Part shown: one piece after another, positions 1 to 64,000 of the stretch
How the letters are laid out: the number at the start of each line of letters is the position of its first letter
Position numbering within the stretch: position 1 is the first letter of the stretch
Assembly: GCF_913063105.1 (NCBI RefSeq)
Contig: NZ_CAJXYQ010000005.1
Coordinates: 248,001 to 312,000 of the forward strand
Origin: an uncultured Draconibacterium sp.
Lineage (GTDB): Bacteria; Bacteroidota; Bacteroidia; Bacteroidales; Prolixibacteraceae
Direction of reading: 5' to 3'
Length of the DNA: 64,000 nt
Notes under the pieces: generated by a model
What the model saw: the letters and a program-made list of their open reading frames with translations, nothing else
Told to the model about the DNA's origin: nothing
The model's database searches: none
Translations under genes and position numbers: made by a program

Positions 1-2
1 TA

Positions 3-1220
3 ACTACCGGATTTCTATTGGGAATTAGTAAAGAAACCGAAGAATTGTTAAGCGACGAAAGCCGTTTTAACGAAGAACGTACCTTGTTAAATGGAAAGTT
101 TAGGCTGGCAGGTAATTATTGGAACTTGCTGGATTACAAACAAGAACGGTTGAGCGTGAGTTTTGAAACAGGCCCCTTTGGTGGATACGGCGATTGGGTG
201 GACAGTTCGAATGTGGAAAACATTGCTGCCGACCAGGATTTTTACGGACTCCGAACATCCGCCAATATAGATTACCTTTATCGTTACTACTACGATGCAA
301 AAAGTTATACCGTTTTTGATATTAATGCCTGGGGCCGCTACGATGTTTTTAAACAAAACCTCGATGGCTCGAGTACCGAGTTGTTGGGCGTTGTAAGCCC
401 GGTTGATGAAAGTACTACTAAAGATCGTTTCAGGTATGGATTAAGTGCCAAAGCCGGCTGGGGAACCGGGCGTTTAAGTCCAATGAACCACCTGATGACG
501 GCTCATTACCTGCTCGAAAAATATTACCCCGGTCGTTTATTTTCTGATTACGAAATTGCACAATTTGCACAGGTAATAGCCAATATTAAACACCATCGCA
601 ATTATAAAGAAGGACATAGTGCTGAAAAGGAAATGGCTGAAGTAGTTGATTTTATTCGAAGCACTTTTGTTCTGGCTTCTCCCGAATCGATGGCAGCCGA
701 ATGGCAATACAGCGAGTTTGAGCCGCGGTACCAGGGAAGTCGATTTGAAATTGGGCCACAATTTGAATATTATAACCAGGAACCGGACTTCCTTTACGGA
801 GGGTACATTCAATATGATAATGCCAAATATGTGAATGTAAAATGGAATAGAAATATTTCGGCAGGAATGGTTTACAACCGCTATACAAAAAAGGATATTG
901 AGAATAACGATGGGATATTGAATAATGCCAATGTCAGCCGCGATTGGGCAACAGCCGAAATTAGTTTAGGCTGGAGCTATTATCCTAACCTGCGAACACA
1001 ATTCGATTTTGGAATGCGATACGTTCCGGGCATTGAGTTGAATAATTTTGATGATGTGGGTAGTCTGAGTCATAACCTTATTCCGTATTTAGGCTATTAT
1101 TCTCAACTCAGCGAAAAATCGAGAATAAAACTTGATTTTGCATGGCGCATTGCCGATGGTGAGCAGTTTGTGGTGCCGGGACCCGAGTTTTCGCTGTCGA
1201 TTTACCGCAGTAAGTATTAA
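3..1220 (+). CDS. Outer-membrane beta-barrel-like protein, 5'-truncated by the window
   Basis: The reading frame is already open at the first complete codon, so the start lies upstream of the window. The TTG at position 18 is not a credible start. About 405 residues are visible. They alternate short aromatic and charged stretches typical of barrel strands, for example the segment ending in VKWNRNISAGMVYNRY and the final strand SLSIYRSKY, which ends in an aromatic residue as outer-membrane barrels usually do. I recognise no enzyme motif and no specific family. Base composition looks like that of dnaK next door and unlike the AT-rich DNA beyond 3.5 kb, so I read it as core chromosome. It ends 277 bases before dnaK with no clear terminator between. 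Confidence 0.5.
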   Translation, partial: TTGFLLGISKETEELLSDESRFNEERTLLNGKFRLAGNYWNLLDYKQERLSVSFETGPFGGYGDWVDSSNVENIAADQDFYGLRTSANIDYLYRYYYDAKSYTVFDINAWGRYDVFKQNLDGSSTELLGVVSPVDESTTKDRFRYGLSAKAGWGTGRLSPMNHLMTAHYLLEKYYPGRLFSDYEIAQFAQVIANIKHHRNYKEGHSAEKEMAEVVDFIRSTFVLASPESMAAEWQYSEFEPRYQGSRFEIGPQFEYYNQEPDFLYGGYIQYDNAKYVNVKWNRNISAGMVYNRYTKKDIENNDGILNNANVSRDWATAEISLGWSYYPNLRTQFDFGMRYVPGIELNNFDDVGSLSHNLIPYLGYYSQLSEKSRIKLDFAWRIADGEQFVVPGPEFSLSIYRSKY

Positions 1221-1363
1221 GAAAAATAATCTGCCTTACCTTGGCAGTGCCCCTTAACAAGTAAAAGCATTACAACGCTTCTACTAACCAACCCATCTGT
1301 TTAATCTAAAATCGGTAGTCTTTATTCAATATTCGTAAATCCACTGTCGTTTTGTCACCACTC

Positions 1364-1403
1364 CTGACACGATTTTTACCATCATTGAGCAATAGTGTGT
1401 CAG
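1364..1403. promoter_or_regulatory. CTGACAC/GTGTCAG inverted pair upstream of dnaK
   Basis: CTGACAC at 1364-1370 and GTGTCAG at 1397-1403 are exact inverted copies separated by 26 bases. Both are followed by a near-identical run (cgatttttac and attttac). They lie 95-135 bases before the dnaK start. No TAnnTTTG element and no CIRCE operator could be found in the 1221-1497 gap. A role in heat-shock control is an inference from position only; chance occurrence is possible. Confidence 0.25.
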
Positions 1404-1497
1404 ATTTTACATTCATACGGCCGATTTTCTCATGGCACAATCATTGATTAATGGCAAGCGTAATTTTTAGAACAATAAAAACTTAAAAAATATAACA

Positions 1498-3417
1498 ATG
1501 GGAAAAATTATCGGAATTGACTTAGGAACCACAAACTCTTGTGTTTCTGTAATGGAAGGTAACGAACCTGTAGTTATCCCCAATAGCGAGGGAAAACGTA
1601 CAACACCTTCAATCGTTGCTTTCGTAGAAAACGGAGAACGAAAAGTTGGCGATCCTGCAAAACGTCAGGCAATCACCAATCCAACAAAAACTATCTTCTC
1701 GATTAAACGCTTTATGGGCGAAACTTTTGATCGTGTATCGAAAGAAGTGGCCCGTGTACCATATAAAGTGGTAAAAGGCGACAACAACACACCACGTGTA
1801 CAAATCGACGACAGAAAATATTCACCTCAGGAAATCTCGGCAATGACACTTCAGAAAATGAAGAAAACAGCTGAAGATTATCTTGGACAAGAAGTGACTG
1901 AAGCCGTTATTACAGTTCCTGCCTATTTTAACGATTCGCAGCGTCAGGCAACCAAAGAAGCTGGTGAGATTGCAGGGTTAACTGTTCGTCGTATCATTAA
2001 CGAACCTACTGCTGCCTCGTTGGCATACGGTTTGGATAAGATGGATCGTGACATGAAAATCGCGGTATTCGACCTTGGTGGTGGTACCTTCGATATTTCT
2101 ATTTTGGAGCTGGGTGACGGCGTTTTCGAAGTAAAATCTACCGATGGTGATACACACCTTGGTGGTGACGATTTTGACCAGGTAATTATCGACTGGTTGG
2201 CCGACGAGTTTAAAAGCGAAGAAGGTATTGACTTGCGCGAAGACCCAATGGCATTGCAACGTTTGAAAGAAGCTGCCGAGAAAGCAAAAATCGAATTGTC
2301 GAGCTCGTCGCAAACCGAGATTAACCTGCCTTATATTATGCCGGTTAACGGTATTCCAAAACACCTGGTAAAAACTTTATCGCGTGCGAAATTCGAGCAA
2401 CTGGCCGATTCGTTAATCAACGCAACTATCGAACCTTGTCGTAAAGCATTACAAAATGCCGGATTATCTGCAAGCGATATTGACGAGGTTATTTTAGTTG
2501 GTGGTTCAACTCGTATACCTGCCATCCAGGATAAAGTAAAAGAGTTTTTTGGTAAAGATGCATCAAAAGGAGTAAATCCTGATGAGGTTGTAGCTGTAGG
2601 TGCTGCTATTCAGGGTGGTGTTTTAACCGGTGAAGTAAAAGATGTATTGTTACTTGATGTTACACCACTGTCGTTGGGTATTGAAACCATGGGTGGTGTA
2701 ATGACTAAGTTGATTGAAGCCAATACTACTATTCCTACCAAAAAGTCGGAAACATTTACCACTGCCGCGGATAATCAGCCTTCAGTAGAAATTCATGTTT
2801 TGCAGGGTGAGCGTCCAATTGCATCGGGTAACAAAACCATCGGTCGTTTCCACTTAGACGGAATTCCACCATCACCACGTGGTATTCCGCAAATTGAAGT
2901 AACTTTCGATATCGATGCCAACGGTATTTTGCATGTTCATGCTAAAGATAAAGCAACAGGTAAATCGCAGTCGATTCGTATCGAAGCTTCTTCTGGACTT
3001 TCGGATGAGGAAATTAACCGCATGAAATCGGAAGCTGAAGCAAATGCCGAAGCTGACAAGCAAGCAAAGGAAACTGCTGACAAAATTAACCAGGCTGACA
3101 GTTTGATTTTCCAGACCGAGAAGCAACTGAAAGAGTTTGGCGACAAATTGCCGGCAGACAAAAAAGGCCCGATTGAAGATGCATTGAAAAAGCTGAAAGA
3201 AGCACACGCTTCAAAAGATTTAGCTGCAATTGATGCAGCGATGAACGAGCTGAACACCGTATTCCAGGCTGCTTCGCAAGAGATGTACAACGCTTCGCAA
3301 GCACAAGGTGGCCAGCCAGGTCCTGACGCCGGACAAGCCGGACCTGATGCCGGTGCACAGGGACAGCCAAAAGACGACGGTGAAGTAACCGATGTTGATT
3401 TTGAAGAAGTCAAATAG
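1498..3417 (+). CDS. dnaK: Molecular chaperone DnaK (Hsp70)
   Basis: The 639-residue product is full length for bacterial DnaK. The N-terminal ATPase domain opens with [15 protein letters not shown] (phosphate 1) and contains [17 protein letters not shown] and the [16 protein letters not shown] phosphate-2 loop near residues 188-205. The adenosine loop VGGSTRIP is near 332-339. The hydrophobic [11 protein letters not shown] linker joins the substrate-binding domain, and the C-terminus has a Q/G/P-rich tail ending in DVDFEEVK, close to the conserved DnaK C-terminus. It acts in the cytoplasm with DnaJ and GrpE in ATP-driven folding of unfolded proteins; neither partner gene is in the window. 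A strong hairpin terminator follows, so it is probably a single-gene unit. Confidence 0.98.
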
Positions 3418-3450
3418 ATAGCGATTATTAACAATAATCAATAATTAGTA

Positions 3451-3485
3451 AAACGCAGTAAGTCTTTGATTTACTGCGTTTTTTA
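3451..3485 (+). terminator. Rho-independent terminator of dnaK
   Basis: A perfect 11-bp stem (3451-3461 with 3471-3481, core AACGCAGTAA) with a 9-base loop runs directly into a T tract. It lies 34 bases after the dnaK stop codon. This is a textbook intrinsic terminator and marks the end of the core-genome unit before the mobile element. Confidence 0.9.
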
Positions 3486-3490
3486 TTTGT

Positions 3491-3518
3491 GAGAAATTAT
3501 TTTCTAAAATAGTTTCTC
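3491..3518. repeat. 28-bp near-perfect palindrome at the left edge of the mobile element
   Basis: Arms GAGAAA-T-TATTTT (3491-3503) and AAAATA-G-TTTCTC (3506-3518) pair over 13 positions, with one T/G exception and a 2-base centre. It starts just after the dnaK terminator. Its right arm is part of a 12-base string, tttctcattctt (3513-3524), that recurs at 9907-9918 beyond the last mobile-element gene. It could be the recombination core of the tyrosine integrase, or simply chromosomal sequence. Confidence 0.35.
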
Positions 3519-3555
3519 ATTCTTTTTTGTCATATATTTGTACCATATCTGTGCC

Positions 3556-3614
3556 GGAACTTAATTGACGGTAAAGTGGAACTTATGAATACTTAAGGTT
3601 GTTTGTGGAACTTA
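3556..3614 (+). repeat. Three GGAACTTA direct repeats ahead of the integrase region
   Basis: GGAACTTA occurs at 3556-3563, 3578-3585 and 3607-3614; the last two copies are extended to GTGGAACTTA. They fill the gap between the possible left att site and the first element gene. Short direct repeats in this position are typical integrase arm-binding or excisionase sites. That role is inferred. Confidence 0.4.
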
Positions 3615-3627
3615 AATAGCGTTGAAA

Positions 3628-4179
3628 ATGGTTGTGAATATGATTCAAAAGCAATGCGCGATATGCGAAAAATCGTTTGTGCCTAAGACGGTAAGTTCAA
3701 TCTATTGTTCTAAAAAGTGTAGTGATACTGCATATCGTGAAAGAAAAAGAGAGCTGAAAAAGGAAGAGCAAAGGAAGGCGATTGCCAGTAGAATACCAGA
3801 TGACCGTAAATATATTTCTGTTCCAGAAACAGTAATTCTTTTCGGAGTGGCTAAAACTACATTATACAGATATATACGTCAAGGGAGAATCCCCGCAATC
3901 AATTTAGGTACTCGACTTTTGAGACTTGACCGTACAGTAATTGAAAAGATGTTTCCGACTCGTGAAGATGTATCTGTAACGAAAGAATTGTCGGAAGTAA
4001 AATTATACCGCCTCGAACCTGAAGATTGCTATACAATCGGTGAGATTTCAAAGAAGTTTGGAATATCTGATAGCTCTGTTTATAAGCATATTCGAAAGTT
4101 TGCTATTCCAATCAGGCAAATGGGAAAGTATGTATATGCTCCCAAATCAGAAATTGATAATATTTACAGCAGTAACTAA
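3628..4179 (+). CDS. Zinc-ribbon protein with two excisionase-type helix-turn-helix domains
   Basis: The start is either the ATG at 3628 or the one at 3640; an in-frame TTG at 3622 is less likely. An N-terminal zinc-binding knuckle (CAIC...YCSKKC, a C-x2-C plus C-x3-C pattern) is followed by a basic stretch. Two MerR/Xis-like helix-turn-helix units come next, one beginning YISVPETVILFGVAKTTLYR and one beginning YTIGEISKKFGISDSSVYKH. Each ends in the usual beta-wing (GTRLLRLDR; GKYVYAPKSEI). It sits 12 bases before the integrase gene and after the GGAACTTA repeats. This suggests an excisionase or directionality factor that binds the element end or controls the integrase. Tandem excisionase-type HTH units behind a zinc knuckle are an unusual layout. 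Confidence 0.65.
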   Translation: MVVNMIQKQCAICEKSFVPKTVSSIYCSKKCSDTAYRERKRELKKEEQRKAIASRIPDDRKYISVPETVILFGVAKTTLYRYIRQGRIPAINLGTRLLRLDRTVIEKMFPTREDVSVTKELSEVKLYRLEPEDCYTIGEISKKFGISDSSVYKHIRKFAIPIRQMGKYVYAPKSEIDNIYSSN

Positions 4180-4191
4180 TACTAACACCCC

Positions 4192-5453
4192 ATGAAACAA
4201 TTATCAAAAACTAAAGTAACAGTAAGACTTCGCAAAGCAGATGACCGAAATGAGTGGTACATATACCTGGAGAGTTATCCTGTATTTTTACCGGGTAAAA
4301 CCAAACCTCAGCGCATTCGTGAGTATTTAAACAGAAGTGTTACCACGGTAACATGGGATAAGAAACGGACTGCCCGAACCAATGCTAGTGGTGGGAAAAC
4401 ATACAAACCAAAACGTGATGATAATGGAGTAATTATATGCAAGAGTGAACTGGATAGAGAAAGCATGTTATATGCCGATGGTGTGCGTAAACTTCGCCAA
4501 CGTGAATATGACCATGCAGATTTGTATAGTGACACTGAAACTGCCCAGGCTGAACAAAAAGAGCGGTTACAGCATAATTTTGTCGAATATTTTGAAAAGG
4601 TAACATTAAACGTCATGGGAATAGTTCCTCGTCCATTATAGTTAATTGGCAGCGCACTAATGAATTGATAAAGCTTTTTGCCGGAGATACCCTTTTATTC
4701 TCTCAAATAAATGTTGCATTAGCAGAAAATTTTAGGCTTTACCTTATGTCAGCACCGCAGGGAGGTAATAAAAGTGGAATTATTTCACAAAATACCGCAT
4801 CAACCTATTTCTCCATTTTGAAAGCAGTACTAAAGCAGGCTTTTATTGATGGCTACTTGCAAAGTGACTTATCTGCCAAGCTTAAGGGGATTCAGGAGAA
4901 AGAATCGCGCCGTGAGTATTTGACGGTGGAAGAATTAAATAAACTTGTAGCAACGCCTTGTGAACGTGATGTCCTAAAACGTGCAGCACTTTTTTCTGCG
5001 CTTACTGGATTGAGGCATATCGATATTCAAAAGCTAAAATGGAGCGAAATCAGTATTGAGGGCAATCAGGCAAAGCTGCATTTTACCCAGCAAAAAACAA
5101 AGGGTGTAGAATATATGCCCATTTCGGAACAAGCTTTGCAGTTATGCGGAGAACCAGGCGGACCAGAACAATTGGTATTCGAAGATTTGCCCAATCCATC
5201 ATGGATTTCGCGACCGCTAAAACAGTGGATTGAGGCAGCAGGTATTAAAAAGAAAATTACCTTTCATTGCTTTCGTCATACATTTGCTACCTTGCAACTA
5301 TCAAGCGGTACTGATATTTATACCGTTAGCAAGATGCTTGGGCATACTGATGTGAAAACAACACAGATTTATGCTAAAGTGGTGGACGAAAAGAAAAATA
5401 AAGCGGCACAAGCCATAAAAATTGATAAGATACAGAAACCAGATAAAAAGTAG
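4192..5453 (+). pseudogene. Tyrosine recombinase/integrase interrupted by a one-base frameshift
   Basis: Residues 1-140 (4192 to about 4610) match the N-terminal Arm-type SAM-like region of Bacteroidetes integrases. The frame then runs into TAG at 4639. The frame one base back reads on without a stop from before 4611 to 5453 and holds the whole catalytic domain. This includes Arg in TGLRHIDI (about 5008), the beta-hairpin Lys in QQKTKG, the FHCFRHTF box (about 5263), LGHTDVKTT and the Tyr nucleophile in TQIYAK. One extra A in the AAA run at 4608-4610 would restore a protein of about 420 residues, the normal length. It is either a real inactivating deletion or a sequencing error in a short homopolymer. 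If real, the element cannot excise with its own enzyme. Confidence 0.85.
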
Positions 5454-5477
5454 TCAGAACTTGATATTCAATAAAAA

Positions 5478-6152
5478 ATGAACTCCAAATATCTTGAACA
5501 TATCGTAGTTTATTCAGCTGTTATCGTTGGATGCTTATTGCTGGGCATTCTTGCGAGAATGTTTGTAATCAATATGGGAGCAGATGATTTTACCGCTGGC
5601 ATAGTATTCTGGATAGTTGTTTTATTGGACATTTTAGTTTATGGTATTCTTGCGCTCTTAATCGATGGTCTCTACTCAGCAACTGTTCGTTGGTTTTTTC
5701 CGAAGAAGAAGAGCTTAAAGCAGTCAAATGAGAAATCAGAAAATTCTGAGGAATTTGAAAAGATAAGGACAGAATGGAATCATTTGAAAGATAAAGCGGA
5801 GCGGGATAATAAAGATATTGCCGTTAAGTACACACAAGAAGAATTTGCTCCATATTGTTCAAATGAAAGTTTGGATTTACTTTGTCAGTACGTTATTTCT
5901 TATTCTGAGAAGAAGCCTTTAAAGAATATAAAACCAATAACGATTAAAGGATTATCGAATCTGGATTTGTATCATTTTGGATGGAATATCTGGAACCATT
6001 TCAAAGTAAGTAAACAGATTGAGGTTGCCGCATTTCTTAAAAAGGTATTCCCGGAATTTCTAAATGATGTGGAAACAGAAACCATCAAACGACATCTAAA
6101 AGATGATGAGTTGAAGGGTGTTATTAAGATTCGGAAAAACCTTTCGATGTAG
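5478..6152 (+). CDS. Hypothetical two-helix membrane protein of the mobile element
   Basis: I do not recognise the family. Two transmembrane segments lie near residues 8-31 and 38-65. A basic segment (FFPKKKSLK) follows and then about 150 charged, helical residues, probably cytoplasmic. It starts 24 bases after the integrase frame and is plus-strand like the rest of the element. A cargo or maintenance role is possible but unsupported. Confidence 0.5.
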   Translation: MNSKYLEHIVVYSAVIVGCLLLGILARMFVINMGADDFTAGIVFWIVVLLDILVYGILALLIDGLYSATVRWFFPKKKSLKQSNEKSENSEEFEKIRTEWNHLKDKAERDNKDIAVKYTQEEFAPYCSNESLDLLCQYVISYSEKKPLKNIKPITIKGLSNLDLYHFGWNIWNHFKVSKQIEVAAFLKKVFPEFLNDVETETIKRHLKDDELKGVIKIRKNLSM

Positions 6153-6180
6153 CAATAATCATAATTTCACAAAATTCTCT

Positions 6181-6228
6181 GTGTTTTTAAAGTGTTTTCT
6201 CAGTGTTGCAAAAACACGGCTGAAACAC
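6181..6228. promoter_or_regulatory. Cluster of GTGTT/AACAC motifs before the replication-like genes
   Basis: Within 48 bases there are three forward copies (GTGTTTTT 6181-6188, AGTGTT 6191-6196, AGTGTT 6202-6207) and two reverse copies (AAAAACAC 6210-6217, GAAACAC 6222-6228). GTGTTTTT and AAAAACAC form an inverted pair. The cluster is 38 bases before an excisionase-like HTH gene and upstream of the DnaC-like ATPase. It could be the operator of that HTH protein or an iteron-like replication origin. Confidence 0.35.
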
Positions 6229-6266
6229 CTGTTTTATTTGCATCATAACGATTAAAATCAATAGTT

Positions 6267-6620
6267 ATGAATGTAAATGAAATATCTTTTGAAAACCTGC
6301 CAAAAGCAGTTGCCCATTTGGTAAGTGAAGTGGAGGAGTTGAAACTTCTTGTTGAAAAAGGTCAAACACCTGTTCTCCCTCAGAAACGTGTTCCGATTGG
6401 TATTGAAGAGGCTTGCCGGATTATTGGAAAAGCCAAACCTACCGTGTATGCACTCGTTCGAAAGCGCATGCTTCCCTGTTATAAAAATGGTAAAAAACTC
6501 TACTTTTTTGAAGAAGAATTACTGGAGTGGATTACCAGCGGTAGAAAGAAAACTCTGCAAGAAATTGAAAACGAAGCAATGGCAGAATTCCAAAAACGAC
6601 CCAAAGGTTATCGAAAATGA
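6267..6620 (+). CDS. Excisionase-family helix-turn-helix DNA-binding protein
   Basis: The 117-residue protein has an N-terminal leucine-rich helix (about residues 8-31, probably for dimerization). A single MerR/Xis-type HTH follows, starting GIEEACRIIGKAKPTVYALV, with a wing KNGKKLYFFEEELLEW. This is the HTH_17 layout common in Bacteroidetes mobilizable and conjugative elements. Its stop overlaps the next start by four bases (ATGA), so the two are translationally coupled. The GTGTT/AACAC cluster just upstream is a plausible binding site. A regulator or excision factor is likely. Confidence 0.7.
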   Translation: MNVNEISFENLPKAVAHLVSEVEELKLLVEKGQTPVLPQKRVPIGIEEACRIIGKAKPTVYALVRKRMLPCYKNGKKLYFFEEELLEWITSGRKKTLQEIENEAMAEFQKRPKGYRK

Positions 6621-7009
6621 ACCTGTTTGAATTATTAGCCAATTTTTGGAGAGTGGATGAACAGAAGAACTTTACCGGAAACGAAACTCGATTGTATTTT
6701 TTCCTGATTCATTTAGCAAATCGCTCGTTTTGGCCCGACTGGATTGAATTTGCGGACAAAAGAATGGTTGCTAATGCCAATATTTCGCTACAAGTTTTAA
6801 AATCTGCCAGGGAAAGATTGAGAGATGCGGAACTGTTAAACTATGTTCCAGGGGGTGGTTATAGGGTTAAAACTAAGTATCAGATTCTGACACCTAAACC
6901 CAAACTTAGACTCTCACCTTACAATAATAGTATTAAAGACAAAAACACAAGGATTAATTCCAATGGAAAAAAGAAAGGATTTGTACACACGGGAAGCGAT
7001 TTTGATTAA
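6617..7009 (+). CDS. Winged-helix-like protein of the replication module
   Basis: The 130-residue protein begins with an LFELLANFWRVDEQ segment. A region that looks like a winged helix follows, in the style of N-terminal DnaD/Rep domains: FTGNETRLYFFLIHLANR, an ANISLQVLKSARERL recognition-like helix and a GGGYRVKTKYQI wing. The gene overlaps both neighbours, by 4 bases upstream and 47 bases downstream. The pair with the following DnaC-like ATPase resembles a replication initiator and helicase-loader set. The function is inferred from context. Confidence 0.5.
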   Translation: MNLFELLANFWRVDEQKNFTGNETRLYFFLIHLANRSFWPDWIEFADKRMVANANISLQVLKSARERLRDAELLNYVPGGGYRVKTKYQILTPKPKLRLSPYNNSIKDKNTRINSNGKKKGFVHTGSDFD

Positions 7010-7688
7010 ATCAGATTTGGTTGAGGCATTGCAAAATGATGCGAATGAAATTGTTGCTATTGAAAAGGGAAAGAATCGGCAACGTCATTTGCTTTTACCA
7101 TTCTCATATTCTGACTTTAAAAACTTGTTAATCAAATTTGGAACAGCCTGTTTATACAAACGCTGCCAAAACAAGAATTTTGTTATCGATGAAAATAACG
7201 AACCAGTTATAAAACAACTTTTTTACTATGTGACCCATAATCCTACTTTTTCAGGCGAATTGAGCAAAGGGATTTTGTTGCAGGGAAAGTATGGGTGTGG
7301 AAAAACAATTCTACTTGAAACCTACTCAATGCTTCATAATCACGTTGTGAAAAAATTCTTCTTGAATCATTCTCTGCTATTATTTATCAAATCTGTTGAA
7401 TTGCAGGAGCAAATTCGAAAACAATCTGTTAAGTACTTTGTAAAACGGCCTATGATTATTGATGAATTTGGACGAGAATCAAAAACGATTCAGGATTACG
7501 GAAATGTTATTCGTCCAATATCCGAACTATTGAGTTTAAGAAGTGATGTGGGAACCTTAACTCATGGGACTTCAAATTTTACTTTGAATACACTTTCGAG
7601 TGAAGAATTTTATGGAAGAATGATTGGCGACCGTCTGAGAATGATGTTCAACTTCATCACTTTGCCTGGTGAAAGCAGAAGGAACTAG
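6963..7688 (+). CDS. DnaC-like AAA+ ATPase
   Basis: The 241-residue protein has a Walker A loop GKYGCGKT at residues 108-115, a Walker B strand RPMIIDEFG near residue 163, and a C-terminal EEFYGRMIGDRLRMMFN stretch with the Arg-rich end usual in helicase loaders. It would load a host replicative helicase onto element DNA during replication of the excised or transferred form. The start overlaps the previous gene by 47 bases in another frame. The first 95 residues have no recognised domain. Confidence 0.75.
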   Translation: MEKRKDLYTREAILIKSDLVEALQNDANEIVAIEKGKNRQRHLLLPFSYSDFKNLLIKFGTACLYKRCQNKNFVIDENNEPVIKQLFYYVTHNPTFSGELSKGILLQGKYGCGKTILLETYSMLHNHVVKKFFLNHSLLLFIKSVELQEQIRKQSVKYFVKRPMIIDEFGRESKTIQDYGNVIRPISELLSLRSDVGTLTHGTSNFTLNTLSSEEFYGRMIGDRLRMMFNFITLPGESRRN

Positions 7689-7717
7689 AAGTTATACCAT
7701 CCCTTGATTTTTTAGGG

Positions 7718-7765
7718 GAGCAAGTTTGTGTTTTGGTCTGACCAAAACCTTGCTCTGCGAGGCAA
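7718..7765. other. Candidate origin of transfer (oriT): nested inverted repeats before mobC
   Basis: TTTTGGTC (7731-7738) and GACCAAAA (7740-7747) form a perfect 8-bp inverted repeat about a single base. Outside it, GAGCAAG (7718-7724) pairs with CTTGCTC (7749-7755), with 6 unpaired bases on the left and 1 on the right. A second small hairpin overlaps at 7750-7765 (TTGC...GCAA with CTC/GAG). The array lies 40-90 bases upstream of the MobC ATG, where oriT sits in MobP elements. The role is inferred; the nic site is not identified. Confidence 0.6.
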
Positions 7766-7808
7766 AAACATCCCGTTGGTCTCAATAGCTGATAAATGTG
7801 AAATACAA

Positions 7809-8171
7809 ATGAAAACGATAAAAAACAGAAATAAGAATGGCCGGCCAGTCAAAGGACTTTCCGAAAAGAAGGCATATAAAGTAACCGTAAAAATGGCAAC
7901 AGAAGAATTTTATACGCTGAAAGCCAAAGCAAAATTAGCAGGAATTAATCGTTGCGAATTTATACGTCGGTGTATTTCTTCCGGTGTGGTACAGCAACGA
8001 CTTACACCCGAATTGATGCAGCACATTCGTCAGCTTTGCGGTATGGCAAACAATGTAAATCAGATTGCTCGCACAGCCAATGCAGCCGGTTATTTTGATG
8101 TACACCTACGATGCCTTGAAATGAATGAACGCTTGGCTAAGGTGATTAAGCGTATTGAAAATGATTGCTAA
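7809..8171 (+). CDS. mobC: MobC-type relaxosome accessory protein
   Basis: The frame opens with GTG at 7728, but that would make the oriT-like repeat coding. I take the ATG at 7809, which gives 120 residues. An N-terminal KAYKVTVKMATEEFYTLKAKAKLAG segment looks like a ribbon-helix-helix DNA-binding unit. The C-terminal half has the MobC signature around RQLCGMANNVNQIARTANAA. It would bind oriT and position the relaxase. It overlaps the relaxase start by 11 bases, the classic mobC-mobA arrangement. Confidence 0.8.
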   Translation: MKTIKNRNKNGRPVKGLSEKKAYKVTVKMATEEFYTLKAKAKLAGINRCEFIRRCISSGVVQQRLTPELMQHIRQLCGMANNVNQIARTANAAGYFDVHLRCLEMNERLAKVIKRIENDC

Positions 8172-9069
8172 AATAGTTCAGGGCGGTGGTTTTGCAGGAG
8201 CAGTTGGTTATGTTATGGAAAAAAAGGATGCCCGATTACTTACCGGAGAGGGAGTGATGTTAAATGATAAAGAATCAATCATCAAAAATTTTATTACTCA
8301 AAGCAAAATGAAGCCTAATGTTTCGAAGCCGGTGGCGCATATCTCACTTAATTTTTCTGCACAAGACAAAAACTGTTTGACGGATAAGTTCATGGTTGAC
8401 CTTGCACAAGATTACCTGGGGAAAATGGGTTATGACAATACTCAATATATTGTTGTTCGTCATTTCGATACGAAGCATCCGCATATGCACCTGATAATAA
8501 ATCGTATTGATAATAACGGAATCCGAATTTCGGATAAAAATGAAAAGTTGCGTAGCACTAAAGTTTGTAAAGAGCTAACGAAAAAATATGGATTGTATCT
8601 GGCAAAAGGCAAAGAAAAGGTAAAAGAACATCGATTGCGCGGGCCGGATAAAACAAAATACGAGATATATAGTATTCTTAAAGACACTATTCCTAATTCC
8701 AGAAACTGGCGTGAGCTAATCGTACAATTGCATCGACAAGGCGTAAAAGTCGATTTTAAGTATAAAGGAAAAACAAAGGAGATTCAGGGAGTGAAATTTT
8801 CTAAAAACAACTTCGTCTTTAACGGTTCGAAGGTGGACAGGCAATTCAGTTTTTCTAAAATTAATTATCAGCTAAAGAATAACAATTACCAATCTATTAG
8901 TAAAACAGAACAAGCATTCTGGCAATCAAACGAAACCCAATCGGCACAAAATATTCTTGGTGGTTGGTTGGCTAATACGCACTCTCAATACAATGAAGAC
9001 TTTAGAGAACAGGAACGAGAGAAATATAGAAGGCGAAAGCGCAAAAAAGGGAAAGGATACAGAATTTAG
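8161..9069 (+). CDS. MobP-type relaxase (mobilization nuclease)
   Basis: The start is the ATG at 8161; an in-frame TTG six bases earlier is less likely. This gives 302 residues. The N-terminus MIAKIVQGGGFAGAVGYV is typical of the Relaxase family (PF03432) in Bacteroides mobilizable elements. Motif III is HFDTKHPHMH, with metal-binding His at 106, 108 and 110. The catalytic Tyr is probably in the first 30 residues (AVGYV). It would nick oriT covalently and pilot the strand into a helper conjugation channel. The C-terminus is highly basic (RRKRKKGKG). At about 300 residues it is on the short side. Confidence 0.88.
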   Translation: MIAKIVQGGGFAGAVGYVMEKKDARLLTGEGVMLNDKESIIKNFITQSKMKPNVSKPVAHISLNFSAQDKNCLTDKFMVDLAQDYLGKMGYDNTQYIVVRHFDTKHPHMHLIINRIDNNGIRISDKNEKLRSTKVCKELTKKYGLYLAKGKEKVKEHRLRGPDKTKYEIYSILKDTIPNSRNWRELIVQLHRQGVKVDFKYKGKTKEIQGVKFSKNNFVFNGSKVDRQFSFSKINYQLKNNNYQSISKTEQAFWQSNETQSAQNILGGWLANTHSQYNEDFREQEREKYRRRKRKKGKGYRI

Positions 9070-9091
9070 TTAACCTAAAAAGCAATTTATT

Positions 9092-9685
9092 ATGAGTAAC
9101 AATTCGATAATCAGTGTGTTGTTTGAGGAGATAAAAAGTAGAATAACCTCAATAGAAAACAAAATTGATAAAATTAGTAATGCCAATAGTGCTGAAAAAA
9201 CGGAAACAACTTTACCAGAAATAACACGCGAAGTAGATTATTCCCGTATTGAACAAATAATTCAACAAATCACACCGGAAATTGATTCTTCAATAAAAGA
9301 GCCAAAGCCACAACGGCATTATCATACCCTGGATTTTAAGTCGACCAAAGTATTTATCATTCTGGTTGTTATGTCGCTGTTGTTAAATGGCTCTTTGTTT
9401 TATAATATTCATCAATATCGAGAATATAAACGTCTGAGTGAGAGTGATATTAAATACCGATATATAAAAACCTCAAATGGCACAACCCCGGGAGGAATTT
9501 ATAAACTTGAAAACCTTTTTCATTACAACCGTGATAAGAAAAAAATCAAAGAAATTCGCCTATATGTAGAGGATTACGAGCGCAAAGTAAAACAACGTGC
9601 CGAGGATTTAGAACGTGCCCGATTAAAAGAAGCCCAAGCCGAGAAACTTAGACAAGAGGCAGAGGCATTAAAAGGCAATAAGTAG
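9092..9685 (+). CDS. Coiled-coil membrane protein next to the relaxase
   Basis: A 197-residue protein of no recognised family. An N-terminal helix with heptads (IKSRITSIENKIDKI) is followed by a basic linker and one transmembrane segment near residues 88-110 (VFIILVVMSLLLNGSLFY). The C-terminal coiled coil is rich in E, R, K and A (about residues 160-195). It starts 22 bases after the relaxase and is the last gene of the element. Similar proteins trail relaxase genes in Bacteroidetes elements, so a mobilization accessory role is possible. Confidence 0.55.
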   Translation: MSNNSIISVLFEEIKSRITSIENKIDKISNANSAEKTETTLPEITREVDYSRIEQIIQQITPEIDSSIKEPKPQRHYHTLDFKSTKVFIILVVMSLLLNGSLFYNIHQYREYKRLSESDIKYRYIKTSNGTTPGGIYKLENLFHYNRDKKKIKEIRLYVEDYERKVKQRAEDLERARLKEAQAEKLRQEAEALKGNK

Positions 9686-10539
9686 TGCAATTCCCTAATT
9701 TTTCTCAAAAAACATAGTCTTATTGACGAAAGAGTAATAATTACAATGTTTTCGTCATTAATGGGACTGACTAATCCCAAATCATAAACAAAGGTGTTCA
9801 ATTTAACCCAAACAAGCCTGCGGTTGCAAAAGACTTCGGCATATACGCCGCAAATAAATGAGCAAGAGAGTTTTTGATATAATTATTTCATTTGCATAAA
9901 TACGCCTTTCTCATTCTTCCAAAGGCAAATTCATTGCAAACCAGCGGTAAAAACACTTGCCCATCAATTTGCCTCCATCGCACAACTTCCATTTATTCCG
10001 ATTCCTTTTGCAATTTGGATTAAATTGATTTTTGAGTGTTTACGATTTGGGATGAGGGCAGTTGTTGTGCTAAATTGCTGTTTTTGAGTGCGGCAGATTC
10101 GCGATATTGAAATTATTGATATCGAAGCAACTTATACTTTGGTAGGAAGTATAAGCTACATTAAAAATGTTTCATTCATTGACATCATAATTCGTATAAA
10201 TATTCGCTAATTGATTAATGGTACATTCATTGATATTAAAGCAAGAGTTCTTTTTAAGGAAAGGAAATAAACTTTGTATAACACGTGTCGTATTTGCAAA
10301 ACACATGGTGAAGTACTTTACTCCAGAAGGTATTGTTACTTTTAATAACACTCTAATCTCAGCTGGATTAGTTCCTTGAAGTTCTGCTTTTTTATAAAAT
10401 TAGTTTTTCCTCTATATGACTTTGTCTTTGTGATTTCACTTTAGTATTATTTCAACCAGCTCTTTATGGTTAAGTTGCGAATTACTGATTTCTGCTGCTA
10501 GGTAGTCAAAACTACCGATTTTCTTCACGAAAAATTACT
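9686..10539. other. Gene-free stretch holding the probable right end of the mobile element
   Basis: No credible ORF or tRNA was seen. It contains a 12-base copy of the left-edge string (9907-9918) inside an inverted repeat GCCTTT/AAAGGC (9904-9909, 9921-9926). It also has a direct repeat TAAATTG-N2/3-TTTTTGAGTG (10021-10038, 10071-10090), a perfect 9-bp hairpin CTTATACTT/AAGTATAAG (10131-10155) and a weak hairpin GGTAGT/ACTACC (10501-10516) after the minus-strand gene. Which part belongs to the element is not resolved. Confidence 0.5.
10021..10090 (+). repeat. Direct repeat pair TAAATTG...TTTTTGAGTG
   Basis: Two imperfect copies start 50 bases apart. In the first, two bases separate TAAATTG from the T-rich second half; in the second, three. 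They lie 340-400 bases beyond the last mobile-element gene. They may be integrase or excisionase arm sites at the right end, or chance AT-rich similarity. Confidence 0.3.
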
Positions 10540-11685
10540 TTAAGGACTTTCCATTAAAGCACTTTTTTTGCTAAGCCGTTTCTGTACTTTTTTATCGTGG
10601 CATTTGGCATGTACCAAGTATTCATATATTTTATTTGAGATATATGGATTGTCGTGGTCGAGAAGTTTCGATAACTCCAAGCAAACCTTTGTTGAGCTAA
10701 CTTCATGTTTTTTAAACATTTCAAGAATAAGTTTAAACAAGGCGCCATTCAAAAATTCAAGATTAGTAGCAAAGAATGTAATTGTTGATTCTGAAAGGCT
10801 GGATGAATTAATCAATCGTTGAACTATCATTCTTTGTTTAGCAGAATTGCTTTTTTGAAAAGTATTTAATAAACGATGCTCAGTACTATTTTGTTTTAAT
10901 GCTTTGTTCGGAATGGATTTCAGTGCTGCATCTACCAAAACAATGTCATCACAGTCTATGATTTTAAAGATTATTTTTAGACTTGACTCATCTATACTCT
11001 CAAATAATTGCATCTGTTGCAATGTCCATAGAATATCTTCAGGGACTTCACTTTCAAGCAATGAATTAGCTATTTTCGTATTTAAAAGTTCTTTAGATTT
11101 TTCTTCAGCACGCTCTTTTGTGGTTCCATTAGATATATGCCAAAGTGTGAACGTGGTATAAACTGCACCATTTACAATACTCTTAATTATATCTGGATTG
11201 GTTGCCTGTGTTACTGCATCAACTTTGTCTTCTAAAGAGTCCTTTTGAGGAATCAGCTTGTCGTAAGTGAGGTTAGCTAATGGTGACCAAGGATCTGATA
11301 AAATTTTAAATAACTGAAAATATTCTTCTTCTGTAAACTCTTTGTGTTCTGTTTTGCTGAAAAAATCTCCTTTTTGGAGTTTAAAACCATGAAACCTGCC
11401 TGAAAAGTTCCAATACATTGTAGTCCGTATAGGAAGGCATTCCCCTTCAATGCATACTCCGGTAGAAATGTTTCGATGAAAGGATAATGGAAGACCGTCT
11501 TTAGAATAATTTACCCAAAGTGTGTCGTCTGGAATTGTATCGTTGAAATCGGTAATAAAGTAACCAATAGAATCAGTTTCGAGATTTATTGATGGAATAC
11601 CAAACTGAGTTATATCCTTTTCCTCCGTTTTTTCCATAAACTGTGAAAATAAAATAAGTAATATGAAAATATGAAATCCCTTCAT
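10540..11685 (-). CDS. Exported protein with an FMN-binding-like motif and a helical repeat C-terminus
   Basis: A 381-residue protein with an N-terminal signal sequence (KGFHIFILLILFSQF). Residues about 75-190 resemble FMN-binding-type domains. They contain CIEGECLPIRTTMYWNFSG, then DAVTQAT, which is close to the D-x-x-(S/T)-G-A-T site where ApbE attaches FMN to Thr but has Gln in place of Gly. NGAVYTTFTLWH follows. The C-terminal half (about 200-375) is a run of paired helices like HEAT repeats. It is the last of three minus-strand genes (54-base gap) after two beta-helix glycosidase-like genes. An electron-transfer role is inferred from the motif alone; no flavin transferase gene is in the window. 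Confidence 0.4.
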   Translation of the reverse strand: MKGFHIFILLILFSQFMEKTEEKDITQFGIPSINLETDSIGYFITDFNDTIPDDTLWVNYSKDGLPLSFHRNISTGVCIEGECLPIRTTMYWNFSGRFHGFKLQKGDFFSKTEHKEFTEEEYFQLFKILSDPWSPLANLTYDKLIPQKDSLEDKVDAVTQATNPDIIKSIVNGAVYTTFTLWHISNGTTKERAEEKSKELLNTKIANSLLESEVPEDILWTLQQMQLFESIDESSLKIIFKIIDCDDIVLVDAALKSIPNKALKQNSTEHRLLNTFQKSNSAKQRMIVQRLINSSSLSESTITFFATNLEFLNGALFKLILEMFKKHEVSSTKVCLELSKLLDHDNPYISNKIYEYLVHAKCHDKKVQKRLSKKSALMESP

Positions 11686-11739
11686 TTCTGTGATTGACTA
11701 TATTAAATTTCGCATTGGTATTTAAATATTACCTTTCAT

Positions 11740-13635
11740 TTATTTCGTTGGTCCATTCTTTATGTATGGAACAGAAGTAAGTCCGCAACGATTAATAATT
11801 TCTTTTACTTCTGAAGGTTCATCTCCTCGACTGAATAAAGTTGTCCCTTCAATACTCGAATTCACCCATCCTTCGGATAATTTCGCTAAAGTTGTTGTAT
11901 AATTATTGGTTGCCTGAATTGGTCCCTTAACTTGTCCTGGAAAGCTTTGAGCAGCAGTCCAAAGGGGAGCGTTATCTATTACGTTATTATTTAATATCCA
12001 ATTGGAAGAATAACCATCAAAATAGAAAGCACCATAATTTAACCACAAATCTTTAACATAGTTTTCTTCAATTATGTTTATTCCAAAAACCGGGTTAGTG
12101 GTATAAATGCCACCAGCATCATATGTAAAAGTAGCAAGCCCCGAAATTTTATTGTTTATTATTGTAAAGTTTCTGTTTTGTTCAGGTACCGGATCAGCTT
12201 CACTTGATCCCCATCCCCATCCTAGGCTTATCCCGGTGTAAGGAACATTGTGAATTTCATTGTTTTTTACAATAAGCCCATCAATATAAAAACACAAAAT
12301 ACCAACACCTCCTCGGTAATCTTTTGCAATATTTTCAATGTAGTTATTGTAAACCACAATGTTTTTAGGAATCATTTTATCGTTGTTGGGTTTGTTTGCA
12401 TCGTTACCAACTTCAATTGCACTACCCGAAATATCTTTAAAGTAATTCGACGATACAAAGATATTTTCACCTCCGTAATTAAATGCGAGACCTGTTCCTC
12501 CCAGATTTATGAATTTACAATCTTTCACTACAATGTTATTTCCATTGTGCACTGATAAAGCTGCAGGAATTCTTTCTTTTTGTTGATTGTGTCGGTATTG
12601 TGCATCATATACATCAAGATTTGTTTGAGGTATTAAGGTATTAGCCTGAACATCTACAAATCCAAAATCATTTGGTCTTGTATAATTACAATACTTAAAA
12701 GTTAATCCCTGAAACTGAAGGTTTGTTATTGGCTTAGAAAAATCGATTCCATCGCCACCATTTAGAAAAAATGCCTTTTCTATGTTAGGGATGATAACTT
12801 CTGCTTTTGCCAGGTTTTCATGTGGTAAGGGCCAATAATATAGCCACCCTGATTTATCATTATAGTACCATTCGCCTGCCTTATCTAAAAATTCATAGGC
12901 ATTTTCAATCCAATACTCTTCTCTTATGTATTTTCGAACACCTTGTGGCCCCTTGGTTAAAGCTTCCCATTCTGTAGCATTGATTACAGCACGTGTATAG
13001 GAATCTGTATTATACGTTTTTGAAATTCGAAGTCTTTTATGCATCCACTTACATGAAGCAACAAGTTCTATTTTATCAACCCAATCGGAAAGGTTATCCA
13101 GTAAACCTTTCTCTATGTTAAATCCATCGTGTTGAAGCTCAGAATAAAATTTTTTAGTAGACCCTAAATTTGGTGTGCGAGCTCGCGTTTTACATATGTC
13201 ATTAATGTACAGTTGACGAAAAACCTTTCCTGCTCCAATTTTGATTTTTTTTATGTGCCCGGAATCCTTCTTCCATTTCCCATTTATTATTTCTCCACTG
13301 GAAATAATTGGGCTTTCTGACTTGTAATTCTTGTACGTTATTAAGCAATTGTTGGTGCCTGAGTCTGAAGAGGAAAATTCTAACGTTGAGTTAAGAGTAT
13401 GCACTCCTCCTCGTAAGTAAATAATGATATTACCATTAAGAGTTCCATTGCTTAATATGCCCGCTACTTCTTTCTTTGCTTTATCAATGGTTTTAAATGC
13501 TTTTGTAATGCTTGTTCCAGAATTTGAATCTAATCCATTTTCAGGATCAACATAGAACTGAGTCTGCTGTGCATTGACACTGAGGAAAGTAAGCAGGTTT
13601 AAAAGAAGAAGATAAAAAAACTTTCGCTTCATCAA
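11740..13635 (-). CDS. Secreted right-handed parallel beta-helix protein, GH141-like
   Basis: The 631-residue protein has a Sec signal peptide (MMKRKFFYLLLLNLLTFLSVNAQ). The mature start FYVDPENGLDSNSGT...AFKTIDKAKKEV is the usual opening of secreted beta-helix carbohydrate enzymes. The FRQLYINDICKTRARTPN segment is typical of GH141-like proteins. The C-terminal two thirds shows helix coils rich in Asn (KNIVVYNNYIENIAKDYRGG; IVKNNEIHNVPYTGISLG). GH141 members act on fucosides or xylans, but the substrate here cannot be read from sequence. It is a close tandem paralog of the next gene, has no T9SS signal and no added domains, and is therefore probably periplasmic. An uncharacterised beta-helix family is the alternative. 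Confidence 0.6.
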   Translation of the reverse strand: MMKRKFFYLLLLNLLTFLSVNAQQTQFYVDPENGLDSNSGTSITKAFKTIDKAKKEVAGILSNGTLNGNIIIYLRGGVHTLNSTLEFSSSDSGTNNCLITYKNYKSESPIISSGEIINGKWKKDSGHIKKIKIGAGKVFRQLYINDICKTRARTPNLGSTKKFYSELQHDGFNIEKGLLDNLSDWVDKIELVASCKWMHKRLRISKTYNTDSYTRAVINATEWEALTKGPQGVRKYIREEYWIENAYEFLDKAGEWYYNDKSGWLYYWPLPHENLAKAEVIIPNIEKAFFLNGGDGIDFSKPITNLQFQGLTFKYCNYTRPNDFGFVDVQANTLIPQTNLDVYDAQYRHNQQKERIPAALSVHNGNNIVVKDCKFINLGGTGLAFNYGGENIFVSSNYFKDISGSAIEVGNDANKPNNDKMIPKNIVVYNNYIENIAKDYRGGVGILCFYIDGLIVKNNEIHNVPYTGISLGWGWGSSEADPVPEQNRNFTIINNKISGLATFTYDAGGIYTTNPVFGINIIEENYVKDLWLNYGAFYFDGYSSNWILNNNVIDNAPLWTAAQSFPGQVKGPIQATNNYTTTLAKLSEGWVNSSIEGTTLFSRGDEPSEVKEIINRCGLTSVPYIKNGPTK

Positions 13636-13751
13636 ATCTAATTATTTAATTATTTGTAATCCTGATCACGGTTAGAAAACTTTCATTTATGTTAACGGTG
13701 AATCAAAAAAGCAATTGGAAATACCGGATTGTTGCACAAAGCACAAACTTA

Positions 13752-16700
13752 TTAGTGATTAACAATTACTTTAAAGTATTCTTGATTCTTTTTAGTATCT
13801 ATTTTGAGAAAATAAATCCCAGTTTTAAATGTCGACACATCTATTTGAATTATTTCATTTTTTCGTGTGGTCCTAATGTCATTATATACAGATACTCCAT
13901 TTATGTTATACATAATAATTTGTGTTTCATTATTAGAAGGAGAACTAATCTTTAAGATTTCATTAACCGGATTAGGATATACATTAAATAGTTTATTGGT
14001 TTCAGAAATTTCCTGAGACTCTCCATCATCCCATTCTTGAATGCTGGTAACTATGCTGCAAGACTCAAACTTGACAGCATCGGCTCGTATTAGTCCATCT
14101 GAATTTTTTGTGTTTTTCACAGCACTTCCACAAGGGTAGAAATCATATTCGCCTAGCTCCACCCATCCTGAATCACCTTTGGTAAAATCTAAATATTTTG
14201 TTTCAGTTCCGAATCTATGCATAATTTCAATTTTAGCATTAGAATCTCCCGAAGGGTCTACTACTTTATATATATATACTCTATAGCATCCGTTCAAATC
14301 ACTTGGTGACCAAGTGGCATTTGCACCGTCAGATAAACCATTTCTAGTATCGCTTCCGTCGCTACCGGAAAGCCCGATATCACCATCATGCCAATCTCCT
14401 TCTTCCGAATATCCACTATCCTCGTTATTAATAATAATTCCTTCTCCTACAAATTTTACAGCGTCGGCTCTGATTGTTCCATTTGTAGTTCTTGAATTAT
14501 TTACCGAACCGATTGATTCGGAAAAAGTATATGTCCCTAATTCAACCCATCCTGAACTTCCTTCTGTATAATCAATATAATGAGTATCTGTACCACCCAC
14601 ATGGCTTACTTCAATTTTAGCATTGGAGTCGCTGTTAGCATGAACAACCTTGTAGATATAAACTGTGTATTTACCATTTAAACTGCCAGGGGTCCATGAC
14701 ACTGTCGCATCTGATGAAGTACCGTATCTGGTGCTAGTTCCATTGTTACCCGATAATCCGCTATTTTCCCATGAGCCAGTTTCGGAATAACCAGGATCTC
14801 CATTATCTATTATTATTCCGCCTGTTTCAAATTTCACGGCATCTGCTCGAATATAACCGCTTGAATTCCTGATATTCTTCACATAGTTTGGTGAGCCTTC
14901 GCCGAATTCATAAGTTCCTAGTTCCTTCCAGCCTGAAGTCCCGGATGTAAAGTCTAAGTATTTTGTAGTTGTTCCATTCTTATGCGCTATTTCAATTAGT
15001 GCATTAGAATCACCTGACTCATCTACAAGTTTGTAAATATAAACCGCATAAGAGCCACTTAAGTCACTTGGTGTCCATGTTGCCGATGCTCCCGTTGAAG
15101 TTCCATATCTTATGCCACTTCCATCATAGCCTTCCAGCCCATTGCCCCAAGTTCCATTTTCAGAATATCCTGAATCTCCATTGTCAATGATTACAATTTC
15201 CTTTATTTCATCTTGCGGAGGCATTTCTCCTGAATAAGGTTCGGTTGTCAAACCTGAATTGTCGATGATAGACTGAGCCTCTGTTGGTTCATTTCCTTTC
15301 ACATAGATAGTTGTGCCCGAAATGCTTGAGTTTGTCCAATTATCAGCTAGTTTAGCCGAAGTTGTTGTATAATTATCTGTGGCATTTATTGGTCCCTTTT
15401 GCGAACCAGAAGCAGCAGTCCAGTATGGAGCATTTTCTGCAACATTTTTATTTAGAGTCCAGTTTGCCGAATGTCCATCAAAATAATATGCACCAAAATT
15501 TAACCTCTGATTCTTTACATAATTGTTTTCGATAATGTTAGTACCATTAACCGGATTTGTGGTATAAATACCACCGGCATCGTAGGTATATGTTGCAAGT
15601 TCAGAAACTTTATTATAGAGTATCGTATAGTTTCTATTCTGATCGGGAACCGGATCAGCGATATGATCACCCCAACCCCAACCCAGACTTATTCCAGAAT
15701 AAGGGACATTGAAAATTTCATTGTTTTTTACAATAAGACCATCTATATAAAAGCAAATAATGCCGACACCTCCCCTGTAATCTTTAGCAATATTTTCAAT
15801 GTAGTTGTTATAAATCACTACACTTTTTGGAATCATTCTATCATCATTAGGTTGATTGGCATCGTTTCCTACCTCAATAGCGTTACCTGAAATATTTACG
15901 AATTTATTCGAGTTGATTAAAATATTTTTACCTCCATAATTGAAAGTAAGTCCGTTTCCACCGAGGTTGTAGAAGCTGCAATCCTTAACAGTTATGTTTT
16001 TTCCGTTATACACCGACAAAACAGCTGGAATTCTTGCTTTTTGCTGGTTGTGTCTGTATTGAGTATCACAACAATCATCCTGTGATGGTTCAGGAATGAT
16101 AGTGTTAGCTTGTACATCTACAAAACCAAAATCATTAGGTCTTGTATAGTTGTTATATTTAAAAGTTAATCCTTCAAACATTAAGTTGGAAACTGGGGAT
16201 TCAAAATCTTCTCCATCGCCTCCATTTACAAAAAAGGCATTCTCCAACTTGGGAATTACCAATTCTGCAGACTCAATATTTTCTCCCGGCAAAGGCCAGT
16301 AATAAAGCCAACCTGTTTCTTCATTGTAGTACCATTCGCCAGCCTGATCTAAAAATTCATATGCATTCTCTACCCAATATTCTTCTCCTTCATATTTTCT
16401 GACACCCTGTGCCTCATTTAATAAATCGTCCCATTCGATATTATTAATAACAGCTCTTGTATATGATCCTACATTGTACTTGTTTGTGATGCGCAGCCTT
16501 TTATGCATCCATTTACATGATGCAACAAGTTCTACTTTATCCTCCCAGTTTGTTAAACCATCTAATAATCCTTTCTCAACATTTAAACCGTCTGATTGCA
16601 AAGAGGCTGGGAAATTTTTGACAGAACCAAAATTTGGTGTCCTTGCTCTTATCATGCAGCTATCATTTATATATATTTGTCTAAAAGCTTTCCCGGTTCC

Positions 16701-17096
16701 TATGTTTATTTTCTTTATACTGCCTATATCAGTTTGCCAGCTTCCTGTTATTTCTTCTCCACAGGAAATTACAGGTATTTCCGAATCGTAGTTTTTATAG
16801 ATTACAAAATAATCATTTGTTCCTGAATCGGAATTTGTAAAAATTATTGTAGAATCAAGCAGGTGGACACCACCTCTTAAATAAACTATAATGTTACCTT
16901 CGAGGCATTCATTATTTATTGATTTTGCGACGGCTTGTTTAGCTTTTTCAATCGTTTTAAAAGCATTTGATACACTTGTGCCTTGATTTGAATCAGATCC
17001 ATTTAAGGGATCAACATAAAATTCAGCCTGTTGAGACCAAGCGCCTAAAAACATCATTAAATTTAAAACAAAGAGTATAAGATGACGTAGTTTCAT
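13752..17096 (-). CDS. T9SS-secreted beta-helix protein with three golvesin-like repeats
   Basis: The 1114-residue protein has a signal peptide (to about residue 22) and a beta-helix domain (about 24-640) that matches the 631-residue neighbour nearly end to end, including the FRQIYINDSCMIRARTPN segment. Three repeats of about 125 residues follow (about 645-1020). Each starts IIDNGDSGYSE or a variant, has a TWTPSDL...YAVYIYKLV core and ends IRADAVKFE; this matches the golvesin C-terminal/Xly CBD-like domain. The last 80 residues are a type A T9SS sorting domain (FNVYPNPVNEILKI...KTGIYFLKI). It should be exported to the cell surface or medium. As first gene of the minus-strand group it diverges from the sigma gene at 17523. 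Confidence 0.75.
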   Translation of the reverse strand: MKLRHLILFVLNLMMFLGAWSQQAEFYVDPLNGSDSNQGTSVSNAFKTIEKAKQAVAKSINNECLEGNIIVYLRGGVHLLDSTIIFTNSDSGTNDYFVIYKNYDSEIPVISCGEEITGSWQTDIGSIKKINIGTGKAFRQIYINDSCMIRARTPNFGSVKNFPASLQSDGLNVEKGLLDGLTNWEDKVELVASCKWMHKRLRITNKYNVGSYTRAVINNIEWDDLLNEAQGVRKYEGEEYWVENAYEFLDQAGEWYYNEETGWLYYWPLPGENIESAELVIPKLENAFFVNGGDGEDFESPVSNLMFEGLTFKYNNYTRPNDFGFVDVQANTIIPEPSQDDCCDTQYRHNQQKARIPAVLSVYNGKNITVKDCSFYNLGGNGLTFNYGGKNILINSNKFVNISGNAIEVGNDANQPNDDRMIPKSVVIYNNYIENIAKDYRGGVGIICFYIDGLIVKNNEIFNVPYSGISLGWGWGDHIADPVPDQNRNYTILYNKVSELATYTYDAGGIYTTNPVNGTNIIENNYVKNQRLNFGAYYFDGHSANWTLNKNVAENAPYWTAASGSQKGPINATDNYTTTSAKLADNWTNSSISGTTIYVKGNEPTEAQSIIDNSGLTTEPYSGEMPPQDEIKEIVIIDNGDSGYSENGTWGNGLEGYDGSGIRYGTSTGASATWTPSDLSGSYAVYIYKLVDESGDSNALIEIAHKNGTTTKYLDFTSGTSGWKELGTYEFGEGSPNYVKNIRNSSGYIRADAVKFETGGIIIDNGDPGYSETGSWENSGLSGNNGTSTRYGTSSDATVSWTPGSLNGKYTVYIYKVVHANSDSNAKIEVSHVGGTDTHYIDYTEGSSGWVELGTYTFSESIGSVNNSRTTNGTIRADAVKFVGEGIIINNEDSGYSEEGDWHDGDIGLSGSDGSDTRNGLSDGANATWSPSDLNGCYRVYIYKVVDPSGDSNAKIEIMHRFGTETKYLDFTKGDSGWVELGEYDFYPCGSAVKNTKNSDGLIRADAVKFESCSIVTSIQEWDDGESQEISETNKLFNVYPNPVNEILKISSPSNNETQIIMYNINGVSVYNDIRTTRKNEIIQIDVSTFKTGIYFLKIDTKKNQEYFKVIVNH
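14060..15195 (-). repeat. Three in-frame golvesin-like domain repeats
   Basis: Three tandem coding repeats of about 375 bases, each encoding the pattern (I)IDNGDxGYSExGxW ... YKxVxxxxDSNAxIEIxHxxGTxTxYxD ... GWxELGxYxF ... IRADAVKF. They are clearly diverged from one another, so they are old duplications. Boundaries are approximate. Confidence 0.75.
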
Positions 17097-17522
17097 TTTG
17101 GAAAATTTATATTAACTCATTTATATCAGTTACTTTTATCGCTTGTGAAAAACGACATATTATGCAAGCATAAACACTAGATTACATACTAGAATGAAAG
17201 AATTTTAATTGACTGCAAACCTGTGTTTTTTACAATGTATACTATTTATATACGCTTTACGAAGGAGTATTAACTAAATAAACACTAAATAATTTCTTAT
17301 TCTCGCCTTAAGGGGCAGATAATCAAATATTTCTGTTTCGAGCCGCTGTGTTACACCTGGTTCTGTATCGTTTGAAGGACTTATAAAAGATATAATGATT
17401 TTAAAAGATCAGAAGTGGAGCCTTTGTGAATCAGAGAAATTCTACATCCTAAAACATTTAATACATAATAGCGAGAAAATGTTACGAATTTATATATTTG
17501 CAAACTAAGTATAATTTATTAA
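17097..17522. promoter_or_regulatory. Divergent regulatory region between beta-helix genes and the ECF sigma gene
   Basis: This 426-base AT-rich gap separates divergent units. TATATTTG at 17493-17500 fits the Bacteroidetes -7 element TAnnTTTG and lies 22 bases before the sigma start. No good TTTG -33 element was found. On the other strand I found neither a clear -7 element nor the TGT-N16-GTA motif described for the ECF promoters. Confidence 0.4.
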
Positions 17523-18110
17523 TTGAACCTAACTAAGTCAAATATTGAACTTATAAAGCTCCTTAAGAAGGGAAATATGGTAGCTTTTGATGCCATATAC
17601 AATCAATACTGTCACAAGCTGCATCAATTTGTATTAATGTATTTAAAACAAACCGAGGATGCAGAAGAAATCGTCCAGGAGGTCTTTGTTAAAATATGGG
17701 AGTCAAGATTGAGAATTGATGAATATTCTTCTTTCGAATCTTTTTTATTTACTATCGCATACAATTCGACCATGAGTTTATTGCGAAAAAGAGTAAGTGA
17801 TAGAAAATCGAAAGATTATTTAAAATCCGTGCAGCAATTTGAGACTTCAGATGAGGTGATTGAAGAAATTCAGTATAATGAACTAAATGAAAAAGTTCAA
17901 TCCTTAATTAATGAATTAACTCCGCGTCAGAAGGAAATCTATCAATTGAGCAGAGAAGAGGGATTAACACATAAAGAGATTGCTCAAAAACTAAAAATAT
18001 CTGAAAGTACGGTAAATAACCATCTTGGAACAATTCTTAAATTCCTAAAATCGAATATAGAAGGTAGTTTGTCTGTAACTGTTTTATTTCTGATTTTATT
18101 TCTTTATTAA
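17523..18110 (+). CDS. ECF sigma-70 factor (first PUL regulator)
   Basis: The 195-residue protein has sigma region 2 (AFDAIYNQYCHKLHQFVL...DAEEIVQEVFVKIWE, about residues 21-60) and region 4 (LTPRQKEIYQLSREEGLTHKEIAQKL...STVNNHL, about 135-175). It ends in a hydrophobic tail, FLILFLY, common in Bacteroidetes PUL sigma factors. A TAA at 17520-17522 touches the TTG taken as the start, and the next Met is 18 codons in and would cut region 2, so TTG at 17523 is the best start. It would be released from the downstream FecR-type anti-sigma factor when the TonB-dependent receptor binds its glycan. It is the likely reader of the motif at 18271-18309. Confidence 0.92.
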   Translation: MNLTKSNIELIKLLKKGNMVAFDAIYNQYCHKLHQFVLMYLKQTEDAEEIVQEVFVKIWESRLRIDEYSSFESFLFTIAYNSTMSLLRKRVSDRKSKDYLKSVQQFETSDEVIEEIQYNELNEKVQSLINELTPRQKEIYQLSREEGLTHKEIAQKLKISESTVNNHLGTILKFLKSNIEGSLSVTVLFLILFLY

Positions 18111-18270
18111 AGTTTTACTAATAAATTTCTGTATATAGCAAGTAACTTTGGAATGCTTGGGAGTTCTGAGAGAAAAGTTCTTAATTTAATCATTTCTTCT
18201 GTTTTGTAAAGGGTAGACTATTAGGGCTCTATGCTTGCAAGCATCTTTTTTGTAAAAAAACCTGTATTTT

Positions 18271-18309
18271 TCTTAGTTGTAAATATTAAGTCTTGCGTAT
18301 TAATATTAG
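18271..18309 (+). promoter_or_regulatory. ECF promoter-like motif I between sigma and anti-sigma genes
   Basis: TCTTAGTTGTAAAT (18271-18284), then 11 bases, then CGTATTAATATTAG (18296-18309). It ends 57 bases before the anti-sigma ATG. The same two blocks at identical spacing recur at 26691-26729 ahead of the enzyme operon. Its core, TGT-N16-GTA (18278, 18297), is also found in motif II at the second sigma locus. It is read as the promoter recognised by the sigma factor at 17523; this is inference from conservation and position. Confidence 0.65.
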
Positions 18310-18365
18310 TTTGTGGTTCGAGTAATAGTATTTTTCGCATGGAGGAGCTATTCAAATAAACAAAA

Positions 18366-19361
18366 ATGAATAAAGAATTACTAATAAAATATCTCAATAA
18401 TCAATGTTCGCCTGAGGAATTTGAATTGGTGACTGCGTGGTTTAAAAACGAAGTTATTAATAAAGAAGGTAAAAAGTGGAGTTTTGAAAACTGGAAAGAA
18501 TTTAATCCGATCATAGAGAATAAGGATGATGAAAGATATAGTTTTTTACTTGATAAAATACACCATAAAATTAATCTCAACAAAACAGAAAAGAAAGAAG
18601 GATTAAGTATACATAAAATTCCTTATTGGTTGACAAGTGTTGCTGCTGTTTTGGTATTTGCTTTATTGTTTGGTAATATTTTCTTTTTTCATAAAGCCAA
18701 ACAATATGATGTGGCCGAGCAGTTACAAACAATATTAACCCCTCCGGGGGCAAAAACGAACATCACTTTACCCGATGGTTCATTAGTTTGGTTAAATTCT
18801 GGGTCTACACTTTCTTATCCTCTAAAGTTTAATAAGGACAGGTCTGTATCATTAATTGGCGAAGCGTATTTTGAGGTAGAAAAAGACGATATGCCTTTTA
18901 TTGTAAATACGAATTATGGGGATGTGGAAGTAAAGGGAACTTCATTTGATGTAAAAGCTTACATTGACGACGATGCGTTTGAAACTACTTTGGTTGAGGG
19001 GATTGTTGTTTTTAAAGAAAATGGTGCGGAAAATGGAGTTACCCTAAAACCCGGTGAACAAATTGCAAAAGATAGTAATGGTTATACCATAAAACAGGTA
19101 GAAACAAAATATTTTACTTGCTGGAAAGATGGTAAATTACTTATAAAAAATGAACCTTTCCCTTCTTTCATAAAGAAACTGGAGCGCTGGTATAATATTA
19201 AAATTGAATGCTCAGATCCGTGGCTGGAAGAAATGCGATACACCGGAACCATTGAAATGGAAAGTATAAGCGAGGTAATGGAACTAATTACAAAAGCTGC
19301 GCCTGTGGTTTATAACTATAACCCCGATACAAGAACTTATACAATAAAAGTAAAAAAATAA
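18366..19361 (+). CDS. FecR-family anti-sigma factor (first PUL)
   Basis: The 331-residue inner-membrane protein has an N-terminal cytoplasmic anti-sigma region (about 1-80, LIKYLNNQCSPEE). One transmembrane segment follows near 85-108 (LTSVAAVLVFALLFGNIFFF). The periplasmic FecR domain is about 118-225 (TPPGAKTNITLPDGSLVWLNSGSTLSYP; EAYFEVEKD; FDVKAY), and a C-terminal DUF4974/STN-binding domain is about 255-330. It relays ligand binding by the SusC receptor, through that protein's STN domain, to the sigma factor upstream. Length and layout are normal. Confidence 0.92.
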   Translation: MNKELLIKYLNNQCSPEEFELVTAWFKNEVINKEGKKWSFENWKEFNPIIENKDDERYSFLLDKIHHKINLNKTEKKEGLSIHKIPYWLTSVAAVLVFALLFGNIFFFHKAKQYDVAEQLQTILTPPGAKTNITLPDGSLVWLNSGSTLSYPLKFNKDRSVSLIGEAYFEVEKDDMPFIVNTNYGDVEVKGTSFDVKAYIDDDAFETTLVEGIVVFKENGAENGVTLKPGEQIAKDSNGYTIKQVETKYFTCWKDGKLLIKNEPFPSFIKKLERWYNIKIECSDPWLEEMRYTGTIEMESISEVMELITKAAPVVYNYNPDTRTYTIKVKK

Positions 19362-19426
19362 TAACAAATAAAATGGTAAAACTTATGAATTGATACAAAT
19401 TATTCTGCCAAGCTGCCAGTTAAAAA

Positions 19427-19459
19427 AAAGAAGCAAGAACTGCAATTTCTCACTTCTTT
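19427..19459 (+). promoter_or_regulatory. Imperfect hairpin between anti-sigma gene and susC
   Basis: AAAGAAG (19427-19433) pairs with CTTCTTT (19453-19459), with an inner AGAA/TTCT pairing across a symmetric CA/CA internal loop. It lies 50 bases before the SusC start. A similar hairpin occupies the same slot at 62297-62324. It may act as an attenuator or mRNA processing/stability element that sets SusC output apart from anti-sigma output. Confidence 0.45.
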
Positions 19460-19509
19460 GTTGTAGCTAATAAATAATCATTATTACTTATTTTAACCAA
19501 TACAAAATT

Positions 19510-22500
19510 ATGGAAAAAAAACGAAGTATCCATGGATTAAGTCCGTGTGTGCAAAAAACGCTTAGAATTATGAGGCTAACGGTATTCTTAATGTTGATTT
19601 CCTTTTTTGGAGTAATAGCATCAGAAAGTTACTCTCAATCTACGAGATTGTCGTTAAAGGTTGATGGAATCAGCCTTGAGGGATTCCTGTTGAAAATTGA
19701 AGAACAAAGTGAATTCCGTTTCTTTTACACTGATAATATTGATGTTGAAAAAAGAGTTTCTGGTGAGTTTAGAAATAAAAAGATCACAGAAATTCTTGAC
19801 GATATTAAAGAAGAGGCTGATATAAAATATGAAGTTATGGGACGGCATATTATACTTTCTCCAGCCAATACCAATGACCTATTAAAAAGTATTCAGCAAG
19901 TTGTTTCCATTTCCGGAACCGTAACCGATGAAAGTGGAGAGCCTTTACCAGGTGTAACAGTGTTGATAAAAGGCACTACTAATGGTGCAATTACCGATAT
20001 TGATGGTAAGTATAAATTAGCTGATGTACCTGAGAAAAGTATCCTTCAATTTTCATTTATCGGAATGAAAACACAGGAAGTTGAGGTTGGCTCTCAAACT
20101 ACAATAGATCTTTCAATGATAACAGATGCTGTTGGCATTGAAGAAGTGGTAGCCATTGGCTATGGTACAATGAAAAAAGCAGATCTAACAGGTGCGGTTA
20201 CTACTGTCTCAGTTAGAGATGTAGAAGGACGTTCATTAACAAATTCGAGCCAAATTCTTCAAGGTAAAGTTGCAGGTGTAAATATCATTCAGAATTCAGG
20301 GAAACCTGGAGACGATGCAGCTACAATTCGTATTCGAGGTATCTCTTCAATTGATAATAATAATTCACCATTAGTAGTTATTGATGGAATTATTGGTTCT
20401 TTCGAAGATGTGAACCCAAATGACATTGAATCAATGTCTGTTTTAAAAGATGCATCTTCAGCTGCAATTTATGGTTCAAGAGCATCAGCAGGAGTTATAA
20501 TTATTACAACTAAAACTGCAAAACAAGGGTTGACCATTAAATATAATGGAACTTATTCTTTACAAAATGTAACCAGACTTCCTGAAGTTGCAGATTCTTG
20601 GGTTGTTGCTGAGTTAAGAAATGAGGCTCGCGCAGCAATTGGAAATGGAGCAGTTTTTACAGATGAAATTATTGAAAAATATAAATATGGAATAGATCCA
20701 AATTATCCTAATACGGATTGGTATGATACTTATTTTGATCCAGCGTTTATGCAGAATCATTATACTACTGTTAGTGCCGTTCATAAAAATTACAATTTTA
20801 CTAATTCGGTAGGTTATGTTGATCAAAATGGTGTGTTAATGGGAACAGTTAACAAGAAGCTTACATACCGTTCAAAAATTGATGCAAAATTTCTGGATGA
20901 TAAATTGCGTGTAAACTTAAATGTCTCAGGATATAAAACTGATACAGATGAGTTGGCTTCTTCATCATACTCAGTAATGACGGAAATTACAAGAATGCAG
21001 CCAACCAGAATTATTCAAAGTGGAGGACCAGATGGAACCGGTGATGGACTTTATACCAACGACGGAAGATATTTTGCTGTGCAAGATTTAGGTGGCGGTA
21101 TCAATAAGTTACAAAAATCTATCAATGCTAATGCATCCGCAGAATTTGAGCCGGTTAAAAACTTGAAAGCACGAATGCAATATGGTAGTTCTATTTGGAA
21201 TCAAGAGCGTGTAACATATTCTCCAGAATACTATGTGACTTATAGCTTCCTTCAAGAGTCTACTACCCTAAAGGAATCAGAATTAATAAAGCAGTGGTAT
21301 AAAAATCAAAACAACCAATTAACCACTACATTATCCTATAGTTATAATTTAAGCAAACATAATCTGTATGCAATTGCTGGTTATGAGTGGTCGGACTACT
21401 CTAGAAATTATGATAGAATTCAGGTGAAACATTTATCTGCGAATTCACCAATATTGGGATTTGGAGATCCTACTTCACATTTTTCTTCTAGTGAGGCAAG
21501 CGAAAACTCAGTAATCTCACAATTTGGTAGAATGAGATATTCATACGATAGTAAATACATGTTATTATTTACTATTCGTAGAGATGGTTCCTCTAGATTT
21601 GCAGATGGAAACAAATGGGGAGTATTCCCATCCGTATCTGGATATTGGCGTGTTACAAAGGAGAATTTTTTTGAATCAAATAATCTTGATCTAAAATTAA
21701 GAGGTTCTTGGGGTAGATTAGGAAACCAAGGAATCGGAACCAATTATGCCGCTTCGGATGTCATGAGTGGAACTGAATATTATTCTCTGGGAGGAACAAT
21801 TGTGCCTGGTCGCGGAACTAGCGTTCTTGCAAACCCGAACACTACATGGGAAACTACAGAGCAAATTGATATAGGATTCGATGCAGTAATTAAGAATAAT
21901 GCTAATGTCTCATTTTCTTATTTCCATAAGAACACATATGATATTTTGGCAAGGGTCACTATCCCAACTTCGCTTGGTGTTACAAATTCACCTTATCAGA
22001 ATATTGGTGATATGGTTAATGAAGGTGTTGAATTAGAAGTTGGATACTTTGGTCAATCTAAGTCAGGTGATTTTAGTTACACAATCAATGGTAACATAAG
22101 TTATCTTCGAAACGAAGTTACAAACCTTGGGATACTTGATTTTGTAAGTCATAGTGAAATGATCAGAAGTCAAGTAGGTCACCCTTTTGCTTCTTATTAT
22201 GGATATAAAACGGATGGAATCTTACAAATTGATGATTTTACATGGCAAGAGGATAGCAATCCAACAATTGCTCATGAGGATCGTATTTATACTTTAAAAG
22301 AAGATCGTGCTGATCCATCAGACATTATGTATCAAGCTGAACCTGGAGATTTAAATCTGGTAGATTTAAGCGGTGATGGTAAAATTACTCCTGAAGATAA
22401 AACGATTATCGGAGAATCAGTTCCCAAGATATTGTATGGAGCAAGTGTTAACCTGTCGTATAAAAACTTCGGTTTAAATATTATGGGGCAGGGAGTCGCA

Positions 22501-22908
22501 GGAGTCAAATCTTATATGTTCGGTTCACTTGTAACTCCTTTCTATAATGCAGGAGGTGCTGCGCTAACGAAAACTTCAGTTGAGAATCGTTGGACGTTAG
22601 AAAATCAATCAAATAAGTACACAAGACTATATGAAGATAAACAAAGAGATGCAATTCGCTCTGACTATAACTTGTTTAACAGTTCTTATTTCAGGGTGAA
22701 AAGTATTGAGTTATCTTATAACGTACCAAAGCATATTATCAATAAGTACGGAATTAAAAACATGAAAGTATTCTGTACAGGTGAAAATCTCTTACTCTTT
22801 ACGAACTTTCTTGAGGGTTTTGATCCCGAGAGAACTTATACTAGCATTTACCCAAGTTCGCATCCACAAATTGCTACATACAGCTTAGGTATAAATCTAA
22901 CTTTATAA
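19510..22908 (+). CDS. SusC/RagA TonB-dependent receptor with signalling (STN) domain
   Basis: The 1132-residue outer-membrane transporter has a signal peptide to about residue 45. An STN domain (about 50-115; LEGFLLKIEEQSEFRFFY) is the partner of the FecR anti-sigma factor. A carboxypeptidase-regulatory-like domain follows (about 130-205; ISGTVTDESGEPLPGVTVLI). The plug begins with IEEVVAIGYGTMKKADLTGAV and contains LVVIDGI and the hallmark VLKDASSAAIYGSRASAGVI. The barrel ends with YSLGINLTL. Together with the SusD lipoprotein 6 bases downstream it imports a glycan fragment using TonB energy. The STN domain makes it a sensor as well as a transporter. Confidence 0.97.
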   Translation: MEKKRSIHGLSPCVQKTLRIMRLTVFLMLISFFGVIASESYSQSTRLSLKVDGISLEGFLLKIEEQSEFRFFYTDNIDVEKRVSGEFRNKKITEILDDIKEEADIKYEVMGRHIILSPANTNDLLKSIQQVVSISGTVTDESGEPLPGVTVLIKGTTNGAITDIDGKYKLADVPEKSILQFSFIGMKTQEVEVGSQTTIDLSMITDAVGIEEVVAIGYGTMKKADLTGAVTTVSVRDVEGRSLTNSSQILQGKVAGVNIIQNSGKPGDDAATIRIRGISSIDNNNSPLVVIDGIIGSFEDVNPNDIESMSVLKDASSAAIYGSRASAGVIIITTKTAKQGLTIKYNGTYSLQNVTRLPEVADSWVVAELRNEARAAIGNGAVFTDEIIEKYKYGIDPNYPNTDWYDTYFDPAFMQNHYTTVSAVHKNYNFTNSVGYVDQNGVLMGTVNKKLTYRSKIDAKFLDDKLRVNLNVSGYKTDTDELASSSYSVMTEITRMQPTRIIQSGGPDGTGDGLYTNDGRYFAVQDLGGGINKLQKSINANASAEFEPVKNLKARMQYGSSIWNQERVTYSPEYYVTYSFLQESTTLKESELIKQWYKNQNNQLTTTLSYSYNLSKHNLYAIAGYEWSDYSRNYDRIQVKHLSANSPILGFGDPTSHFSSSEASENSVISQFGRMRYSYDSKYMLLFTIRRDGSSRFADGNKWGVFPSVSGYWRVTKENFFESNNLDLKLRGSWGRLGNQGIGTNYAASDVMSGTEYYSLGGTIVPGRGTSVLANPNTTWETTEQIDIGFDAVIKNNANVSFSYFHKNTYDILARVTIPTSLGVTNSPYQNIGDMVNEGVELEVGYFGQSKSGDFSYTINGNISYLRNEVTNLGILDFVSHSEMIRSQVGHPFASYYGYKTDGILQIDDFTWQEDSNPTIAHEDRIYTLKEDRADPSDIMYQAEPGDLNLVDLSGDGKITPEDKTIIGESVPKILYGASVNLSYKNFGLNIMGQGVAGVKSYMFGSLVTPFYNAGGAALTKTSVENRWTLENQSNKYTRLYEDKQRDAIRSDYNLFNSSYFRVKSIELSYNVPKHIINKYGIKNMKVFCTGENLLLFTNFLEGFDPERTYTSIYPSSHPQIATYSLGINLTL

Positions 22909-22914
22909 AAACAT

Positions 22915-24531
22915 ATGGAAATGAAATTAAAAAAAATATATATCGTATTAATAATCTTCATGGTTGCTATAAGTTGTAATGAAGATGATTATTTGGATAA
23001 AAAACCAATCGATTTTCTATCACCTGATAGTTTCACAAGTGAAAAAGACGTTCGTGAAGCTGTAAATGGAATTTACAAAGCATTTATTTCTGATAAGGAA
23101 GAGCCAATAAAAACAGATTTTATTGTTGATAATGGATATTATGTAGGTTACAACGACATGTGGACTCGTACTTACAATAGTGAAAGTCCATTTATTGAGG
23201 CAAAGTGGTCACGTAACTATAAAATGATCCTACGAGCTAATACCGTTCTTCATTATATGGACAATGTTGAATTATCTGATGCAATCTACAATCAGCATAA
23301 AGGTGAAGCAAAATTTTTAAGAGCTTTAGCATATTTTGATTTATCTGAATTTTACGGAGATGTACCCTTAAGAACAGCTCCTGAAAGTTTGTCAGAAGCA
23401 GATAAAGCTGTAACAGCCAAAGGCGATATTGTCAACTTTGTTCTGGATGAATTAGAAGAGGCTGCAGAACTGTTGCCAGTAACATATGCAGTTACAGAAA
23501 GAGGAAGAGCTACTAAAGGTGCTGCTTTGGCAATTAAAGCAAGGGTATATTTATATAATGGATTATATGACAAAGCCGTAGAATATTGTCAAAAAGTAAA
23601 AGCTTTAGATCAATATTCTTTAATGGATGATTTTTATACCATGTTCCTTCCTGAAACTGAAGGAAGTAACACGGAATCAATTTTTGAGATGCAATTTGAA
23701 ACTGATGCACGGGCACAGGATTTATCAAATAATTGGTATTCTTATTTTGTACAATGGGGAGGTTTCCAGATTTTAGTAGGGCTTGAACAAGCTTTTTATA
23801 CTACAAACGGTTTAGCCCTCGACGATCCAAATAATGATATGTATGATACCACTATAAACACTGATATTTTTAATCCTGATTATATCATTGGTGGAGGATA
23901 CGATAATAGGTTTAGCAATCGTGATCCAAGATTATATGCTACTTTAATGGTACCATATTCAATAAGAGATTATAGAAGCGACGGAGAACCGGTTATTTTA
24001 TATCCTGATCATATTAAGAATGCAAACTTTACTGGTATCAAAGCAAAAAAATATGCCGATTACTCTGACAATAAAATCACTTTTATTTCAGGTGTAAATC
24101 CGGTGATTATTCGCTATGCTGATATCCTATTAATGGAAGCTGAAGCATTAATTGAATTGGGCGGATATGATGAATCATATGTTCGTTCTTTAATTGATGA
24201 GGTAAGGCAACGTCCTTCAGTAATGATGCCTAAGGTTGAAGATGCGGAAGGTACAGGTTTATCTCAGGAAGAATTAAGAGACATTGTACGTCATGAAAGA
24301 CGTGTAGAATTTGCATTAGAAGGACTTAGATATTTTGATGTAAAAAGGTGGGATGTCGGAGCTGAAGTGTTAACTGACGGTTTAGGTTATAGGCCAGATA
24401 AACTTAAAAATAACTCTGCGGAATATGAAATTTACGCTTACCAGCCACGTACTTTTGATCCGGTAAAAGGATACCTTTGGCCGATTCCAAAATCGGAAAC
24501 TGATTCAAACAAATCGATTCCAAGTAATTAA
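22915..24531 (+). CDS. SusD/RagB glycan-capture lipoprotein
   Basis: A 538-residue SusD-like lipoprotein. The lipobox Cys is in AISCNEDDYLD, followed by acidic residues usual for surface export. The TPR-like helices are visible (GEAKFLRALAYFDLSEFYGDVPL; KGAALAIKARVYLYNGLYDKAVEYC). The C-terminal SusD core includes VIIRYADILLMEAEALIELGG and ELRDIVRHERRVEFALEGLRYFDVKRW. It forms the lid over SusC and binds glycan at the cell surface. It is 6 bases downstream of susC, so both are co-transcribed. Confidence 0.96.
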   Translation: MEMKLKKIYIVLIIFMVAISCNEDDYLDKKPIDFLSPDSFTSEKDVREAVNGIYKAFISDKEEPIKTDFIVDNGYYVGYNDMWTRTYNSESPFIEAKWSRNYKMILRANTVLHYMDNVELSDAIYNQHKGEAKFLRALAYFDLSEFYGDVPLRTAPESLSEADKAVTAKGDIVNFVLDELEEAAELLPVTYAVTERGRATKGAALAIKARVYLYNGLYDKAVEYCQKVKALDQYSLMDDFYTMFLPETEGSNTESIFEMQFETDARAQDLSNNWYSYFVQWGGFQILVGLEQAFYTTNGLALDDPNNDMYDTTINTDIFNPDYIIGGGYDNRFSNRDPRLYATLMVPYSIRDYRSDGEPVILYPDHIKNANFTGIKAKKYADYSDNKITFISGVNPVIIRYADILLMEAEALIELGGYDESYVRSLIDEVRQRPSVMMPKVEDAEGTGLSQEELRDIVRHERRVEFALEGLRYFDVKRWDVGAEVLTDGLGYRPDKLKNNSAEYEIYAYQPRTFDPVKGYLWPIPKSETDSNKSIPSN

Positions 24532-24551
24532 TTTGCTTAATTTCTAAAATT

Positions 24552-25478
24552 ATGAAAGTTAAAAACATATTAAAATTTTCACTATTAATGGTTGTTTTTG
24601 CATTTTTTGTAGCAATAACCGCATGTGATAAAGAAGATGAAGCTCCTTTAGCTTCAGCAACGTTAACAAGTGAGGTTACAAACATTTTGCAGGGAGATAC
24701 TGCGGAACTTGTTGTTGATATTACAGGAGGGGTTCCTCCATACGGTTTTAGATATTCTGATGGAGTTGAAAGTTACTATGAATTGGGTATTGAGCAAACA
24801 CCTCATATAATTAAGGTGACTCCTGATTCAACCAGAACTTATACTGCAGAAGCCGTTGGTACATATTACCGAAATGTTGGAACGGCTTCAGGTTCTGCAA
24901 CAATTGAAGTAACACCTGTTCAATACGTGTTAGATCAAACTTTCACTGGTGTGAACTCAGGTTTCTTACATGGAACTAATGGATGGCAGGCAAAAAGTGA
25001 TGAAATACAGATTAAAACTGATGATGGAAGTTGGGACCGTAGGGGATTTTACGAATTTGATGCAAGCCAAATTACAACGGTTGAACAATATAACAAATAT
25101 ACTTTCAGCTTTTGGTTAGTGAAGAGTCACGGTCAAGGTGTTAATGCTGGATTGGGAGCTATGGAAGTAAAAGGTTACGTTGGTGAAATTGATAACTCTT
25201 GGACTTGGAACACGCAACCAGGTCTGGATGTCTTGATTGACGGTTATACACAGCAATTTACAGCTGTTTCACAGGATATGCAGATTGAGTTTAAGGGTGA
25301 TATTACGTCAATCGTACATGCAGCCTTGGCAAGCCCAAGTAAGAAATTTACATTAAGGGTGATAGAAAATGTAAATGGTGAAGGAAATGGAGGTTTCTAT
25401 TATATTGGAGGAACTTCATGGTGGAAGGCGGAGCAAAGACCAGCAGTTGGAGTTCTGTTGAGAAGACCAATAGACTAA
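24552..25478 (+). CDS. Surface lipoprotein, likely glycan-binding (SusE/F position)
   Basis: The 308-residue lipoprotein has its lipobox Cys in AITACDKEDE. Residues about 35-120 look like an Ig-like domain (LTSEVTNILQGDTAELVVDITGGVPPYGF is its start). Residues about 130-305 form a jelly-roll-like region (GFYEFDASQI...YTFSFWLV; GYVGEIDNSWTWNTQP) reminiscent of DNRLRE/CBM96-type modules. It is 20 bases after susD and last in the operon, the usual place for a SusE/F-type glycan-binding protein. The ligand is unknown and the family assignment is tentative. Confidence 0.6.
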   Translation: MKVKNILKFSLLMVVFAFFVAITACDKEDEAPLASATLTSEVTNILQGDTAELVVDITGGVPPYGFRYSDGVESYYELGIEQTPHIIKVTPDSTRTYTAEAVGTYYRNVGTASGSATIEVTPVQYVLDQTFTGVNSGFLHGTNGWQAKSDEIQIKTDDGSWDRRGFYEFDASQITTVEQYNKYTFSFWLVKSHGQGVNAGLGAMEVKGYVGEIDNSWTWNTQPGLDVLIDGYTQQFTAVSQDMQIEFKGDITSIVHAALASPSKKFTLRVIENVNGEGNGGFYYIGGTSWWKAEQRPAVGVLLRRPID

Positions 25479-25508
25479 AAATTTGGTAGTTTAGTAAAGT
25501 TAGTTTGA

Positions 25509-25582
25509 ATCTCCCTGATAGGTAGTAAAATAATGGATAAGCAGTTCCATTATTCTGAAACTATCAGGGAGATCATTCTTTT
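25509..25582 (+). terminator. Two-tier hairpin ending the first Sus operon
   Basis: The outer arms ATCTCCCTGATAG (25509-25521) and CTATCAGGGAGAT (25561-25573) pair perfectly over 13 bp. The inner arms AATAATGGA (25529-25537) and TCCATTATT (25546-25554) pair over 9 bp about an 8-base loop. A short T-rich stretch (cattctttta) follows. It lies 30 bases after the last Sus gene, so it is a terminator or a 3'-end stabilising structure. Confidence 0.75.
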
Positions 25583-26336
25583 ATGTTCTAAATTATTTTC
25601 TTGATTTCAATACCAAACGTTATAGCTTTTTCGTGACCAACTATGGCAAATAGTTTTTTGAATCATTTTATTTATTGATACTTCAATAACCAAATTACTT
25701 CTTTAAGGAAGTTAATTCTGACAATGACGTCTTTCCTCAGGAATTAATAATTATAAGATACCTATCGACCTTAGCTGGATCATCTTATAAGGGATGTATT
25801 ACACTCTTTTAAGTCGGTTATTTGTGCGTTTATTTTCATTAAATCAATAAAAAACTGTTTTTTTAATTGATGCTTCTCTTGTTTCTATAAAGTTTTATTT
25901 ATATGTAATCAGAGTGGCTAATATTAAGAAGGTTGGCGTATCCGATTCTTTTCTCAATATTCATTGATATTTTCTCATATCTTCTCTTTTTTGAATTTCA
26001 TACTCTCTTATTTACCAAGAATTTTCTAGGTATGATGATACTGTTTTAAGAAAAGATTATTGAACTGACTATTACTTGTCGGTAATTGAATATCTTCAGA
26101 TAGTATCTTTTATGCCTGACAGGTAAGTAGATGAGAGGTTGTTGTTGCGATCTATAGATTTGTTCGAAATTAAAATCTAGCATTAAGATAATCCTGAAAA
26201 AATTGTAAAGATGAAGTTTACAAATCGATTAATAGTAGCTCATATTTCAAGTGTAAAAATCCGAAAAAGACTTGTTTTAGCAATTGAGGAATTTAGTTTT
26301 TATTGGGATTACTACATTACCATATGTTTCAATTTC

Positions 26337-26375
26337 CAATACGTGTAATATAGCTTTCAATTGTAGTATTAGTAA
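26337..26375 (+). promoter_or_regulatory. Copy of ECF promoter-like motif II
   Basis: AATACGTGT, then 12 bases, then the 18-base string AATTGTAGTATTAGTAAA, ending at 26375. Both blocks are identical in sequence and spacing to 61217-61255, between the second sigma and anti-sigma genes. The TGT-N16-GTA core is at 26344 and 26363. It is inferred to be a target of the second ECF sigma factor, 697 bases upstream of the enzyme operon. Confidence 0.6.
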
Positions 26376-26690
26376 AGGTGAGTAACTCGCTTTTGAAATG
26401 AGCTTATCGTTGGAATATATCGTAAGAGACTAATCAAAGATTCTATGATTTTCGAAGCGAATGGCAAGTTCCCAATATCGGGATTGAAATCTTAAAGATA
26501 ATATTCTATCCTTTAAGAAGAAGGGTAAATAGATATGATTAATAGCTGAAATTGTGAAGAAATGAATAAAGCTTTTTTAGTTGTTCTTCAAGGTTATTTC
26601 TAATAAATAGAATTTTTAATAGATGTAAAATGGTGATAGATAGATTGATATGGCTTGAAATCTATTGAGTATAAAAAAAATGACTTTTTC

Positions 26691-26729
26691 TCTTAGTTGT
26701 AAATCTCTCCATTTACGTAATAATAATAG
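26691..26729 (+). promoter_or_regulatory. Copy of ECF promoter-like motif I
   Basis: TCTTAGTTGTAAAT (26691-26704), 11 bases, then CGTAATAATAATAG (26716-26729). The first block is identical to 18271-18284 and the second differs at 2 of 14 positions; spacing is the same. The TGT-N16-GTA core is at 26698 and 26717. It is inferred to be the promoter through which the first sigma factor drives the genes from 27073. Confidence 0.65.
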
Positions 26730-27072
26730 ATGTTATTGCAGAAGGAAGATTCAAATAGTAGTAGAGTTTAGTTAAGGCAATTTAATTTTTCGTATGATTA
26801 AGAAGTTGCTTAAAGGTGTTTTAGCATTGCCAATGCATTGTTCAGTTTTATAAAGGCAAAGAAGAATTAAGAACAGAAAATAATTTTGAGTTTATAAGGA
26901 TTGTATAAGTTACGGTATTGGCAAATGCTAAAGATCCTAAAAAGGGTTACTCTTAATTAAGAGAAGACCGGGCGAGTTGAGTCATCAAAAACTAAGCTTC
27001 TACTTATCTGGTGTCAAAAAGAAATATCAAATTAAAAAGTTTAGAAAAATAAATCAATAAAATCAAGAAACT

Positions 27073-28407
27073 ATGAACAGCTCAAGAAGAGAATTTCTAG
27101 GTAAGACGGCATTATTTGCTTCAGGAGCCATTGCTTCATCTGCGTTAGGCATGCCTGTTTCTGCAAAGGGTCGAAATACGTCGGCAAATGAGAAATTAGT
27201 AGCAGGAGTAATAGGTTGCAAAGGAATGGGCTTTGCAAATTTAGAATCGTTTTTAAAGCAACCCAATACGGAATGTGGCGCACTGTGTGATGTAGACGAG
27301 AATGTTTTAAACGAACGTATTTCGGATGTTGAGAAGATCCAGGGTAAAAAGCCCAAAGGCTTTAAAGACTTCCGTAAGATGCTTGAGTATAAAGGACTAG
27401 ATGTGATCATTATAGGAACTCCAGACCATTGGCATGCCCTTCAATTTATTTATGCCTCACAACAAGGATATGATATTTACTGTGAGAAGCCATTGGGGAA
27501 TACGGTTTACGAATGCGATTTAATGGAAAAAGCAGCGAACCGTTATGGAAACGTAGTACAGGTAGGTCAGTGGCACCGAAGCACTAAATCATGGCAAGAT
27601 GCTGTTAAATATGTTCATTCAGGTAAATTAGGAAACATCAGGGAAGTTCGTTCATGGACTTATTTGAGTTGGCTAAAACCTGCCATAAAGAAAGCCAATT
27701 GCGCAGTTCCAAGCGGAGTAGATTATGATATGTGGTTAGGCCCTGCACCGAAAAGGGATTTTAATCCAAACAGGTTTCACTTCAATTTCAGGTGGTACTG
27801 GGATTACGCAGGAGGGTTAATGACCGACTGGGGGGTACACATTATTGATTATGCTCTGTACGGAATGCAAAAGTATGCACCTAAATCGGTAATGGCAATT
27901 GGGGGCAAGCATGCATACCCCGACAGTGCAGGTGAGACTCCTGATACATTAAAGGTTCTTTACGAATTTGATGATTTTTCATTGTCATGGTCTCATGCAA
28001 TTGGCATTGACAATGGAGATTATGGGAGACAAAATGGGGTTGGCTTTGTAGGCAATAACGGAACCTTGGTTGTAGGTCGCCGAACAGGCTGGGAAGTTAT
28101 ACCGGAAAAAGATGATAAAGGGAATAACAAAATTGATAGAGAATACCATTTGACCTCTTTTAATTTAGGTTTGGATAACCATGTTTCGAACTTTATAGAT
28201 TGTGTAAAAACAAGAGAGACACCTAATTGTCCGATCGATGTAGCGGCAGGAGTTGCAAGGCTTAGCCATTTAGGCAATATTGCTTATAGGACAGGTAAAC
28301 GATTAGACTGGGACACTGAGAACCATGTGTTTGTAAATGATCAGGAAGCAAACGCATTACTTAAACCAACGTATAGGAAGCCCTGGTCCCTCCCTGAAAA
28401 CCCATAG
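27073..28407 (+). CDS. Tat-exported Gfo/Idh/MocA-family oxidoreductase
   Basis: The 444-residue protein has a twin-arginine signal (SSRREFLGK, then a hydrophobic stretch to about residue 30). The Rossmann domain starts LVAGVIGCKGMG (about 42-53), and the family Glu-Lys-Pro motif is at 138-140 (YCEKPLGN). The GGLMTDWGVHIIDYALYG segment carries the substrate-side His. Family members oxidise sugars, often at C3, or act as glycosidases through a transient 3-keto intermediate (GH109-type). Tat export fits a protein that folds around NAD(P) before leaving the cytoplasm. As first gene of the run it would feed the DUF1080 proteins. The substrate is unknown. Confidence 0.88.
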   Translation: MNSSRREFLGKTALFASGAIASSALGMPVSAKGRNTSANEKLVAGVIGCKGMGFANLESFLKQPNTECGALCDVDENVLNERISDVEKIQGKKPKGFKDFRKMLEYKGLDVIIIGTPDHWHALQFIYASQQGYDIYCEKPLGNTVYECDLMEKAANRYGNVVQVGQWHRSTKSWQDAVKYVHSGKLGNIREVRSWTYLSWLKPAIKKANCAVPSGVDYDMWLGPAPKRDFNPNRFHFNFRWYWDYAGGLMTDWGVHIIDYALYGMQKYAPKSVMAIGGKHAYPDSAGETPDTLKVLYEFDDFSLSWSHAIGIDNGDYGRQNGVGFVGNNGTLVVGRRTGWEVIPEKDDKGNNKIDREYHLTSFNLGLDNHVSNFIDCVKTRETPNCPIDVAAGVARLSHLGNIAYRTGKRLDWDTENHVFVNDQEANALLKPTYRKPWSLPENP

Positions 28408-28416
28408 TGGGTTTTT
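28397..28416 (+). terminator. Hairpin with the stop codon in its loop, followed by T5
   Basis: AAAACCCA (28397-28404) and TGGGTTTT (28408-28415) form an 8-bp perfect stem. The 3-base loop is exactly the TAG stop codon of the oxidoreductase gene. T continues to 28416. It has the form of a small intrinsic terminator, and a ribosome ending at TAG would cover it. It is probably a partial terminator or attenuator after the first gene of the operon. Confidence 0.5.
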
Positions 28417-28457
28417 AGGTGAGGAATTTTTTTATTGACCTAAAACAACATAAAGCT

Positions 28458-29207
28458 ATGGAACGGATATTCTTTATCCTGATATTGGTATTTATCACAA
28501 TTTATATACCTGCCCAATGTCAAGAGGGAGTAAAGCCTCAAGAAATGACAGAAGAATGGGGGAAGCCTATTCCAGTTGTAAAACCAGGAAAAACTTTAAT
28601 GAGTGCTCCTTCTGATGCTATTGTTTTATTTGATGGCACAGACCTAAATAAGGAATGGACAGATATGGAAGGGAGTGAGGTGAAATGGATAGCTACCAAT
28701 GGTACCGTTACCATTCCAAAAGATGGTGGGGACATAAAAACCAAACGAGTTTTTGAAGATTTTCAACTACATGTTGAGTGGAAATCACCAAAAGAAGTGA
28801 TTGATAGTGGAATGAGAAGGGGAAACAGTGGGATTTTTCTGCAAGGAGTTTATGAGTTACAAATACTCGATAGCTATGATAACCCGACCTATGTAAATGG
28901 TCAGGCAGGAAGTATTTATAAACAACACGCACCTCTTGTTAACGTATGCAAAGAGCCTGGGGAGTGGCAGGTTTTCGATATTATTTATACTGCTCCCCGT
29001 TTTAAGGGGCGTAATTACTTTACGCCTCCTTATGTGACTGTTTTACAGAATGGTGTTTTAATCCTAAACAATGTAGCCATAAAAGGTCCCACACTTTATA
29101 TTGGAATTCCAGAATTTAAAGTAGAACCACACGGAGCGGGCCCCATAGTGTTACAAGATCATTGGTTCCCGGTAAGTTTCCGGAATATTTGGATAAGGGA
29201 GTTATAA
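28458..29207 (+). CDS. DUF1080 (3-keto-disaccharide hydrolase) protein A
   Basis: The ATG at 28458 is preferred over the in-frame GTG at 28419 because it places the signal peptide (ERIFFILILVFITIYIPAQ) at the N-terminus; 249 residues result. A single DUF1080 jelly-roll follows: AIVLFDGTDLNKEWTDMEG, FQLHVEWKSP, GNSGIFLQGVYELQILDS, QAGSIYKQ, and closing VSFRNIWIREL. Pfam names this family 3-keto-disaccharide hydrolase. It follows the Gfo/Idh/MocA gene, the expected partner that makes the 3-keto substrate. It belongs to the shorter DUF1080 type. Periplasmic location is inferred. Confidence 0.85.
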   Translation: MERIFFILILVFITIYIPAQCQEGVKPQEMTEEWGKPIPVVKPGKTLMSAPSDAIVLFDGTDLNKEWTDMEGSEVKWIATNGTVTIPKDGGDIKTKRVFEDFQLHVEWKSPKEVIDSGMRRGNSGIFLQGVYELQILDSYDNPTYVNGQAGSIYKQHAPLVNVCKEPGEWQVFDIIYTAPRFKGRNYFTPPYVTVLQNGVLILNNVAIKGPTLYIGIPEFKVEPHGAGPIVLQDHWFPVSFRNIWIREL

Positions 29208-29211
29208 TCAG

Positions 29212-30699
29212 ATGATACAAAATATGGGAATTTCAATTGTGAAAAAAATTTTCACCCTCAATTTTATTGCCTTGGGATTATTTGCGAGTGTGGAACATTC
29301 GAACGATCCCACAAGGCAAGTGGATGCTACCATTGATTTTACCCAGACCCTCCAGGAATGGGATGGCTTTGGTGTAAACTATGTAGAATTGGCACAATCA
29401 ACGGATTACGAAAATGATCCTCAAGAGTATGGCGGTTTTAGCCTGTTAAGTGAAGAAGAGAGGGATGAGGTAATTGAGTTGATTTTTGGAGAGGACGGGC
29501 TTAAACCTTCAATTGTGAAAATGTTTTACGATCCTTTCCATCAAGAAGTACCTGGGGGGCCATTCGATCACGAAACAACCACACGGTGGATGCGGTATTT
29601 TGTGCATAAAGGGATAGCTAAAACCAAAGAAAGAGGTGGAGATGAAATAAGTATTATTTCTACCTTATATGGCCCTCCGGCGTGGGCAACTAAACAGAAA
29701 ATATTGCGTGGTCGCGACCTAGACCCAGAGCAATTTGAAAACTTGGCAAAATACATGATTGCATGGGGTAAGTTTTTAGTGGAAAAAGAAAAACTGCCTT
29801 TGAAATACCTAAGCCTTCATAACGAAGGTGATTGTGTAAACGGTTGGCCGCTTGACGGGAGTCATGGCAGTATTGGGAAAGGCAACCATCATGATTATAA
29901 TGCTTTCTGGAGACCAACGCAAGTGGCGCACTTCCTTGAATTTATGCCGCCAATGATGAAGGCTGCTGGTCTTGATGTGGGGCTTACACCTGGCGAGTGT
30001 GCAACCTGGAATAAATTTGAGAATCATTATTACCATTGGGCTATCCATGATAACGATGCTGCGATGGAAAATATCTCACTGATTACAAGCCACAGCTTCG
30101 ATTGGCCCAAACCACTTACCACAAAACCAATTGATTTGCTTCGGTTAAAAAGACCCGACCTTCATGCCTGGACTACTTCTATGACCTGGGGAAATATGCA
30201 TACCCAAAAGAATTACGATTTTGTTTTGCAAATGATTCTGAACATATATGAAGCTAAGGTTAATGCCATCATACCCTGGGCTTGTATTCAAACAGCTACT
30301 TGGGAAACAGGAGACCCAAATCCGCACACAGCGTTTTTTGTAAGCGAAAAAGGAGATTATGAGATTAGGCCACAATATTATTTTTATAAGCAACTAACAA
30401 GAGCTGGACAGAAAGGCATGAAAGTAGCTAAGGTCAGCTCAAACAATAGCCGGGTTAAATTAGCGGCATTTTCATCTAATAATACAGCACATCCCGATGC
30501 TTTCCTTGTAATGAATATGGAATCTGAACCTATCGCCGTGAATTTAAAGATTACAGGAAACGCAAGTTCGTATGAAGCGTTTCGAACTTCACACGATGAG
30601 CAATATGCTCCTTTAAGGGTTCAGGAAATACAGGATAATAAACTAAGCTATTCAGCTCCTGCGGGATCGATAACTACCTTTTTTGCCAAAAACAAATAA
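29212..30699 (+). CDS. GH30-like clan A glycosidase with a substituted nucleophile position
   Basis: A 495-residue exported protein. The sequence LQEWDGFGVNYVE (about 46-58) is the beta-1 signature of GH30-like barrels. The acid/base is expected at Asn-Glu in YLSLHNEGD (about residue 200-206). The beta-7 strand, where GH30 enzymes have Trp-x-Thr-Glu, reads LHAWTTSMTWGN (about 315-325), so Thr or Ser stands where the nucleophile Glu is expected. A C-terminal beta-sandwich (about 410-495, ending SAPAGSITTFFAK) is typical of GH30. It may be an inactive binding protein, use another residue, or belong to a related family. Confidence 0.6.
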   Translation: MIQNMGISIVKKIFTLNFIALGLFASVEHSNDPTRQVDATIDFTQTLQEWDGFGVNYVELAQSTDYENDPQEYGGFSLLSEEERDEVIELIFGEDGLKPSIVKMFYDPFHQEVPGGPFDHETTTRWMRYFVHKGIAKTKERGGDEISIISTLYGPPAWATKQKILRGRDLDPEQFENLAKYMIAWGKFLVEKEKLPLKYLSLHNEGDCVNGWPLDGSHGSIGKGNHHDYNAFWRPTQVAHFLEFMPPMMKAAGLDVGLTPGECATWNKFENHYYHWAIHDNDAAMENISLITSHSFDWPKPLTTKPIDLLRLKRPDLHAWTTSMTWGNMHTQKNYDFVLQMILNIYEAKVNAIIPWACIQTATWETGDPNPHTAFFVSEKGDYEIRPQYYFYKQLTRAGQKGMKVAKVSSNNSRVKLAAFSSNNTAHPDAFLVMNMESEPIAVNLKITGNASSYEAFRTSHDEQYAPLRVQEIQDNKLSYSAPAGSITTFFAKNK

Positions 30700-30704
30700 G
30701 AAAT

Positions 30705-32549
30705 ATGCGAACATTGATAAAAATACAATATTTCATTATTTCAATTACACTAACATTGCTAGCATCATGTGGCTTAAGTAAACAAGAACATGATGTCGAA
30801 ATTCATGGAGAACTGAAACAGTGGCATAAGGTTACTTTATTGATTCAAGGACCCGAAACATCGGAATGGGCAGAAAACAACCCTTTTTTAAATTATCGGC
30901 TTGATGTAACATTTTCAAAAGGAGATAAAAAATATGTTGCACCTGGCTATTTTGCTGCCGATGGGAATGCTGGAGAAACTTCTGCAAAAAAAGGAAATGT
31001 ATGGAAAGTACATTTCCGCCCCGATGAACCAGGAATATGGGATTACTCAATTTCCTTTATTTCCGGAGATGAGGTTGCGGTATCGGATAAACCCATAGGA
31101 GAACAAACATTAATTTCTAACTTGAAAGGTTCTTTCGAAGTTGATAAAACCAATAAAACTGGTAAAGATTTCAGAGCAAATGGACGTATTGTGTCTAATG
31201 GGACGAGATATTTTAAATTTTCGGGGACCAATAAAATATGGATAAAAAATGGTGCCGACAGCCCTGAGAACTTTTTGGCATTTACAGAGTTTGACCAAAC
31301 CTACAGAAAAGGAGTTAACAAAAGAATCCGAAAGGGCGAAGCAAATCCTAAAGCTCAAATTCATCAATATGAGCCACACTTGGATGATTGGGCAGTAAGT
31401 GATCCAACCTGGCAAGAAGAAAAGGGAAAAGGTATTATAGGTGCGATTAATTATCTCGCTTCAGCAGGTGTAAATTCTGTTTATATGCTCACACTGAATA
31501 TTCAGGGAGATGGTAACGACGTGTGGCCATATTCAGGCTATAACGAGCGTTACCGTTTTGATTGCAGTAAACTGGATCAGTGGGCTATTGTGTTCGACCA
31601 CATGGAGAGCCTTGGCATAATGAATCATTTTGTGCTTCAGGAAACAGAAAATGAATGTTTGCTTGATGGTGGTTTTACTAATGTTCAACGTAGAGTCTAT
31701 CTCCGTGAATTAATTGCTCGTTTTGGCCATAATTTAGGCGTAACCTGGAATTTGGGTGAAGAAAATGGTCCTTCAAAAAATTTGCCAATAGGGCAAACTG
31801 AACAACAAATAAGAGATATGGCTTCGTATATAAAACGTATCAATCCATATCCCAGTTACATCAGTCTTCATACCCATCACACCAATGCCGGACAGGATAA
31901 ATTCTTATTGCCTTTGCTTGGATTTCAAGACCTGGATGGTCCATCCTTGCAGGTTCACAAAGCTGTGGACGTTCATGAAAGGGTTAAGAAATGGATTGAC
32001 GTTTCTAATGTTACCGATAAAAAATGGATGGTTTGTTTAGACGAAATCGGACCTGCTGAAAATGGAGTTATGCCCGATAGTCATGATTTTAATCATGACA
32101 CAGTGAGACATCATTGTTTGTGGGGAGCATTAATGGCTGGTGCAGCCGGAGCCGAATGGTATTTTGGCTACCGCTATCCGCATAATGATCTGGGGATGGA
32201 AGATTTCAGAAGCCGTAAAAATTGGTGGAAACAAACAAAAATTGCTTCCGATTTTTTTGAAACATTACCTGTTCAGGATATGATTAATCGAAATGACCTT
32301 GTTCAAAATAAAAGAGCCTATTGCTTTACAAATGAAGGTGATATATATGTGGTGTATTTACCTGTAGGGAATGAATCAAGCAAGATAAAAATAAATTCAA
32401 ATAAAGAATATTCAATAAAATGGCTCAATCCAAGAGAAGGCGAAGATTTTAATTATGGTACCATAAAAAAAATAAAAGGAAAAGGTTGGGTAAGCATTGG
32501 TAAACCAAATTCCGATTTAGAAAGAGATTGGGTTGCCATAATTCAATAA
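30705..32549 (+). CDS. DUF5060 plus TIM-barrel glycoside hydrolase lipoprotein
   Basis: The 614-residue lipoprotein has its lipobox Cys in LLASCGLSK. Residues about 30-150 are a DUF5060 beta domain (LIQGPETSEWAENNPFLNYR...; FRPDEPGIWDYSISF). The barrel that follows contains WNLGEENGP (about 347-355) and MVCLDEIGPAENG (about 441-453). These Glu residues sit where clan A enzymes have acid/base and nucleophile. DUF5060/DUF4038-type proteins include several uncharacterised glycosidases; GH140 (apiosidase) is the nearest named relative I can suggest, weakly. It lies 5 bases after the GH30-like gene. Confidence 0.65.
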   Translation: MRTLIKIQYFIISITLTLLASCGLSKQEHDVEIHGELKQWHKVTLLIQGPETSEWAENNPFLNYRLDVTFSKGDKKYVAPGYFAADGNAGETSAKKGNVWKVHFRPDEPGIWDYSISFISGDEVAVSDKPIGEQTLISNLKGSFEVDKTNKTGKDFRANGRIVSNGTRYFKFSGTNKIWIKNGADSPENFLAFTEFDQTYRKGVNKRIRKGEANPKAQIHQYEPHLDDWAVSDPTWQEEKGKGIIGAINYLASAGVNSVYMLTLNIQGDGNDVWPYSGYNERYRFDCSKLDQWAIVFDHMESLGIMNHFVLQETENECLLDGGFTNVQRRVYLRELIARFGHNLGVTWNLGEENGPSKNLPIGQTEQQIRDMASYIKRINPYPSYISLHTHHTNAGQDKFLLPLLGFQDLDGPSLQVHKAVDVHERVKKWIDVSNVTDKKWMVCLDEIGPAENGVMPDSHDFNHDTVRHHCLWGALMAGAAGAEWYFGYRYPHNDLGMEDFRSRKNWWKQTKIASDFFETLPVQDMINRNDLVQNKRAYCFTNEGDIYVVYLPVGNESSKIKINSNKEYSIKWLNPREGEDFNYGTIKKIKGKGWVSIGKPNSDLERDWVAIIQ

Positions 32550-32652
32550 AGATATGATAAAACAAATGAAAGATAGAGATAATATAAATTCTACAAACCC
32601 GGCTCATGGTGTAAAATCAAAAGCAGCCGAATATTCAATTCAACTTTTCAAA

Positions 32653-35136
32653 ATGAAAAAACACTTTTTAAAATTAGTGCTGTTGTTAATGGTTTTGAGT
32701 GTCATTAGCAATGCTCAACAAGTAGGAAATAAATATGGCACAGTAACCGAAAAAACACCATCAATTCCACAATACTTTTCGTGGTTAAGCCATATGAATG
32801 AGGGGATGGAAGAGGCACAGATTATGTCTCAACTCGAATTTTTTAAATGGTTGCACGATGAGTACGGAATGAACCTTGAGATATATGCATTGGATGCCGG
32901 AATGATTGATACCTATAAAAAATATGGTACTATGGATTCACCGGAATTCAAAAAGAAATTCCCGAATGGATGGGATGGCTTTGCCGAATTAGCCGACTCT
33001 TTCTCTTGTAAGTTAGGTCTTTGGGGAGGACCTGACGGATTCGGAAATACCGAAGAAGAGGAAAATGCGAGGATTGAATTAATGTCAGGACTTTGCCGCG
33101 ATTATGGCTTGCAGTTATTTAAATTCGATGCTGTTTGCGGACAATTGCGTGACGAAAAACAGGCATCTTTTGCAAAAATGCTAACCGAATGCAGGAAGTA
33201 TGTCCCGAATTTGATTGCGTTAAACCACCGACTAAACCTGGGGATTGCCAAGCCACATGTAACCACATCGTTGTGGGAACACAAGGAAATGTATGTGGAT
33301 GTGCAAATCACAAACAATGTGACAGGAACTCACAACCGGGTGGGTGCTTTATCGAGGGGGCTGCCTCCCGGATTAACCCGCTTAATTGAAGACCATGGAT
33401 GCTGCATTTCTTCGTGTTTGGATTATTGGGAAGATGAATTAATTATCCAGGCATTTAACCGCTCACTTATTTTGGCTCCCGAAATTTATGGAAATCCCTG
33501 GTTGCTACGCGATGATGAATATGCAAAATTGGGAAGGATTTATAACCTCCATTACCGTAATCGTGAGATATTGGTAGACGGGATAGTGCTACCATCTGAA
33601 AAATATGGAGTTAATGCTGTTTCGAGAGGTGATGGTTCAACCCGGTTTATAACCCTGAGAAACCTTTCGTGGAACCCTGAAACTATTACAGTAGCACTTG
33701 ATAATGAAATTGGGTTAACCGGGAAGGGTAATATTGAAGTGAGAAGATATCATCCTTCAGAAAAAATTATTGGTGAATTTAAGTATGGAGAGCAATTTAA
33801 GGTTGAAGTAGAACCATTTAGGTCTTGTTTATTAATGGTGTCCACAAAACCAAGTAACGAAATAGGTATCAAAGGCTGCAATTATGAAGTTGTAAGGGAT
33901 ACAAAGGATAAACCTGTACTCATAAAGCTTTTAGGAATGCCTGGAAGTAACGCTTCGATATCCCTCGATTCGGGTAACCGCGAATTTTCAAAGGCTTATT
34001 TGGATGGAAAAAGTGCAGATAAAATTTTGGATGATAACCTTAAAATATCGTTTTCAGGCAAAGCCTACAAAAATAAATGGCACCGCAAACTTGGAGACCT
34101 CGAAGTAATTGATGTGCCCGATGATGCGAAGCAACTATACGAAGCAACATGTTTTACTGCAAGCAATAACATAGTTGAAGCACAATCTTTGAAACGTTCG
34201 GGAGAAACCAATATTCCGCAAGTAAAAAAAGCACGGGATACATTTTTCGAAAACGAATATTTTATACGAAGAGGCCTTTGGGATAAATTTATGTTTGATG
34301 GTGATTTAAATACCTTCTTTGGTGTTTATCGATATTCCAGCGATCAGGAAAAAGACAAACGTATTGATGGAGGAGCTTTGCGCCTTGACCTGGGTAAGAT
34401 TGAATCAGTCGATAAAATTGTTATGTCTTCTTTATATCCGGTGGACCGTGAAAATTTGCCACCAGATCATTTAACAGCTGAAGTTTCAACTGATTTAAAA
34501 TCATGGAAAGAAATCACTTTGAAAAGGGCTGAGAAAAGAGGCAAACAAATAGATGTTTCTTATTTCATGCAAGACGGAAGCTACGAATTATTTGATACTG
34601 ATGTTTATGATTGGACTTTTGATAGCAAGGAGGAATTAGATATTCGATATATAAAAATCAAAGATGCACCCGACCGTATTGCAGAATTTAAAATACAGGA
34701 TAATAATCAACAACTAAGTAGTTCAATATGGCAAGCAACACATTTGTTTGCTCCATACGATAGGGTTGTGCCAATAAAGGCGTGGGAAACGAATGTGAAA
34801 ATTGACAAGGATGCACCTGAAGGTAGTTATTTATGTGTTGCTTTTGAAGGAACGCATGGAGTTAACAAAGCCTTTTCAGCATTGCGAATGGATGGCAAAC
34901 CTATAGGTTCACCGTTAAGAGCTCCTAGTTTCCCTTTTATTGTGCGAGGAATGGGACCAGAAGAAGTTGATAAAAACAACACCTATTATTTTCCTATAAG
35001 CGATGAAATGAAAGGCAAGAAGGTTGACGTGGTTGGTTTACTGCTTAAAGGCGGCGAAACAGATGTGAAACCTCATGTTTGGACCACTTGCTACCCAACG
35101 CCTTATGAAATCAGGGAGCTGCGGCTCGAAGAATAA
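32653..35136 (+). CDS. Large exported TIM-barrel protein with clan-D-like and discoidin-like regions
   Basis: The frame opens at 32554, but the Met at 32653 starts a clean signal peptide (KKHFLKLVLLLMVLSVISNAQ), giving 827 residues. The first half looks like a barrel: YFSWLSHMNEGMEEAQIM, YGMNLEIYALDAGMID, and LQLFKFDAVCGQL near residue 155, where K-x-D recalls the nucleophile strand of GH27/GH36 enzymes. A beta-sandwich follows (TRFITLRNLSWNPETITV). A C-terminal region (about 580-700) resembles discoidin/F5-8C sugar-binding domains (RLDLGKIESVDKIVM). An alpha-galactosidase-like activity is a guess; the family is not certain. Confidence 0.5.
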   Translation: MKKHFLKLVLLLMVLSVISNAQQVGNKYGTVTEKTPSIPQYFSWLSHMNEGMEEAQIMSQLEFFKWLHDEYGMNLEIYALDAGMIDTYKKYGTMDSPEFKKKFPNGWDGFAELADSFSCKLGLWGGPDGFGNTEEEENARIELMSGLCRDYGLQLFKFDAVCGQLRDEKQASFAKMLTECRKYVPNLIALNHRLNLGIAKPHVTTSLWEHKEMYVDVQITNNVTGTHNRVGALSRGLPPGLTRLIEDHGCCISSCLDYWEDELIIQAFNRSLILAPEIYGNPWLLRDDEYAKLGRIYNLHYRNREILVDGIVLPSEKYGVNAVSRGDGSTRFITLRNLSWNPETITVALDNEIGLTGKGNIEVRRYHPSEKIIGEFKYGEQFKVEVEPFRSCLLMVSTKPSNEIGIKGCNYEVVRDTKDKPVLIKLLGMPGSNASISLDSGNREFSKAYLDGKSADKILDDNLKISFSGKAYKNKWHRKLGDLEVIDVPDDAKQLYEATCFTASNNIVEAQSLKRSGETNIPQVKKARDTFFENEYFIRRGLWDKFMFDGDLNTFFGVYRYSSDQEKDKRIDGGALRLDLGKIESVDKIVMSSLYPVDRENLPPDHLTAEVSTDLKSWKEITLKRAEKRGKQIDVSYFMQDGSYELFDTDVYDWTFDSKEELDIRYIKIKDAPDRIAEFKIQDNNQQLSSSIWQATHLFAPYDRVVPIKAWETNVKIDKDAPEGSYLCVAFEGTHGVNKAFSALRMDGKPIGSPLRAPSFPFIVRGMGPEEVDKNNTYYFPISDEMKGKKVDVVGLLLKGGETDVKPHVWTTCYPTPYEIRELRLEE

Positions 35137-35204
35137 AAGGAGTGAGGGTAATCTATCATATACGAAAATGAATATTACAATTGAATTGTATAAAACAAAA
35201 TCAA

Positions 35205-36389
35205 ATGAATAAAATAAAAGTTGTATTCCTGTTTTCCTTGACGCTGTTGTTTTTTTCAGCTTGTCACAACAATGGTAAAAATATTGCTGATAAGGATTCA
35301 AATAACGGATTTATCTCAAATCCGGTAAAATTGGATCCTCAAGAAGTGGAAATTCTACCTATTGGGTCGGCTGCTCCCGATTTCAATTTGCCAAATTTGA
35401 ACGGAGAATTTAAGAGTTTAAAGGATTTTAAAAACGCTGAAGTACTTGTGTTGGTGTTTACATGTAATCATTGTCCAACGGCACAGGCTTACGAGGATAG
35501 AGTCATACAGTTTACAGATGAATATACAAAAAAGGGTGTTGCAGTGGTTGCTATTAATTCAGCAAGTCCGCTTGGATTAATGTATGGCGAAAGCGCTTAT
35601 ACAGATGTTGATGATTCATACGAGGACATGAAAATAAGGGCAAAGGACAAAGGTTTTAATTTCCCATATCTGTATGATGGGGATTTACAAGAGGCTTCTC
35701 TGAAATATGGAGCCATGGCTACCCCTCATATTTTTGTTTTAGACAAAGAAAGGATACTCCGATACCAAGGACGAATTGATGCATATAAAAATCCCGCAGA
35801 AGGCAATTGTGAGGATCTGAAACAAGCGGTAGATGAGTTGCTTGCCGGAGAAGAAGTAAGCAATCCTGAGACCAGATTCAATGGGTGCTCTACAAAATGG
35901 TCATGGAAAGCAAAACATTCAAAAACACATGCTGAAAAGTGGGCACAACGAGAAGTAATTCTAAATGAGATTGATAACAAGGGAGTTAAAGAGCTATTAG
36001 TAAATAATACGGAAAATCTTCAGCTGATAAATATTTGGGCCAGTTGGTGTGGACCTTGCGTTTCAGAATTTCCAGACCTAGTAAAACTACATAAAATTTA
36101 TGGACGTAGAAATTTTGAATTTATTTCACTTTCTACAGATAAAATCGAGAAAAAGGAAGAGGTTTTAAAGTTTTTAAAAGAAGAACAAGCCGGAGTGAAG
36201 AATTATATCTACTCCCAAGAGGATGTATATGAGCTAATTGAGTTGGTTGATGCTGATTGGAATGGTGCACTACCATATACAATTTTAATAGAACCAGGAG
36301 GTAACAAAGTTTATAAATATCAAGGGGAAATCGAAATGCTTGAGATAAGGAAAGCAATAGTAGAACATAAATTGCTTGGAAGATATTAA
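35205..36389 (+). CDS. Two-domain lipoprotein: peroxiredoxin-like plus TlpA-like thioredoxin
   Basis: The ATG at 35205 gives a lipoprotein signal (FLFSLTLLFFSACHNNG) and 394 residues. Domain 1 (about 45-215) is an AhpC/TSA-type fold with the pair in VLVFTCNHCPTAQAYEDR (Cys near 87 and 90). Domain 2 (about 255-390) is a TlpA/ResA thioredoxin with IWASWCGPCVSEFPD (about 278-292). Such proteins reduce disulfides or peroxides outside the cytoplasm. Within a glycan operon containing an exported FAD oxidoreductase, which may release peroxide, it may protect or recycle the secreted redox enzymes; that link is inference. Confidence 0.75.
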   Translation: MNKIKVVFLFSLTLLFFSACHNNGKNIADKDSNNGFISNPVKLDPQEVEILPIGSAAPDFNLPNLNGEFKSLKDFKNAEVLVLVFTCNHCPTAQAYEDRVIQFTDEYTKKGVAVVAINSASPLGLMYGESAYTDVDDSYEDMKIRAKDKGFNFPYLYDGDLQEASLKYGAMATPHIFVLDKERILRYQGRIDAYKNPAEGNCEDLKQAVDELLAGEEVSNPETRFNGCSTKWSWKAKHSKTHAEKWAQREVILNEIDNKGVKELLVNNTENLQLINIWASWCGPCVSEFPDLVKLHKIYGRRNFEFISLSTDKIEKKEEVLKFLKEEQAGVKNYIYSQEDVYELIELVDADWNGALPYTILIEPGGNKVYKYQGEIEMLEIRKAIVEHKLLGRY

Positions 36390-36410
36390 TCGAAAAAACA
36401 TCAGATACAA

Positions 36411-37094
36411 ATGAAATATAAGTTCTTATTTATTATTACTGTTTTTATTTTTGCCCTCAACAGTTGCACAACACATAAGATTACCAGGGAAAAATACGAA
36501 TGGAGTGATTTCTGGAAAGAAAATGAACCTGACAGGTCAAAACCCAGGGTACTGTTCATAGGAAATTCTATTTTGAAGGGTTATTTCCGTTATACTACGG
36601 AAAGGATATCAGATAAAGTTAACTGCGATCGTTTTTCAACTTCAAGAAGTATTGAAGATCCTGTTTTGCTTCAAGAGACAAAACTAGCTATTGGGGATTA
36701 CCAACACCAAATTATTCATTTTAATAATGGCCTACACGGTTGGCATTTAAGTAAGGAAGAATACCGAAAATGCATGAAACGTTATGTTAAGTTCTTGAAA
36801 AGGCATAAATCTAAGGACTGTATCCTTTTATACTCTCTTACAACACCCGTATCATCACCTGAACAAGGTGTAAAACTTGATCCTGTTAGAAACAAAGTAG
36901 TGTTGGAAAGGAACGAGGTCGCACTTGAGATCATGGCTGAAAACGGTATTCAGGTAATCGATCTTTACGGCTTGGTTGAGCCAGAACTCGATAAGTATGT
37001 CATAAGGAAAGGTGACCTCCATTATAAAAAAGAAGGTTATGATTTGATGGCTGAGAAAATCAGTAAACAGATAATAAGCCTTCTAAAACAATGA
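36411..37094 (+). CDS. SGNH/GDSL-type hydrolase lipoprotein
   Basis: The 227-residue protein has a lipobox (ALNSCTTHK). Block I reads VLFIGNSILKGYF, with GNS in place of GDS and Ser as nucleophile. Block V reads KGDLHYKKEGYDLMA with the Asp-x-x-His pair reduced to D-L-H. The HFNNGLHGWH segment carries the block III Asn. It probably removes acyl groups from a sugar or is a related esterase. Its stop overlaps the next in-frame ATG (ATGA at 37091-37094), so it is coupled to the fucosidase gene. Confidence 0.75.
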   Translation: MKYKFLFIITVFIFALNSCTTHKITREKYEWSDFWKENEPDRSKPRVLFIGNSILKGYFRYTTERISDKVNCDRFSTSRSIEDPVLLQETKLAIGDYQHQIIHFNNGLHGWHLSKEEYRKCMKRYVKFLKRHKSKDCILLYSLTTPVSSPEQGVKLDPVRNKVVLERNEVALEIMAENGIQVIDLYGLVEPELDKYVIRKGDLHYKKEGYDLMAEKISKQIISLLKQ

Positions 37095-37132
37095 ATTCAA
37101 GAACATTAATTAATTCATCAATTAAATTAAAT

Positions 37133-38524
37133 ATGAAAACAAAAATTTTAAATCTGCTCTTTATCATTCTAATCTGTTCAAATTTTGTAAACGCACAGAT
37201 TAAGAGACCTCCTTATGAATATCCGAAGGATGTAAAGGTTGTACAAACCATTAAAGAGTGGCAAGACTTAAAGTTTGGTCTCTTTATACATTGGGGAACA
37301 TACAGCCAATGGGGAATAGTAGAATCATGGTCGCTATGTCCAGAAGACCGTCCTAATTTTTCAGTACGACCTGAGGGGATGAGTTATAATGACTATGTAA
37401 AAGAATATGAAAAATTAAAAACGACATTTAATCCGGTAAATTTTGATCCTCAAAAATGGGCTGATGCCGCTAAGTACGCTGGGATGAAGTACGTAGTATT
37501 TACCACAAAGCACCATGATGGATTTAATATGTACGATACTCAATTTACGGATTATAAAATTACAAGTAAAGAATGTCCGTTTAGCTCAAATCCGAAAGCG
37601 AATATTACAAAGGAAATATTTAATACGTTCCAGGACGAAGATTTTGAGACCGGAATTTATTATTCGGTAACCGACTGGAATCATAATGATTTCTGGTGGG
37701 ATTATTTCCCTCCTGCGAACCGGCAAATAAACTATTCGATAAAGAAGTATCCTGAGAAGTGGAAGAGTTTTAATGATTTTGTTTACAACCAACTTAATGA
37801 GCTAACAAACGGGGATTACGGAAAAATTATTGTAACCTGGTTCGACTTGTGTAACTCCATAACCGATGAAGCGAAATTAGATTGGCCACGAATGACCAAG
37901 ATGCTTCGAGAGAATCAGCCAGGAGTTATTATGGTTGCAAGAGGGGCAAGAGGCCAGAACGAGAACTACCTGACCCCTGAAAAGGAAGTACCGGATAACG
38001 TTCTGGATCATCCATGGGAAACGAATATGACAATGGGAGAATCATGGTCGTATGAACCAGGCGAAGAGTATAAATCGGTTTATGAGTTGGTACAAATGCT
38101 TGTAAAGATTGTGTCAAGAGGGGGAAACTTTCTTTTGAATATTGGTCCGAGACCTGATGGTGATTTTGACCCAAAAGCATACGATCGTCTTAAAGGTATT
38201 GGTGATTGGATGGCGATCAACTCTGAAGCTATATACAAAACAAAACCAGTTGCTCCTTTCTTTGAAACTAAATTGGTTTTCACTAAAAAAGATGATTCCG
38301 TTTATGCATTTTACTTGCCCGAGGAAGACGAAAAGAAAATGCCGGCACAAATATCGATTTCAAACATGTTACCAAAGAGCGGAAGTTCGGTTTACCTACT
38401 TGGGTATAATAAACCATTAAAATGGTGGAAAAATGGAAAGGGTTTCGTAGTTGAAATACCTAAGAATCTTCAAAATAATCCGGTATGCGATCATGTTTGG
38501 ACCCTAAAGTTTATTAAACAATAA
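37133..38524 (+). CDS. GH29 alpha-L-fucosidase, exported
   Basis: An in-frame ATG at 37091 overlaps the previous stop, but the Met at 37133 begins the signal peptide (KTKILNLLFIILICSNFVNAQ), giving 463 residues. GH29 landmarks, numbered from 37091: LKFGLFIHWGTYSQWG (about 60-75), FTTKHHDGFNMYDT (137-150), TGIYYSVTDWNH (about 187-198) and the nucleophile Asp 252 in IIVTWFDLCNS. RGGNFLLNIGPRPDGDF is the conserved strand after the active site. It releases alpha-linked L-fucose in the periplasm. It is the clearest clue to a fucose-bearing substrate in this run. Confidence 0.92.
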   Translation: MKTKILNLLFIILICSNFVNAQIKRPPYEYPKDVKVVQTIKEWQDLKFGLFIHWGTYSQWGIVESWSLCPEDRPNFSVRPEGMSYNDYVKEYEKLKTTFNPVNFDPQKWADAAKYAGMKYVVFTTKHHDGFNMYDTQFTDYKITSKECPFSSNPKANITKEIFNTFQDEDFETGIYYSVTDWNHNDFWWDYFPPANRQINYSIKKYPEKWKSFNDFVYNQLNELTNGDYGKIIVTWFDLCNSITDEAKLDWPRMTKMLRENQPGVIMVARGARGQNENYLTPEKEVPDNVLDHPWETNMTMGESWSYEPGEEYKSVYELVQMLVKIVSRGGNFLLNIGPRPDGDFDPKAYDRLKGIGDWMAINSEAIYKTKPVAPFFETKLVFTKKDDSVYAFYLPEEDEKKMPAQISISNMLPKSGSSVYLLGYNKPLKWWKNGKGFVVEIPKNLQNNPVCDHVWTLKFIKQ

Positions 38525-38532
38525 AAAAACGT

Positions 38533-39354
38533 ATGAAAAAACTAAGCTTAACACTATTCTTATTTATTCTCATAGTTTGTAATTCTTTTGCTCAGGAACA
38601 TGATTACTGGGGTGGAGTTAATTTTATAGAAACTTCTCTGTACTCCGAAGAAGAAGATTTAGAAATTATAGAAATGTATAAGGAACTCCGCGTGGCTGAC
38701 GTCGCCGATGGTATGGATATGGTTGGTTTACCTCATACCGGTTTAGTCGACCCGGCAATTCATCCAAACTGGAAAGATCTAGAAGACCTCTCACACATTG
38801 TCAGAGGAGTTGCGTTAACAGCAAGGTATGTTCCCACTCAACGCCCCGACCGTCCGCGGGAAGGTCAGGATTTCAAAGAATGGGAATTGGATTTTTATGC
38901 CCAATATTCTTCCGAGAAATTTGCGCACATCATCCGAAAAGGATCTGTTGTGGTTATTGATGGAGTTGAAGGAAGAGATATCAGATCGATAGGGTCAAAC
39001 AATACCTTAATGTGGAAAAGCAGAGGATGTGTTGGTATTGTTACCGATGCCGGTGCAGGAGATACAGATGAATCTGCGATTGAAAAGATCCCTCTTTACT
39101 TGCGAAAAAAAGGAAGAGGTATCCGACCTGGACGCAATGAGCTTGAATCGGTAAACCGTCCTGTTGTTATTGGCGGAGTACTGGTTTGTCCGGGAGATAT
39201 TGTAATTGCTGATGGCGATGGAGTTATTGTAGTTCCTAGAAAGGTAGCTAAGCAAGTAGCAGTTTATGCCCAAGAGATACTTGAAAAAGATAAAATTGGA
39301 AGACGGAAATTCTATGATATTCTGGGAATTCCACACGATGATACAGTAAAATAA
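38533..39354 (+). CDS. RraA-like protein with a signal peptide
   Basis: A 273-residue protein with a Sec signal (KLSLTLFLFILIVCNSFAQ) ahead of a full RraA/HMG-aldolase-type domain: LRVADVADGMD, GVALTARYVPT, GSVVVIDGVEGRD, CVGIVTDAGAGDTDE, GVLVCPGDIVIADGDGVIVVP. RraA-like proteins are usually cytoplasmic. In the aldolase-type members the strand D-G-x-x-R-D supplies a catalytic Arg; here it is D-A-G-A-G-D, so Arg is Gly while Asp remains. The classic aldolase activity is therefore doubtful. It may act on an acidic keto product of the exported redox route. Confidence 0.78.
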   Translation: MKKLSLTLFLFILIVCNSFAQEHDYWGGVNFIETSLYSEEEDLEIIEMYKELRVADVADGMDMVGLPHTGLVDPAIHPNWKDLEDLSHIVRGVALTARYVPTQRPDRPREGQDFKEWELDFYAQYSSEKFAHIIRKGSVVVIDGVEGRDIRSIGSNNTLMWKSRGCVGIVTDAGAGDTDESAIEKIPLYLRKKGRGIRPGRNELESVNRPVVIGGVLVCPGDIVIADGDGVIVVPRKVAKQVAVYAQEILEKDKIGRRKFYDILGIPHDDTVK

Positions 39355-39529
39355 TAGGATAAAATCAAAGCAGAGTAAGTTATTATTTTAAAAGTGAATG
39401 AAGGCTGTTTCATTTGCCAGAAATGTTTGAAAGGGAAGAATTAGGAGGATTTATTATGAGAAGTACAGAAGATGAACCCTCTTTGTTAAAAACGCTATCA
39501 TAAAGATGTCATAAATAAGAATAAAGCTT

Positions 39530-40759
39530 ATGCAAAATTCGATTTCATCAAAAGGAACTACTGGAAAGGTATTTTTCAGCTTAGGATCAATGATCTTCCT
39601 GCAATATTTAATGCTTGCAGTATGGTGGGTACCACTTGCTGCATATTTAGCCAATCTTGGATTAAGTGGCTTTCAAAAATCGCTTATTTTGAGTTCAATG
39701 GCTATTGGATCCATGACTTCTCCTATTATTGGGATGATAGCAGATCGATATTTTGCCAGTGAAAAAGTACTTATTGTGCTTAATTTTTTTAGTGCGATCT
39801 TTTTGGTTGCTGCTGCTAATATCCAGAATCCAAATTTGCTATTTGTAATTCTTATTCTGATTATGTTAGCTTATATGCCTACCTGGAGTTTAACCAGCTC
39901 CATTTCAATGGCGCATACTTCAGCAGAGCAGTTCCCAAGAATCAGGGTTTTTGGATCTGTTGGTTGGGTTGCTTCAGGGTTGTTTAGCCTTGTTGCTGTG
40001 CAGGTATTTAATGTTGAAATATTTGATGGAAGTAAAGCTCCATTTTATTGCGGTGCAGCCATAAGTATTATCGCAGCTTTACAAAACCTGACATTGCCTT
40101 CAACCCCTCCTGTTGCAAAAGGAGAAAAAGCGACTATAATTGACACCCTTGGTTTCAGGGCTTTTTACATGTTGAAAGATCGGAATTTTTGCATATTTAT
40201 GATTCTATCCTTTCTTTCCATCATCCCATTCTCTTTGTATCATGTTTTTGGTTCCGAATTCCTTCAAAGTCAGAACTTCCAATTCATAACATTTACAATG
40301 AATCTGGGACAAGTAGTTGAAATTTTTTTTATGATCGTAGCCACAACAATTATTGTAAAAGCAGGTATAAAATGGGCCTTGATAATCGGACTTTTTGCCC
40401 TGGTGTTGCGATATCTATCTTTTTATTTTGGCGGCATTTTAAACGAAAACTTGTTCTACATACTTGGGATTCTGGTACATGGAGTGATATTCGGCTTGTT
40501 GTATGTTGGAGGTCAGGTATATACTGATCGAAAAGCGCCTAAGGAGTTGAAGGCTCAGGCGCAAGGATTCCTGGCTTTTATGGTATGGGGGGTTGGTCTT
40601 TTTTTAGGCATAATTTTCAACGGATGGTTAATTGGTTACCACAGCAGGAGTGTCGACAACATTACAAAATACAATTGGGATGCAATTTTTGGACTATCTG
40701 GCTTGATGTCGGTAATAATACTCTTTCTTTTCATTATGTTTTTTAGAAACGAAAAATAA
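39530..40759 (+). CDS. MFS permease, nucleoside:H+ symporter (NupG/XapB)-like
   Basis: The 409-residue protein has about 12 transmembrane helices. The sequence AVWWVPLAAYLANLGLSG (first helix), a GMIADRYFASEKVL loop 2-3 motif and TSAEQFPRIRVFGSVGWVASG match the nucleoside/sugar permease branch of MFS. The C-half contains YVGGQVYTDRKAPKELKAQAQGFL, also typical. It would carry a monosaccharide or modified sugar released in the periplasm into the cytoplasm. A 175-base gap, the largest in this run, precedes it. Confidence 0.85.
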   Translation: MQNSISSKGTTGKVFFSLGSMIFLQYLMLAVWWVPLAAYLANLGLSGFQKSLILSSMAIGSMTSPIIGMIADRYFASEKVLIVLNFFSAIFLVAAANIQNPNLLFVILILIMLAYMPTWSLTSSISMAHTSAEQFPRIRVFGSVGWVASGLFSLVAVQVFNVEIFDGSKAPFYCGAAISIIAALQNLTLPSTPPVAKGEKATIIDTLGFRAFYMLKDRNFCIFMILSFLSIIPFSLYHVFGSEFLQSQNFQFITFTMNLGQVVEIFFMIVATTIIVKAGIKWALIIGLFALVLRYLSFYFGGILNENLFYILGILVHGVIFGLLYVGGQVYTDRKAPKELKAQAQGFLAFMVWGVGLFLGIIFNGWLIGYHSRSVDNITKYNWDAIFGLSGLMSVIILFLFIMFFRNEK

Positions 40760-40838
40760 AGAAAAGCATAGTGTGTTTATTTTTAGTGTACTAAGCAAGT
40801 TTGAATGAATAAAAAACCATTAAGTAATAAACTTTAAA

Positions 40839-42290
40839 ATGAAAAAAACGGGTTCGTATATCTTATTAATTATTATAAAGCTCTTGCTAATTCAAACAGT
40901 GAATGCTGAAATAAAACTACCTGCTATAGTTTCGTCAAATATGGTTTTGCAGCGGAACACCACTATAAAATTATGGGGATGGGCCGATGCTAATGAGAAA
41001 ATCTCAATCAAGACTTCGTGGTTAAAAAACAAGATTAAATTACAAACTGATAATGACGGGAACTGGTGTGTTGAGATGAAAACCACTGGAAGCAAAGAAC
41101 CTCAATCGATTATAATAAAAAGTAATACTTCGGAAATTAGATTAGATAATATATTATTTGGAGAAGTGTGGATTTGTTCAGGACAATCTAATATGGAACA
41201 GCCATTAAAAGGTTATGAAAGACAGCCTACTTATGGCTCCAACATGTCTGTAGCAAAATCCTTCAATCCAAATTTACGTCTTTTCACTGTTGAAAGATAT
41301 GCTTCGAAAAAACTTTTAAAGGAAATAGAAAAGTATCGACCATGGCAAGAAGCCTCGCCTAATAATGTATTGGAATTTAGTGCTGTTGCATATTTTTTTG
41401 GGCAACAGTTACAGGAAATATTAGATGTTCCGGTTGGGTTAATACATAATGCCTGGGGAGGTAGTTCGATTCAAGCTTGGATGAGTACTGACGTTTTAAG
41501 TGAATATCAACAAGTGGATATTGAAAATCTGGACATTACAAAACAGACAAATAAGATTCCCACAGCATTGTTTAATTCTATGTTAAATCCATTAATTCCG
41601 TATACAATTAAAGGTATTCTATGGTATCAGGGCGAATCTAATCGTCTTGAACCAGAAAACTACAAAAAATTATTTCCGGCTATGGTTGGTGATTGGCGAA
41701 AACAATGGGGAATTGGCGATTTCCCGTTTTATTATACGCAGATAGCTCCATATATGTATGGTAATAATGAGGTATTTAACGATCCAAATAATTCAGCATT
41801 TATTCGCGAATCACAATTAGAATGCTTGGAGTTGATTCCAAACTCAGGAATTGCAATAACAATGGATATTGGTGATGATTATTGCATTCATCCACCAAAA
41901 AAGAAGGAAGTAGCCGACAGGTTATTATTTAATGCGCTCAACCAAACTTATGGCTTTAAAACGGTAGACCATGCAGCACCAATTTATGACTCAAAAGAAG
42001 TGAAAGATAATGGGATAATACTAAAATTTAAATATGCCGAAACAGGGCTCTTTTCATTTAATGGTTTGCAGGGATTTGAAATTGCAGGTGAAGACAAAGT
42101 ATTTTATCCCGCGAATGCCAGAATCGTTAAAAATAATCAGGTATTTGTACAAAGTGATAATGTGAGTAACCCAATTGAAGTAAGGTATGCCTGGCGTAAC
42201 TGGGTAATTGGCACTCTTTACGATGTTAATCTTCTACCTGCGTCATCTTTTAGAACAGACAATTGGGAAAATGCAAGCCGTGCAAAGTAG
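40839..42290 (+). CDS. Sialate O-acetylesterase-like (SASA) carbohydrate esterase
   Basis: A 483-residue exported protein. An N-terminal beta domain (PAIVSSNMVLQRNTTIKLWG) is followed by the SASA hydrolase with the nucleophile Ser 117 in WICSGQSNMEQPL. Further landmarks are LIHNAWGGSSIQAWMS, GILWYQGESN and the C-terminal Asp-x-x-His equivalent in YCIHPPKKKEVADRL. It removes acetyl groups from sugars. The name sialate comes from the family; here the target is more likely an acetylated polysaccharide, because no sialidase or sialic-acid genes are present. Confidence 0.9.
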   Translation: MKKTGSYILLIIIKLLLIQTVNAEIKLPAIVSSNMVLQRNTTIKLWGWADANEKISIKTSWLKNKIKLQTDNDGNWCVEMKTTGSKEPQSIIIKSNTSEIRLDNILFGEVWICSGQSNMEQPLKGYERQPTYGSNMSVAKSFNPNLRLFTVERYASKKLLKEIEKYRPWQEASPNNVLEFSAVAYFFGQQLQEILDVPVGLIHNAWGGSSIQAWMSTDVLSEYQQVDIENLDITKQTNKIPTALFNSMLNPLIPYTIKGILWYQGESNRLEPENYKKLFPAMVGDWRKQWGIGDFPFYYTQIAPYMYGNNEVFNDPNNSAFIRESQLECLELIPNSGIAITMDIGDDYCIHPPKKKEVADRLLFNALNQTYGFKTVDHAAPIYDSKEVKDNGIILKFKYAETGLFSFNGLQGFEIAGEDKVFYPANARIVKNNQVFVQSDNVSNPIEVRYAWRNWVIGTLYDVNLLPASSFRTDNWENASRAK

Positions 42291-42357
42291 TTGATTTTAT
42301 TGCTACTTGTTGAGCTTTAGACATATAAGTTTTAAAAACTATAACAAATAAAATAGT

Positions 42358-43143
42358 ATGAATAGGGTAATAATAGTATTTATTGTGTTTGCTGCCATTT
42401 CTTGTAACATTTTGCAAAAGAAGGAATCGAAACAAGAATGGAGAACATTATTTAATGGGGAGAACCTTGATGGTTGGGTCCCTAAAATTCAACACCATGA
42501 AACGGGCGATAATTATGCAAATACCTTTCGTGTAGTAGATGGAAAAATTCAGGTAAACTATGATGATTACGGATCATTTGATGATCGTTTTGGACATTTA
42601 TTTTTTGATGAATGCTTTTCGTCTTATCACCTTAAATTCGAATATCGGTTTACTGCTCAGTGGCAAGAAGATGCTCCCTGGTATACTTTCAGAAATAGTG
42701 GAGTAATGATTCATAGCCAGGCACCTGAGACAATTCTTAAAGAACAGAATTGGCCAATTTCAATAGAATACCAAATTCTGGCTGAGGAAGAAGAAGGCAC
42801 ACCAAGACCAACCGCTAACATGTGTTCGCCAGGAACCGAGGTCGACTTTGAAGGAGAAATTGCTCCGCAACACTGCCTTAATTCTTCTGCAAATACATAT
42901 AAATGGGACGAATGGTGTCAAGGAGAAATAATTGTTTATAGCGACTCTTTAATAATTCATATTGTAAACGCAGATACTGTTTTACAATATTCAAATCCTC
43001 GAATTGGTGATAAAGTGAATAGAATTGCCATTGCAGACCCGGCAATTAAAATTGATGGAAAACCTTTGACAGAAGGATACATAGCTTTACAATCTGAAGG
43101 TCACGGAATTGAATTCAAAAATATAAAGATTAAAGAACTTTAG
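42358..43143 (+). CDS. DUF1080 lipoprotein B (long type)
   Basis: The 261-residue lipoprotein has its lipobox Cys in FAAISCNIL. The DUF1080 landmarks are TLFNGENLDGWVPKIQ, NTFRVVDGKIQVNYDDYG, HLKFEYRF, SGVMIHSQAPET and ISIEYQILAEEE, ending IEFKNIKIKEL. It carries the long insertion (HHETGDNYANTF and the PTANMCSPGTEVD segment) shared with the protein at 49801, so these two form one subfamily distinct from the copies at 28458 and 50756. A 3-keto-glycoside cleaving enzyme is the family expectation. Confidence 0.85.
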   Translation: MNRVIIVFIVFAAISCNILQKKESKQEWRTLFNGENLDGWVPKIQHHETGDNYANTFRVVDGKIQVNYDDYGSFDDRFGHLFFDECFSSYHLKFEYRFTAQWQEDAPWYTFRNSGVMIHSQAPETILKEQNWPISIEYQILAEEEEGTPRPTANMCSPGTEVDFEGEIAPQHCLNSSANTYKWDEWCQGEIIVYSDSLIIHIVNADTVLQYSNPRIGDKVNRIAIADPAIKIDGKPLTEGYIALQSEGHGIEFKNIKIKEL

Positions 43144-43226
43144 TAGTTGGATCCCAAATGGAAAACATTTCGCGAGATGGAACAATCCAGAATTGGATTT
43201 TATAACAAAACAGAAAAGGATAATCA

Positions 43227-44513
43227 ATGGTAAGCAGGCGTAAATTTGTTACTGGATCAATTGCGGGAGGAGTGTCGTTATCTTCGATCCCTTGGCTATC
43301 TGGTGCTTTAGGTTCATCAACAACCTTAAATGCAGACCTCCATTATAAATATGCTAAACTTGATGCGATTCTTCACCAACCCGTTTTAAAGAAGGAGTTA
43401 TTTACAACGCCCGTTATTATTGAATCAGTAGAACTTTTGAGGTTTGAAGGAAGTTTCTTATGCCGGGTTCGTTCAACTGACGGAGCGGAGGGTATTTCTG
43501 TTGGACATGCCGAATTGCGTACTCTATACCCAATTTTCCTTAACCGGCTTCGCTCATTTTTTATAGGTCAGGATGCCCGCGACCTGGATTTAATTTTAGA
43601 AAGGGTTTTTGTTTATCATTTCAATTTCAGGTTTAATGGTATTTCGTTAGGTATCCCTTTGGCAACCATCGAATTTGCTATATTGGATATGCTTGGTAAA
43701 ATCGCTAATAAGTCTGTAGGGCAATTAATTGGGGAAATACATAACCCTGAAGTTGGGGTTTATATTTCTACAGAGCAACGCCATTTACCACTTGAAGAAC
43801 ATTTTGCACACATAAAAGAAACAGTGGCTGAATACAATGTCAATGCTGTAAAAATAAAGATAGGTTACCAATATGCCGGTACCAAAGACATTCATTATTC
43901 TGGACTTCCGGGTAAAAGCGAAAAACTGATTCCGCTGGCACGTGAATATTTTGGCGATAATTTCACGCTTTATGCTGATTCAAACGGTTATTATGATGTA
44001 GGAGGAGCAATAGAAATTGGAAAGTTGCTTGAAGAGTACAATTATGGTTTTTTTGAAGAACCTGTAAAGTATTGGCATTTTGAAGATATCAAAAAGGTTG
44101 CTGATGCTTTGGAACTACCAATTGCTAATGGTGAACAGGATCAGAGTTATTATAATTTTCGTTGGCTTATAGCTAACGATGGTATCGAGATCGTTCAGCC
44201 TGACCAGTTTTATTTTGGTGGTTTTATCCGTTCCATGAAAGTGGCGCTAATGGCAAATGCATTTGGGAAAACATGCGTGCCTCATATGTCACCGGGTGGC
44301 TTAGGCTATTTATACGCGATCCATTTTGTTTCTGCTATACCCAACGCTGGTTTGCATATCGAAACACGCGGAGTTGAAACCCATGTGCCCTTTGAATGTG
44401 AAACATCGCCTTTGAGTATTGTAAATAGTAAAATTAAAGTGCCAATAGGTCCTGGATTGGGTATTGAGATTGATCCCGATTTTATTAAAAAGCATACTGA
44501 AGTAAAAAATTGA
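43227..44513 (+). CDS. Tat-exported enolase-superfamily (mandelate racemase-like) protein
   Basis: The 428-residue protein has a twin-arginine signal (VSRRKFVTGS plus a hydrophobic stretch). The enolase-superfamily machinery is complete. The catalytic Lys pair is K209/K211 in AVKIKIG. The metal ligands are D251 in YADSNG, E277 or E278 in FFEEPV and E303 in NGEQDQ. A probable His base is H353 in VPHMSPGG. Members dehydrate or epimerise sugar acids and are almost always cytoplasmic. Export suggests it acts on an aldonate-like or enediolate product of the periplasmic oxidation route. Confidence 0.88.
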   Translation: MVSRRKFVTGSIAGGVSLSSIPWLSGALGSSTTLNADLHYKYAKLDAILHQPVLKKELFTTPVIIESVELLRFEGSFLCRVRSTDGAEGISVGHAELRTLYPIFLNRLRSFFIGQDARDLDLILERVFVYHFNFRFNGISLGIPLATIEFAILDMLGKIANKSVGQLIGEIHNPEVGVYISTEQRHLPLEEHFAHIKETVAEYNVNAVKIKIGYQYAGTKDIHYSGLPGKSEKLIPLAREYFGDNFTLYADSNGYYDVGGAIEIGKLLEEYNYGFFEEPVKYWHFEDIKKVADALELPIANGEQDQSYYNFRWLIANDGIEIVQPDQFYFGGFIRSMKVALMANAFGKTCVPHMSPGGLGYLYAIHFVSAIPNAGLHIETRGVETHVPFECETSPLSIVNSKIKVPIGPGLGIEIDPDFIKKHTEVKN

Positions 44514-44540
44514 CAATTGAAAAAAAATAAAGAATTCAAT

Positions 44541-46454
44541 ATGAAAATACAAAACTTGATTATAGCACTTGTGTTCATAGGATTATTTAATTCATGTTTA
44601 AAAACGAAAACCTATATTCTAGAATCACCAAATGGAGAAATTCAACTTAGCCTAAGCAACATCGATAATTCATGTGGATTGACCCTTAAAAAGAATAAGT
44701 ATACAATCATTGATAGTTCATACCTTGGACTACAAGTAAACAAGTTAGATTTTTCTAAAAACGTTTCGATTGAAGGCTTTTCAAAAAGTACTGTTGATGA
44801 GACCTGGGAAACCGTTAATGGGAAACAACAAACAGTTCGCAATTATTACAATGAATACAAAGTACAAGTAGTCAGCCAGAACATAATCCAAGCTTCATAC
44901 GAAATAATTTTCAGGCTTTATAACGATGGATTTGCCTACAGGTATAATTTTCCTGAGCACTGCTTTAAGGATAGTATTTTAATCGATAAAGAACTTACGC
45001 ACTTGAATATCAATGGTGATTTTACGTATTGGGCATACAATCGCGAATACCACAACCTTGGTCCGGCAAACAGGGCAGAAGAGGTAAATGAAGAAGTTCT
45101 GATCCCGATGGTTATGAAACTGGGAGACAATGGTTATATGGCTATTCATGAAGCTGAGATTATTGAATTTGGACCATTATCGATTAATGCTGCTGCTGCT
45201 GATAATTCGCTGGGTTTCAATATTGATTATTCGGCAAGGGATAAAGGTTTTAAAACATCCTGGCGCACATTTATCCTTGGCGATAAAGTTGGCGATTTGG
45301 TGGAATCTAATATGTTAACCAATTTAAATGAACCTTGTAAAATAGAAGATACATCGTGGATTAAACCCGGAAAGTCGTTATGGGACTGGCGAGTGTGGGG
45401 ATATCAGGCAGAAGATGGATATACCTATAAGCTAGATACAAAAACACATAAAAGATTTATTGATTTTGCTGCCGAGAATAATATTCAATATCTCCTCATA
45501 GACGCAGACTGGTATGGTGAAGAGTTCAACGAGAAGTCAGACCCAACAACTGCCAGAAAAGATATAGACATTGAGGAATGCATGCGATATGCATCTAAAA
45601 AAGGAGTTGGTGTAATTTTATATTTAAACGATGTAGGAGCAAAGCAATTTGGGCTCGAAAGAGTATTGAGACAATTCTCTGACTGGGGAGCATCAGGAGT
45701 TAAATATGGATTTATGACCGGGACACCGGAAGAAAAGGTCTTACATACAAGAAAGGTTGTTGAGCTATGTGCTAAATACAGACTTACTGTTAATTTCCAT
45801 GATAATCCAATTGCACCTAGTGGTGACCGAAGGATGTACCCAAATTTATTAACGAAAGAATACGGACACGCTCAGGCTGATGCCAAGCGTTCCTATTACC
45901 CTGAGACGGCGGTTAACCAACCACTGATTAATATGATTGCCGGGCCACTGGATTTGACCAATTGCTGGTTTGATTTAAACAGTGCACATTCGCGTGTAAA
46001 AGTATTTCAGGAAATTCCCGGAACTGTTTCAGCCGAGGTAGCAAAGCTTATAACCATTTATACAGGCATGATGATTTTGCCAGACAGCCCGGAGGAATAT
46101 CTTAAAAAAGACGATTTATTTGATTGCATCCGAAAAATGCCAGCTCAATTTGACAGTTTCAAGGTGCTTGACGCTGAGCTTGATAAATATGTGAGTATCG
46201 CACGTAAAGCGGGTGACGACTGGTTTATTGGCTCACTTACCAACCGCGACCAAAGGAACCTTGAAGTTGATTTAAGTTTCCTTCCCGAGAATCAGAAATT
46301 TGAAGCAGTGATTTATTCAGATACAAAAGATACCCATTTTTTGGAGAACAAGGAAGCATATCAAATAGAAACCATGGAAGTAGAAAATGGTACTAAGCTT
46401 AACATTTATCTTGCACCTGGAGGAGGGTGCGCAGTATACTTGAAAAAATTATAA
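44541..46454 (+). CDS. GH97-family protein with divergent catalytic residues
   Basis: The ATG at 44541 gives a lipoprotein (IGLFNSCLKTK) of 637 residues. The GH97 N-domain is clear (ILESPNGEIQLSLSN; EIIFRLYNDGFAYRYNFPE), as is the barrel with LLIDADWYG, KKGVGVILYLND, VNFHDNPIAPSGDRRMYPN and GPLDLTNCWFD. Where retaining GH97 enzymes have the nucleophile Asp (VKxDFM), this protein has VKYGFM near residue 386. Gly there is expected in inverting members, but the paired base positions read Asp (FHD, WFD), not Glu. Neither classical mechanism fits cleanly. It is probably an alpha-glycosidase of unknown specificity. Confidence 0.85.
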   Translation: MKIQNLIIALVFIGLFNSCLKTKTYILESPNGEIQLSLSNIDNSCGLTLKKNKYTIIDSSYLGLQVNKLDFSKNVSIEGFSKSTVDETWETVNGKQQTVRNYYNEYKVQVVSQNIIQASYEIIFRLYNDGFAYRYNFPEHCFKDSILIDKELTHLNINGDFTYWAYNREYHNLGPANRAEEVNEEVLIPMVMKLGDNGYMAIHEAEIIEFGPLSINAAAADNSLGFNIDYSARDKGFKTSWRTFILGDKVGDLVESNMLTNLNEPCKIEDTSWIKPGKSLWDWRVWGYQAEDGYTYKLDTKTHKRFIDFAAENNIQYLLIDADWYGEEFNEKSDPTTARKDIDIEECMRYASKKGVGVILYLNDVGAKQFGLERVLRQFSDWGASGVKYGFMTGTPEEKVLHTRKVVELCAKYRLTVNFHDNPIAPSGDRRMYPNLLTKEYGHAQADAKRSYYPETAVNQPLINMIAGPLDLTNCWFDLNSAHSRVKVFQEIPGTVSAEVAKLITIYTGMMILPDSPEEYLKKDDLFDCIRKMPAQFDSFKVLDAELDKYVSIARKAGDDWFIGSLTNRDQRNLEVDLSFLPENQKFEAVIYSDTKDTHFLENKEAYQIETMEVENGTKLNIYLAPGGGCAVYLKKL

Positions 46455-46544
46455 AAGAGGTATGAAGCTTTTTTACAGCATCAAATAATCTGGTGCAGGA
46501 AAGGTGTAAAGGGAATAATAAACATTGATTAAGAAAATGAAAAA

Positions 46545-48014
46545 ATGATTACTTTTTTAATCTCCATAGTAGCGTTGGTATTGGGATATTTTATTTATGG
46601 TTCCTGGGTTGACCGAAAGTTTGGTTCAGATGCAAATCGAAAAACCCCGGCAATTACAGAAAACGATGGGGTGGATTTTATTCCAATGAAAAATGGGAAA
46701 ATATTCCTTATTCAATTTTTAAATATTGCAGGTTTAGGACCAATTTTTGGGGCAATTGCTGGAGCTTTATGGGGACCTGTAGCCTTTGTTTGGATTGTAG
46801 TGGGGGCAATTTTTGCTGGTGGTGTCCATGATTATTTTTCAGGAATGCTCTCCATCCGACATAAAGGTGCAAGTATTCCCGAAATTGTTGGGCAATATCT
46901 TGGTTCTGGAATAAAGAATTTCATGCGGTTTTTTGCCGTCATATTACTGATTCTTGTTGGGGTAGTATTTGTGAAAGGACCGGCAAGTATCCTGGCTCCT
47001 ATATCTGGTATAAAGGTTTCAATATTGGTTATTGCAATCTTTTCGTATTATTTTTTAGCTACGCTTATTCCTGTTGATAAATTGATAGGAAAAATATATC
47101 CGGTATTTGGTTTGACATTGCTAATTATGGCAATAGGGATTTTTTTAATGATACTTTTCAATGGATTGCCCGTTCCTGATTTAACCCTGGGTAATTTAAA
47201 AAACATGCATAGCAATCCATCAGAGTATCCGGTGTTCCCGCTGCTATTTATTACCATTGCATGTGGGGCTATCTCCGGGTTTCATTCCACCCAATCACCT
47301 TTAATGGCGAGATGCTTAAAAAACGAGCAAGATGGTAAAAAAATATTTTTTGGAGCAATGATAGCAGAAGGTATTGTGGCGTTAATATGGGCTGCAGTAG
47401 CAATGTCTTTTTTTGGAGGAGTTAAAGAACTTGGCGCTGTGATGGAAGTTGAAGGTCAGAACGCTGCCTGGGTTGTAAACGAGATTTGTAATTCATTGCT
47501 TGGCAAGATAGGTGGTTTATTAGCAATTATTGGAGTTGTGGTAGCACCAATTTCTTCGGGAGATACAGCCTTTAGAAGTGCTCGCTTAACAATTTCTGAT
47601 TCATTTAACCTTAAGCAGGATAAACTTGTTAAGAGGCTGCTAATTACCATTCCACTATTCGCAATCGGAATTGCATTAACAAATATTGATTTTGGGATTG
47701 TATGGAGATACTTTGGTTGGGCAAACCAAACCTTGGCAACTATTGTATTGTGGACCGCTACAGTATATATGCTGAAAATGCATAAGAATTTCTTATTCTT
47801 ATTGATACCTTCTGTTTTTATGAGTTTTATAGTGCTAAGTTATATTCTCATTGCACCTGAAGGCTTTCAATTGGATAAAACAATAGCATATATCCTAAGC
47901 ATTATAGGAACAATAATATTAACCGCCATCTTCTTTTTCTCATTTTCTTCGCATATAAAAAAACAGCAAAGAGGCGATATAAAAAGCAACATTAACAAAA
48001 TAAATTCAAAATGA
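46545..48014 (+). CDS. CstA-family transporter
   Basis: A 489-residue inner-membrane protein with many hydrophobic helices. The CstA core is recognisable: FIPMKNGKIFLIQFLNIAGLGPIFGAI, VHDYFSGMLSIRHKGASIPEIVGQYLG, CGAISGFHSTQSPLMARC and GVVVAPISSGDTAFRSARL. CstA proteins import peptides or pyruvate. At 489 residues it matches the shorter Bacteroidetes/Clostridia form. Its presence in a glycan operon suggests uptake of a small keto-acid product; that is inference. Its stop overlaps the next start (ATGA at 48011). Confidence 0.88.
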   Translation: MITFLISIVALVLGYFIYGSWVDRKFGSDANRKTPAITENDGVDFIPMKNGKIFLIQFLNIAGLGPIFGAIAGALWGPVAFVWIVVGAIFAGGVHDYFSGMLSIRHKGASIPEIVGQYLGSGIKNFMRFFAVILLILVGVVFVKGPASILAPISGIKVSILVIAIFSYYFLATLIPVDKLIGKIYPVFGLTLLIMAIGIFLMILFNGLPVPDLTLGNLKNMHSNPSEYPVFPLLFITIACGAISGFHSTQSPLMARCLKNEQDGKKIFFGAMIAEGIVALIWAAVAMSFFGGVKELGAVMEVEGQNAAWVVNEICNSLLGKIGGLLAIIGVVVAPISSGDTAFRSARLTISDSFNLKQDKLVKRLLITIPLFAIGIALTNIDFGIVWRYFGWANQTLATIVLWTATVYMLKMHKNFLFLLIPSVFMSFIVLSYILIAPEGFQLDKTIAYILSIIGTIILTAIFFFSFSSHIKKQQRGDIKSNINKINSK

Positions 48015-49762
48015 TGAAAAGAGTAAATATAATAATATTGCTTGCAGTAATATGTCAGCTTAATATTAAAGCACAATCAGTTTTATTAGAAGCTGAAAGT
48101 TTTACCAATCAGGGAGGTTGGGTAGTCGACCAGCAATTTATCCATTCTATGGGGTCGCCCTATTTATTAGCTCACGGATATGGAGAAGCGGTTGAGGATG
48201 CTAGCACAAAAGCAGAATTTCCGGGAAAAGGGAAATATCACTTTTGGGTTCGAACAAAGGATTGGGTTCCCGACCATCCTGCAACTCCTGGTATGTTTAA
48301 ACTGGAAATAAATGGAAAGGAATTAAAACCCATTTTTGGAACAAATTCGTTTGGATGGCAATGGGTTTACGGAGGGGCTGTAAAAATTAAGAATCCTTCT
48401 GCCACGATTAAATTGAAGGACTTGACAGGCTTCGAAGGTCGTTGCGATGCAATATACTTTTCTAAAAATAAAAACGACTACCTTCCTGAGACGATAGAAA
48501 AAATGGCGGACTGGAGAGAAGATAAGTTAGGTCTGACGGCTCCATCTTTGGCCGGTGATTACGACCTGGTAGTCGTTGGTGGTGGTTTAGCTGGTTGTTG
48601 TGCCGCTGTGGCCGCTGCAAGACAAGGATTGCAAGTGGCTTTAATAAACGACCGACCTGTACTAGGAGGGAATGCAAGTAAAGAAGTTCGGGTACATACG
48701 GAAGGGTTAGAATACTATACCCTTGTGCAAGAGCTGAATACCTCGTGGTATCCTAATGGAGACAAGGAAGCAATCCCAACCAACGATACAATAATGCAGG
48801 TTGTCGAAGATGAAAAAAACATCGATATATTTTTAAATACGTATATAAACAAGGTAAAAAAAGAAGGGGAGCATATTACCGAAGTTCAGGGTTTTAATAC
48901 AAAAACTGCGAAAAAGGTAAAGTTTAAAGGCAATTATTTTGTTGATGCTACCGGCAATGGCTGGGTTGGCTATTATGCAGGAGCACAGTTTATGATGGGT
49001 CGGGAAGCTAAAGATAAGTTTAACGAGTCGATGGCACCAGATAAAGAAGATAAAATGACGATGGGAAACTCTGTGCTTTGGAACTCATTCGATGCAGGTG
49101 TACCAAGTAAATTTCCTGAAGTTCCATGGGCAACAGAGGTAGCAAAAGACTACAAAGTTACAGGAGGAGAGTGGTTTTGGGAATATGGAATGCACCTAAA
49201 TACCATTTACGATGCCGAAGAAATCCGCGATCATCTGTTTCGGGCAATATATGGAACATGGAGCAATGTTAAGGCAGACAAAGAGAACGCCAACCTAAAA
49301 TTAGAGTGGGTGGCATATATAGCCGGCACGCGTGAATCAAGAAGAATAGTAGGGGAATATATTTTAACCGAAAACGATGTGGTGAATAACCCTGATTTCG
49401 AAGATGGTTTTGTTGTTGAACAACGCGATATTGACATTCACTACCCAAAACCCGGGAAATATGATTTTATTTCCTATGCAGATTTTCAACATATAAAACA
49501 ATATAAAATTCCGTATCGCTGCTTGATTTCTAAGGATATTCCAAATTTATTTTTGGCGGGACGTTGTTTTTCTGCTTCACATGTAGGTTTGGGTAGCCCA
49601 AGGGTTATGCATACCACAGCTCAAATGGGGGTTGTAGTTGGTTATGCTGCAACAATATGTAAAGAACAAAAATGTTTACCTATTGATGTTTACAGCAAGC
49701 ACCTTCCAACTTTACGCGAAAGATTAGACAAAATTAAATCGGGCGCAAAATTTAAACGTTAG
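48011..49762 (+). CDS. Exported FAD-dependent oxidoreductase with an N-terminal binding module
   Basis: A 583-residue protein with a Sec signal (to about residue 22, LNIKAQ). Residues about 23-155 form a beta-rich module (LLEAESFTNQGGWVVDQQF; GKYHFWVRTKDWV; CDAIYFSK) that looks like a carbohydrate-binding domain. The FAD domain begins DYDLVVVGGGLAGCCAAVAA near residue 183, and RPVLGGNASKEVRVHTEG follows, as in the FAD_oxidored family (PF12831). The C-terminal FAD strand is ISKDIPNLFLAGRCFSAS. Sec export of an FAD enzyme is unusual but is known for this family in PUL-like loci. It may oxidise a sugar or reoxidise a carrier. Confidence 0.82.
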   Translation: MMKRVNIIILLAVICQLNIKAQSVLLEAESFTNQGGWVVDQQFIHSMGSPYLLAHGYGEAVEDASTKAEFPGKGKYHFWVRTKDWVPDHPATPGMFKLEINGKELKPIFGTNSFGWQWVYGGAVKIKNPSATIKLKDLTGFEGRCDAIYFSKNKNDYLPETIEKMADWREDKLGLTAPSLAGDYDLVVVGGGLAGCCAAVAAARQGLQVALINDRPVLGGNASKEVRVHTEGLEYYTLVQELNTSWYPNGDKEAIPTNDTIMQVVEDEKNIDIFLNTYINKVKKEGEHITEVQGFNTKTAKKVKFKGNYFVDATGNGWVGYYAGAQFMMGREAKDKFNESMAPDKEDKMTMGNSVLWNSFDAGVPSKFPEVPWATEVAKDYKVTGGEWFWEYGMHLNTIYDAEEIRDHLFRAIYGTWSNVKADKENANLKLEWVAYIAGTRESRRIVGEYILTENDVVNNPDFEDGFVVEQRDIDIHYPKPGKYDFISYADFQHIKQYKIPYRCLISKDIPNLFLAGRCFSASHVGLGSPRVMHTTAQMGVVVGYAATICKEQKCLPIDVYSKHLPTLRERLDKIKSGAKFKR

Positions 49763-49800
49763 CACATTCATTATCATAATAATACAATAAAATAAATACA

Positions 49801-50607
49801 ATGGTTTCAAAAAAAGGAATAAGTATCCTGTCTCTATTATCGATGTTAATTGTTCTCTTTGCTTGCAATAAGCCAAAGGAGGAAGAATGGATTCAGCTAT
49901 TCAATGGGAAAGATCTTGAAAATTGGCAGATTAAATTTAGATGTCAAGAGCTAGGTGTAAATTATAAAAACACCTTTAGGGTTGAAGATGGCTTGTTAAA
50001 AGTGCGTTACGATAACTGGAATACCTATGACAGGGATTATGGGCATATTTTTTACAAAGATGAGTTTTCGCATTATAAACTAAGGGCGGAATATCGATTT
50101 GTTGGTGAACAAGTGACCGATGGACCAGGTTGGGCTTTTAAAAATAATGGGCTAATGATTCATGGACAAAAACCGGAGACTATGCAGTTTCAACAGGGAT
50201 TTCCAGTTTCTTTAGAAGTGCAATTACTTGGTGGAAATGGGAAAAAAGAACGCCCAACTGGAAATCTTTGTACACCAGGTACTAATGTGGTGTATAACGA
50301 TTCCTTATATACTCCGCATATAATTGAATCTTCATCTGATACTTATCATGACGAACAGTGGGTAACCATTGAGGTTCATGTTCATGGAAGCGACTCTATA
50401 AAGCATTTTGTTAATGGTGAATTAGTATTACAGTATGAGCAGCCGCAAATTGATACAACCGATATGTATATCGATTCTTTGATACCTGCGGATGGAAATT
50501 TGATTCTATCAAAAGGTACCATCTCCTTGCAAGCTGAAAGTCATCCTATCGATTTCAGAAAGGTTGAATTACTGGTTTTGGAGAAAAATGAAGAATCTAT
50601 TAAGTAA
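49801..50607 (+). CDS. DUF1080 lipoprotein C (long type)
   Basis: A 268-residue lipoprotein (LIVLFACNKPK). DUF1080 landmarks are IQLFNGKDLENWQIKFR, GVNYKNTFRVEDGLLKVRYDNW, YKLRAEYRFV, NNGLMIHGQKPET and SLEVQLLGG, closing with IDFRKVELLVL. It aligns most closely with the copy at 42358, sharing the NTFRV-DG and PTGNLCTPGT segments. It is 38 bases after the FAD oxidoreductase gene, which again puts a DUF1080 protein directly behind a redox enzyme. Confidence 0.85.
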   Translation: MVSKKGISILSLLSMLIVLFACNKPKEEEWIQLFNGKDLENWQIKFRCQELGVNYKNTFRVEDGLLKVRYDNWNTYDRDYGHIFYKDEFSHYKLRAEYRFVGEQVTDGPGWAFKNNGLMIHGQKPETMQFQQGFPVSLEVQLLGGNGKKERPTGNLCTPGTNVVYNDSLYTPHIIESSSDTYHDEQWVTIEVHVHGSDSIKHFVNGELVLQYEQPQIDTTDMYIDSLIPADGNLILSKGTISLQAESHPIDFRKVELLVLEKNEESIK

Positions 50608-50755
50608 AAATTTGAATTATAGTTGGTTGCTAAAATGGGAGTACCCGTTCTGGCATTGGTTCCGAAGGTTTGGTTAGTTAGATTGTAAAGGCGAGAGCAG
50701 TTCAAAATTGAATTGTTCTTGCCAACACAATCTGAATATGTTTTAATAAATAAAT

Positions 50756-51460
50756 ATGAAATTACGATACATTAATTACATTTCAATCCTCGTTATTCTT
50801 GCCGTATTAGGAATAACCTCATGTGCATTTTTCAATAAATTTCATAAAGAATCGAGGTGGGAATCACTATTCAACGGAAAAAACCTTGAAGGATGGATTC
50901 AAAAGAATGGAACTGCAACTTATCGTGTTGAGGATGGTGCTATAATCGGGAAAACAACAAAGGGAAGTCCTAATTCTTTTCTCTGTACTGAAAATGAATA
51001 CAGCGATTTTGACCTAACTTTTGAGGTGATACTTTATGATAATGACCTTAATTCAGGGGTACAAGTTCGATCTAAAACCTTTGAGCCAAGAAATGGTCAG
51101 GATTTTGGTCAAGTCAGTGGACCACAAGTAGAAATAATGACGAGTATAAATAATGGAGGTTCTTCGGGGTATATCTGGGGTGAAGGAATGAACCGAGGTT
51201 GGATTTCACCGGTAAGTAAAAAGAAACGACATAAGGTTTTTAAAGATAATGAATGGAACTCATTTCGAATTTTGGCGGTAGGAGCAAGGATTCAAACTTG
51301 GATAAACGGTGAACAGATTGATGATGTTACTGACGAAGAGGCTTTTAAGACAAATCCTAAAGGTTTTATAGGACTTCAGGTTCATGGAATACCATTAGAA
51401 CGTGATCGTGGACCTCTTCAGGTTGCATGGAGAAATATTCAAATTAAGGCATTAAAATAA
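50756..51460 (+). CDS. DUF1080 lipoprotein D (short type)
   Basis: A 234-residue lipoprotein (LAVLGITSCAFFNK). It has a single DUF1080 domain: ESLFNGKNLEGWIQKNG, ATYRVEDGAIIGKT, FDLTFEVILYDNDLNSGVQVRS, GPQVEIMTSINNGGSSGYIWGEG, and the ending QVAWRNIQIKALK. This is the common type found beside Gfo/Idh/MocA genes. A 148-base gap precedes it. It is the fourth DUF1080 copy in the run. Confidence 0.87.
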   Translation: MKLRYINYISILVILAVLGITSCAFFNKFHKESRWESLFNGKNLEGWIQKNGTATYRVEDGAIIGKTTKGSPNSFLCTENEYSDFDLTFEVILYDNDLNSGVQVRSKTFEPRNGQDFGQVSGPQVEIMTSINNGGSSGYIWGEGMNRGWISPVSKKKRHKVFKDNEWNSFRILAVGARIQTWINGEQIDDVTDEEAFKTNPKGFIGLQVHGIPLERDRGPLQVAWRNIQIKALK

Positions 51461-51519
51461 GGAGTTAAAAGCACCTGAGTTTATTATTCATCAGGTGAGA
51501 TAAATGTGAAGAAAGTGAG

Positions 51520-54500
51520 ATGAAGATATTTTTTCAGAAAACAAGCAAAAAGTTAATCCCGATTATACTGCTTCTTATTGCTTTAAAAGCAATAAGTCAG
51601 GATGAATCGTATCAATATACCAATTCTAGTTATGACTTAACAAAGTTTATAAAAAAAACACTGGAAGTTCCTGATGAGTTGACAGTTAATAAACAAAATG
51701 GAGTACTTTCAGTATCAGGTCTGTTTCCGAAGAAAGGTTACGAAGTAAAATTTTCTAAAGGAATTAAACTTCCCGAATCTAGAGGGCAGGTAGGAGCAGA
51801 GTTACTAATTGATTCAGAAGGGCAAAATTTAAATACTACCAGCAATATAAATGTCTTTTTTCTAATACGAGATTCGAATGGAAAAAGATGGACTTTTAAT
51901 TCAAATTATGATGCTTGGTCATCCAGAAAAGCACCTTTCAACACATGGGTTGTTTTTGAGTCGTTTGCACTGGAAGCTAAAAATAATGATGGGATTCCCA
52001 GGGGAATTGCAAGTCCTGCAAATGATGGATTCCCACAGGGGGCATTAACACTTGAAGGTTTCCTCTTTAAACCCCGGAACGAGATTAAATGTACAGTTTT
52101 TATAAAAAGCATATTTCAGGAAAATATTGACAGAAACATAGTTAACCTTCACTGGGGACTGGGCAATCGCTTTTTATGTAATGGTTTACCCGAAGCGGAG
52201 AAACCATACCTTTGCGTAACAGACCTTGCCAGCTCTCCCGGAAAATATTGTTTTCAATGGGTGGTGAAAAATAGCACAACACGCGAGACCGTTTCCTCAG
52301 GAAAAAAGGAGTTTACCATAAAAAAGCAGCGTGTTCCATCCAAAGAAAAACTTCAATTTCCTGCTTTCCCTGAAGGTACATATCGAATGTTTGGAAAGCT
52401 ATATTTAAAAAACAGGCTTTCTTCCGAAGGTTTCCCTTTAGCAAAGGATGTTAAAGAATACGAAGATTGGTTTTACATAATTAGAAATACGAAACCTACT
52501 TCCGGTTTTGTGATAAAACATGCTCCTGTAATTGAGGTTGCACCGGATAGGTATTCGGGAATTTATAGTGAAAATGAAGTGAAAAATGGACTAAAAGTCC
52601 CAATTAAAATAAATGCCGAAATAAATAATGGAATTGTACAAACAGATTGGTTAACATACGATGAAAAAACAATTTCCAGTTCGAAACAAACCACTGAATT
52701 CTCCGGGAAAAGTGAAAAACTGTTTTATACCGACTTCCCAATTCATGAAGACGAAAGAGCTTTTTTTCTTGTTGTATCATTGTTCGATTCAAAAAACAAT
52801 CTTATTGAGAAGAAAAAGCATCTGTTGGGAATAAAGGGAGGAGAAGAAGATGGGCCGGATTTTTCAACCTTACCAAGTCTTTCAGATTATGATCCTTGTT
52901 TTCATGTTGGTGTAACTGGTATCGGTCCAAAATTCAGAGGTGTTGATCGCTATAAATCGAACCTCGAAGGACTAATTAAAAATGGCGTAAGGGCTATTGA
53001 GTTGCACATAGATTGGGCATTTCTTGAACCCTTGCCCGGTGTGTGGACTTTTAGAGAACTGGATAACATTCTTGATATTACATACAAAGCCGGGGTGAAG
53101 GTTACCATGCGATTTAGAAATGACTTTACGCATTATACTGTTCCCGACTGGATTCAATCTGATTATTTATGCCAACAAAATGGAATTGTGGATGGATTAA
53201 TATCCAATGGACCTTCGTATTCTACTTGTAATAAAAGTTGGCACAAGGCTAATCATAACTATCTTTCTACCATTGTTCGTCGTTATTCAAAACACCCTGC
53301 GATTACCGGTTTTAAGGTATTGCATAATACTCGTGAGGCCTTCTATGTCGACAGGCCTTTCAAATATCAATTTACCGATTACAGCCATTCCTCTTTATTA
53401 GCTTTTCATATTTTCCTGCAAAAGAATTATAAGAATTTGGAGGAGTTAAACGCTGCCTGGAGTACATCTTATTCTGACTGGGAAGAAATAAAACTACCAC
53501 AACCTTTTTGGGGGGAAGAACAAATGGATACCAGAGTTTGCTGGGGAGATTTTAAAAGTTTTAAAGCGGAGGTTTTTAATAATCATTTAAATAACATAAT
53601 TGATGCCATTCGTAAATACGAAAACGAAAAGAAACTTTGTATTTATACTTTAAATGCATTAACTGGTCCTGGTTATAAAACCGTTCTGGATAGAATGAAG
53701 AACGATAATATTGAGTTCGCAACTGGAGGCGCTATTCCTCACGGCACCATCGAATTCACAAGGTTATTTTCTGCGTTAAACCGTATTCATGTTGAGCCTG
53801 AACCTAATAGCTATTCAATGAGAGATGCTGTTATGTTAGACGACCATGCAGGTATGATGTTGGAAGGAGCCGTTGGTAAAAAACCAACTTTCTTTTTCTA
53901 TTGGACAACTGTAACCCCACCAATGGAGGAAGCTCAAAGAGAATTAAGTGCCCTTAGGAGAGTAAACGATTGGGAATTGGCAATGGATAAAATCGGATCA
54001 ATTAATCTTCCACCAATGGATCTTGGGATTGCTTTTTCAATGGAAAATCTTGGCTTTGTTAAGAGGAGTTATTACATGAATTCCATTCTTGGAGATATTA
54101 AACCATTCTTTAATAAGCTTGGACATCTTGGATTGATGGTACAAGGAATCGATGACATTGCTGAATATTCCGATTATTCAAAACAACCAGTTATCTGGGT
54201 GCCTTCCACTGGTGCCGAAGTAATGTCGACCGCTTTACGAAAGAATTTAAAGAACTATGTAGAAAATGGTGGCTATTTGATTGCTTCAGTTCATAGCGGA
54301 ACAAGATATCCGGTTGTGGAGTGCACCGTTCCAAGAGATGAAACTATTATTCGTAACGAGTCAATATCGTTTACGAAGGAACTCGGTTTCAGTAAAAATG
54401 AAATAGAAAATGATTCTGAAAAAGCTGCAACAGCAATTTTAGAAATCGAGGGTGAACCACAAGTTCTTCTTTCACGTCCGGTGGCTTTGGTTAAAAAACC

Positions 54501-54957
54501 AGGGGATAAAGTGCTTGCCAGATTCAATGATGGTGGAACTGCAATGCTCGAGCGTAAAGTGGGTCAGGGAACTGTATTAATGGTTGGAGGTGTAATTCAT
54601 TATAAAACAGGAGAATCTTTCGCTGAGTTACTAAAGAAGATATACCTTGAGCGTGGAGGAAGACGATGGATTTATACGGATAATACTTCAGTGTCGGCTG
54701 TTGTAACGCCGCATTTTTCAACCGATGGAACTTTTTATGCTTATGTCTTAAATGGTACCGAAAACGATACTGACGTAAAACTCTTGTTTGATGTTTTACC
54801 TCCCGGTGTTGAGGCTTCTACCAAATTGAAGATTACCGACTTGGTTAATAACGTTGAGTATACACCAAAAAGTTATTCCGAACTAAGGGAGCAAGGAATG
54901 AGTACCATGCTATCTCCCCAAAAGGCTGGTTTTATTCAGTTCACTCCCTTGAAATAA
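51520..54957 (+). CDS. Large exported GH42-like protein with a beta-domain N-terminus
   Basis: The 1145-residue protein has a signal peptide (LIPIILLLIALKAISQD). About 440 residues of beta-sandwich modules precede a GH42-type barrel (about 455-830): VGVTGIGPKFRGVDRY, IELHIDWAFLEPLPGVWTF and HKANHNYLSTIVRRYSKHPAITGFKV. The acid/base strand, usually ending Asn-Glu, reads VLHNTREAFYVD (about 600-611). The nucleophile strand may be IHVEPEPNSYS (about 755-765). A glutamine-amidotransferase-like trimerization domain follows (LRKNLKNYVENGGYLIASVHSG), as in GH42. Beta-galactosidase-like activity is plausible but the acid/base change makes it uncertain. Confidence 0.65.
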   Translation: MKIFFQKTSKKLIPIILLLIALKAISQDESYQYTNSSYDLTKFIKKTLEVPDELTVNKQNGVLSVSGLFPKKGYEVKFSKGIKLPESRGQVGAELLIDSEGQNLNTTSNINVFFLIRDSNGKRWTFNSNYDAWSSRKAPFNTWVVFESFALEAKNNDGIPRGIASPANDGFPQGALTLEGFLFKPRNEIKCTVFIKSIFQENIDRNIVNLHWGLGNRFLCNGLPEAEKPYLCVTDLASSPGKYCFQWVVKNSTTRETVSSGKKEFTIKKQRVPSKEKLQFPAFPEGTYRMFGKLYLKNRLSSEGFPLAKDVKEYEDWFYIIRNTKPTSGFVIKHAPVIEVAPDRYSGIYSENEVKNGLKVPIKINAEINNGIVQTDWLTYDEKTISSSKQTTEFSGKSEKLFYTDFPIHEDERAFFLVVSLFDSKNNLIEKKKHLLGIKGGEEDGPDFSTLPSLSDYDPCFHVGVTGIGPKFRGVDRYKSNLEGLIKNGVRAIELHIDWAFLEPLPGVWTFRELDNILDITYKAGVKVTMRFRNDFTHYTVPDWIQSDYLCQQNGIVDGLISNGPSYSTCNKSWHKANHNYLSTIVRRYSKHPAITGFKVLHNTREAFYVDRPFKYQFTDYSHSSLLAFHIFLQKNYKNLEELNAAWSTSYSDWEEIKLPQPFWGEEQMDTRVCWGDFKSFKAEVFNNHLNNIIDAIRKYENEKKLCIYTLNALTGPGYKTVLDRMKNDNIEFATGGAIPHGTIEFTRLFSALNRIHVEPEPNSYSMRDAVMLDDHAGMMLEGAVGKKPTFFFYWTTVTPPMEEAQRELSALRRVNDWELAMDKIGSINLPPMDLGIAFSMENLGFVKRSYYMNSILGDIKPFFNKLGHLGLMVQGIDDIAEYSDYSKQPVIWVPSTGAEVMSTALRKNLKNYVENGGYLIASVHSGTRYPVVECTVPRDETIIRNESISFTKELGFSKNEIENDSEKAATAILEIEGEPQVLLSRPVALVKKPGDKVLARFNDGGTAMLERKVGQGTVLMVGGVIHYKTGESFAELLKKIYLERGGRRWIYTDNTSVSAVVTPHFSTDGTFYAYVLNGTENDTDVKLLFDVLPPGVEASTKLKITDLVNNVEYTPKSYSELREQGMSTMLSPQKAGFIQFTPLK

Positions 54958-54973
54958 ACGCTTGAATTAAATA

Positions 54974-56290
54974 ATGAAAGTTTTAAAAAATATATCAAAC
55001 TCTCTGATTATTTTGTTTTTGCTCATTTCTGCGTTTAATGTTAATGGACAAAAGGAAACAGAAACAAAACTGTTAATTCAGACTCTTCCAAAGGTTGAGA
55101 ATTCAATTTATTCTGTTGGTGAAGAATTCTCTTTTCAGATAGAATCTAGTGGATTAACAACTCCGTTAAAATTGGAATATATCCTAATTAGAAATGGAGA
55201 GAACGATATCTCAAAAAGCATCAATAATTTTTCTGGAGAAATTAGTATTCCATGTACGCTCAAGAAACCGGGGTTTGCATTGTTGGATGTAAGCTTAACT
55301 GATGGTGATGGAAAAGTAACAAAAGCAAGATATGGAGCAGGTGCTAATCCTGAAAAAATTCAATTCCCTGACTCTTGCCCCGATGATTTTGTAAAATTCT
55401 GGAAAAAACAAAAGGACGAATGTTGTAATTCTCCTTTTAATGTCAACAAGGTAAGCAATGATTATAATCCGGATACTAGCGTTAATTGTATTGGTTTTGA
55501 AATCGATGATTTTGGTGGTGGACCGGTGACTGGTTATGTAGCGGTTCCAAACGGAGCAAAAAAGCAAAGTTTGCCTGCTATCGTATTTTTTCATGGCGCT
55601 GGAGTAAGAGATGCTCATCGTAACATGGTAGAGGGCATTGCAAAAGACAATAATGTAATTTGTATGGATGTCGGCGCCCATGGATTACCATTGGCTCAAA
55701 GCAAAGATTACTATGATAAATTAAAAAAAACCACATTGAAGAACTATGAACATAAGGGCAAGCGGGGTAGGGAGGAAAGCTATTTCTTTAATATGTTCAG
55801 GCGCGACTTACGGGCAATGGGATATCTGATGAGCCTTCCTGAATGGGATGGAAAGAAACTCATAGTTTGCGGTGGAAGTCAAGGAGCCGGGCAGGCATTA
55901 TTTATCGCTGCAATGTTTCCTGAGGTAACCTTGGTAAATGCAAATGTTCCGGCGTTGTGCGGGCATAACGGGTATTTATCTGATTACCGATGTGGCTGGC
56001 CAAAGTGGGTTGATAGCAAAAACTATATATCAGAAACTACTCCGGAAGCAGTTGCAGCTTCTTATTTCGACGTGGTGAATTTTGCACCAATGATAAAAGC
56101 GGAGGCTGTTTTTACAGTTGGATTCATCGATCCAATTTGTCCACCAGAGTCGGTATATGCGGCATTCAATAGACTTGGAGGAGAAAAAAAAACGATTTAT
56201 AACGGACCTCAAACATCGCATGAAACACCCAGTGAAATAATCAAATGTATTTGGGAAAATATAAGAACACACCTTAATAACTCAAAATAG
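54974..56290 (+). CDS. CE7-type acetyl (xylan) esterase, exported
   Basis: A 438-residue protein with a signal peptide (to about residue 25, NVNGQ). About 110 residues of beta-domain precede an alpha/beta hydrolase of the AXE1 type: CPDDFVKFWKKQKDE, PAIVFFHGAGVRD, Ser near 301 in CGGSQGAGQA, Asp near 385 in GFIDPICPPESVYAAFN and His near 415 in TSHETP. The DPxCPP segment is diagnostic of CE7. It removes O-acetyl groups from short oligosaccharides. With the SASA esterase and the SGNH hydrolase, the run has three deacylases, which points to a heavily acetylated substrate. Confidence 0.88.
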   Translation: MKVLKNISNSLIILFLLISAFNVNGQKETETKLLIQTLPKVENSIYSVGEEFSFQIESSGLTTPLKLEYILIRNGENDISKSINNFSGEISIPCTLKKPGFALLDVSLTDGDGKVTKARYGAGANPEKIQFPDSCPDDFVKFWKKQKDECCNSPFNVNKVSNDYNPDTSVNCIGFEIDDFGGGPVTGYVAVPNGAKKQSLPAIVFFHGAGVRDAHRNMVEGIAKDNNVICMDVGAHGLPLAQSKDYYDKLKKTTLKNYEHKGKRGREESYFFNMFRRDLRAMGYLMSLPEWDGKKLIVCGGSQGAGQALFIAAMFPEVTLVNANVPALCGHNGYLSDYRCGWPKWVDSKNYISETTPEAVAASYFDVVNFAPMIKAEAVFTVGFIDPICPPESVYAAFNRLGGEKKTIYNGPQTSHETPSEIIKCIWENIRTHLNNSK

Positions 56291-57073
56291 ATGGAAACAA
56301 AAAAGGAAAAATCAATTAATACGATTTATATATTTCTTTTAGTAATAATGCTTTCTTGTTATGCGAGCGCTCAGAATAAACAGCCTAAGTTTAATGATCC
56401 TTTAAACATACTTGTTTTTACCAAAACAAATGGTTGGCGTCATGAATCCATATCGTCGGGAATGAAAATGCTGTACGATAATAGTGCTAGCCAAAACTGG
56501 GTTATTACAGCCTCCGAAGATTCATTGATTTTTACCAATAATGTATTGCAAAGAATGGATGTTATAATATTTCTAAATCCATCACAAAATGTTCTCGGGA
56601 AAAAAGAACGAAAGGCATTCGAAAAGTTTATGAAAAAAGGTAAAGGATTTATTGGCATTCATGCTGCGGCAGATTGTGGATATGATTGGCCATTTTATGG
56701 AAATCTTGTTGGTGGTTATTTCTTAACTCATCCGGCAACACAAGAAGCCACCGTAACTTTTGAACATCATAACCATCCTGCAATGGAACCTTTTGAGGGA
56801 ATGAAAACTTATACCACGATTGACGAATGGTATACTTTTAAGGAAAATCCAAGAGAAAAAGTAAATGTATTAGCATGTTTAGATGAGAGTACAATTAATG
56901 CTAAAGGTGATGAGTGGCGAATGTACGATCATCCAATAATTTGGTGGAAAGAGGAAAACGGTATTCGCTCTTTTTATACTGGTTTTGGCCATACTCATGA
57001 AAGCTTTCAGGATCAATTAATAATCGAGCATATAACCAACGCAATTAATTGGGCGGGTAGACGAATTAATTAG
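56291..57073 (+). CDS. Exported ThuA-like domain protein
   Basis: A 260-residue protein with a signal peptide (IYIFLLVIMLSCYASAQ). It is a single ThuA (glutamine-amidotransferase-like) domain: ILVFTKTNGWRHESISSGM, MDVIIFLNPSQNVLGKKE, GKGFIGIHAAADCGYDWPFYGNLVGGYF, IDEWYTF, and a closing GHTHESFQDQLIIEHITNAINWAG. ThuA domains accompany 3-keto-disaccharide metabolism, as in the trehalose utilization operons that pair ThuA with a Gfo/Idh/MocA dehydrogenase. Here it is secreted, in line with the exported Gfo/Idh/MocA and DUF1080 proteins. Confidence 0.87.
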   Translation: METKKEKSINTIYIFLLVIMLSCYASAQNKQPKFNDPLNILVFTKTNGWRHESISSGMKMLYDNSASQNWVITASEDSLIFTNNVLQRMDVIIFLNPSQNVLGKKERKAFEKFMKKGKGFIGIHAAADCGYDWPFYGNLVGGYFLTHPATQEATVTFEHHNHPAMEPFEGMKTYTTIDEWYTFKENPREKVNVLACLDESTINAKGDEWRMYDHPIIWWKEENGIRSFYTGFGHTHESFQDQLIIEHITNAINWAGRRIN

Positions 57074-57127
57074 ACCTTGAAACAAATAATAACATTAATA
57101 AGAATAAAAACAAATACAACGAAAGTG

Positions 57128-59542
57128 ATGAAAATGTTTTTAAGTAATGAACGAACAAGGAGGTATATTTTAAGCGCCCTGGTGCTGATAGGAATAAATA
57201 CAGGCGGCTGCTTGCAAAGCCATTCACAAAATAACTCTTCTAACAACAATGATAAACCTTTGCCCAAAATGGTATTAACCCATGCTATGGGTATGATGCC
57301 GGCAGTAGATTGGTATAAAGCCAATGACCTGTTCCCTTTGAATGATTTTGCCTTATCTCGACCACCGCATCAATTTAACAGGGTTTATGGTGGCAAGTTG
57401 AGGATGATGCCATTGGGTTTTATGTTTGCATACACCAAAAAGGATGGTACTTACAACTTCAATGAGAATTTTCAATCACCTGGAGGGCGCGAGAGTATGT
57501 CAGTCAATCCGGAATACCTTGAATGGGTGTATCAGTGGGATTTAGAATGGGCAGAACGAATGGGTATTGATGGATTCGGTCTCTGCTTGTCTGGTAACGA
57601 GGCATCCTATCCGCATGCCTTTAATCAGTTTAAGACATTGGAAAAAATCATTGAAAATAATCCAGATACAAAAATTCGTGTAACTATCATTATTTGTGGC
57701 GATGAGTTACCAAATCCTAGCCAGCCTGACAAATATGAATGGTTAAAAAGGTTTTGTAAAGAATTCAAGGATAGTCCGGCTTGGTTACGACATAATGGTC
57801 GAATTGTACTGATGGGATATAAAAGTGTAGGTAGTTACGATACTAAACATGGCGTTGATCCTGATTATGTTCGTGGAGCAGTGCAAGCGCACAAAGATTT
57901 AATAGCCTCACTCGATATAGGAAATCCAATAATGATTTACGATGGTACCGAATATGTGCCAGGTCAAATTTCTGAATTTCACATCACTCCAGATCCTGAA
58001 CTTCTAGGTCCTGTTACTAAAGTACCCTGTGAGGAGTTTGAAGGTTTAACCGTATGGGGAGGTGTAATTCCGGATGAAATATATCCGGGGAACTACCGTA
58101 TAATTTCAGATGAAGTTAATCGACAAGGAAAATGCTGGGGCATGCCCATTTTGAATATTCATAGTGGTACAGGGCAATTCCATATCAGCAAACCAGGGGT
58201 TGAACGTTTAATTGACACCTGGAACTTTGCCGATGAAACAGACGCGCAGTTAACACAAATTGTTACCTGGAACGATTCTTATGAAGCTACTTGTTTTGCA
58301 CCAAGTACATCAATAAATTATGCATTCACATTGCTAAACGAAAAATTTGCTTATAAATTTAAACACGGGGAGTTTCCTAAAGATGAAGAGGATAAAGTTT
58401 TTCTGTTTTATCGAAAATATCATCCTACCGCAGATCCTTATTTATATCCTCGTGCAACGGTAGAACGCGACCGCAATCTCTGGGGAGAGAATGACGATAT
58501 GCTTCATGTTTTAGTTTTTGCGAAAGATGCTGGTACCATTCACGTTAGCGGAACCTCGGAAGGTACTGTTGAGTTGTCACTACAGAAAGGTTACAATGAA
58601 TTTAAACTAAAAACTGCTATTAATGAGGAAATTGCAGCCCGTATTTATCGAAACAACGGTTTAGAGCATGAGCTTATTTCGCCGGAGCGTGTAACTGATA
58701 GGCCATACAGAGAAGATTTGGTGCCATGGGGCTGGAGTAGTGAATGCAGAAAGTATTACGATCAGGAATTTGGTTCCGAATTCCGACCGATTTCATACTA
58801 TTCACAACGTTATAATGATGGCATTCCAGATTGGTTTCGCTTGCATTATTTCGGAACAACTGAGCTTCCTGCAGGTGGTTTGCCTAATGCAGATCCCGAT
58901 GGCGACTGTGTTACTAACCTGCAAGAGTATTTATTGGGAGAAGATCCTACACAGCCAAATTCCAGGTATGAGATTGGATTTGTTTGGGACGAACTTCCAA
59001 ATGCCTTTACAGTAAAAGAAAATCAGCCTTTTACACCACGTGTAAATTTAAATCCTTACCCCGATAAAAAAGGAAAGCTGGTACACGCATTCCTATACAC
59101 CCAGGATGGTGTGTTGGACGGGTCGTATCCACACATGAATAAGTGGCATAACATTCCAATAAATGGTCATGCTAATGGCTGGTCTCTCCGAAACTGGGAA
59201 GATATTTTGTACTATCGCACATCCGATGATGCACTTGGTATGGACCTTCCATCCGGTTATACCGGTATTTATCGGTTTTGGAGTCCAATGTCGGGTCATT
59301 TTGATGTTAAATGCCGGTTAAAAGGATTATCAAGTGGGAATGCAACTTTGTATATAATGCTAGGTGACGAGGAACTTGGCTCGGCAAAACTACAGGCTGG
59401 ACAGGATGCGGAACTTGAATTGACCATTGATCTTGAATCGCGTGACAAGCTTGATTTCATTATAAAACCCGACGGATACCAAGATGTAAAAGTGGTTCTT
59501 TATCCTGAAATTAAGTTATTAGCTCGCGGAGGTATACGATAA
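57128..59542 (+). CDS. GH71-like lipoprotein with a C-terminal calcium-binding-like repeat
   Basis: The frame opens with TTG at 57077, but Met at 57128 or 57134 is a better start. The lipobox Cys is in GINTGGCLQSH. The barrel has GH71 (alpha-1,3-glucanase) features: MVLTHAMGMMP at the start, ERMGIDGFGLCLSG, VTIIICGDELPN, HNGRIVLMGYKS and the LTQIVTWNDSYEATCFAPS strand. A D-rich segment (LPNADPDGDCVTNLQEYLLGEDPTQPNS, about residues 605-635) resembles a thrombospondin-3/dockerin-type calcium loop. A beta-sandwich closes the protein. It may hydrolyse alpha-1,3-linked glucan; the family call is moderate. Confidence 0.65.
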   Translation: MKMFLSNERTRRYILSALVLIGINTGGCLQSHSQNNSSNNNDKPLPKMVLTHAMGMMPAVDWYKANDLFPLNDFALSRPPHQFNRVYGGKLRMMPLGFMFAYTKKDGTYNFNENFQSPGGRESMSVNPEYLEWVYQWDLEWAERMGIDGFGLCLSGNEASYPHAFNQFKTLEKIIENNPDTKIRVTIIICGDELPNPSQPDKYEWLKRFCKEFKDSPAWLRHNGRIVLMGYKSVGSYDTKHGVDPDYVRGAVQAHKDLIASLDIGNPIMIYDGTEYVPGQISEFHITPDPELLGPVTKVPCEEFEGLTVWGGVIPDEIYPGNYRIISDEVNRQGKCWGMPILNIHSGTGQFHISKPGVERLIDTWNFADETDAQLTQIVTWNDSYEATCFAPSTSINYAFTLLNEKFAYKFKHGEFPKDEEDKVFLFYRKYHPTADPYLYPRATVERDRNLWGENDDMLHVLVFAKDAGTIHVSGTSEGTVELSLQKGYNEFKLKTAINEEIAARIYRNNGLEHELISPERVTDRPYREDLVPWGWSSECRKYYDQEFGSEFRPISYYSQRYNDGIPDWFRLHYFGTTELPAGGLPNADPDGDCVTNLQEYLLGEDPTQPNSRYEIGFVWDELPNAFTVKENQPFTPRVNLNPYPDKKGKLVHAFLYTQDGVLDGSYPHMNKWHNIPINGHANGWSLRNWEDILYYRTSDDALGMDLPSGYTGIYRFWSPMSGHFDVKCRLKGLSSGNATLYIMLGDEELGSAKLQAGQDAELELTIDLESRDKLDFIIKPDGYQDVKVVLYPEIKLLARGGIR

Positions 59543-59585
59543 GGGAAGAACTTGGTTCTTATAAAAAGATAGGATAATTAAATTT

Positions 59586-60335
59586 ATGATTTTAAAAGAA
59601 ATAATGGACGAGATGAAAAGAATTGTAGAAAAAAAACACATCCCAGGTTTTATATTTGGAATACTGCTAATAGCAGTTTTTCTTGGGGAAGGATGTTCAA
59701 ATGGAAGATTAAAAGCGGATATTTCCAAAAAGAATATTATCGTTAATGGGAATTTTGAAACTAATAGTATTTCACCTTCATGGAGAAAAGAAGGGGAACT
59801 TTGTTTTTTAACTGAAACAGAGCCTCTTTCCGGAAAAATTTCTTTTCAACATTTGGCAAATGGTGGCGCATTGAAGCAAGCCTTCGAGCCTGTAAGTGGA
59901 GATGGACTAACAGTTAGTATGCTATTTGCTCAAGAAGCGATTCCTCCAGGAGATCGTGGGTTAAATTTTTTGATTTGGGACAAAGGGGCTCGAAATAGTT
60001 CAATTAATCTGCGCGTCGTGAATGGAGGAGATGGTTTTGGAAATATTGAATGTTATAGCAATGCAATTGGTTGGAAAACAGTTCTTGATGGTGCTGTTAC
60101 CTGGGGTAAAACTCATACATTAACTTTAACATTTAATTCTTTTGGTGATATGAATACTTTCGATTATGATATTGCGGTGGATGATTATAAAGCAACGAAT
60201 CTAAATTTACATCATGGACTTACTGATACCGATACATCTCCCGGGATGTTTGCGGTTCAAGAATTATATTTTAAAGGAGGTAATAGTAAAGTTGGCAAAT
60301 ATAAGCTTGATAATGTGATTGTGGCACTACCATAA
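59586..60335 (+). CDS. Lipoprotein with a jelly-roll (LamG-like) domain
   Basis: The protein is up to 249 residues; ATGs at 59586, 59604 and 59613 are all possible starts. The signal (IPGFIFGILLIAVFLGEGC) ends in a lipobox. The mature part begins IIVNGNFETNSISPSWRKEG, the opening of many carbohydrate-binding jelly rolls. Strands DGLTVSMLFAQEA, GLNFLIWDKG and KYKLDNVIVALP complete it. I do not recognise a named family. As the last gene of the run it is probably a glycan-binding accessory. Confidence 0.5.
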   Translation: MILKEIMDEMKRIVEKKHIPGFIFGILLIAVFLGEGCSNGRLKADISKKNIIVNGNFETNSISPSWRKEGELCFLTETEPLSGKISFQHLANGGALKQAFEPVSGDGLTVSMLFAQEAIPPGDRGLNFLIWDKGARNSSINLRVVNGGDGFGNIECYSNAIGWKTVLDGAVTWGKTHTLTLTFNSFGDMNTFDYDIAVDDYKATNLNLHHGLTDTDTSPGMFAVQELYFKGGNSKVGKYKLDNVIVALP

Positions 60336-60614
60336 TCTTCTTTTGAGTTATTGTTTGTATAAGCTACAGTTCAGTTTTAGTTTTTTTTTATTTCAGAGAA
60401 AAAAGAATTAATTCAGAATTTACTAAAAAGCTGAGGAGAATAGAAGTGTTTTCCTGTGTTAAGGCATTGGCTATGAGTGTGTTAATGTGCTGAGATAGAG
60501 AAAGGTAATTAATTTGAACTATTTACTATCAAGGGAAGAATAGGTAGTTAAGCTGAATAAATGTCGTAATAATTGAACTGAAAAATGAAAAAGAAATATT
60601 CCTATATTTGTTCA
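60336..60614. promoter_or_regulatory. Gap before the second sigma gene, with a TAnnTTTG element
   Basis: No hairpin terminator was found after the last enzyme gene. TATATTTG at 60603-60610 fits the Bacteroidetes -7 element and is the same octamer as at 17493-17500 before the first sigma gene. It sits four bases before the ATG at 60615, so a transcript from it would be nearly leaderless; use of an upstream promoter is equally possible. Confidence 0.35.
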
Positions 60615-61202
60615 ATGCAAATCATAAAGGGAATAAAGGAAAGCATTTTAATTGAACGCTTGCAGGCTGGGGATAAAACTGCTTTTGAACTGATTTTTCG
60701 TTTTTATTATCCAGGTTTGCTGGTTTTTACTTCCCAAATAATTAAGGATAAAGTTCAAGCCGAAGATATACTACAGGAATTCTTTATTCGAATTTGGGAT
60801 CGTCGATATTCCTTGAATAAAGCTGATTCGTTAAAGAGTTACTTCTTTACATCTGTTAAGAATAGATCTTTGAATTTTCTAAAAAAACAAAAAACCAACT
60901 CTGAAGTTATCTCTAAAATAAAAGAACAAACGGAAAAGTCTATTTTTTATGAACCGGATGTTTTTGTAGTTTCTGAACTTCAGGAAAAGATTAAAGATTC
61001 ACTAAGTAAATTACCTCCACGATGTAATGAAGTTTTTGTACTTAATCGACTTCAAGGATATACAAACGATGAAATTTCCGTCAAATTAGGAATCTCAAAA
61101 CGAACAGTTGAAACACAAATCTCCAATGCTTTGAAAATATTGAAAACGGAGCTAAAGGACTATATAGGATTACTGTTCTTACTTGAATTATTAAGTTTGT
61201 AA
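60615..61202 (+). CDS. ECF sigma-70 factor (second PUL regulator)
   Basis: A start at 60615 (MQIIKGIKESILIERLQAGD) fits sigma factors of this group better than the in-frame ATG at 60585. This gives 195 residues. Region 2 is AFELIFRFYYPGLLVFTSQII...AEDILQEFFIRIWDRRYSL, and region 4 is LSKLPPRCNEVFVLNRLQGYTNDEISVKLGISKRTVETQI. It ends in a hydrophobic tail (GLLFLLELLSL), as does the first sigma factor. It is not a close copy of the first: its region 4 recognition helix differs (SKRTVETQI against SESTVNNHL), so promoter preference may differ. It is controlled by the FecR protein downstream. Confidence 0.93.
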   Translation: MQIIKGIKESILIERLQAGDKTAFELIFRFYYPGLLVFTSQIIKDKVQAEDILQEFFIRIWDRRYSLNKADSLKSYFFTSVKNRSLNFLKKQKTNSEVISKIKEQTEKSIFYEPDVFVVSELQEKIKDSLSKLPPRCNEVFVLNRLQGYTNDEISVKLGISKRTVETQISNALKILKTELKDYIGLLFLLELLSL

Positions 61203-61216
61203 AAACCCGTATTTTT

Positions 61217-61255
61217 AATACGTGTTTAAAGCGTTTAAATTGTAGTATTAGTAAA
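61217..61255 (+). promoter_or_regulatory. ECF promoter-like motif II between sigma and anti-sigma genes
   Basis: AATACGTGT, 12 bases, then AATTGTAGTATTAGTAAA, lying 64 bases before the anti-sigma ATG. It is the same slot occupied by motif I at the first locus (57 bases before its ATG). An identical pair of blocks lies at 26337-26375. The TGT-N16-GTA core is at 61223 and 61242. It is inferred to be the promoter read by the second sigma factor. Confidence 0.65.
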
Positions 61256-61318
61256 TGATTAGAAAACTTACTGAAAATACTATTAAAATTGAAACCGTCC
61301 AATAGGTCTGAGCAAAAC

Positions 61319-62260
61319 ATGACAAGCCCCAAAAGTTTTTTGGAAAAAGAAAGCATTCCCGAACAATTGTTAGAAATAGTAAAGGAAGTTGAAAATGTAA
61401 ATGTAGATAAAGCTTTTTATAAGGTTGAAAACAGCATTAAGAAGAAAAAACAAATTTTTAATTTATATAGGTCAGTTTCGCGATATGCTGCATTTTTAGC
61501 TTTACCATTGGCTATTGCATTGGTGTGGAGCTTAAACATAAATCAATCCACCGATTCATTAAATAATATTACATACAACGAAGTACAATGTCCTATTGGT
61601 GTACGATCAAAATTGGTTTTACCTGATGGCTCGAGAGTAGCTTTAAATTCAGGTAGTTCGGTTAAATATCAAATCCCTTTTGAAGAAAAGAATAGAAAAA
61701 TATTTCTGGAGGGTGAAGCCTTTTTCGATATAAAGAATAACGAAAAATCGAATTTTATAGTTGAAACTCAGAATATCAGAATTGATGTTTTGGGAACCAA
61801 GTTCAATGTAAAATCATATCCCGAAGAAGAATCGATAAAAGTTTCGCTTGAAGAAGGAAGTATAAACCTTAGTCGGTTCTCGGAGCAAAATGAATCAGAT
61901 AAAATGGAACTGAAACCGGGTCAACTATATAAATTCAATAAAAAGACCGGAATGGGAAAAATTGAACTGTCTGTGGTTGAAAACTTGAGTGCCTGGAGAA
62001 ATAATATTCTTGAATTTGATGAAACTCCAATTGGTGAATTAGCCCAAATACTTGAAAGATGGTACGGAGTGGATATTGAAATAGAAAGTAAGGAAATAGA
62101 AAAATACAAATTCACAACAACTTTTGAAGGCCAGTCATTATCTCAAATTCTGGAACTTTTAGAAATGAGTTCCCCGATAAAAGTTGAATATATAACCGGA
62201 CAAACCTCTTCCGCTAACAACCAATATTTAAAATCGAAAGTAATTATTAGACAGAACTAA
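61319..62260 (+). CDS. FecR-family anti-sigma factor (second PUL)
   Basis: The ATG at 61319 is preferred over the in-frame TTG at 61289; 313 residues result. A short cytoplasmic N-terminus of about 55 residues precedes one transmembrane helix (YAAFLALPLAIALVWSL). The FecR domain (CPIGVRSKLVLPDGSRVALNSGSSV; GEAFFDIKNNEKSNFIVET; VLGTKFNVKSY) and the C-terminal DUF4974 domain (EFDETPIGELAQILERWYGVDIEIE) follow. It holds the upstream sigma factor and responds to the STN domain of the SusC protein that follows. Confidence 0.92.
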   Translation: MTSPKSFLEKESIPEQLLEIVKEVENVNVDKAFYKVENSIKKKKQIFNLYRSVSRYAAFLALPLAIALVWSLNINQSTDSLNNITYNEVQCPIGVRSKLVLPDGSRVALNSGSSVKYQIPFEEKNRKIFLEGEAFFDIKNNEKSNFIVETQNIRIDVLGTKFNVKSYPEEESIKVSLEEGSINLSRFSEQNESDKMELKPGQLYKFNKKTGMGKIELSVVENLSAWRNNILEFDETPIGELAQILERWYGVDIEIESKEIEKYKFTTTFEGQSLSQILELLEMSSPIKVEYITGQTSSANNQYLKSKVIIRQN

Positions 62261-62296
62261 AAAAAATGCGAATGAATTAAACACAAACTAGACTAA

Positions 62297-62324
62297 AAAA
62301 GGAAGTGCGCCTACACTCCCTTTT
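62297..62324 (+). promoter_or_regulatory. Hairpin with T tract between anti-sigma gene and susC
   Basis: AAAAGGAAGTG (62297-62307) and CACTCCCTTTT (62314-62324) pair over 11 bp with one mismatch and a 6-base loop. T-rich sequence follows. It lies 58 bases before the SusC start, in the slot used by the hairpin at 19427-19459. Attenuation or processing is inferred. Confidence 0.5.
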
Positions 62325-62381
62325 ATTGCTTATCCTGAAAATCAGGAAATAAACAAGTTTTAAACTAAAACATTCAAATTT

Positions 62382-64000
62382 ATGAAAAAAAATTATGAAC
62401 TGCTGCAGCTGTTACTAATTGGCTGCAAGAAAAAAATGATTTTTATGCGCAATACCTTGTTAATACTTCTCCTAAGCGCGTTTCACGTGGTAGCTTCAGT
62501 TAGCTACTCGCAATCAACTAAGCTAACCTTAAATCTTGAAAATACCTCCATAAAAGAGGTTATGAATGAGATTGAAAGAATGAGCGAATTTTACTTCTTG
62601 TACAACAGCGAACTTATTGATGTTGAAAGGAAGGTAGATGTTAATATTGAAGACGAGAATATAGAAAAAATTATGTCTCTTCTGTTTGAAAACGATGTGG
62701 ATGTAATGTTTAAAGACCGTCACATTATTATCTCACCAAAATCAGAAGTTCAACAATCGACGGTATCAGGAACCGTTATTGATGACTCGGGAGTTCCACT
62801 ACCTGGTGTTACAGTTGTTGTGAAAGGAACAACGCAAGGTACAGTTACCGACTCAGATGGTAACTATGCATTACCAAATGTTTCGGGCAATTCAATATTG
62901 GTATTTTCTTTTGTTGGAATGGAAACGCAAGAAATTCCCGTAGCAGGAAGCTCTAAAATTAATGTTACCATGTTGGTCGATGCTATCGGAATTGAAGAAG
63001 TAGTAGCGGTCGGTTATGGAACCATGAAGAAGGTAAACCTCACTGGTTCAGTAGAGTCTGTTGATGGAACTAAAATAGCCAGACAACCTGTAGCGCAAGC
63101 GTCTCAGGCTCTTGTTGGTTTATCTCCTGGATTAACAGCGATTCAGTCAAGTGGTCAGCCGGGTGAAGACAATGCGACACTACGTATTAGAGGCTTAGGA
63201 TCAATTGGTGCATCAAACGATCCATTAATTCTTATTGATGGTGTTGAAGGAGATTTAAACATGATCGATCCTAACAATATTGAAGATATGTCAGTATTAA
63301 AAGATGCTGCTTCGGCAGCAATCTACGGATCAAGAGCATCAAATGGAGTAATATTAATTACAACCAAAAGAGCAAATGCCAACGAAATGTCGGTTTCCTA
63401 TAAAAACTACGTTGGGTGGCAAAAGGCAACTGAACTTCCTCAATTTGCGGGTGCACTCGATTTTCTAAAATATTCAGGTGAAGATCAAGCCACAATCGAT
63501 GCATATGCTCAGGGAATGAAATCTGATCCGGATTTATATCCAGACACTGACTGGGTTGACTTGTTATTCTCCGAAAGCGGATTCCAACAATATCATAACC
63601 TTACTGTAAACGGAGGTACTGAAAAAGTAAAAGTCCTAGCATCTATTTCTTATACCGATCAAGGTGCCAATATCGTAAACTATGGCTTAACAAGGTATAA
63701 CGGACGCTTTAATACTGATATGAAATTTTCTGAAAAGTTTGATGTAAATTTCGATCTTAACTTCAGTAAATCGTTAACAAAATCACCTCACGGGACTTTA
63801 GAAGCTATTACACATCATGCATTTTCTATGCCGCCAAACTACCCTGCCATCCATTCCGATGGATCATGGGGGTCAGGATTTGGGGGAGGAAACCCGGTAG
63901 CTTACGCACATGAAGGAGGTTATCGAAACACCCATTCTAATTATTTCAGAGGAATACTAAAAGCCAATTTGTCTCCAATCGATGGTTTAAAATTTACGGT
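62382..64000 (+). CDS. SusC/RagA TonB-dependent receptor, 3'-truncated by the window
   Basis: About 539 codons are visible from the ATG at 62382; the frame stays open to the window edge. A signal region (MRNTLLILLLSAFHVVASVSYS) is followed by an STN domain (about 55-110; IKEVMNEIERMSEFYFLYN). The carboxypeptidase-regulatory-like domain is about 125-200 (VSGTVIDDSGVPLPGVTVVV). The plug has IEEVVAVGYGTMKKVNLTGSV, DPLILIDGVEG and VLKDAASAAIYGSRASNGVI. It is a paralog of the receptor at 19510. Its SusD partner is expected just outside the window. Confidence 0.96.
   Translation, partial: MKKNYELLQLLLIGCKKKMIFMRNTLLILLLSAFHVVASVSYSQSTKLTLNLENTSIKEVMNEIERMSEFYFLYNSELIDVERKVDVNIEDENIEKIMSLLFENDVDVMFKDRHIIISPKSEVQQSTVSGTVIDDSGVPLPGVTVVVKGTTQGTVTDSDGNYALPNVSGNSILVFSFVGMETQEIPVAGSSKINVTMLVDAIGIEEVVAVGYGTMKKVNLTGSVESVDGTKIARQPVAQASQALVGLSPGLTAIQSSGQPGEDNATLRIRGLGSIGASNDPLILIDGVEGDLNMIDPNNIEDMSVLKDAASAAIYGSRASNGVILITTKRANANEMSVSYKNYVGWQKATELPQFAGALDFLKYSGEDQATIDAYAQGMKSDPDLYPDTDWVDLLFSESGFQQYHNLTVNGGTEKVKVLASISYTDQGANIVNYGLTRYNGRFNTDMKFSEKFDVNFDLNFSKSLTKSPHGTLEAITHHAFSMPPNYPAIHSDGSWGSGFGGGNPVAYAHEGGYRNTHSNYFRGILKANLSPIDGLKFT

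Follow-up and report, generated by a model that had tools for sequence, protein, structure and literature searches.

The window analysed here, a 64,000-nucleotide stretch of the genome of an uncultured Draconibacterium sp. (Prolixibacteraceae), contains two sigma loci with a long run of enzyme genes between them. Each locus has an ECF sigma factor gene, here called sigma-I and sigma-II, followed by its anti-sigma gene and by genes for a SusC/SusD pair. The two sigma factors are 31% identical over 174 aligned positions. The genes are as follows.

17523..18110, + strand: sigma-I, ECF sigma factor, TIGR02985 (Bacteroidetes sigma-70 subfamily; 143.3 bits, cut-off 126.4)
18366..19361, + strand: anti-sigma-I, FecR and FecR_C (both over cut-off)
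19510..22908, + strand: SusC-I, TonB-dependent transporter (TIGR04056)
22915..24531, + strand: SusD-I
24552..25478, + strand: 308-aa protein with a weak CBM96-like match under cut-off
27073..60335, + strand: enzyme run, 23 ORFs on one strand, none more than 175 nt from the next
60618..61202, + strand: sigma-II, ECF sigma factor, TIGR02985 (157.7 bits, cut-off 126.4)
61319..62260, + strand: anti-sigma-II, FecR and FecR_C (both over cut-off)
62382..64000, + strand: SusC-II, cut by the end of the window; stretch L236 continues with SusD-II and more genes

SusC-II carries an STN domain just above the Pfam cut-off (28.7 against 28.4 bits). In SusC-I the domain falls just under the same 28.4 bits, at 24.9, with an E value of 1.8e-5 and in the matching place in the protein. 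The presence at both loci of a SusC/SusD pair with an STN-like domain, downstream of the sigma/anti-sigma pair, suggests that these are glycan-sensing receptors, as the initial annotation had called them.

The enzyme run encodes a Gfo/Idh oxidoreductase, four 3-keto-disaccharide hydrolase proteins, GH29 and GH97 members, a GH42-like and a weakly GH71-like protein, SASA and AXE1 esterases, ThuA, RraA and CstA proteins, MFS/transporter proteins and others. The four 3-keto-disaccharide hydrolases, taken with the Gfo/Idh, ThuA, RraA and CstA proteins, suggest that a 3-keto-glycoside route may operate. Elsewhere in the window, divergent minus-strand genes at 10540-17096 include two GH141-like beta-helix proteins, and no strict site for either of the motifs described below stands before them. 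The segment 9828-10068, between listed ORFs, is 74% identical to G095, a genome labelled as the same species (C1:4553575), and matches no tRNA, tmRNA or Rfam family.

Upstream of the enzyme run lies a leader (25583-27072) with a G+C content of 28%. Its initial description as gene-free, followed by 23 genes, proved accurate: the ORF list has no ORF of 100 aa contained in it, a minus-strand ORF at 27063-27410 overlapping only its last bases; ATG ORFs on its plus strand reach at most 45 aa; and 23 same-strand ORFs stand downstream. Two motifs, called I and II, each occur once in this leader and once in the gap between one sigma gene and its anti-sigma gene, and all four sites are oriented like the genes downstream of them. 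The sites, and an inverted repeat that precedes the leader, are listed here.

18273..18309, + strand: motif I, gap copy, predicted sigma-I promoter of anti-sigma-I/SusC/SusD, between sigma-I and anti-sigma-I; seen in orthologous gaps
25509..25573, + strand: inverted repeat, 13-bp perfect, with a nested stem; follows the SusCD-I operon and may be a terminator or a stem at a 3' end (fold z -7.5)
26340..26375, + strand: motif II, leader copy, candidate promoter from which sigma-II would read the enzyme run, whose first gene begins ~0.7 kb downstream
26693..26729, + strand: motif I, leader copy, candidate promoter from which sigma-I would read the enzyme run, whose first gene begins ~0.34 kb downstream
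61219..61254, + strand: motif II, gap copy, predicted sigma-II promoter of anti-sigma-II/SusC/SusD, between sigma-II and anti-sigma-II; seen in orthologous gaps

The stem at 25509-25573 is very stable and has no clear T run. Because so strong a stem follows SusCD-I, the enzymes probably need a start of their own. Further into the leader, a long imperfect stem at 26821-26931 (TTAGCATTGCCAATGC / TTGGCAAATGCTAA) would be part of the 5' leader of the predicted enzyme transcript, and the fold of 26724-27090 has a z of -2.9. Regulatory RNA in the leader was represented by a single Rfam match with an E value of 0.63, below its cut-off, and at the gathering threshold there was no Rfam match in the whole window.

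Scans for other kinds of promoter gave little. A sigma-70 type scan was uninformative, with 70 promoters found against 67.1 expected. A box lies just before each sigma gene that fits the TAnnTTTG element reported for Flavobacterium in the available text of PMC9723704, although the window has no excess of such boxes.

17493..17500, + strand: TATATTTG box just before sigma-I; fits the TAnnTTTG -7 element, with no TTG at 17-23 nt
60603..60610, + strand: TATATTTG box just before sigma-II; fits TAnnTTTG, likewise lacking a TTG at 17-23 nt

As candidates for a vegetative start in the leader, the TAnnTTTG boxes at 26155 and 26881 were set aside, neither having a TTG at 17-23 nt. This test decides nothing, because the boxes before the sigma genes fail it too and the box is rarer in the window than in shuffles (55 against 88.7). 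A further TATATTTG box at 3533-3540 precedes ORF 3622-4179, which was the last-ranked match of a two-sequence sigma profile and was not among the Pfam sigma region 4 matches.

Motif I has the form TTAGTTGTAAAT-N12-GTAWTAATAWTAG, and motif II the form TACGTGT-N14-TTGTAGTATTAGTAA. The initial annotation had placed copies of motif I at 26691-26729 and of motif II at 26337-26375, with partners between the first and the second sigma/anti-sigma genes, respectively, and had reported that the spacing between the blocks was exact. All of this was borne out in place and orientation. For motif I, leader and gap copies are identical at 29 of 39 positions, with 14/14 and 12/14 in the two blocks and 3/11 in the spacer. 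For motif II they share 30 of 39 positions in the register of the initial annotation (the best 39-mer in the gap reaches 31), with 9/10 and 15/15 in the blocks and 6/14 in the spacer. The blocks are thus alike and keep their spacing, and the spacers have diverged. Flanks of 60 bases are identical at 26 and 30 positions upstream and at 20 and 22 downstream, against a chance level that we estimate from base composition at about 16-18. Most of the similarity therefore lies in the blocks, and the upstream flanks show a slight excess. We also considered a recent duplication of promoter pieces, which the differing spacers disfavour, although the upstream flanks do resemble each other a little more than chance would give.

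In 400 dinucleotide shuffles of the leader, no 39-mer matched either gap as well as the best one of the real leader does, and the highest identity in the reversed leader or in any of eight other intergenic stretches was 26. By the criterion set in the initial annotation, many unrelated copies in the genome would have counted against activation by both sigma factors. In a scan of the organism's own assembly (4.93 Mb in 41 contigs, 91% complete) that allowed up to 3 mismatches, each motif had exactly two sites, gap and leader, and the reversed patterns had none. These scan patterns were derived from the motif pairs themselves; the independent test comes from matrices trained on other genomes, described below. 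A generic ECF promoter common to all sigma loci was rejected, since the genome scans give no further site; indeed, six other sigma regions of the same genome that we inspected lack the blocks of both motifs. One of these six regions, L014, has a TGT-N19-GTA match 270 nt after a sigma gene, which belongs to neither motif.

We then looked for the tie between each motif and its sigma factor in 61 genomes, our own and 60 relatives, which were searched for both sigma proteins. A sigma-II relative of at least 52% identity is present in 12 genomes, our own included, and in two of these (G035 and G022) the relative has an internal stop codon. Exact TACGTGT-N14-TTGTA lies downstream of the sigma-II relative in all 12; its distance from the sigma gene is about 370 nt in G022 and about 520 nt in G016. 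The same exact pattern occurs 38 times in the 61 genomes against 75 in the reversed control; 23 of these matches fall in the 12 sigma-II genomes (control 16) and 15 in the other 49 (control 59). For motif I, the relaxed pattern TAGTY-N17-CGTAHTANWAW has 17 matches in the 61 genomes, namely eight sigma/anti-sigma gaps, the leader and eight others, and its reversed control has 55. Because such patterns are not above background over whole genomes, only their placement in the gaps is telling.

The placement of motif II was followed further in a scan of named genomes, which gave 38 sigma-II loci. Five were dropped, four for being distant (23-31% identity) and L232 as a 53-residue piece at a contig end, leaving 33, eight of which appear to come from genomes also within the set of 12. 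Motif II, at up to one mismatch, lies within 600 nt after the sigma match in 25 of the 33 (16 exact, nine with one mismatch) and is exact at 1023 nt in L200; it is absent after the sigma match in the remaining seven, of which two (L218 and L230) are cut by contig ends. A second exact TACGTGT-N14-TTGTA, on the plus strand, was seen in L215, 7021 nt before the end of the sigma match.

Eight sigma-II loci were fetched more widely, and two of them, in G006 and G008, have extra sites of the sigma-II type; in the other six, the gap copy stands alone at up to one mismatch. In both genomes one extra site lies on the opposite strand, ~390 nt before a RhaT gene that is followed by a GH2 gene. A GH106 gene also follows in G006; G008 was tested for RhaT and GH2 only. 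A further site in each genome falls within the 3' end of one gene and precedes the following gene, URO-D-like in G006, by 83 nt.

L178 13545-13570: extra sigma-II-type site, G006/G008
L179 14180-14205: extra sigma-II-type site, G006/G008
L180 13056-13081: extra sigma-II-type site, G006/G008
L181 18391-18416: extra sigma-II-type site, G006/G008

As predicted sites, these are a precedent for a sigma-II-type motif heading enzyme operons elsewhere.

For sigma-I, all seven relatives at 69-73% identity match TAGTY-N17-CGTAHTANWAW in the gap, a pattern that was written with these seven gaps and both of our own sites in view. G095, which was unused in deriving it and whose sigma-I gene is 72% identical in DNA, also has the pattern in its sigma-I-type gap. 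In more distant sigma-I relatives, the gap blocks are, by eye, related but different. The relatives' gaps, at sigma-I and sigma-II loci alike, back the assignment of each motif to its own sigma. Around the seven sigma-I orthologues (~17-20 kb each, mostly downstream; 36 kb in G003), motif I occurs in the gap alone when up to one mismatch is allowed. Sigma-I relatives thus do not, as a rule, place a second such site before enzyme genes. The one further motif-I site in 40 kb of G095 has one mismatch and lies on the opposite strand. A third strict motif-I match in our genome, at C14:101970, lies on the strand opposite both neighbouring ORFs and is identical in G095; we took it as chance.

Some sigma-I relatives also have a hairpin between the predicted start and the anti-sigma gene (L042-L058 and L260), with compensatory changes in five of nine pairs. 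The covariation was scored on 11 segments picked for a visible stem, comprising 10 of 18 sigma-I relatives (L042-L059) and G095, with eight left out. Coming from a selected set, this putative anti-sigma leader hairpin is a lead; the same hairpin is not evident in the window's own gap.

To weigh the leader sites independently of our own genome, we used matrices trained on seven sigma-I and 26 sigma-II gap sites from other genomes. In the 64-kb window, both matrices ranked their own gap site first and the leader site second. Scores for motif I were 20.0 in the gap, 10.2 in the leader and 4.1 for the next site, from a matrix that over-fits its seven training sites (these score 44-52, against 20 for our gap); for motif II they were 24.7, 20.2 and 4.7. 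Shuffled leaders equalled the observed score in 7 of 1000 cases for motif I and in none of 1000 for motif II. Across other stretches of the same genome (L013-L040, ~126 kb), the motif I matrix found one site, in L015, that exceeds the leader's 10.2 with 11.7, and the best motif II scores, 11.2 (L025) and 8.5 (L014), stay far under the leader's 20.2. The L015 site, with its core start at 484 on the minus strand, is without strict TAGT and CGTA blocks. Every site scores negative under the other motif's matrix. Since the cross-scores are negative and the sigma factors are only 31% identical, we read the motifs as two different codes. As a candidate site, leader motif II is secure on independent grounds; leader motif I is the weaker case and rests more on its match to our own gap. 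Taken together, the comparisons point to a leader that combines promoter-like motifs of two kinds, one linked to sigma-I and one, more firmly, to sigma-II.

Comparing this leader between related genomes, as had been proposed initially, yielded nothing, as the locus was found in no relative searched. The sole probe for an orthologous enzyme operon at family scale was the gene for a 1145-aa enzyme (51520-54957); a search of 139 further genomes of the family, G095 among them, found no match for it at E 1e-100. Relatives of the run's first gene (27073-28407), up to 63% identical, occur in 37 of the 60 related genomes. From the missing 1145-aa match and the 72% identity of the G095 sigma-I gene, the composite locus looks accessory, which places the double leader beyond a check by orthology; the double arrangement, with both motifs in one leader, was seen in no relative.

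We consider it probable that this is a composite polysaccharide utilization locus, in which a single enzyme operon is shared by two ECF sigma circuits, each coupled to a transporter. A FecR-type anti-sigma of its own would hold each sigma factor until the matching SusC/SusD pair engages and imports its glycan, whereupon the STN domain would relay the signal and the sigma factor be freed. The freed sigma factor would start transcription at its own gap promoter, as feedback on anti-sigma, SusC and SusD, and also at its own leader promoter, to express the shared enzymes. The leader would then act as an OR gate, the 23 enzyme genes being transcribed from a sigma-II start near 26.37 kb and from a sigma-I start near 26.73 kb, with predicted 5' leaders of ~700 nt and ~340 nt, respectively. 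Under this model the motifs would be promoters used exclusively by their own sigma factors, both leader copies would fire so that both sigma factors activate the enzyme operon, the 23 genes would form one transcript and the signals would be glycans.

If two loci were joined here, it might also be that only one leader site works, one promoter driving the enzymes today and the other being a relic. This is unlikely in our judgement, even if several observations lean its way: the locus is kept in no relative (1145-aa probe, 139 family genomes), the independent matrix scores leader motif I lower than its gap copy (10.2 and 20.0, respectively, with the L015 site at 11.7) and motif II lies ~700 nt before the first gene. 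A relic, however, would lose blocks and spacer alike, whereas both copies keep their blocks and exact spacing next to a diverged spacer.

Another reading takes the leader sites as bound by a different regulator or as read by a single sigma factor of relaxed specificity; in Flavobacterium a single CGT-box motif may, according to the available text, serve several ECF sigma factors (PMC9723704). We regard this as improbable here, because each motif sits elsewhere after relatives of one sigma factor and is negative with the other matrix, and because the genome scan finds neither motif at the other sigma loci of the genome. Least probable of all is chance resemblance in AT-rich DNA, which we give very little credence. 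The leader is long and its 28% G+C raises the number of chance matches, as the 7 of 1000 shuffles that reach the motif-I score illustrate, but none of 400 shuffles matched either pair, none of 1000 matched motif II with the independent matrix, and the motif pairs are unique in 4.93 Mb. On these comparisons chance appears strongly disfavoured for motif II, and less so for motif I. The preferred reading remains that of two sigma circuits sharing the enzyme operon.

To our knowledge, SusC/SusD transporter signalling has no part in the sigma/anti-sigma control of Clostridium thermocellum. The cellulosome control of that organism, as the available text presents it, is alike in that several polysaccharide-sensing sigma/anti-sigma pairs govern degradation genes, and unlike in that the organism is Gram-positive and its six systems are specific for distinct regulons (PMC10766802). 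Much closer in their parts are the SusC/SusD-coupled ECF loci of Bacteroides, which share the sigma subfamily, the FecR-type anti-sigma, the STN-like SusC, SusD and adjoining enzyme genes, and in which control of one locus by one sigma factor with SusC signalling is established, as far as the accessible parts of these reports go (PMC3878776, PMC3243724, PMC11501099). In PUL24 of B. thetaiotaomicron, the sigma factor BT1877 was responsible for the raised expression of the BT1871 enzyme gene in an anti-sigma mutant; BT4338, a global regulator, is required as well, and the 5' end mapped there falls within the anti-sigma gene, 291 nt ahead of SusC (PMC11501099, available text). That 5' end is not between sigma and anti-sigma, unlike the gap promoters predicted here. 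The Bacteroides systems, as described in the same sources, have one sigma factor per locus, whereas here two sigma motifs, with blocks defined across species, precede one enzyme run.

Two further systems resemble the leader in part. SigW-1 of B. thetaiotaomicron acts on part of PUL59, an ECF sigma factor on enzyme genes away from its own locus, and PUL59 likewise combines several independent regulations in one locus; unlike here, a single distant sigma factor is involved, its motif was not significant there, and the available text describes no paired sigma-specific promoters (PMC12596196). The overlapping ECF regulons of B. subtilis and the CGT-box of Flavobacterium, again judged from the available text, are alike in that more than one ECF sigma factor may act on the same genes, and the CGT-box has CGT in its -10 block as motif I does; the difference is that one promoter type serves several sigma factors there, and two separate motifs are found here (PMC9723704). 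In a literature search that covered titles and abstract openings of the best-ranked matches, with subscription papers outside its scope, we found no report of a locus of this kind in which a single operon is preceded by promoters for two ECF sigma factors.

A 2011 study called it unclear how far regulators cross-talk from one locus to another (PMC3243724, available text), and a 2013 reconstruction of B. thetaiotaomicron regulons, in its accessible part, found ECF-promoter prediction 'challenging' and in need of mapped starts (PMC3878776). Two ECF promoter codes were obtained here from comparison alone, and the leader offers a direct test case for two sensors sharing one enzyme set. With somewhat less confidence than we place in the composite locus as such, we lean towards the view that this leader is a natural two-input OR gate: two ECF sigma factors coupled to different SusCD pairs, whose promoter codes would be separate and not cross, would each drive the same 23-gene operon, so that import of either glycan would induce the enzymes for both, and the codes of such sigma factors could be read from the sigma/anti-sigma gaps of relatives, which would make ECF regulons predictable without transcript data.
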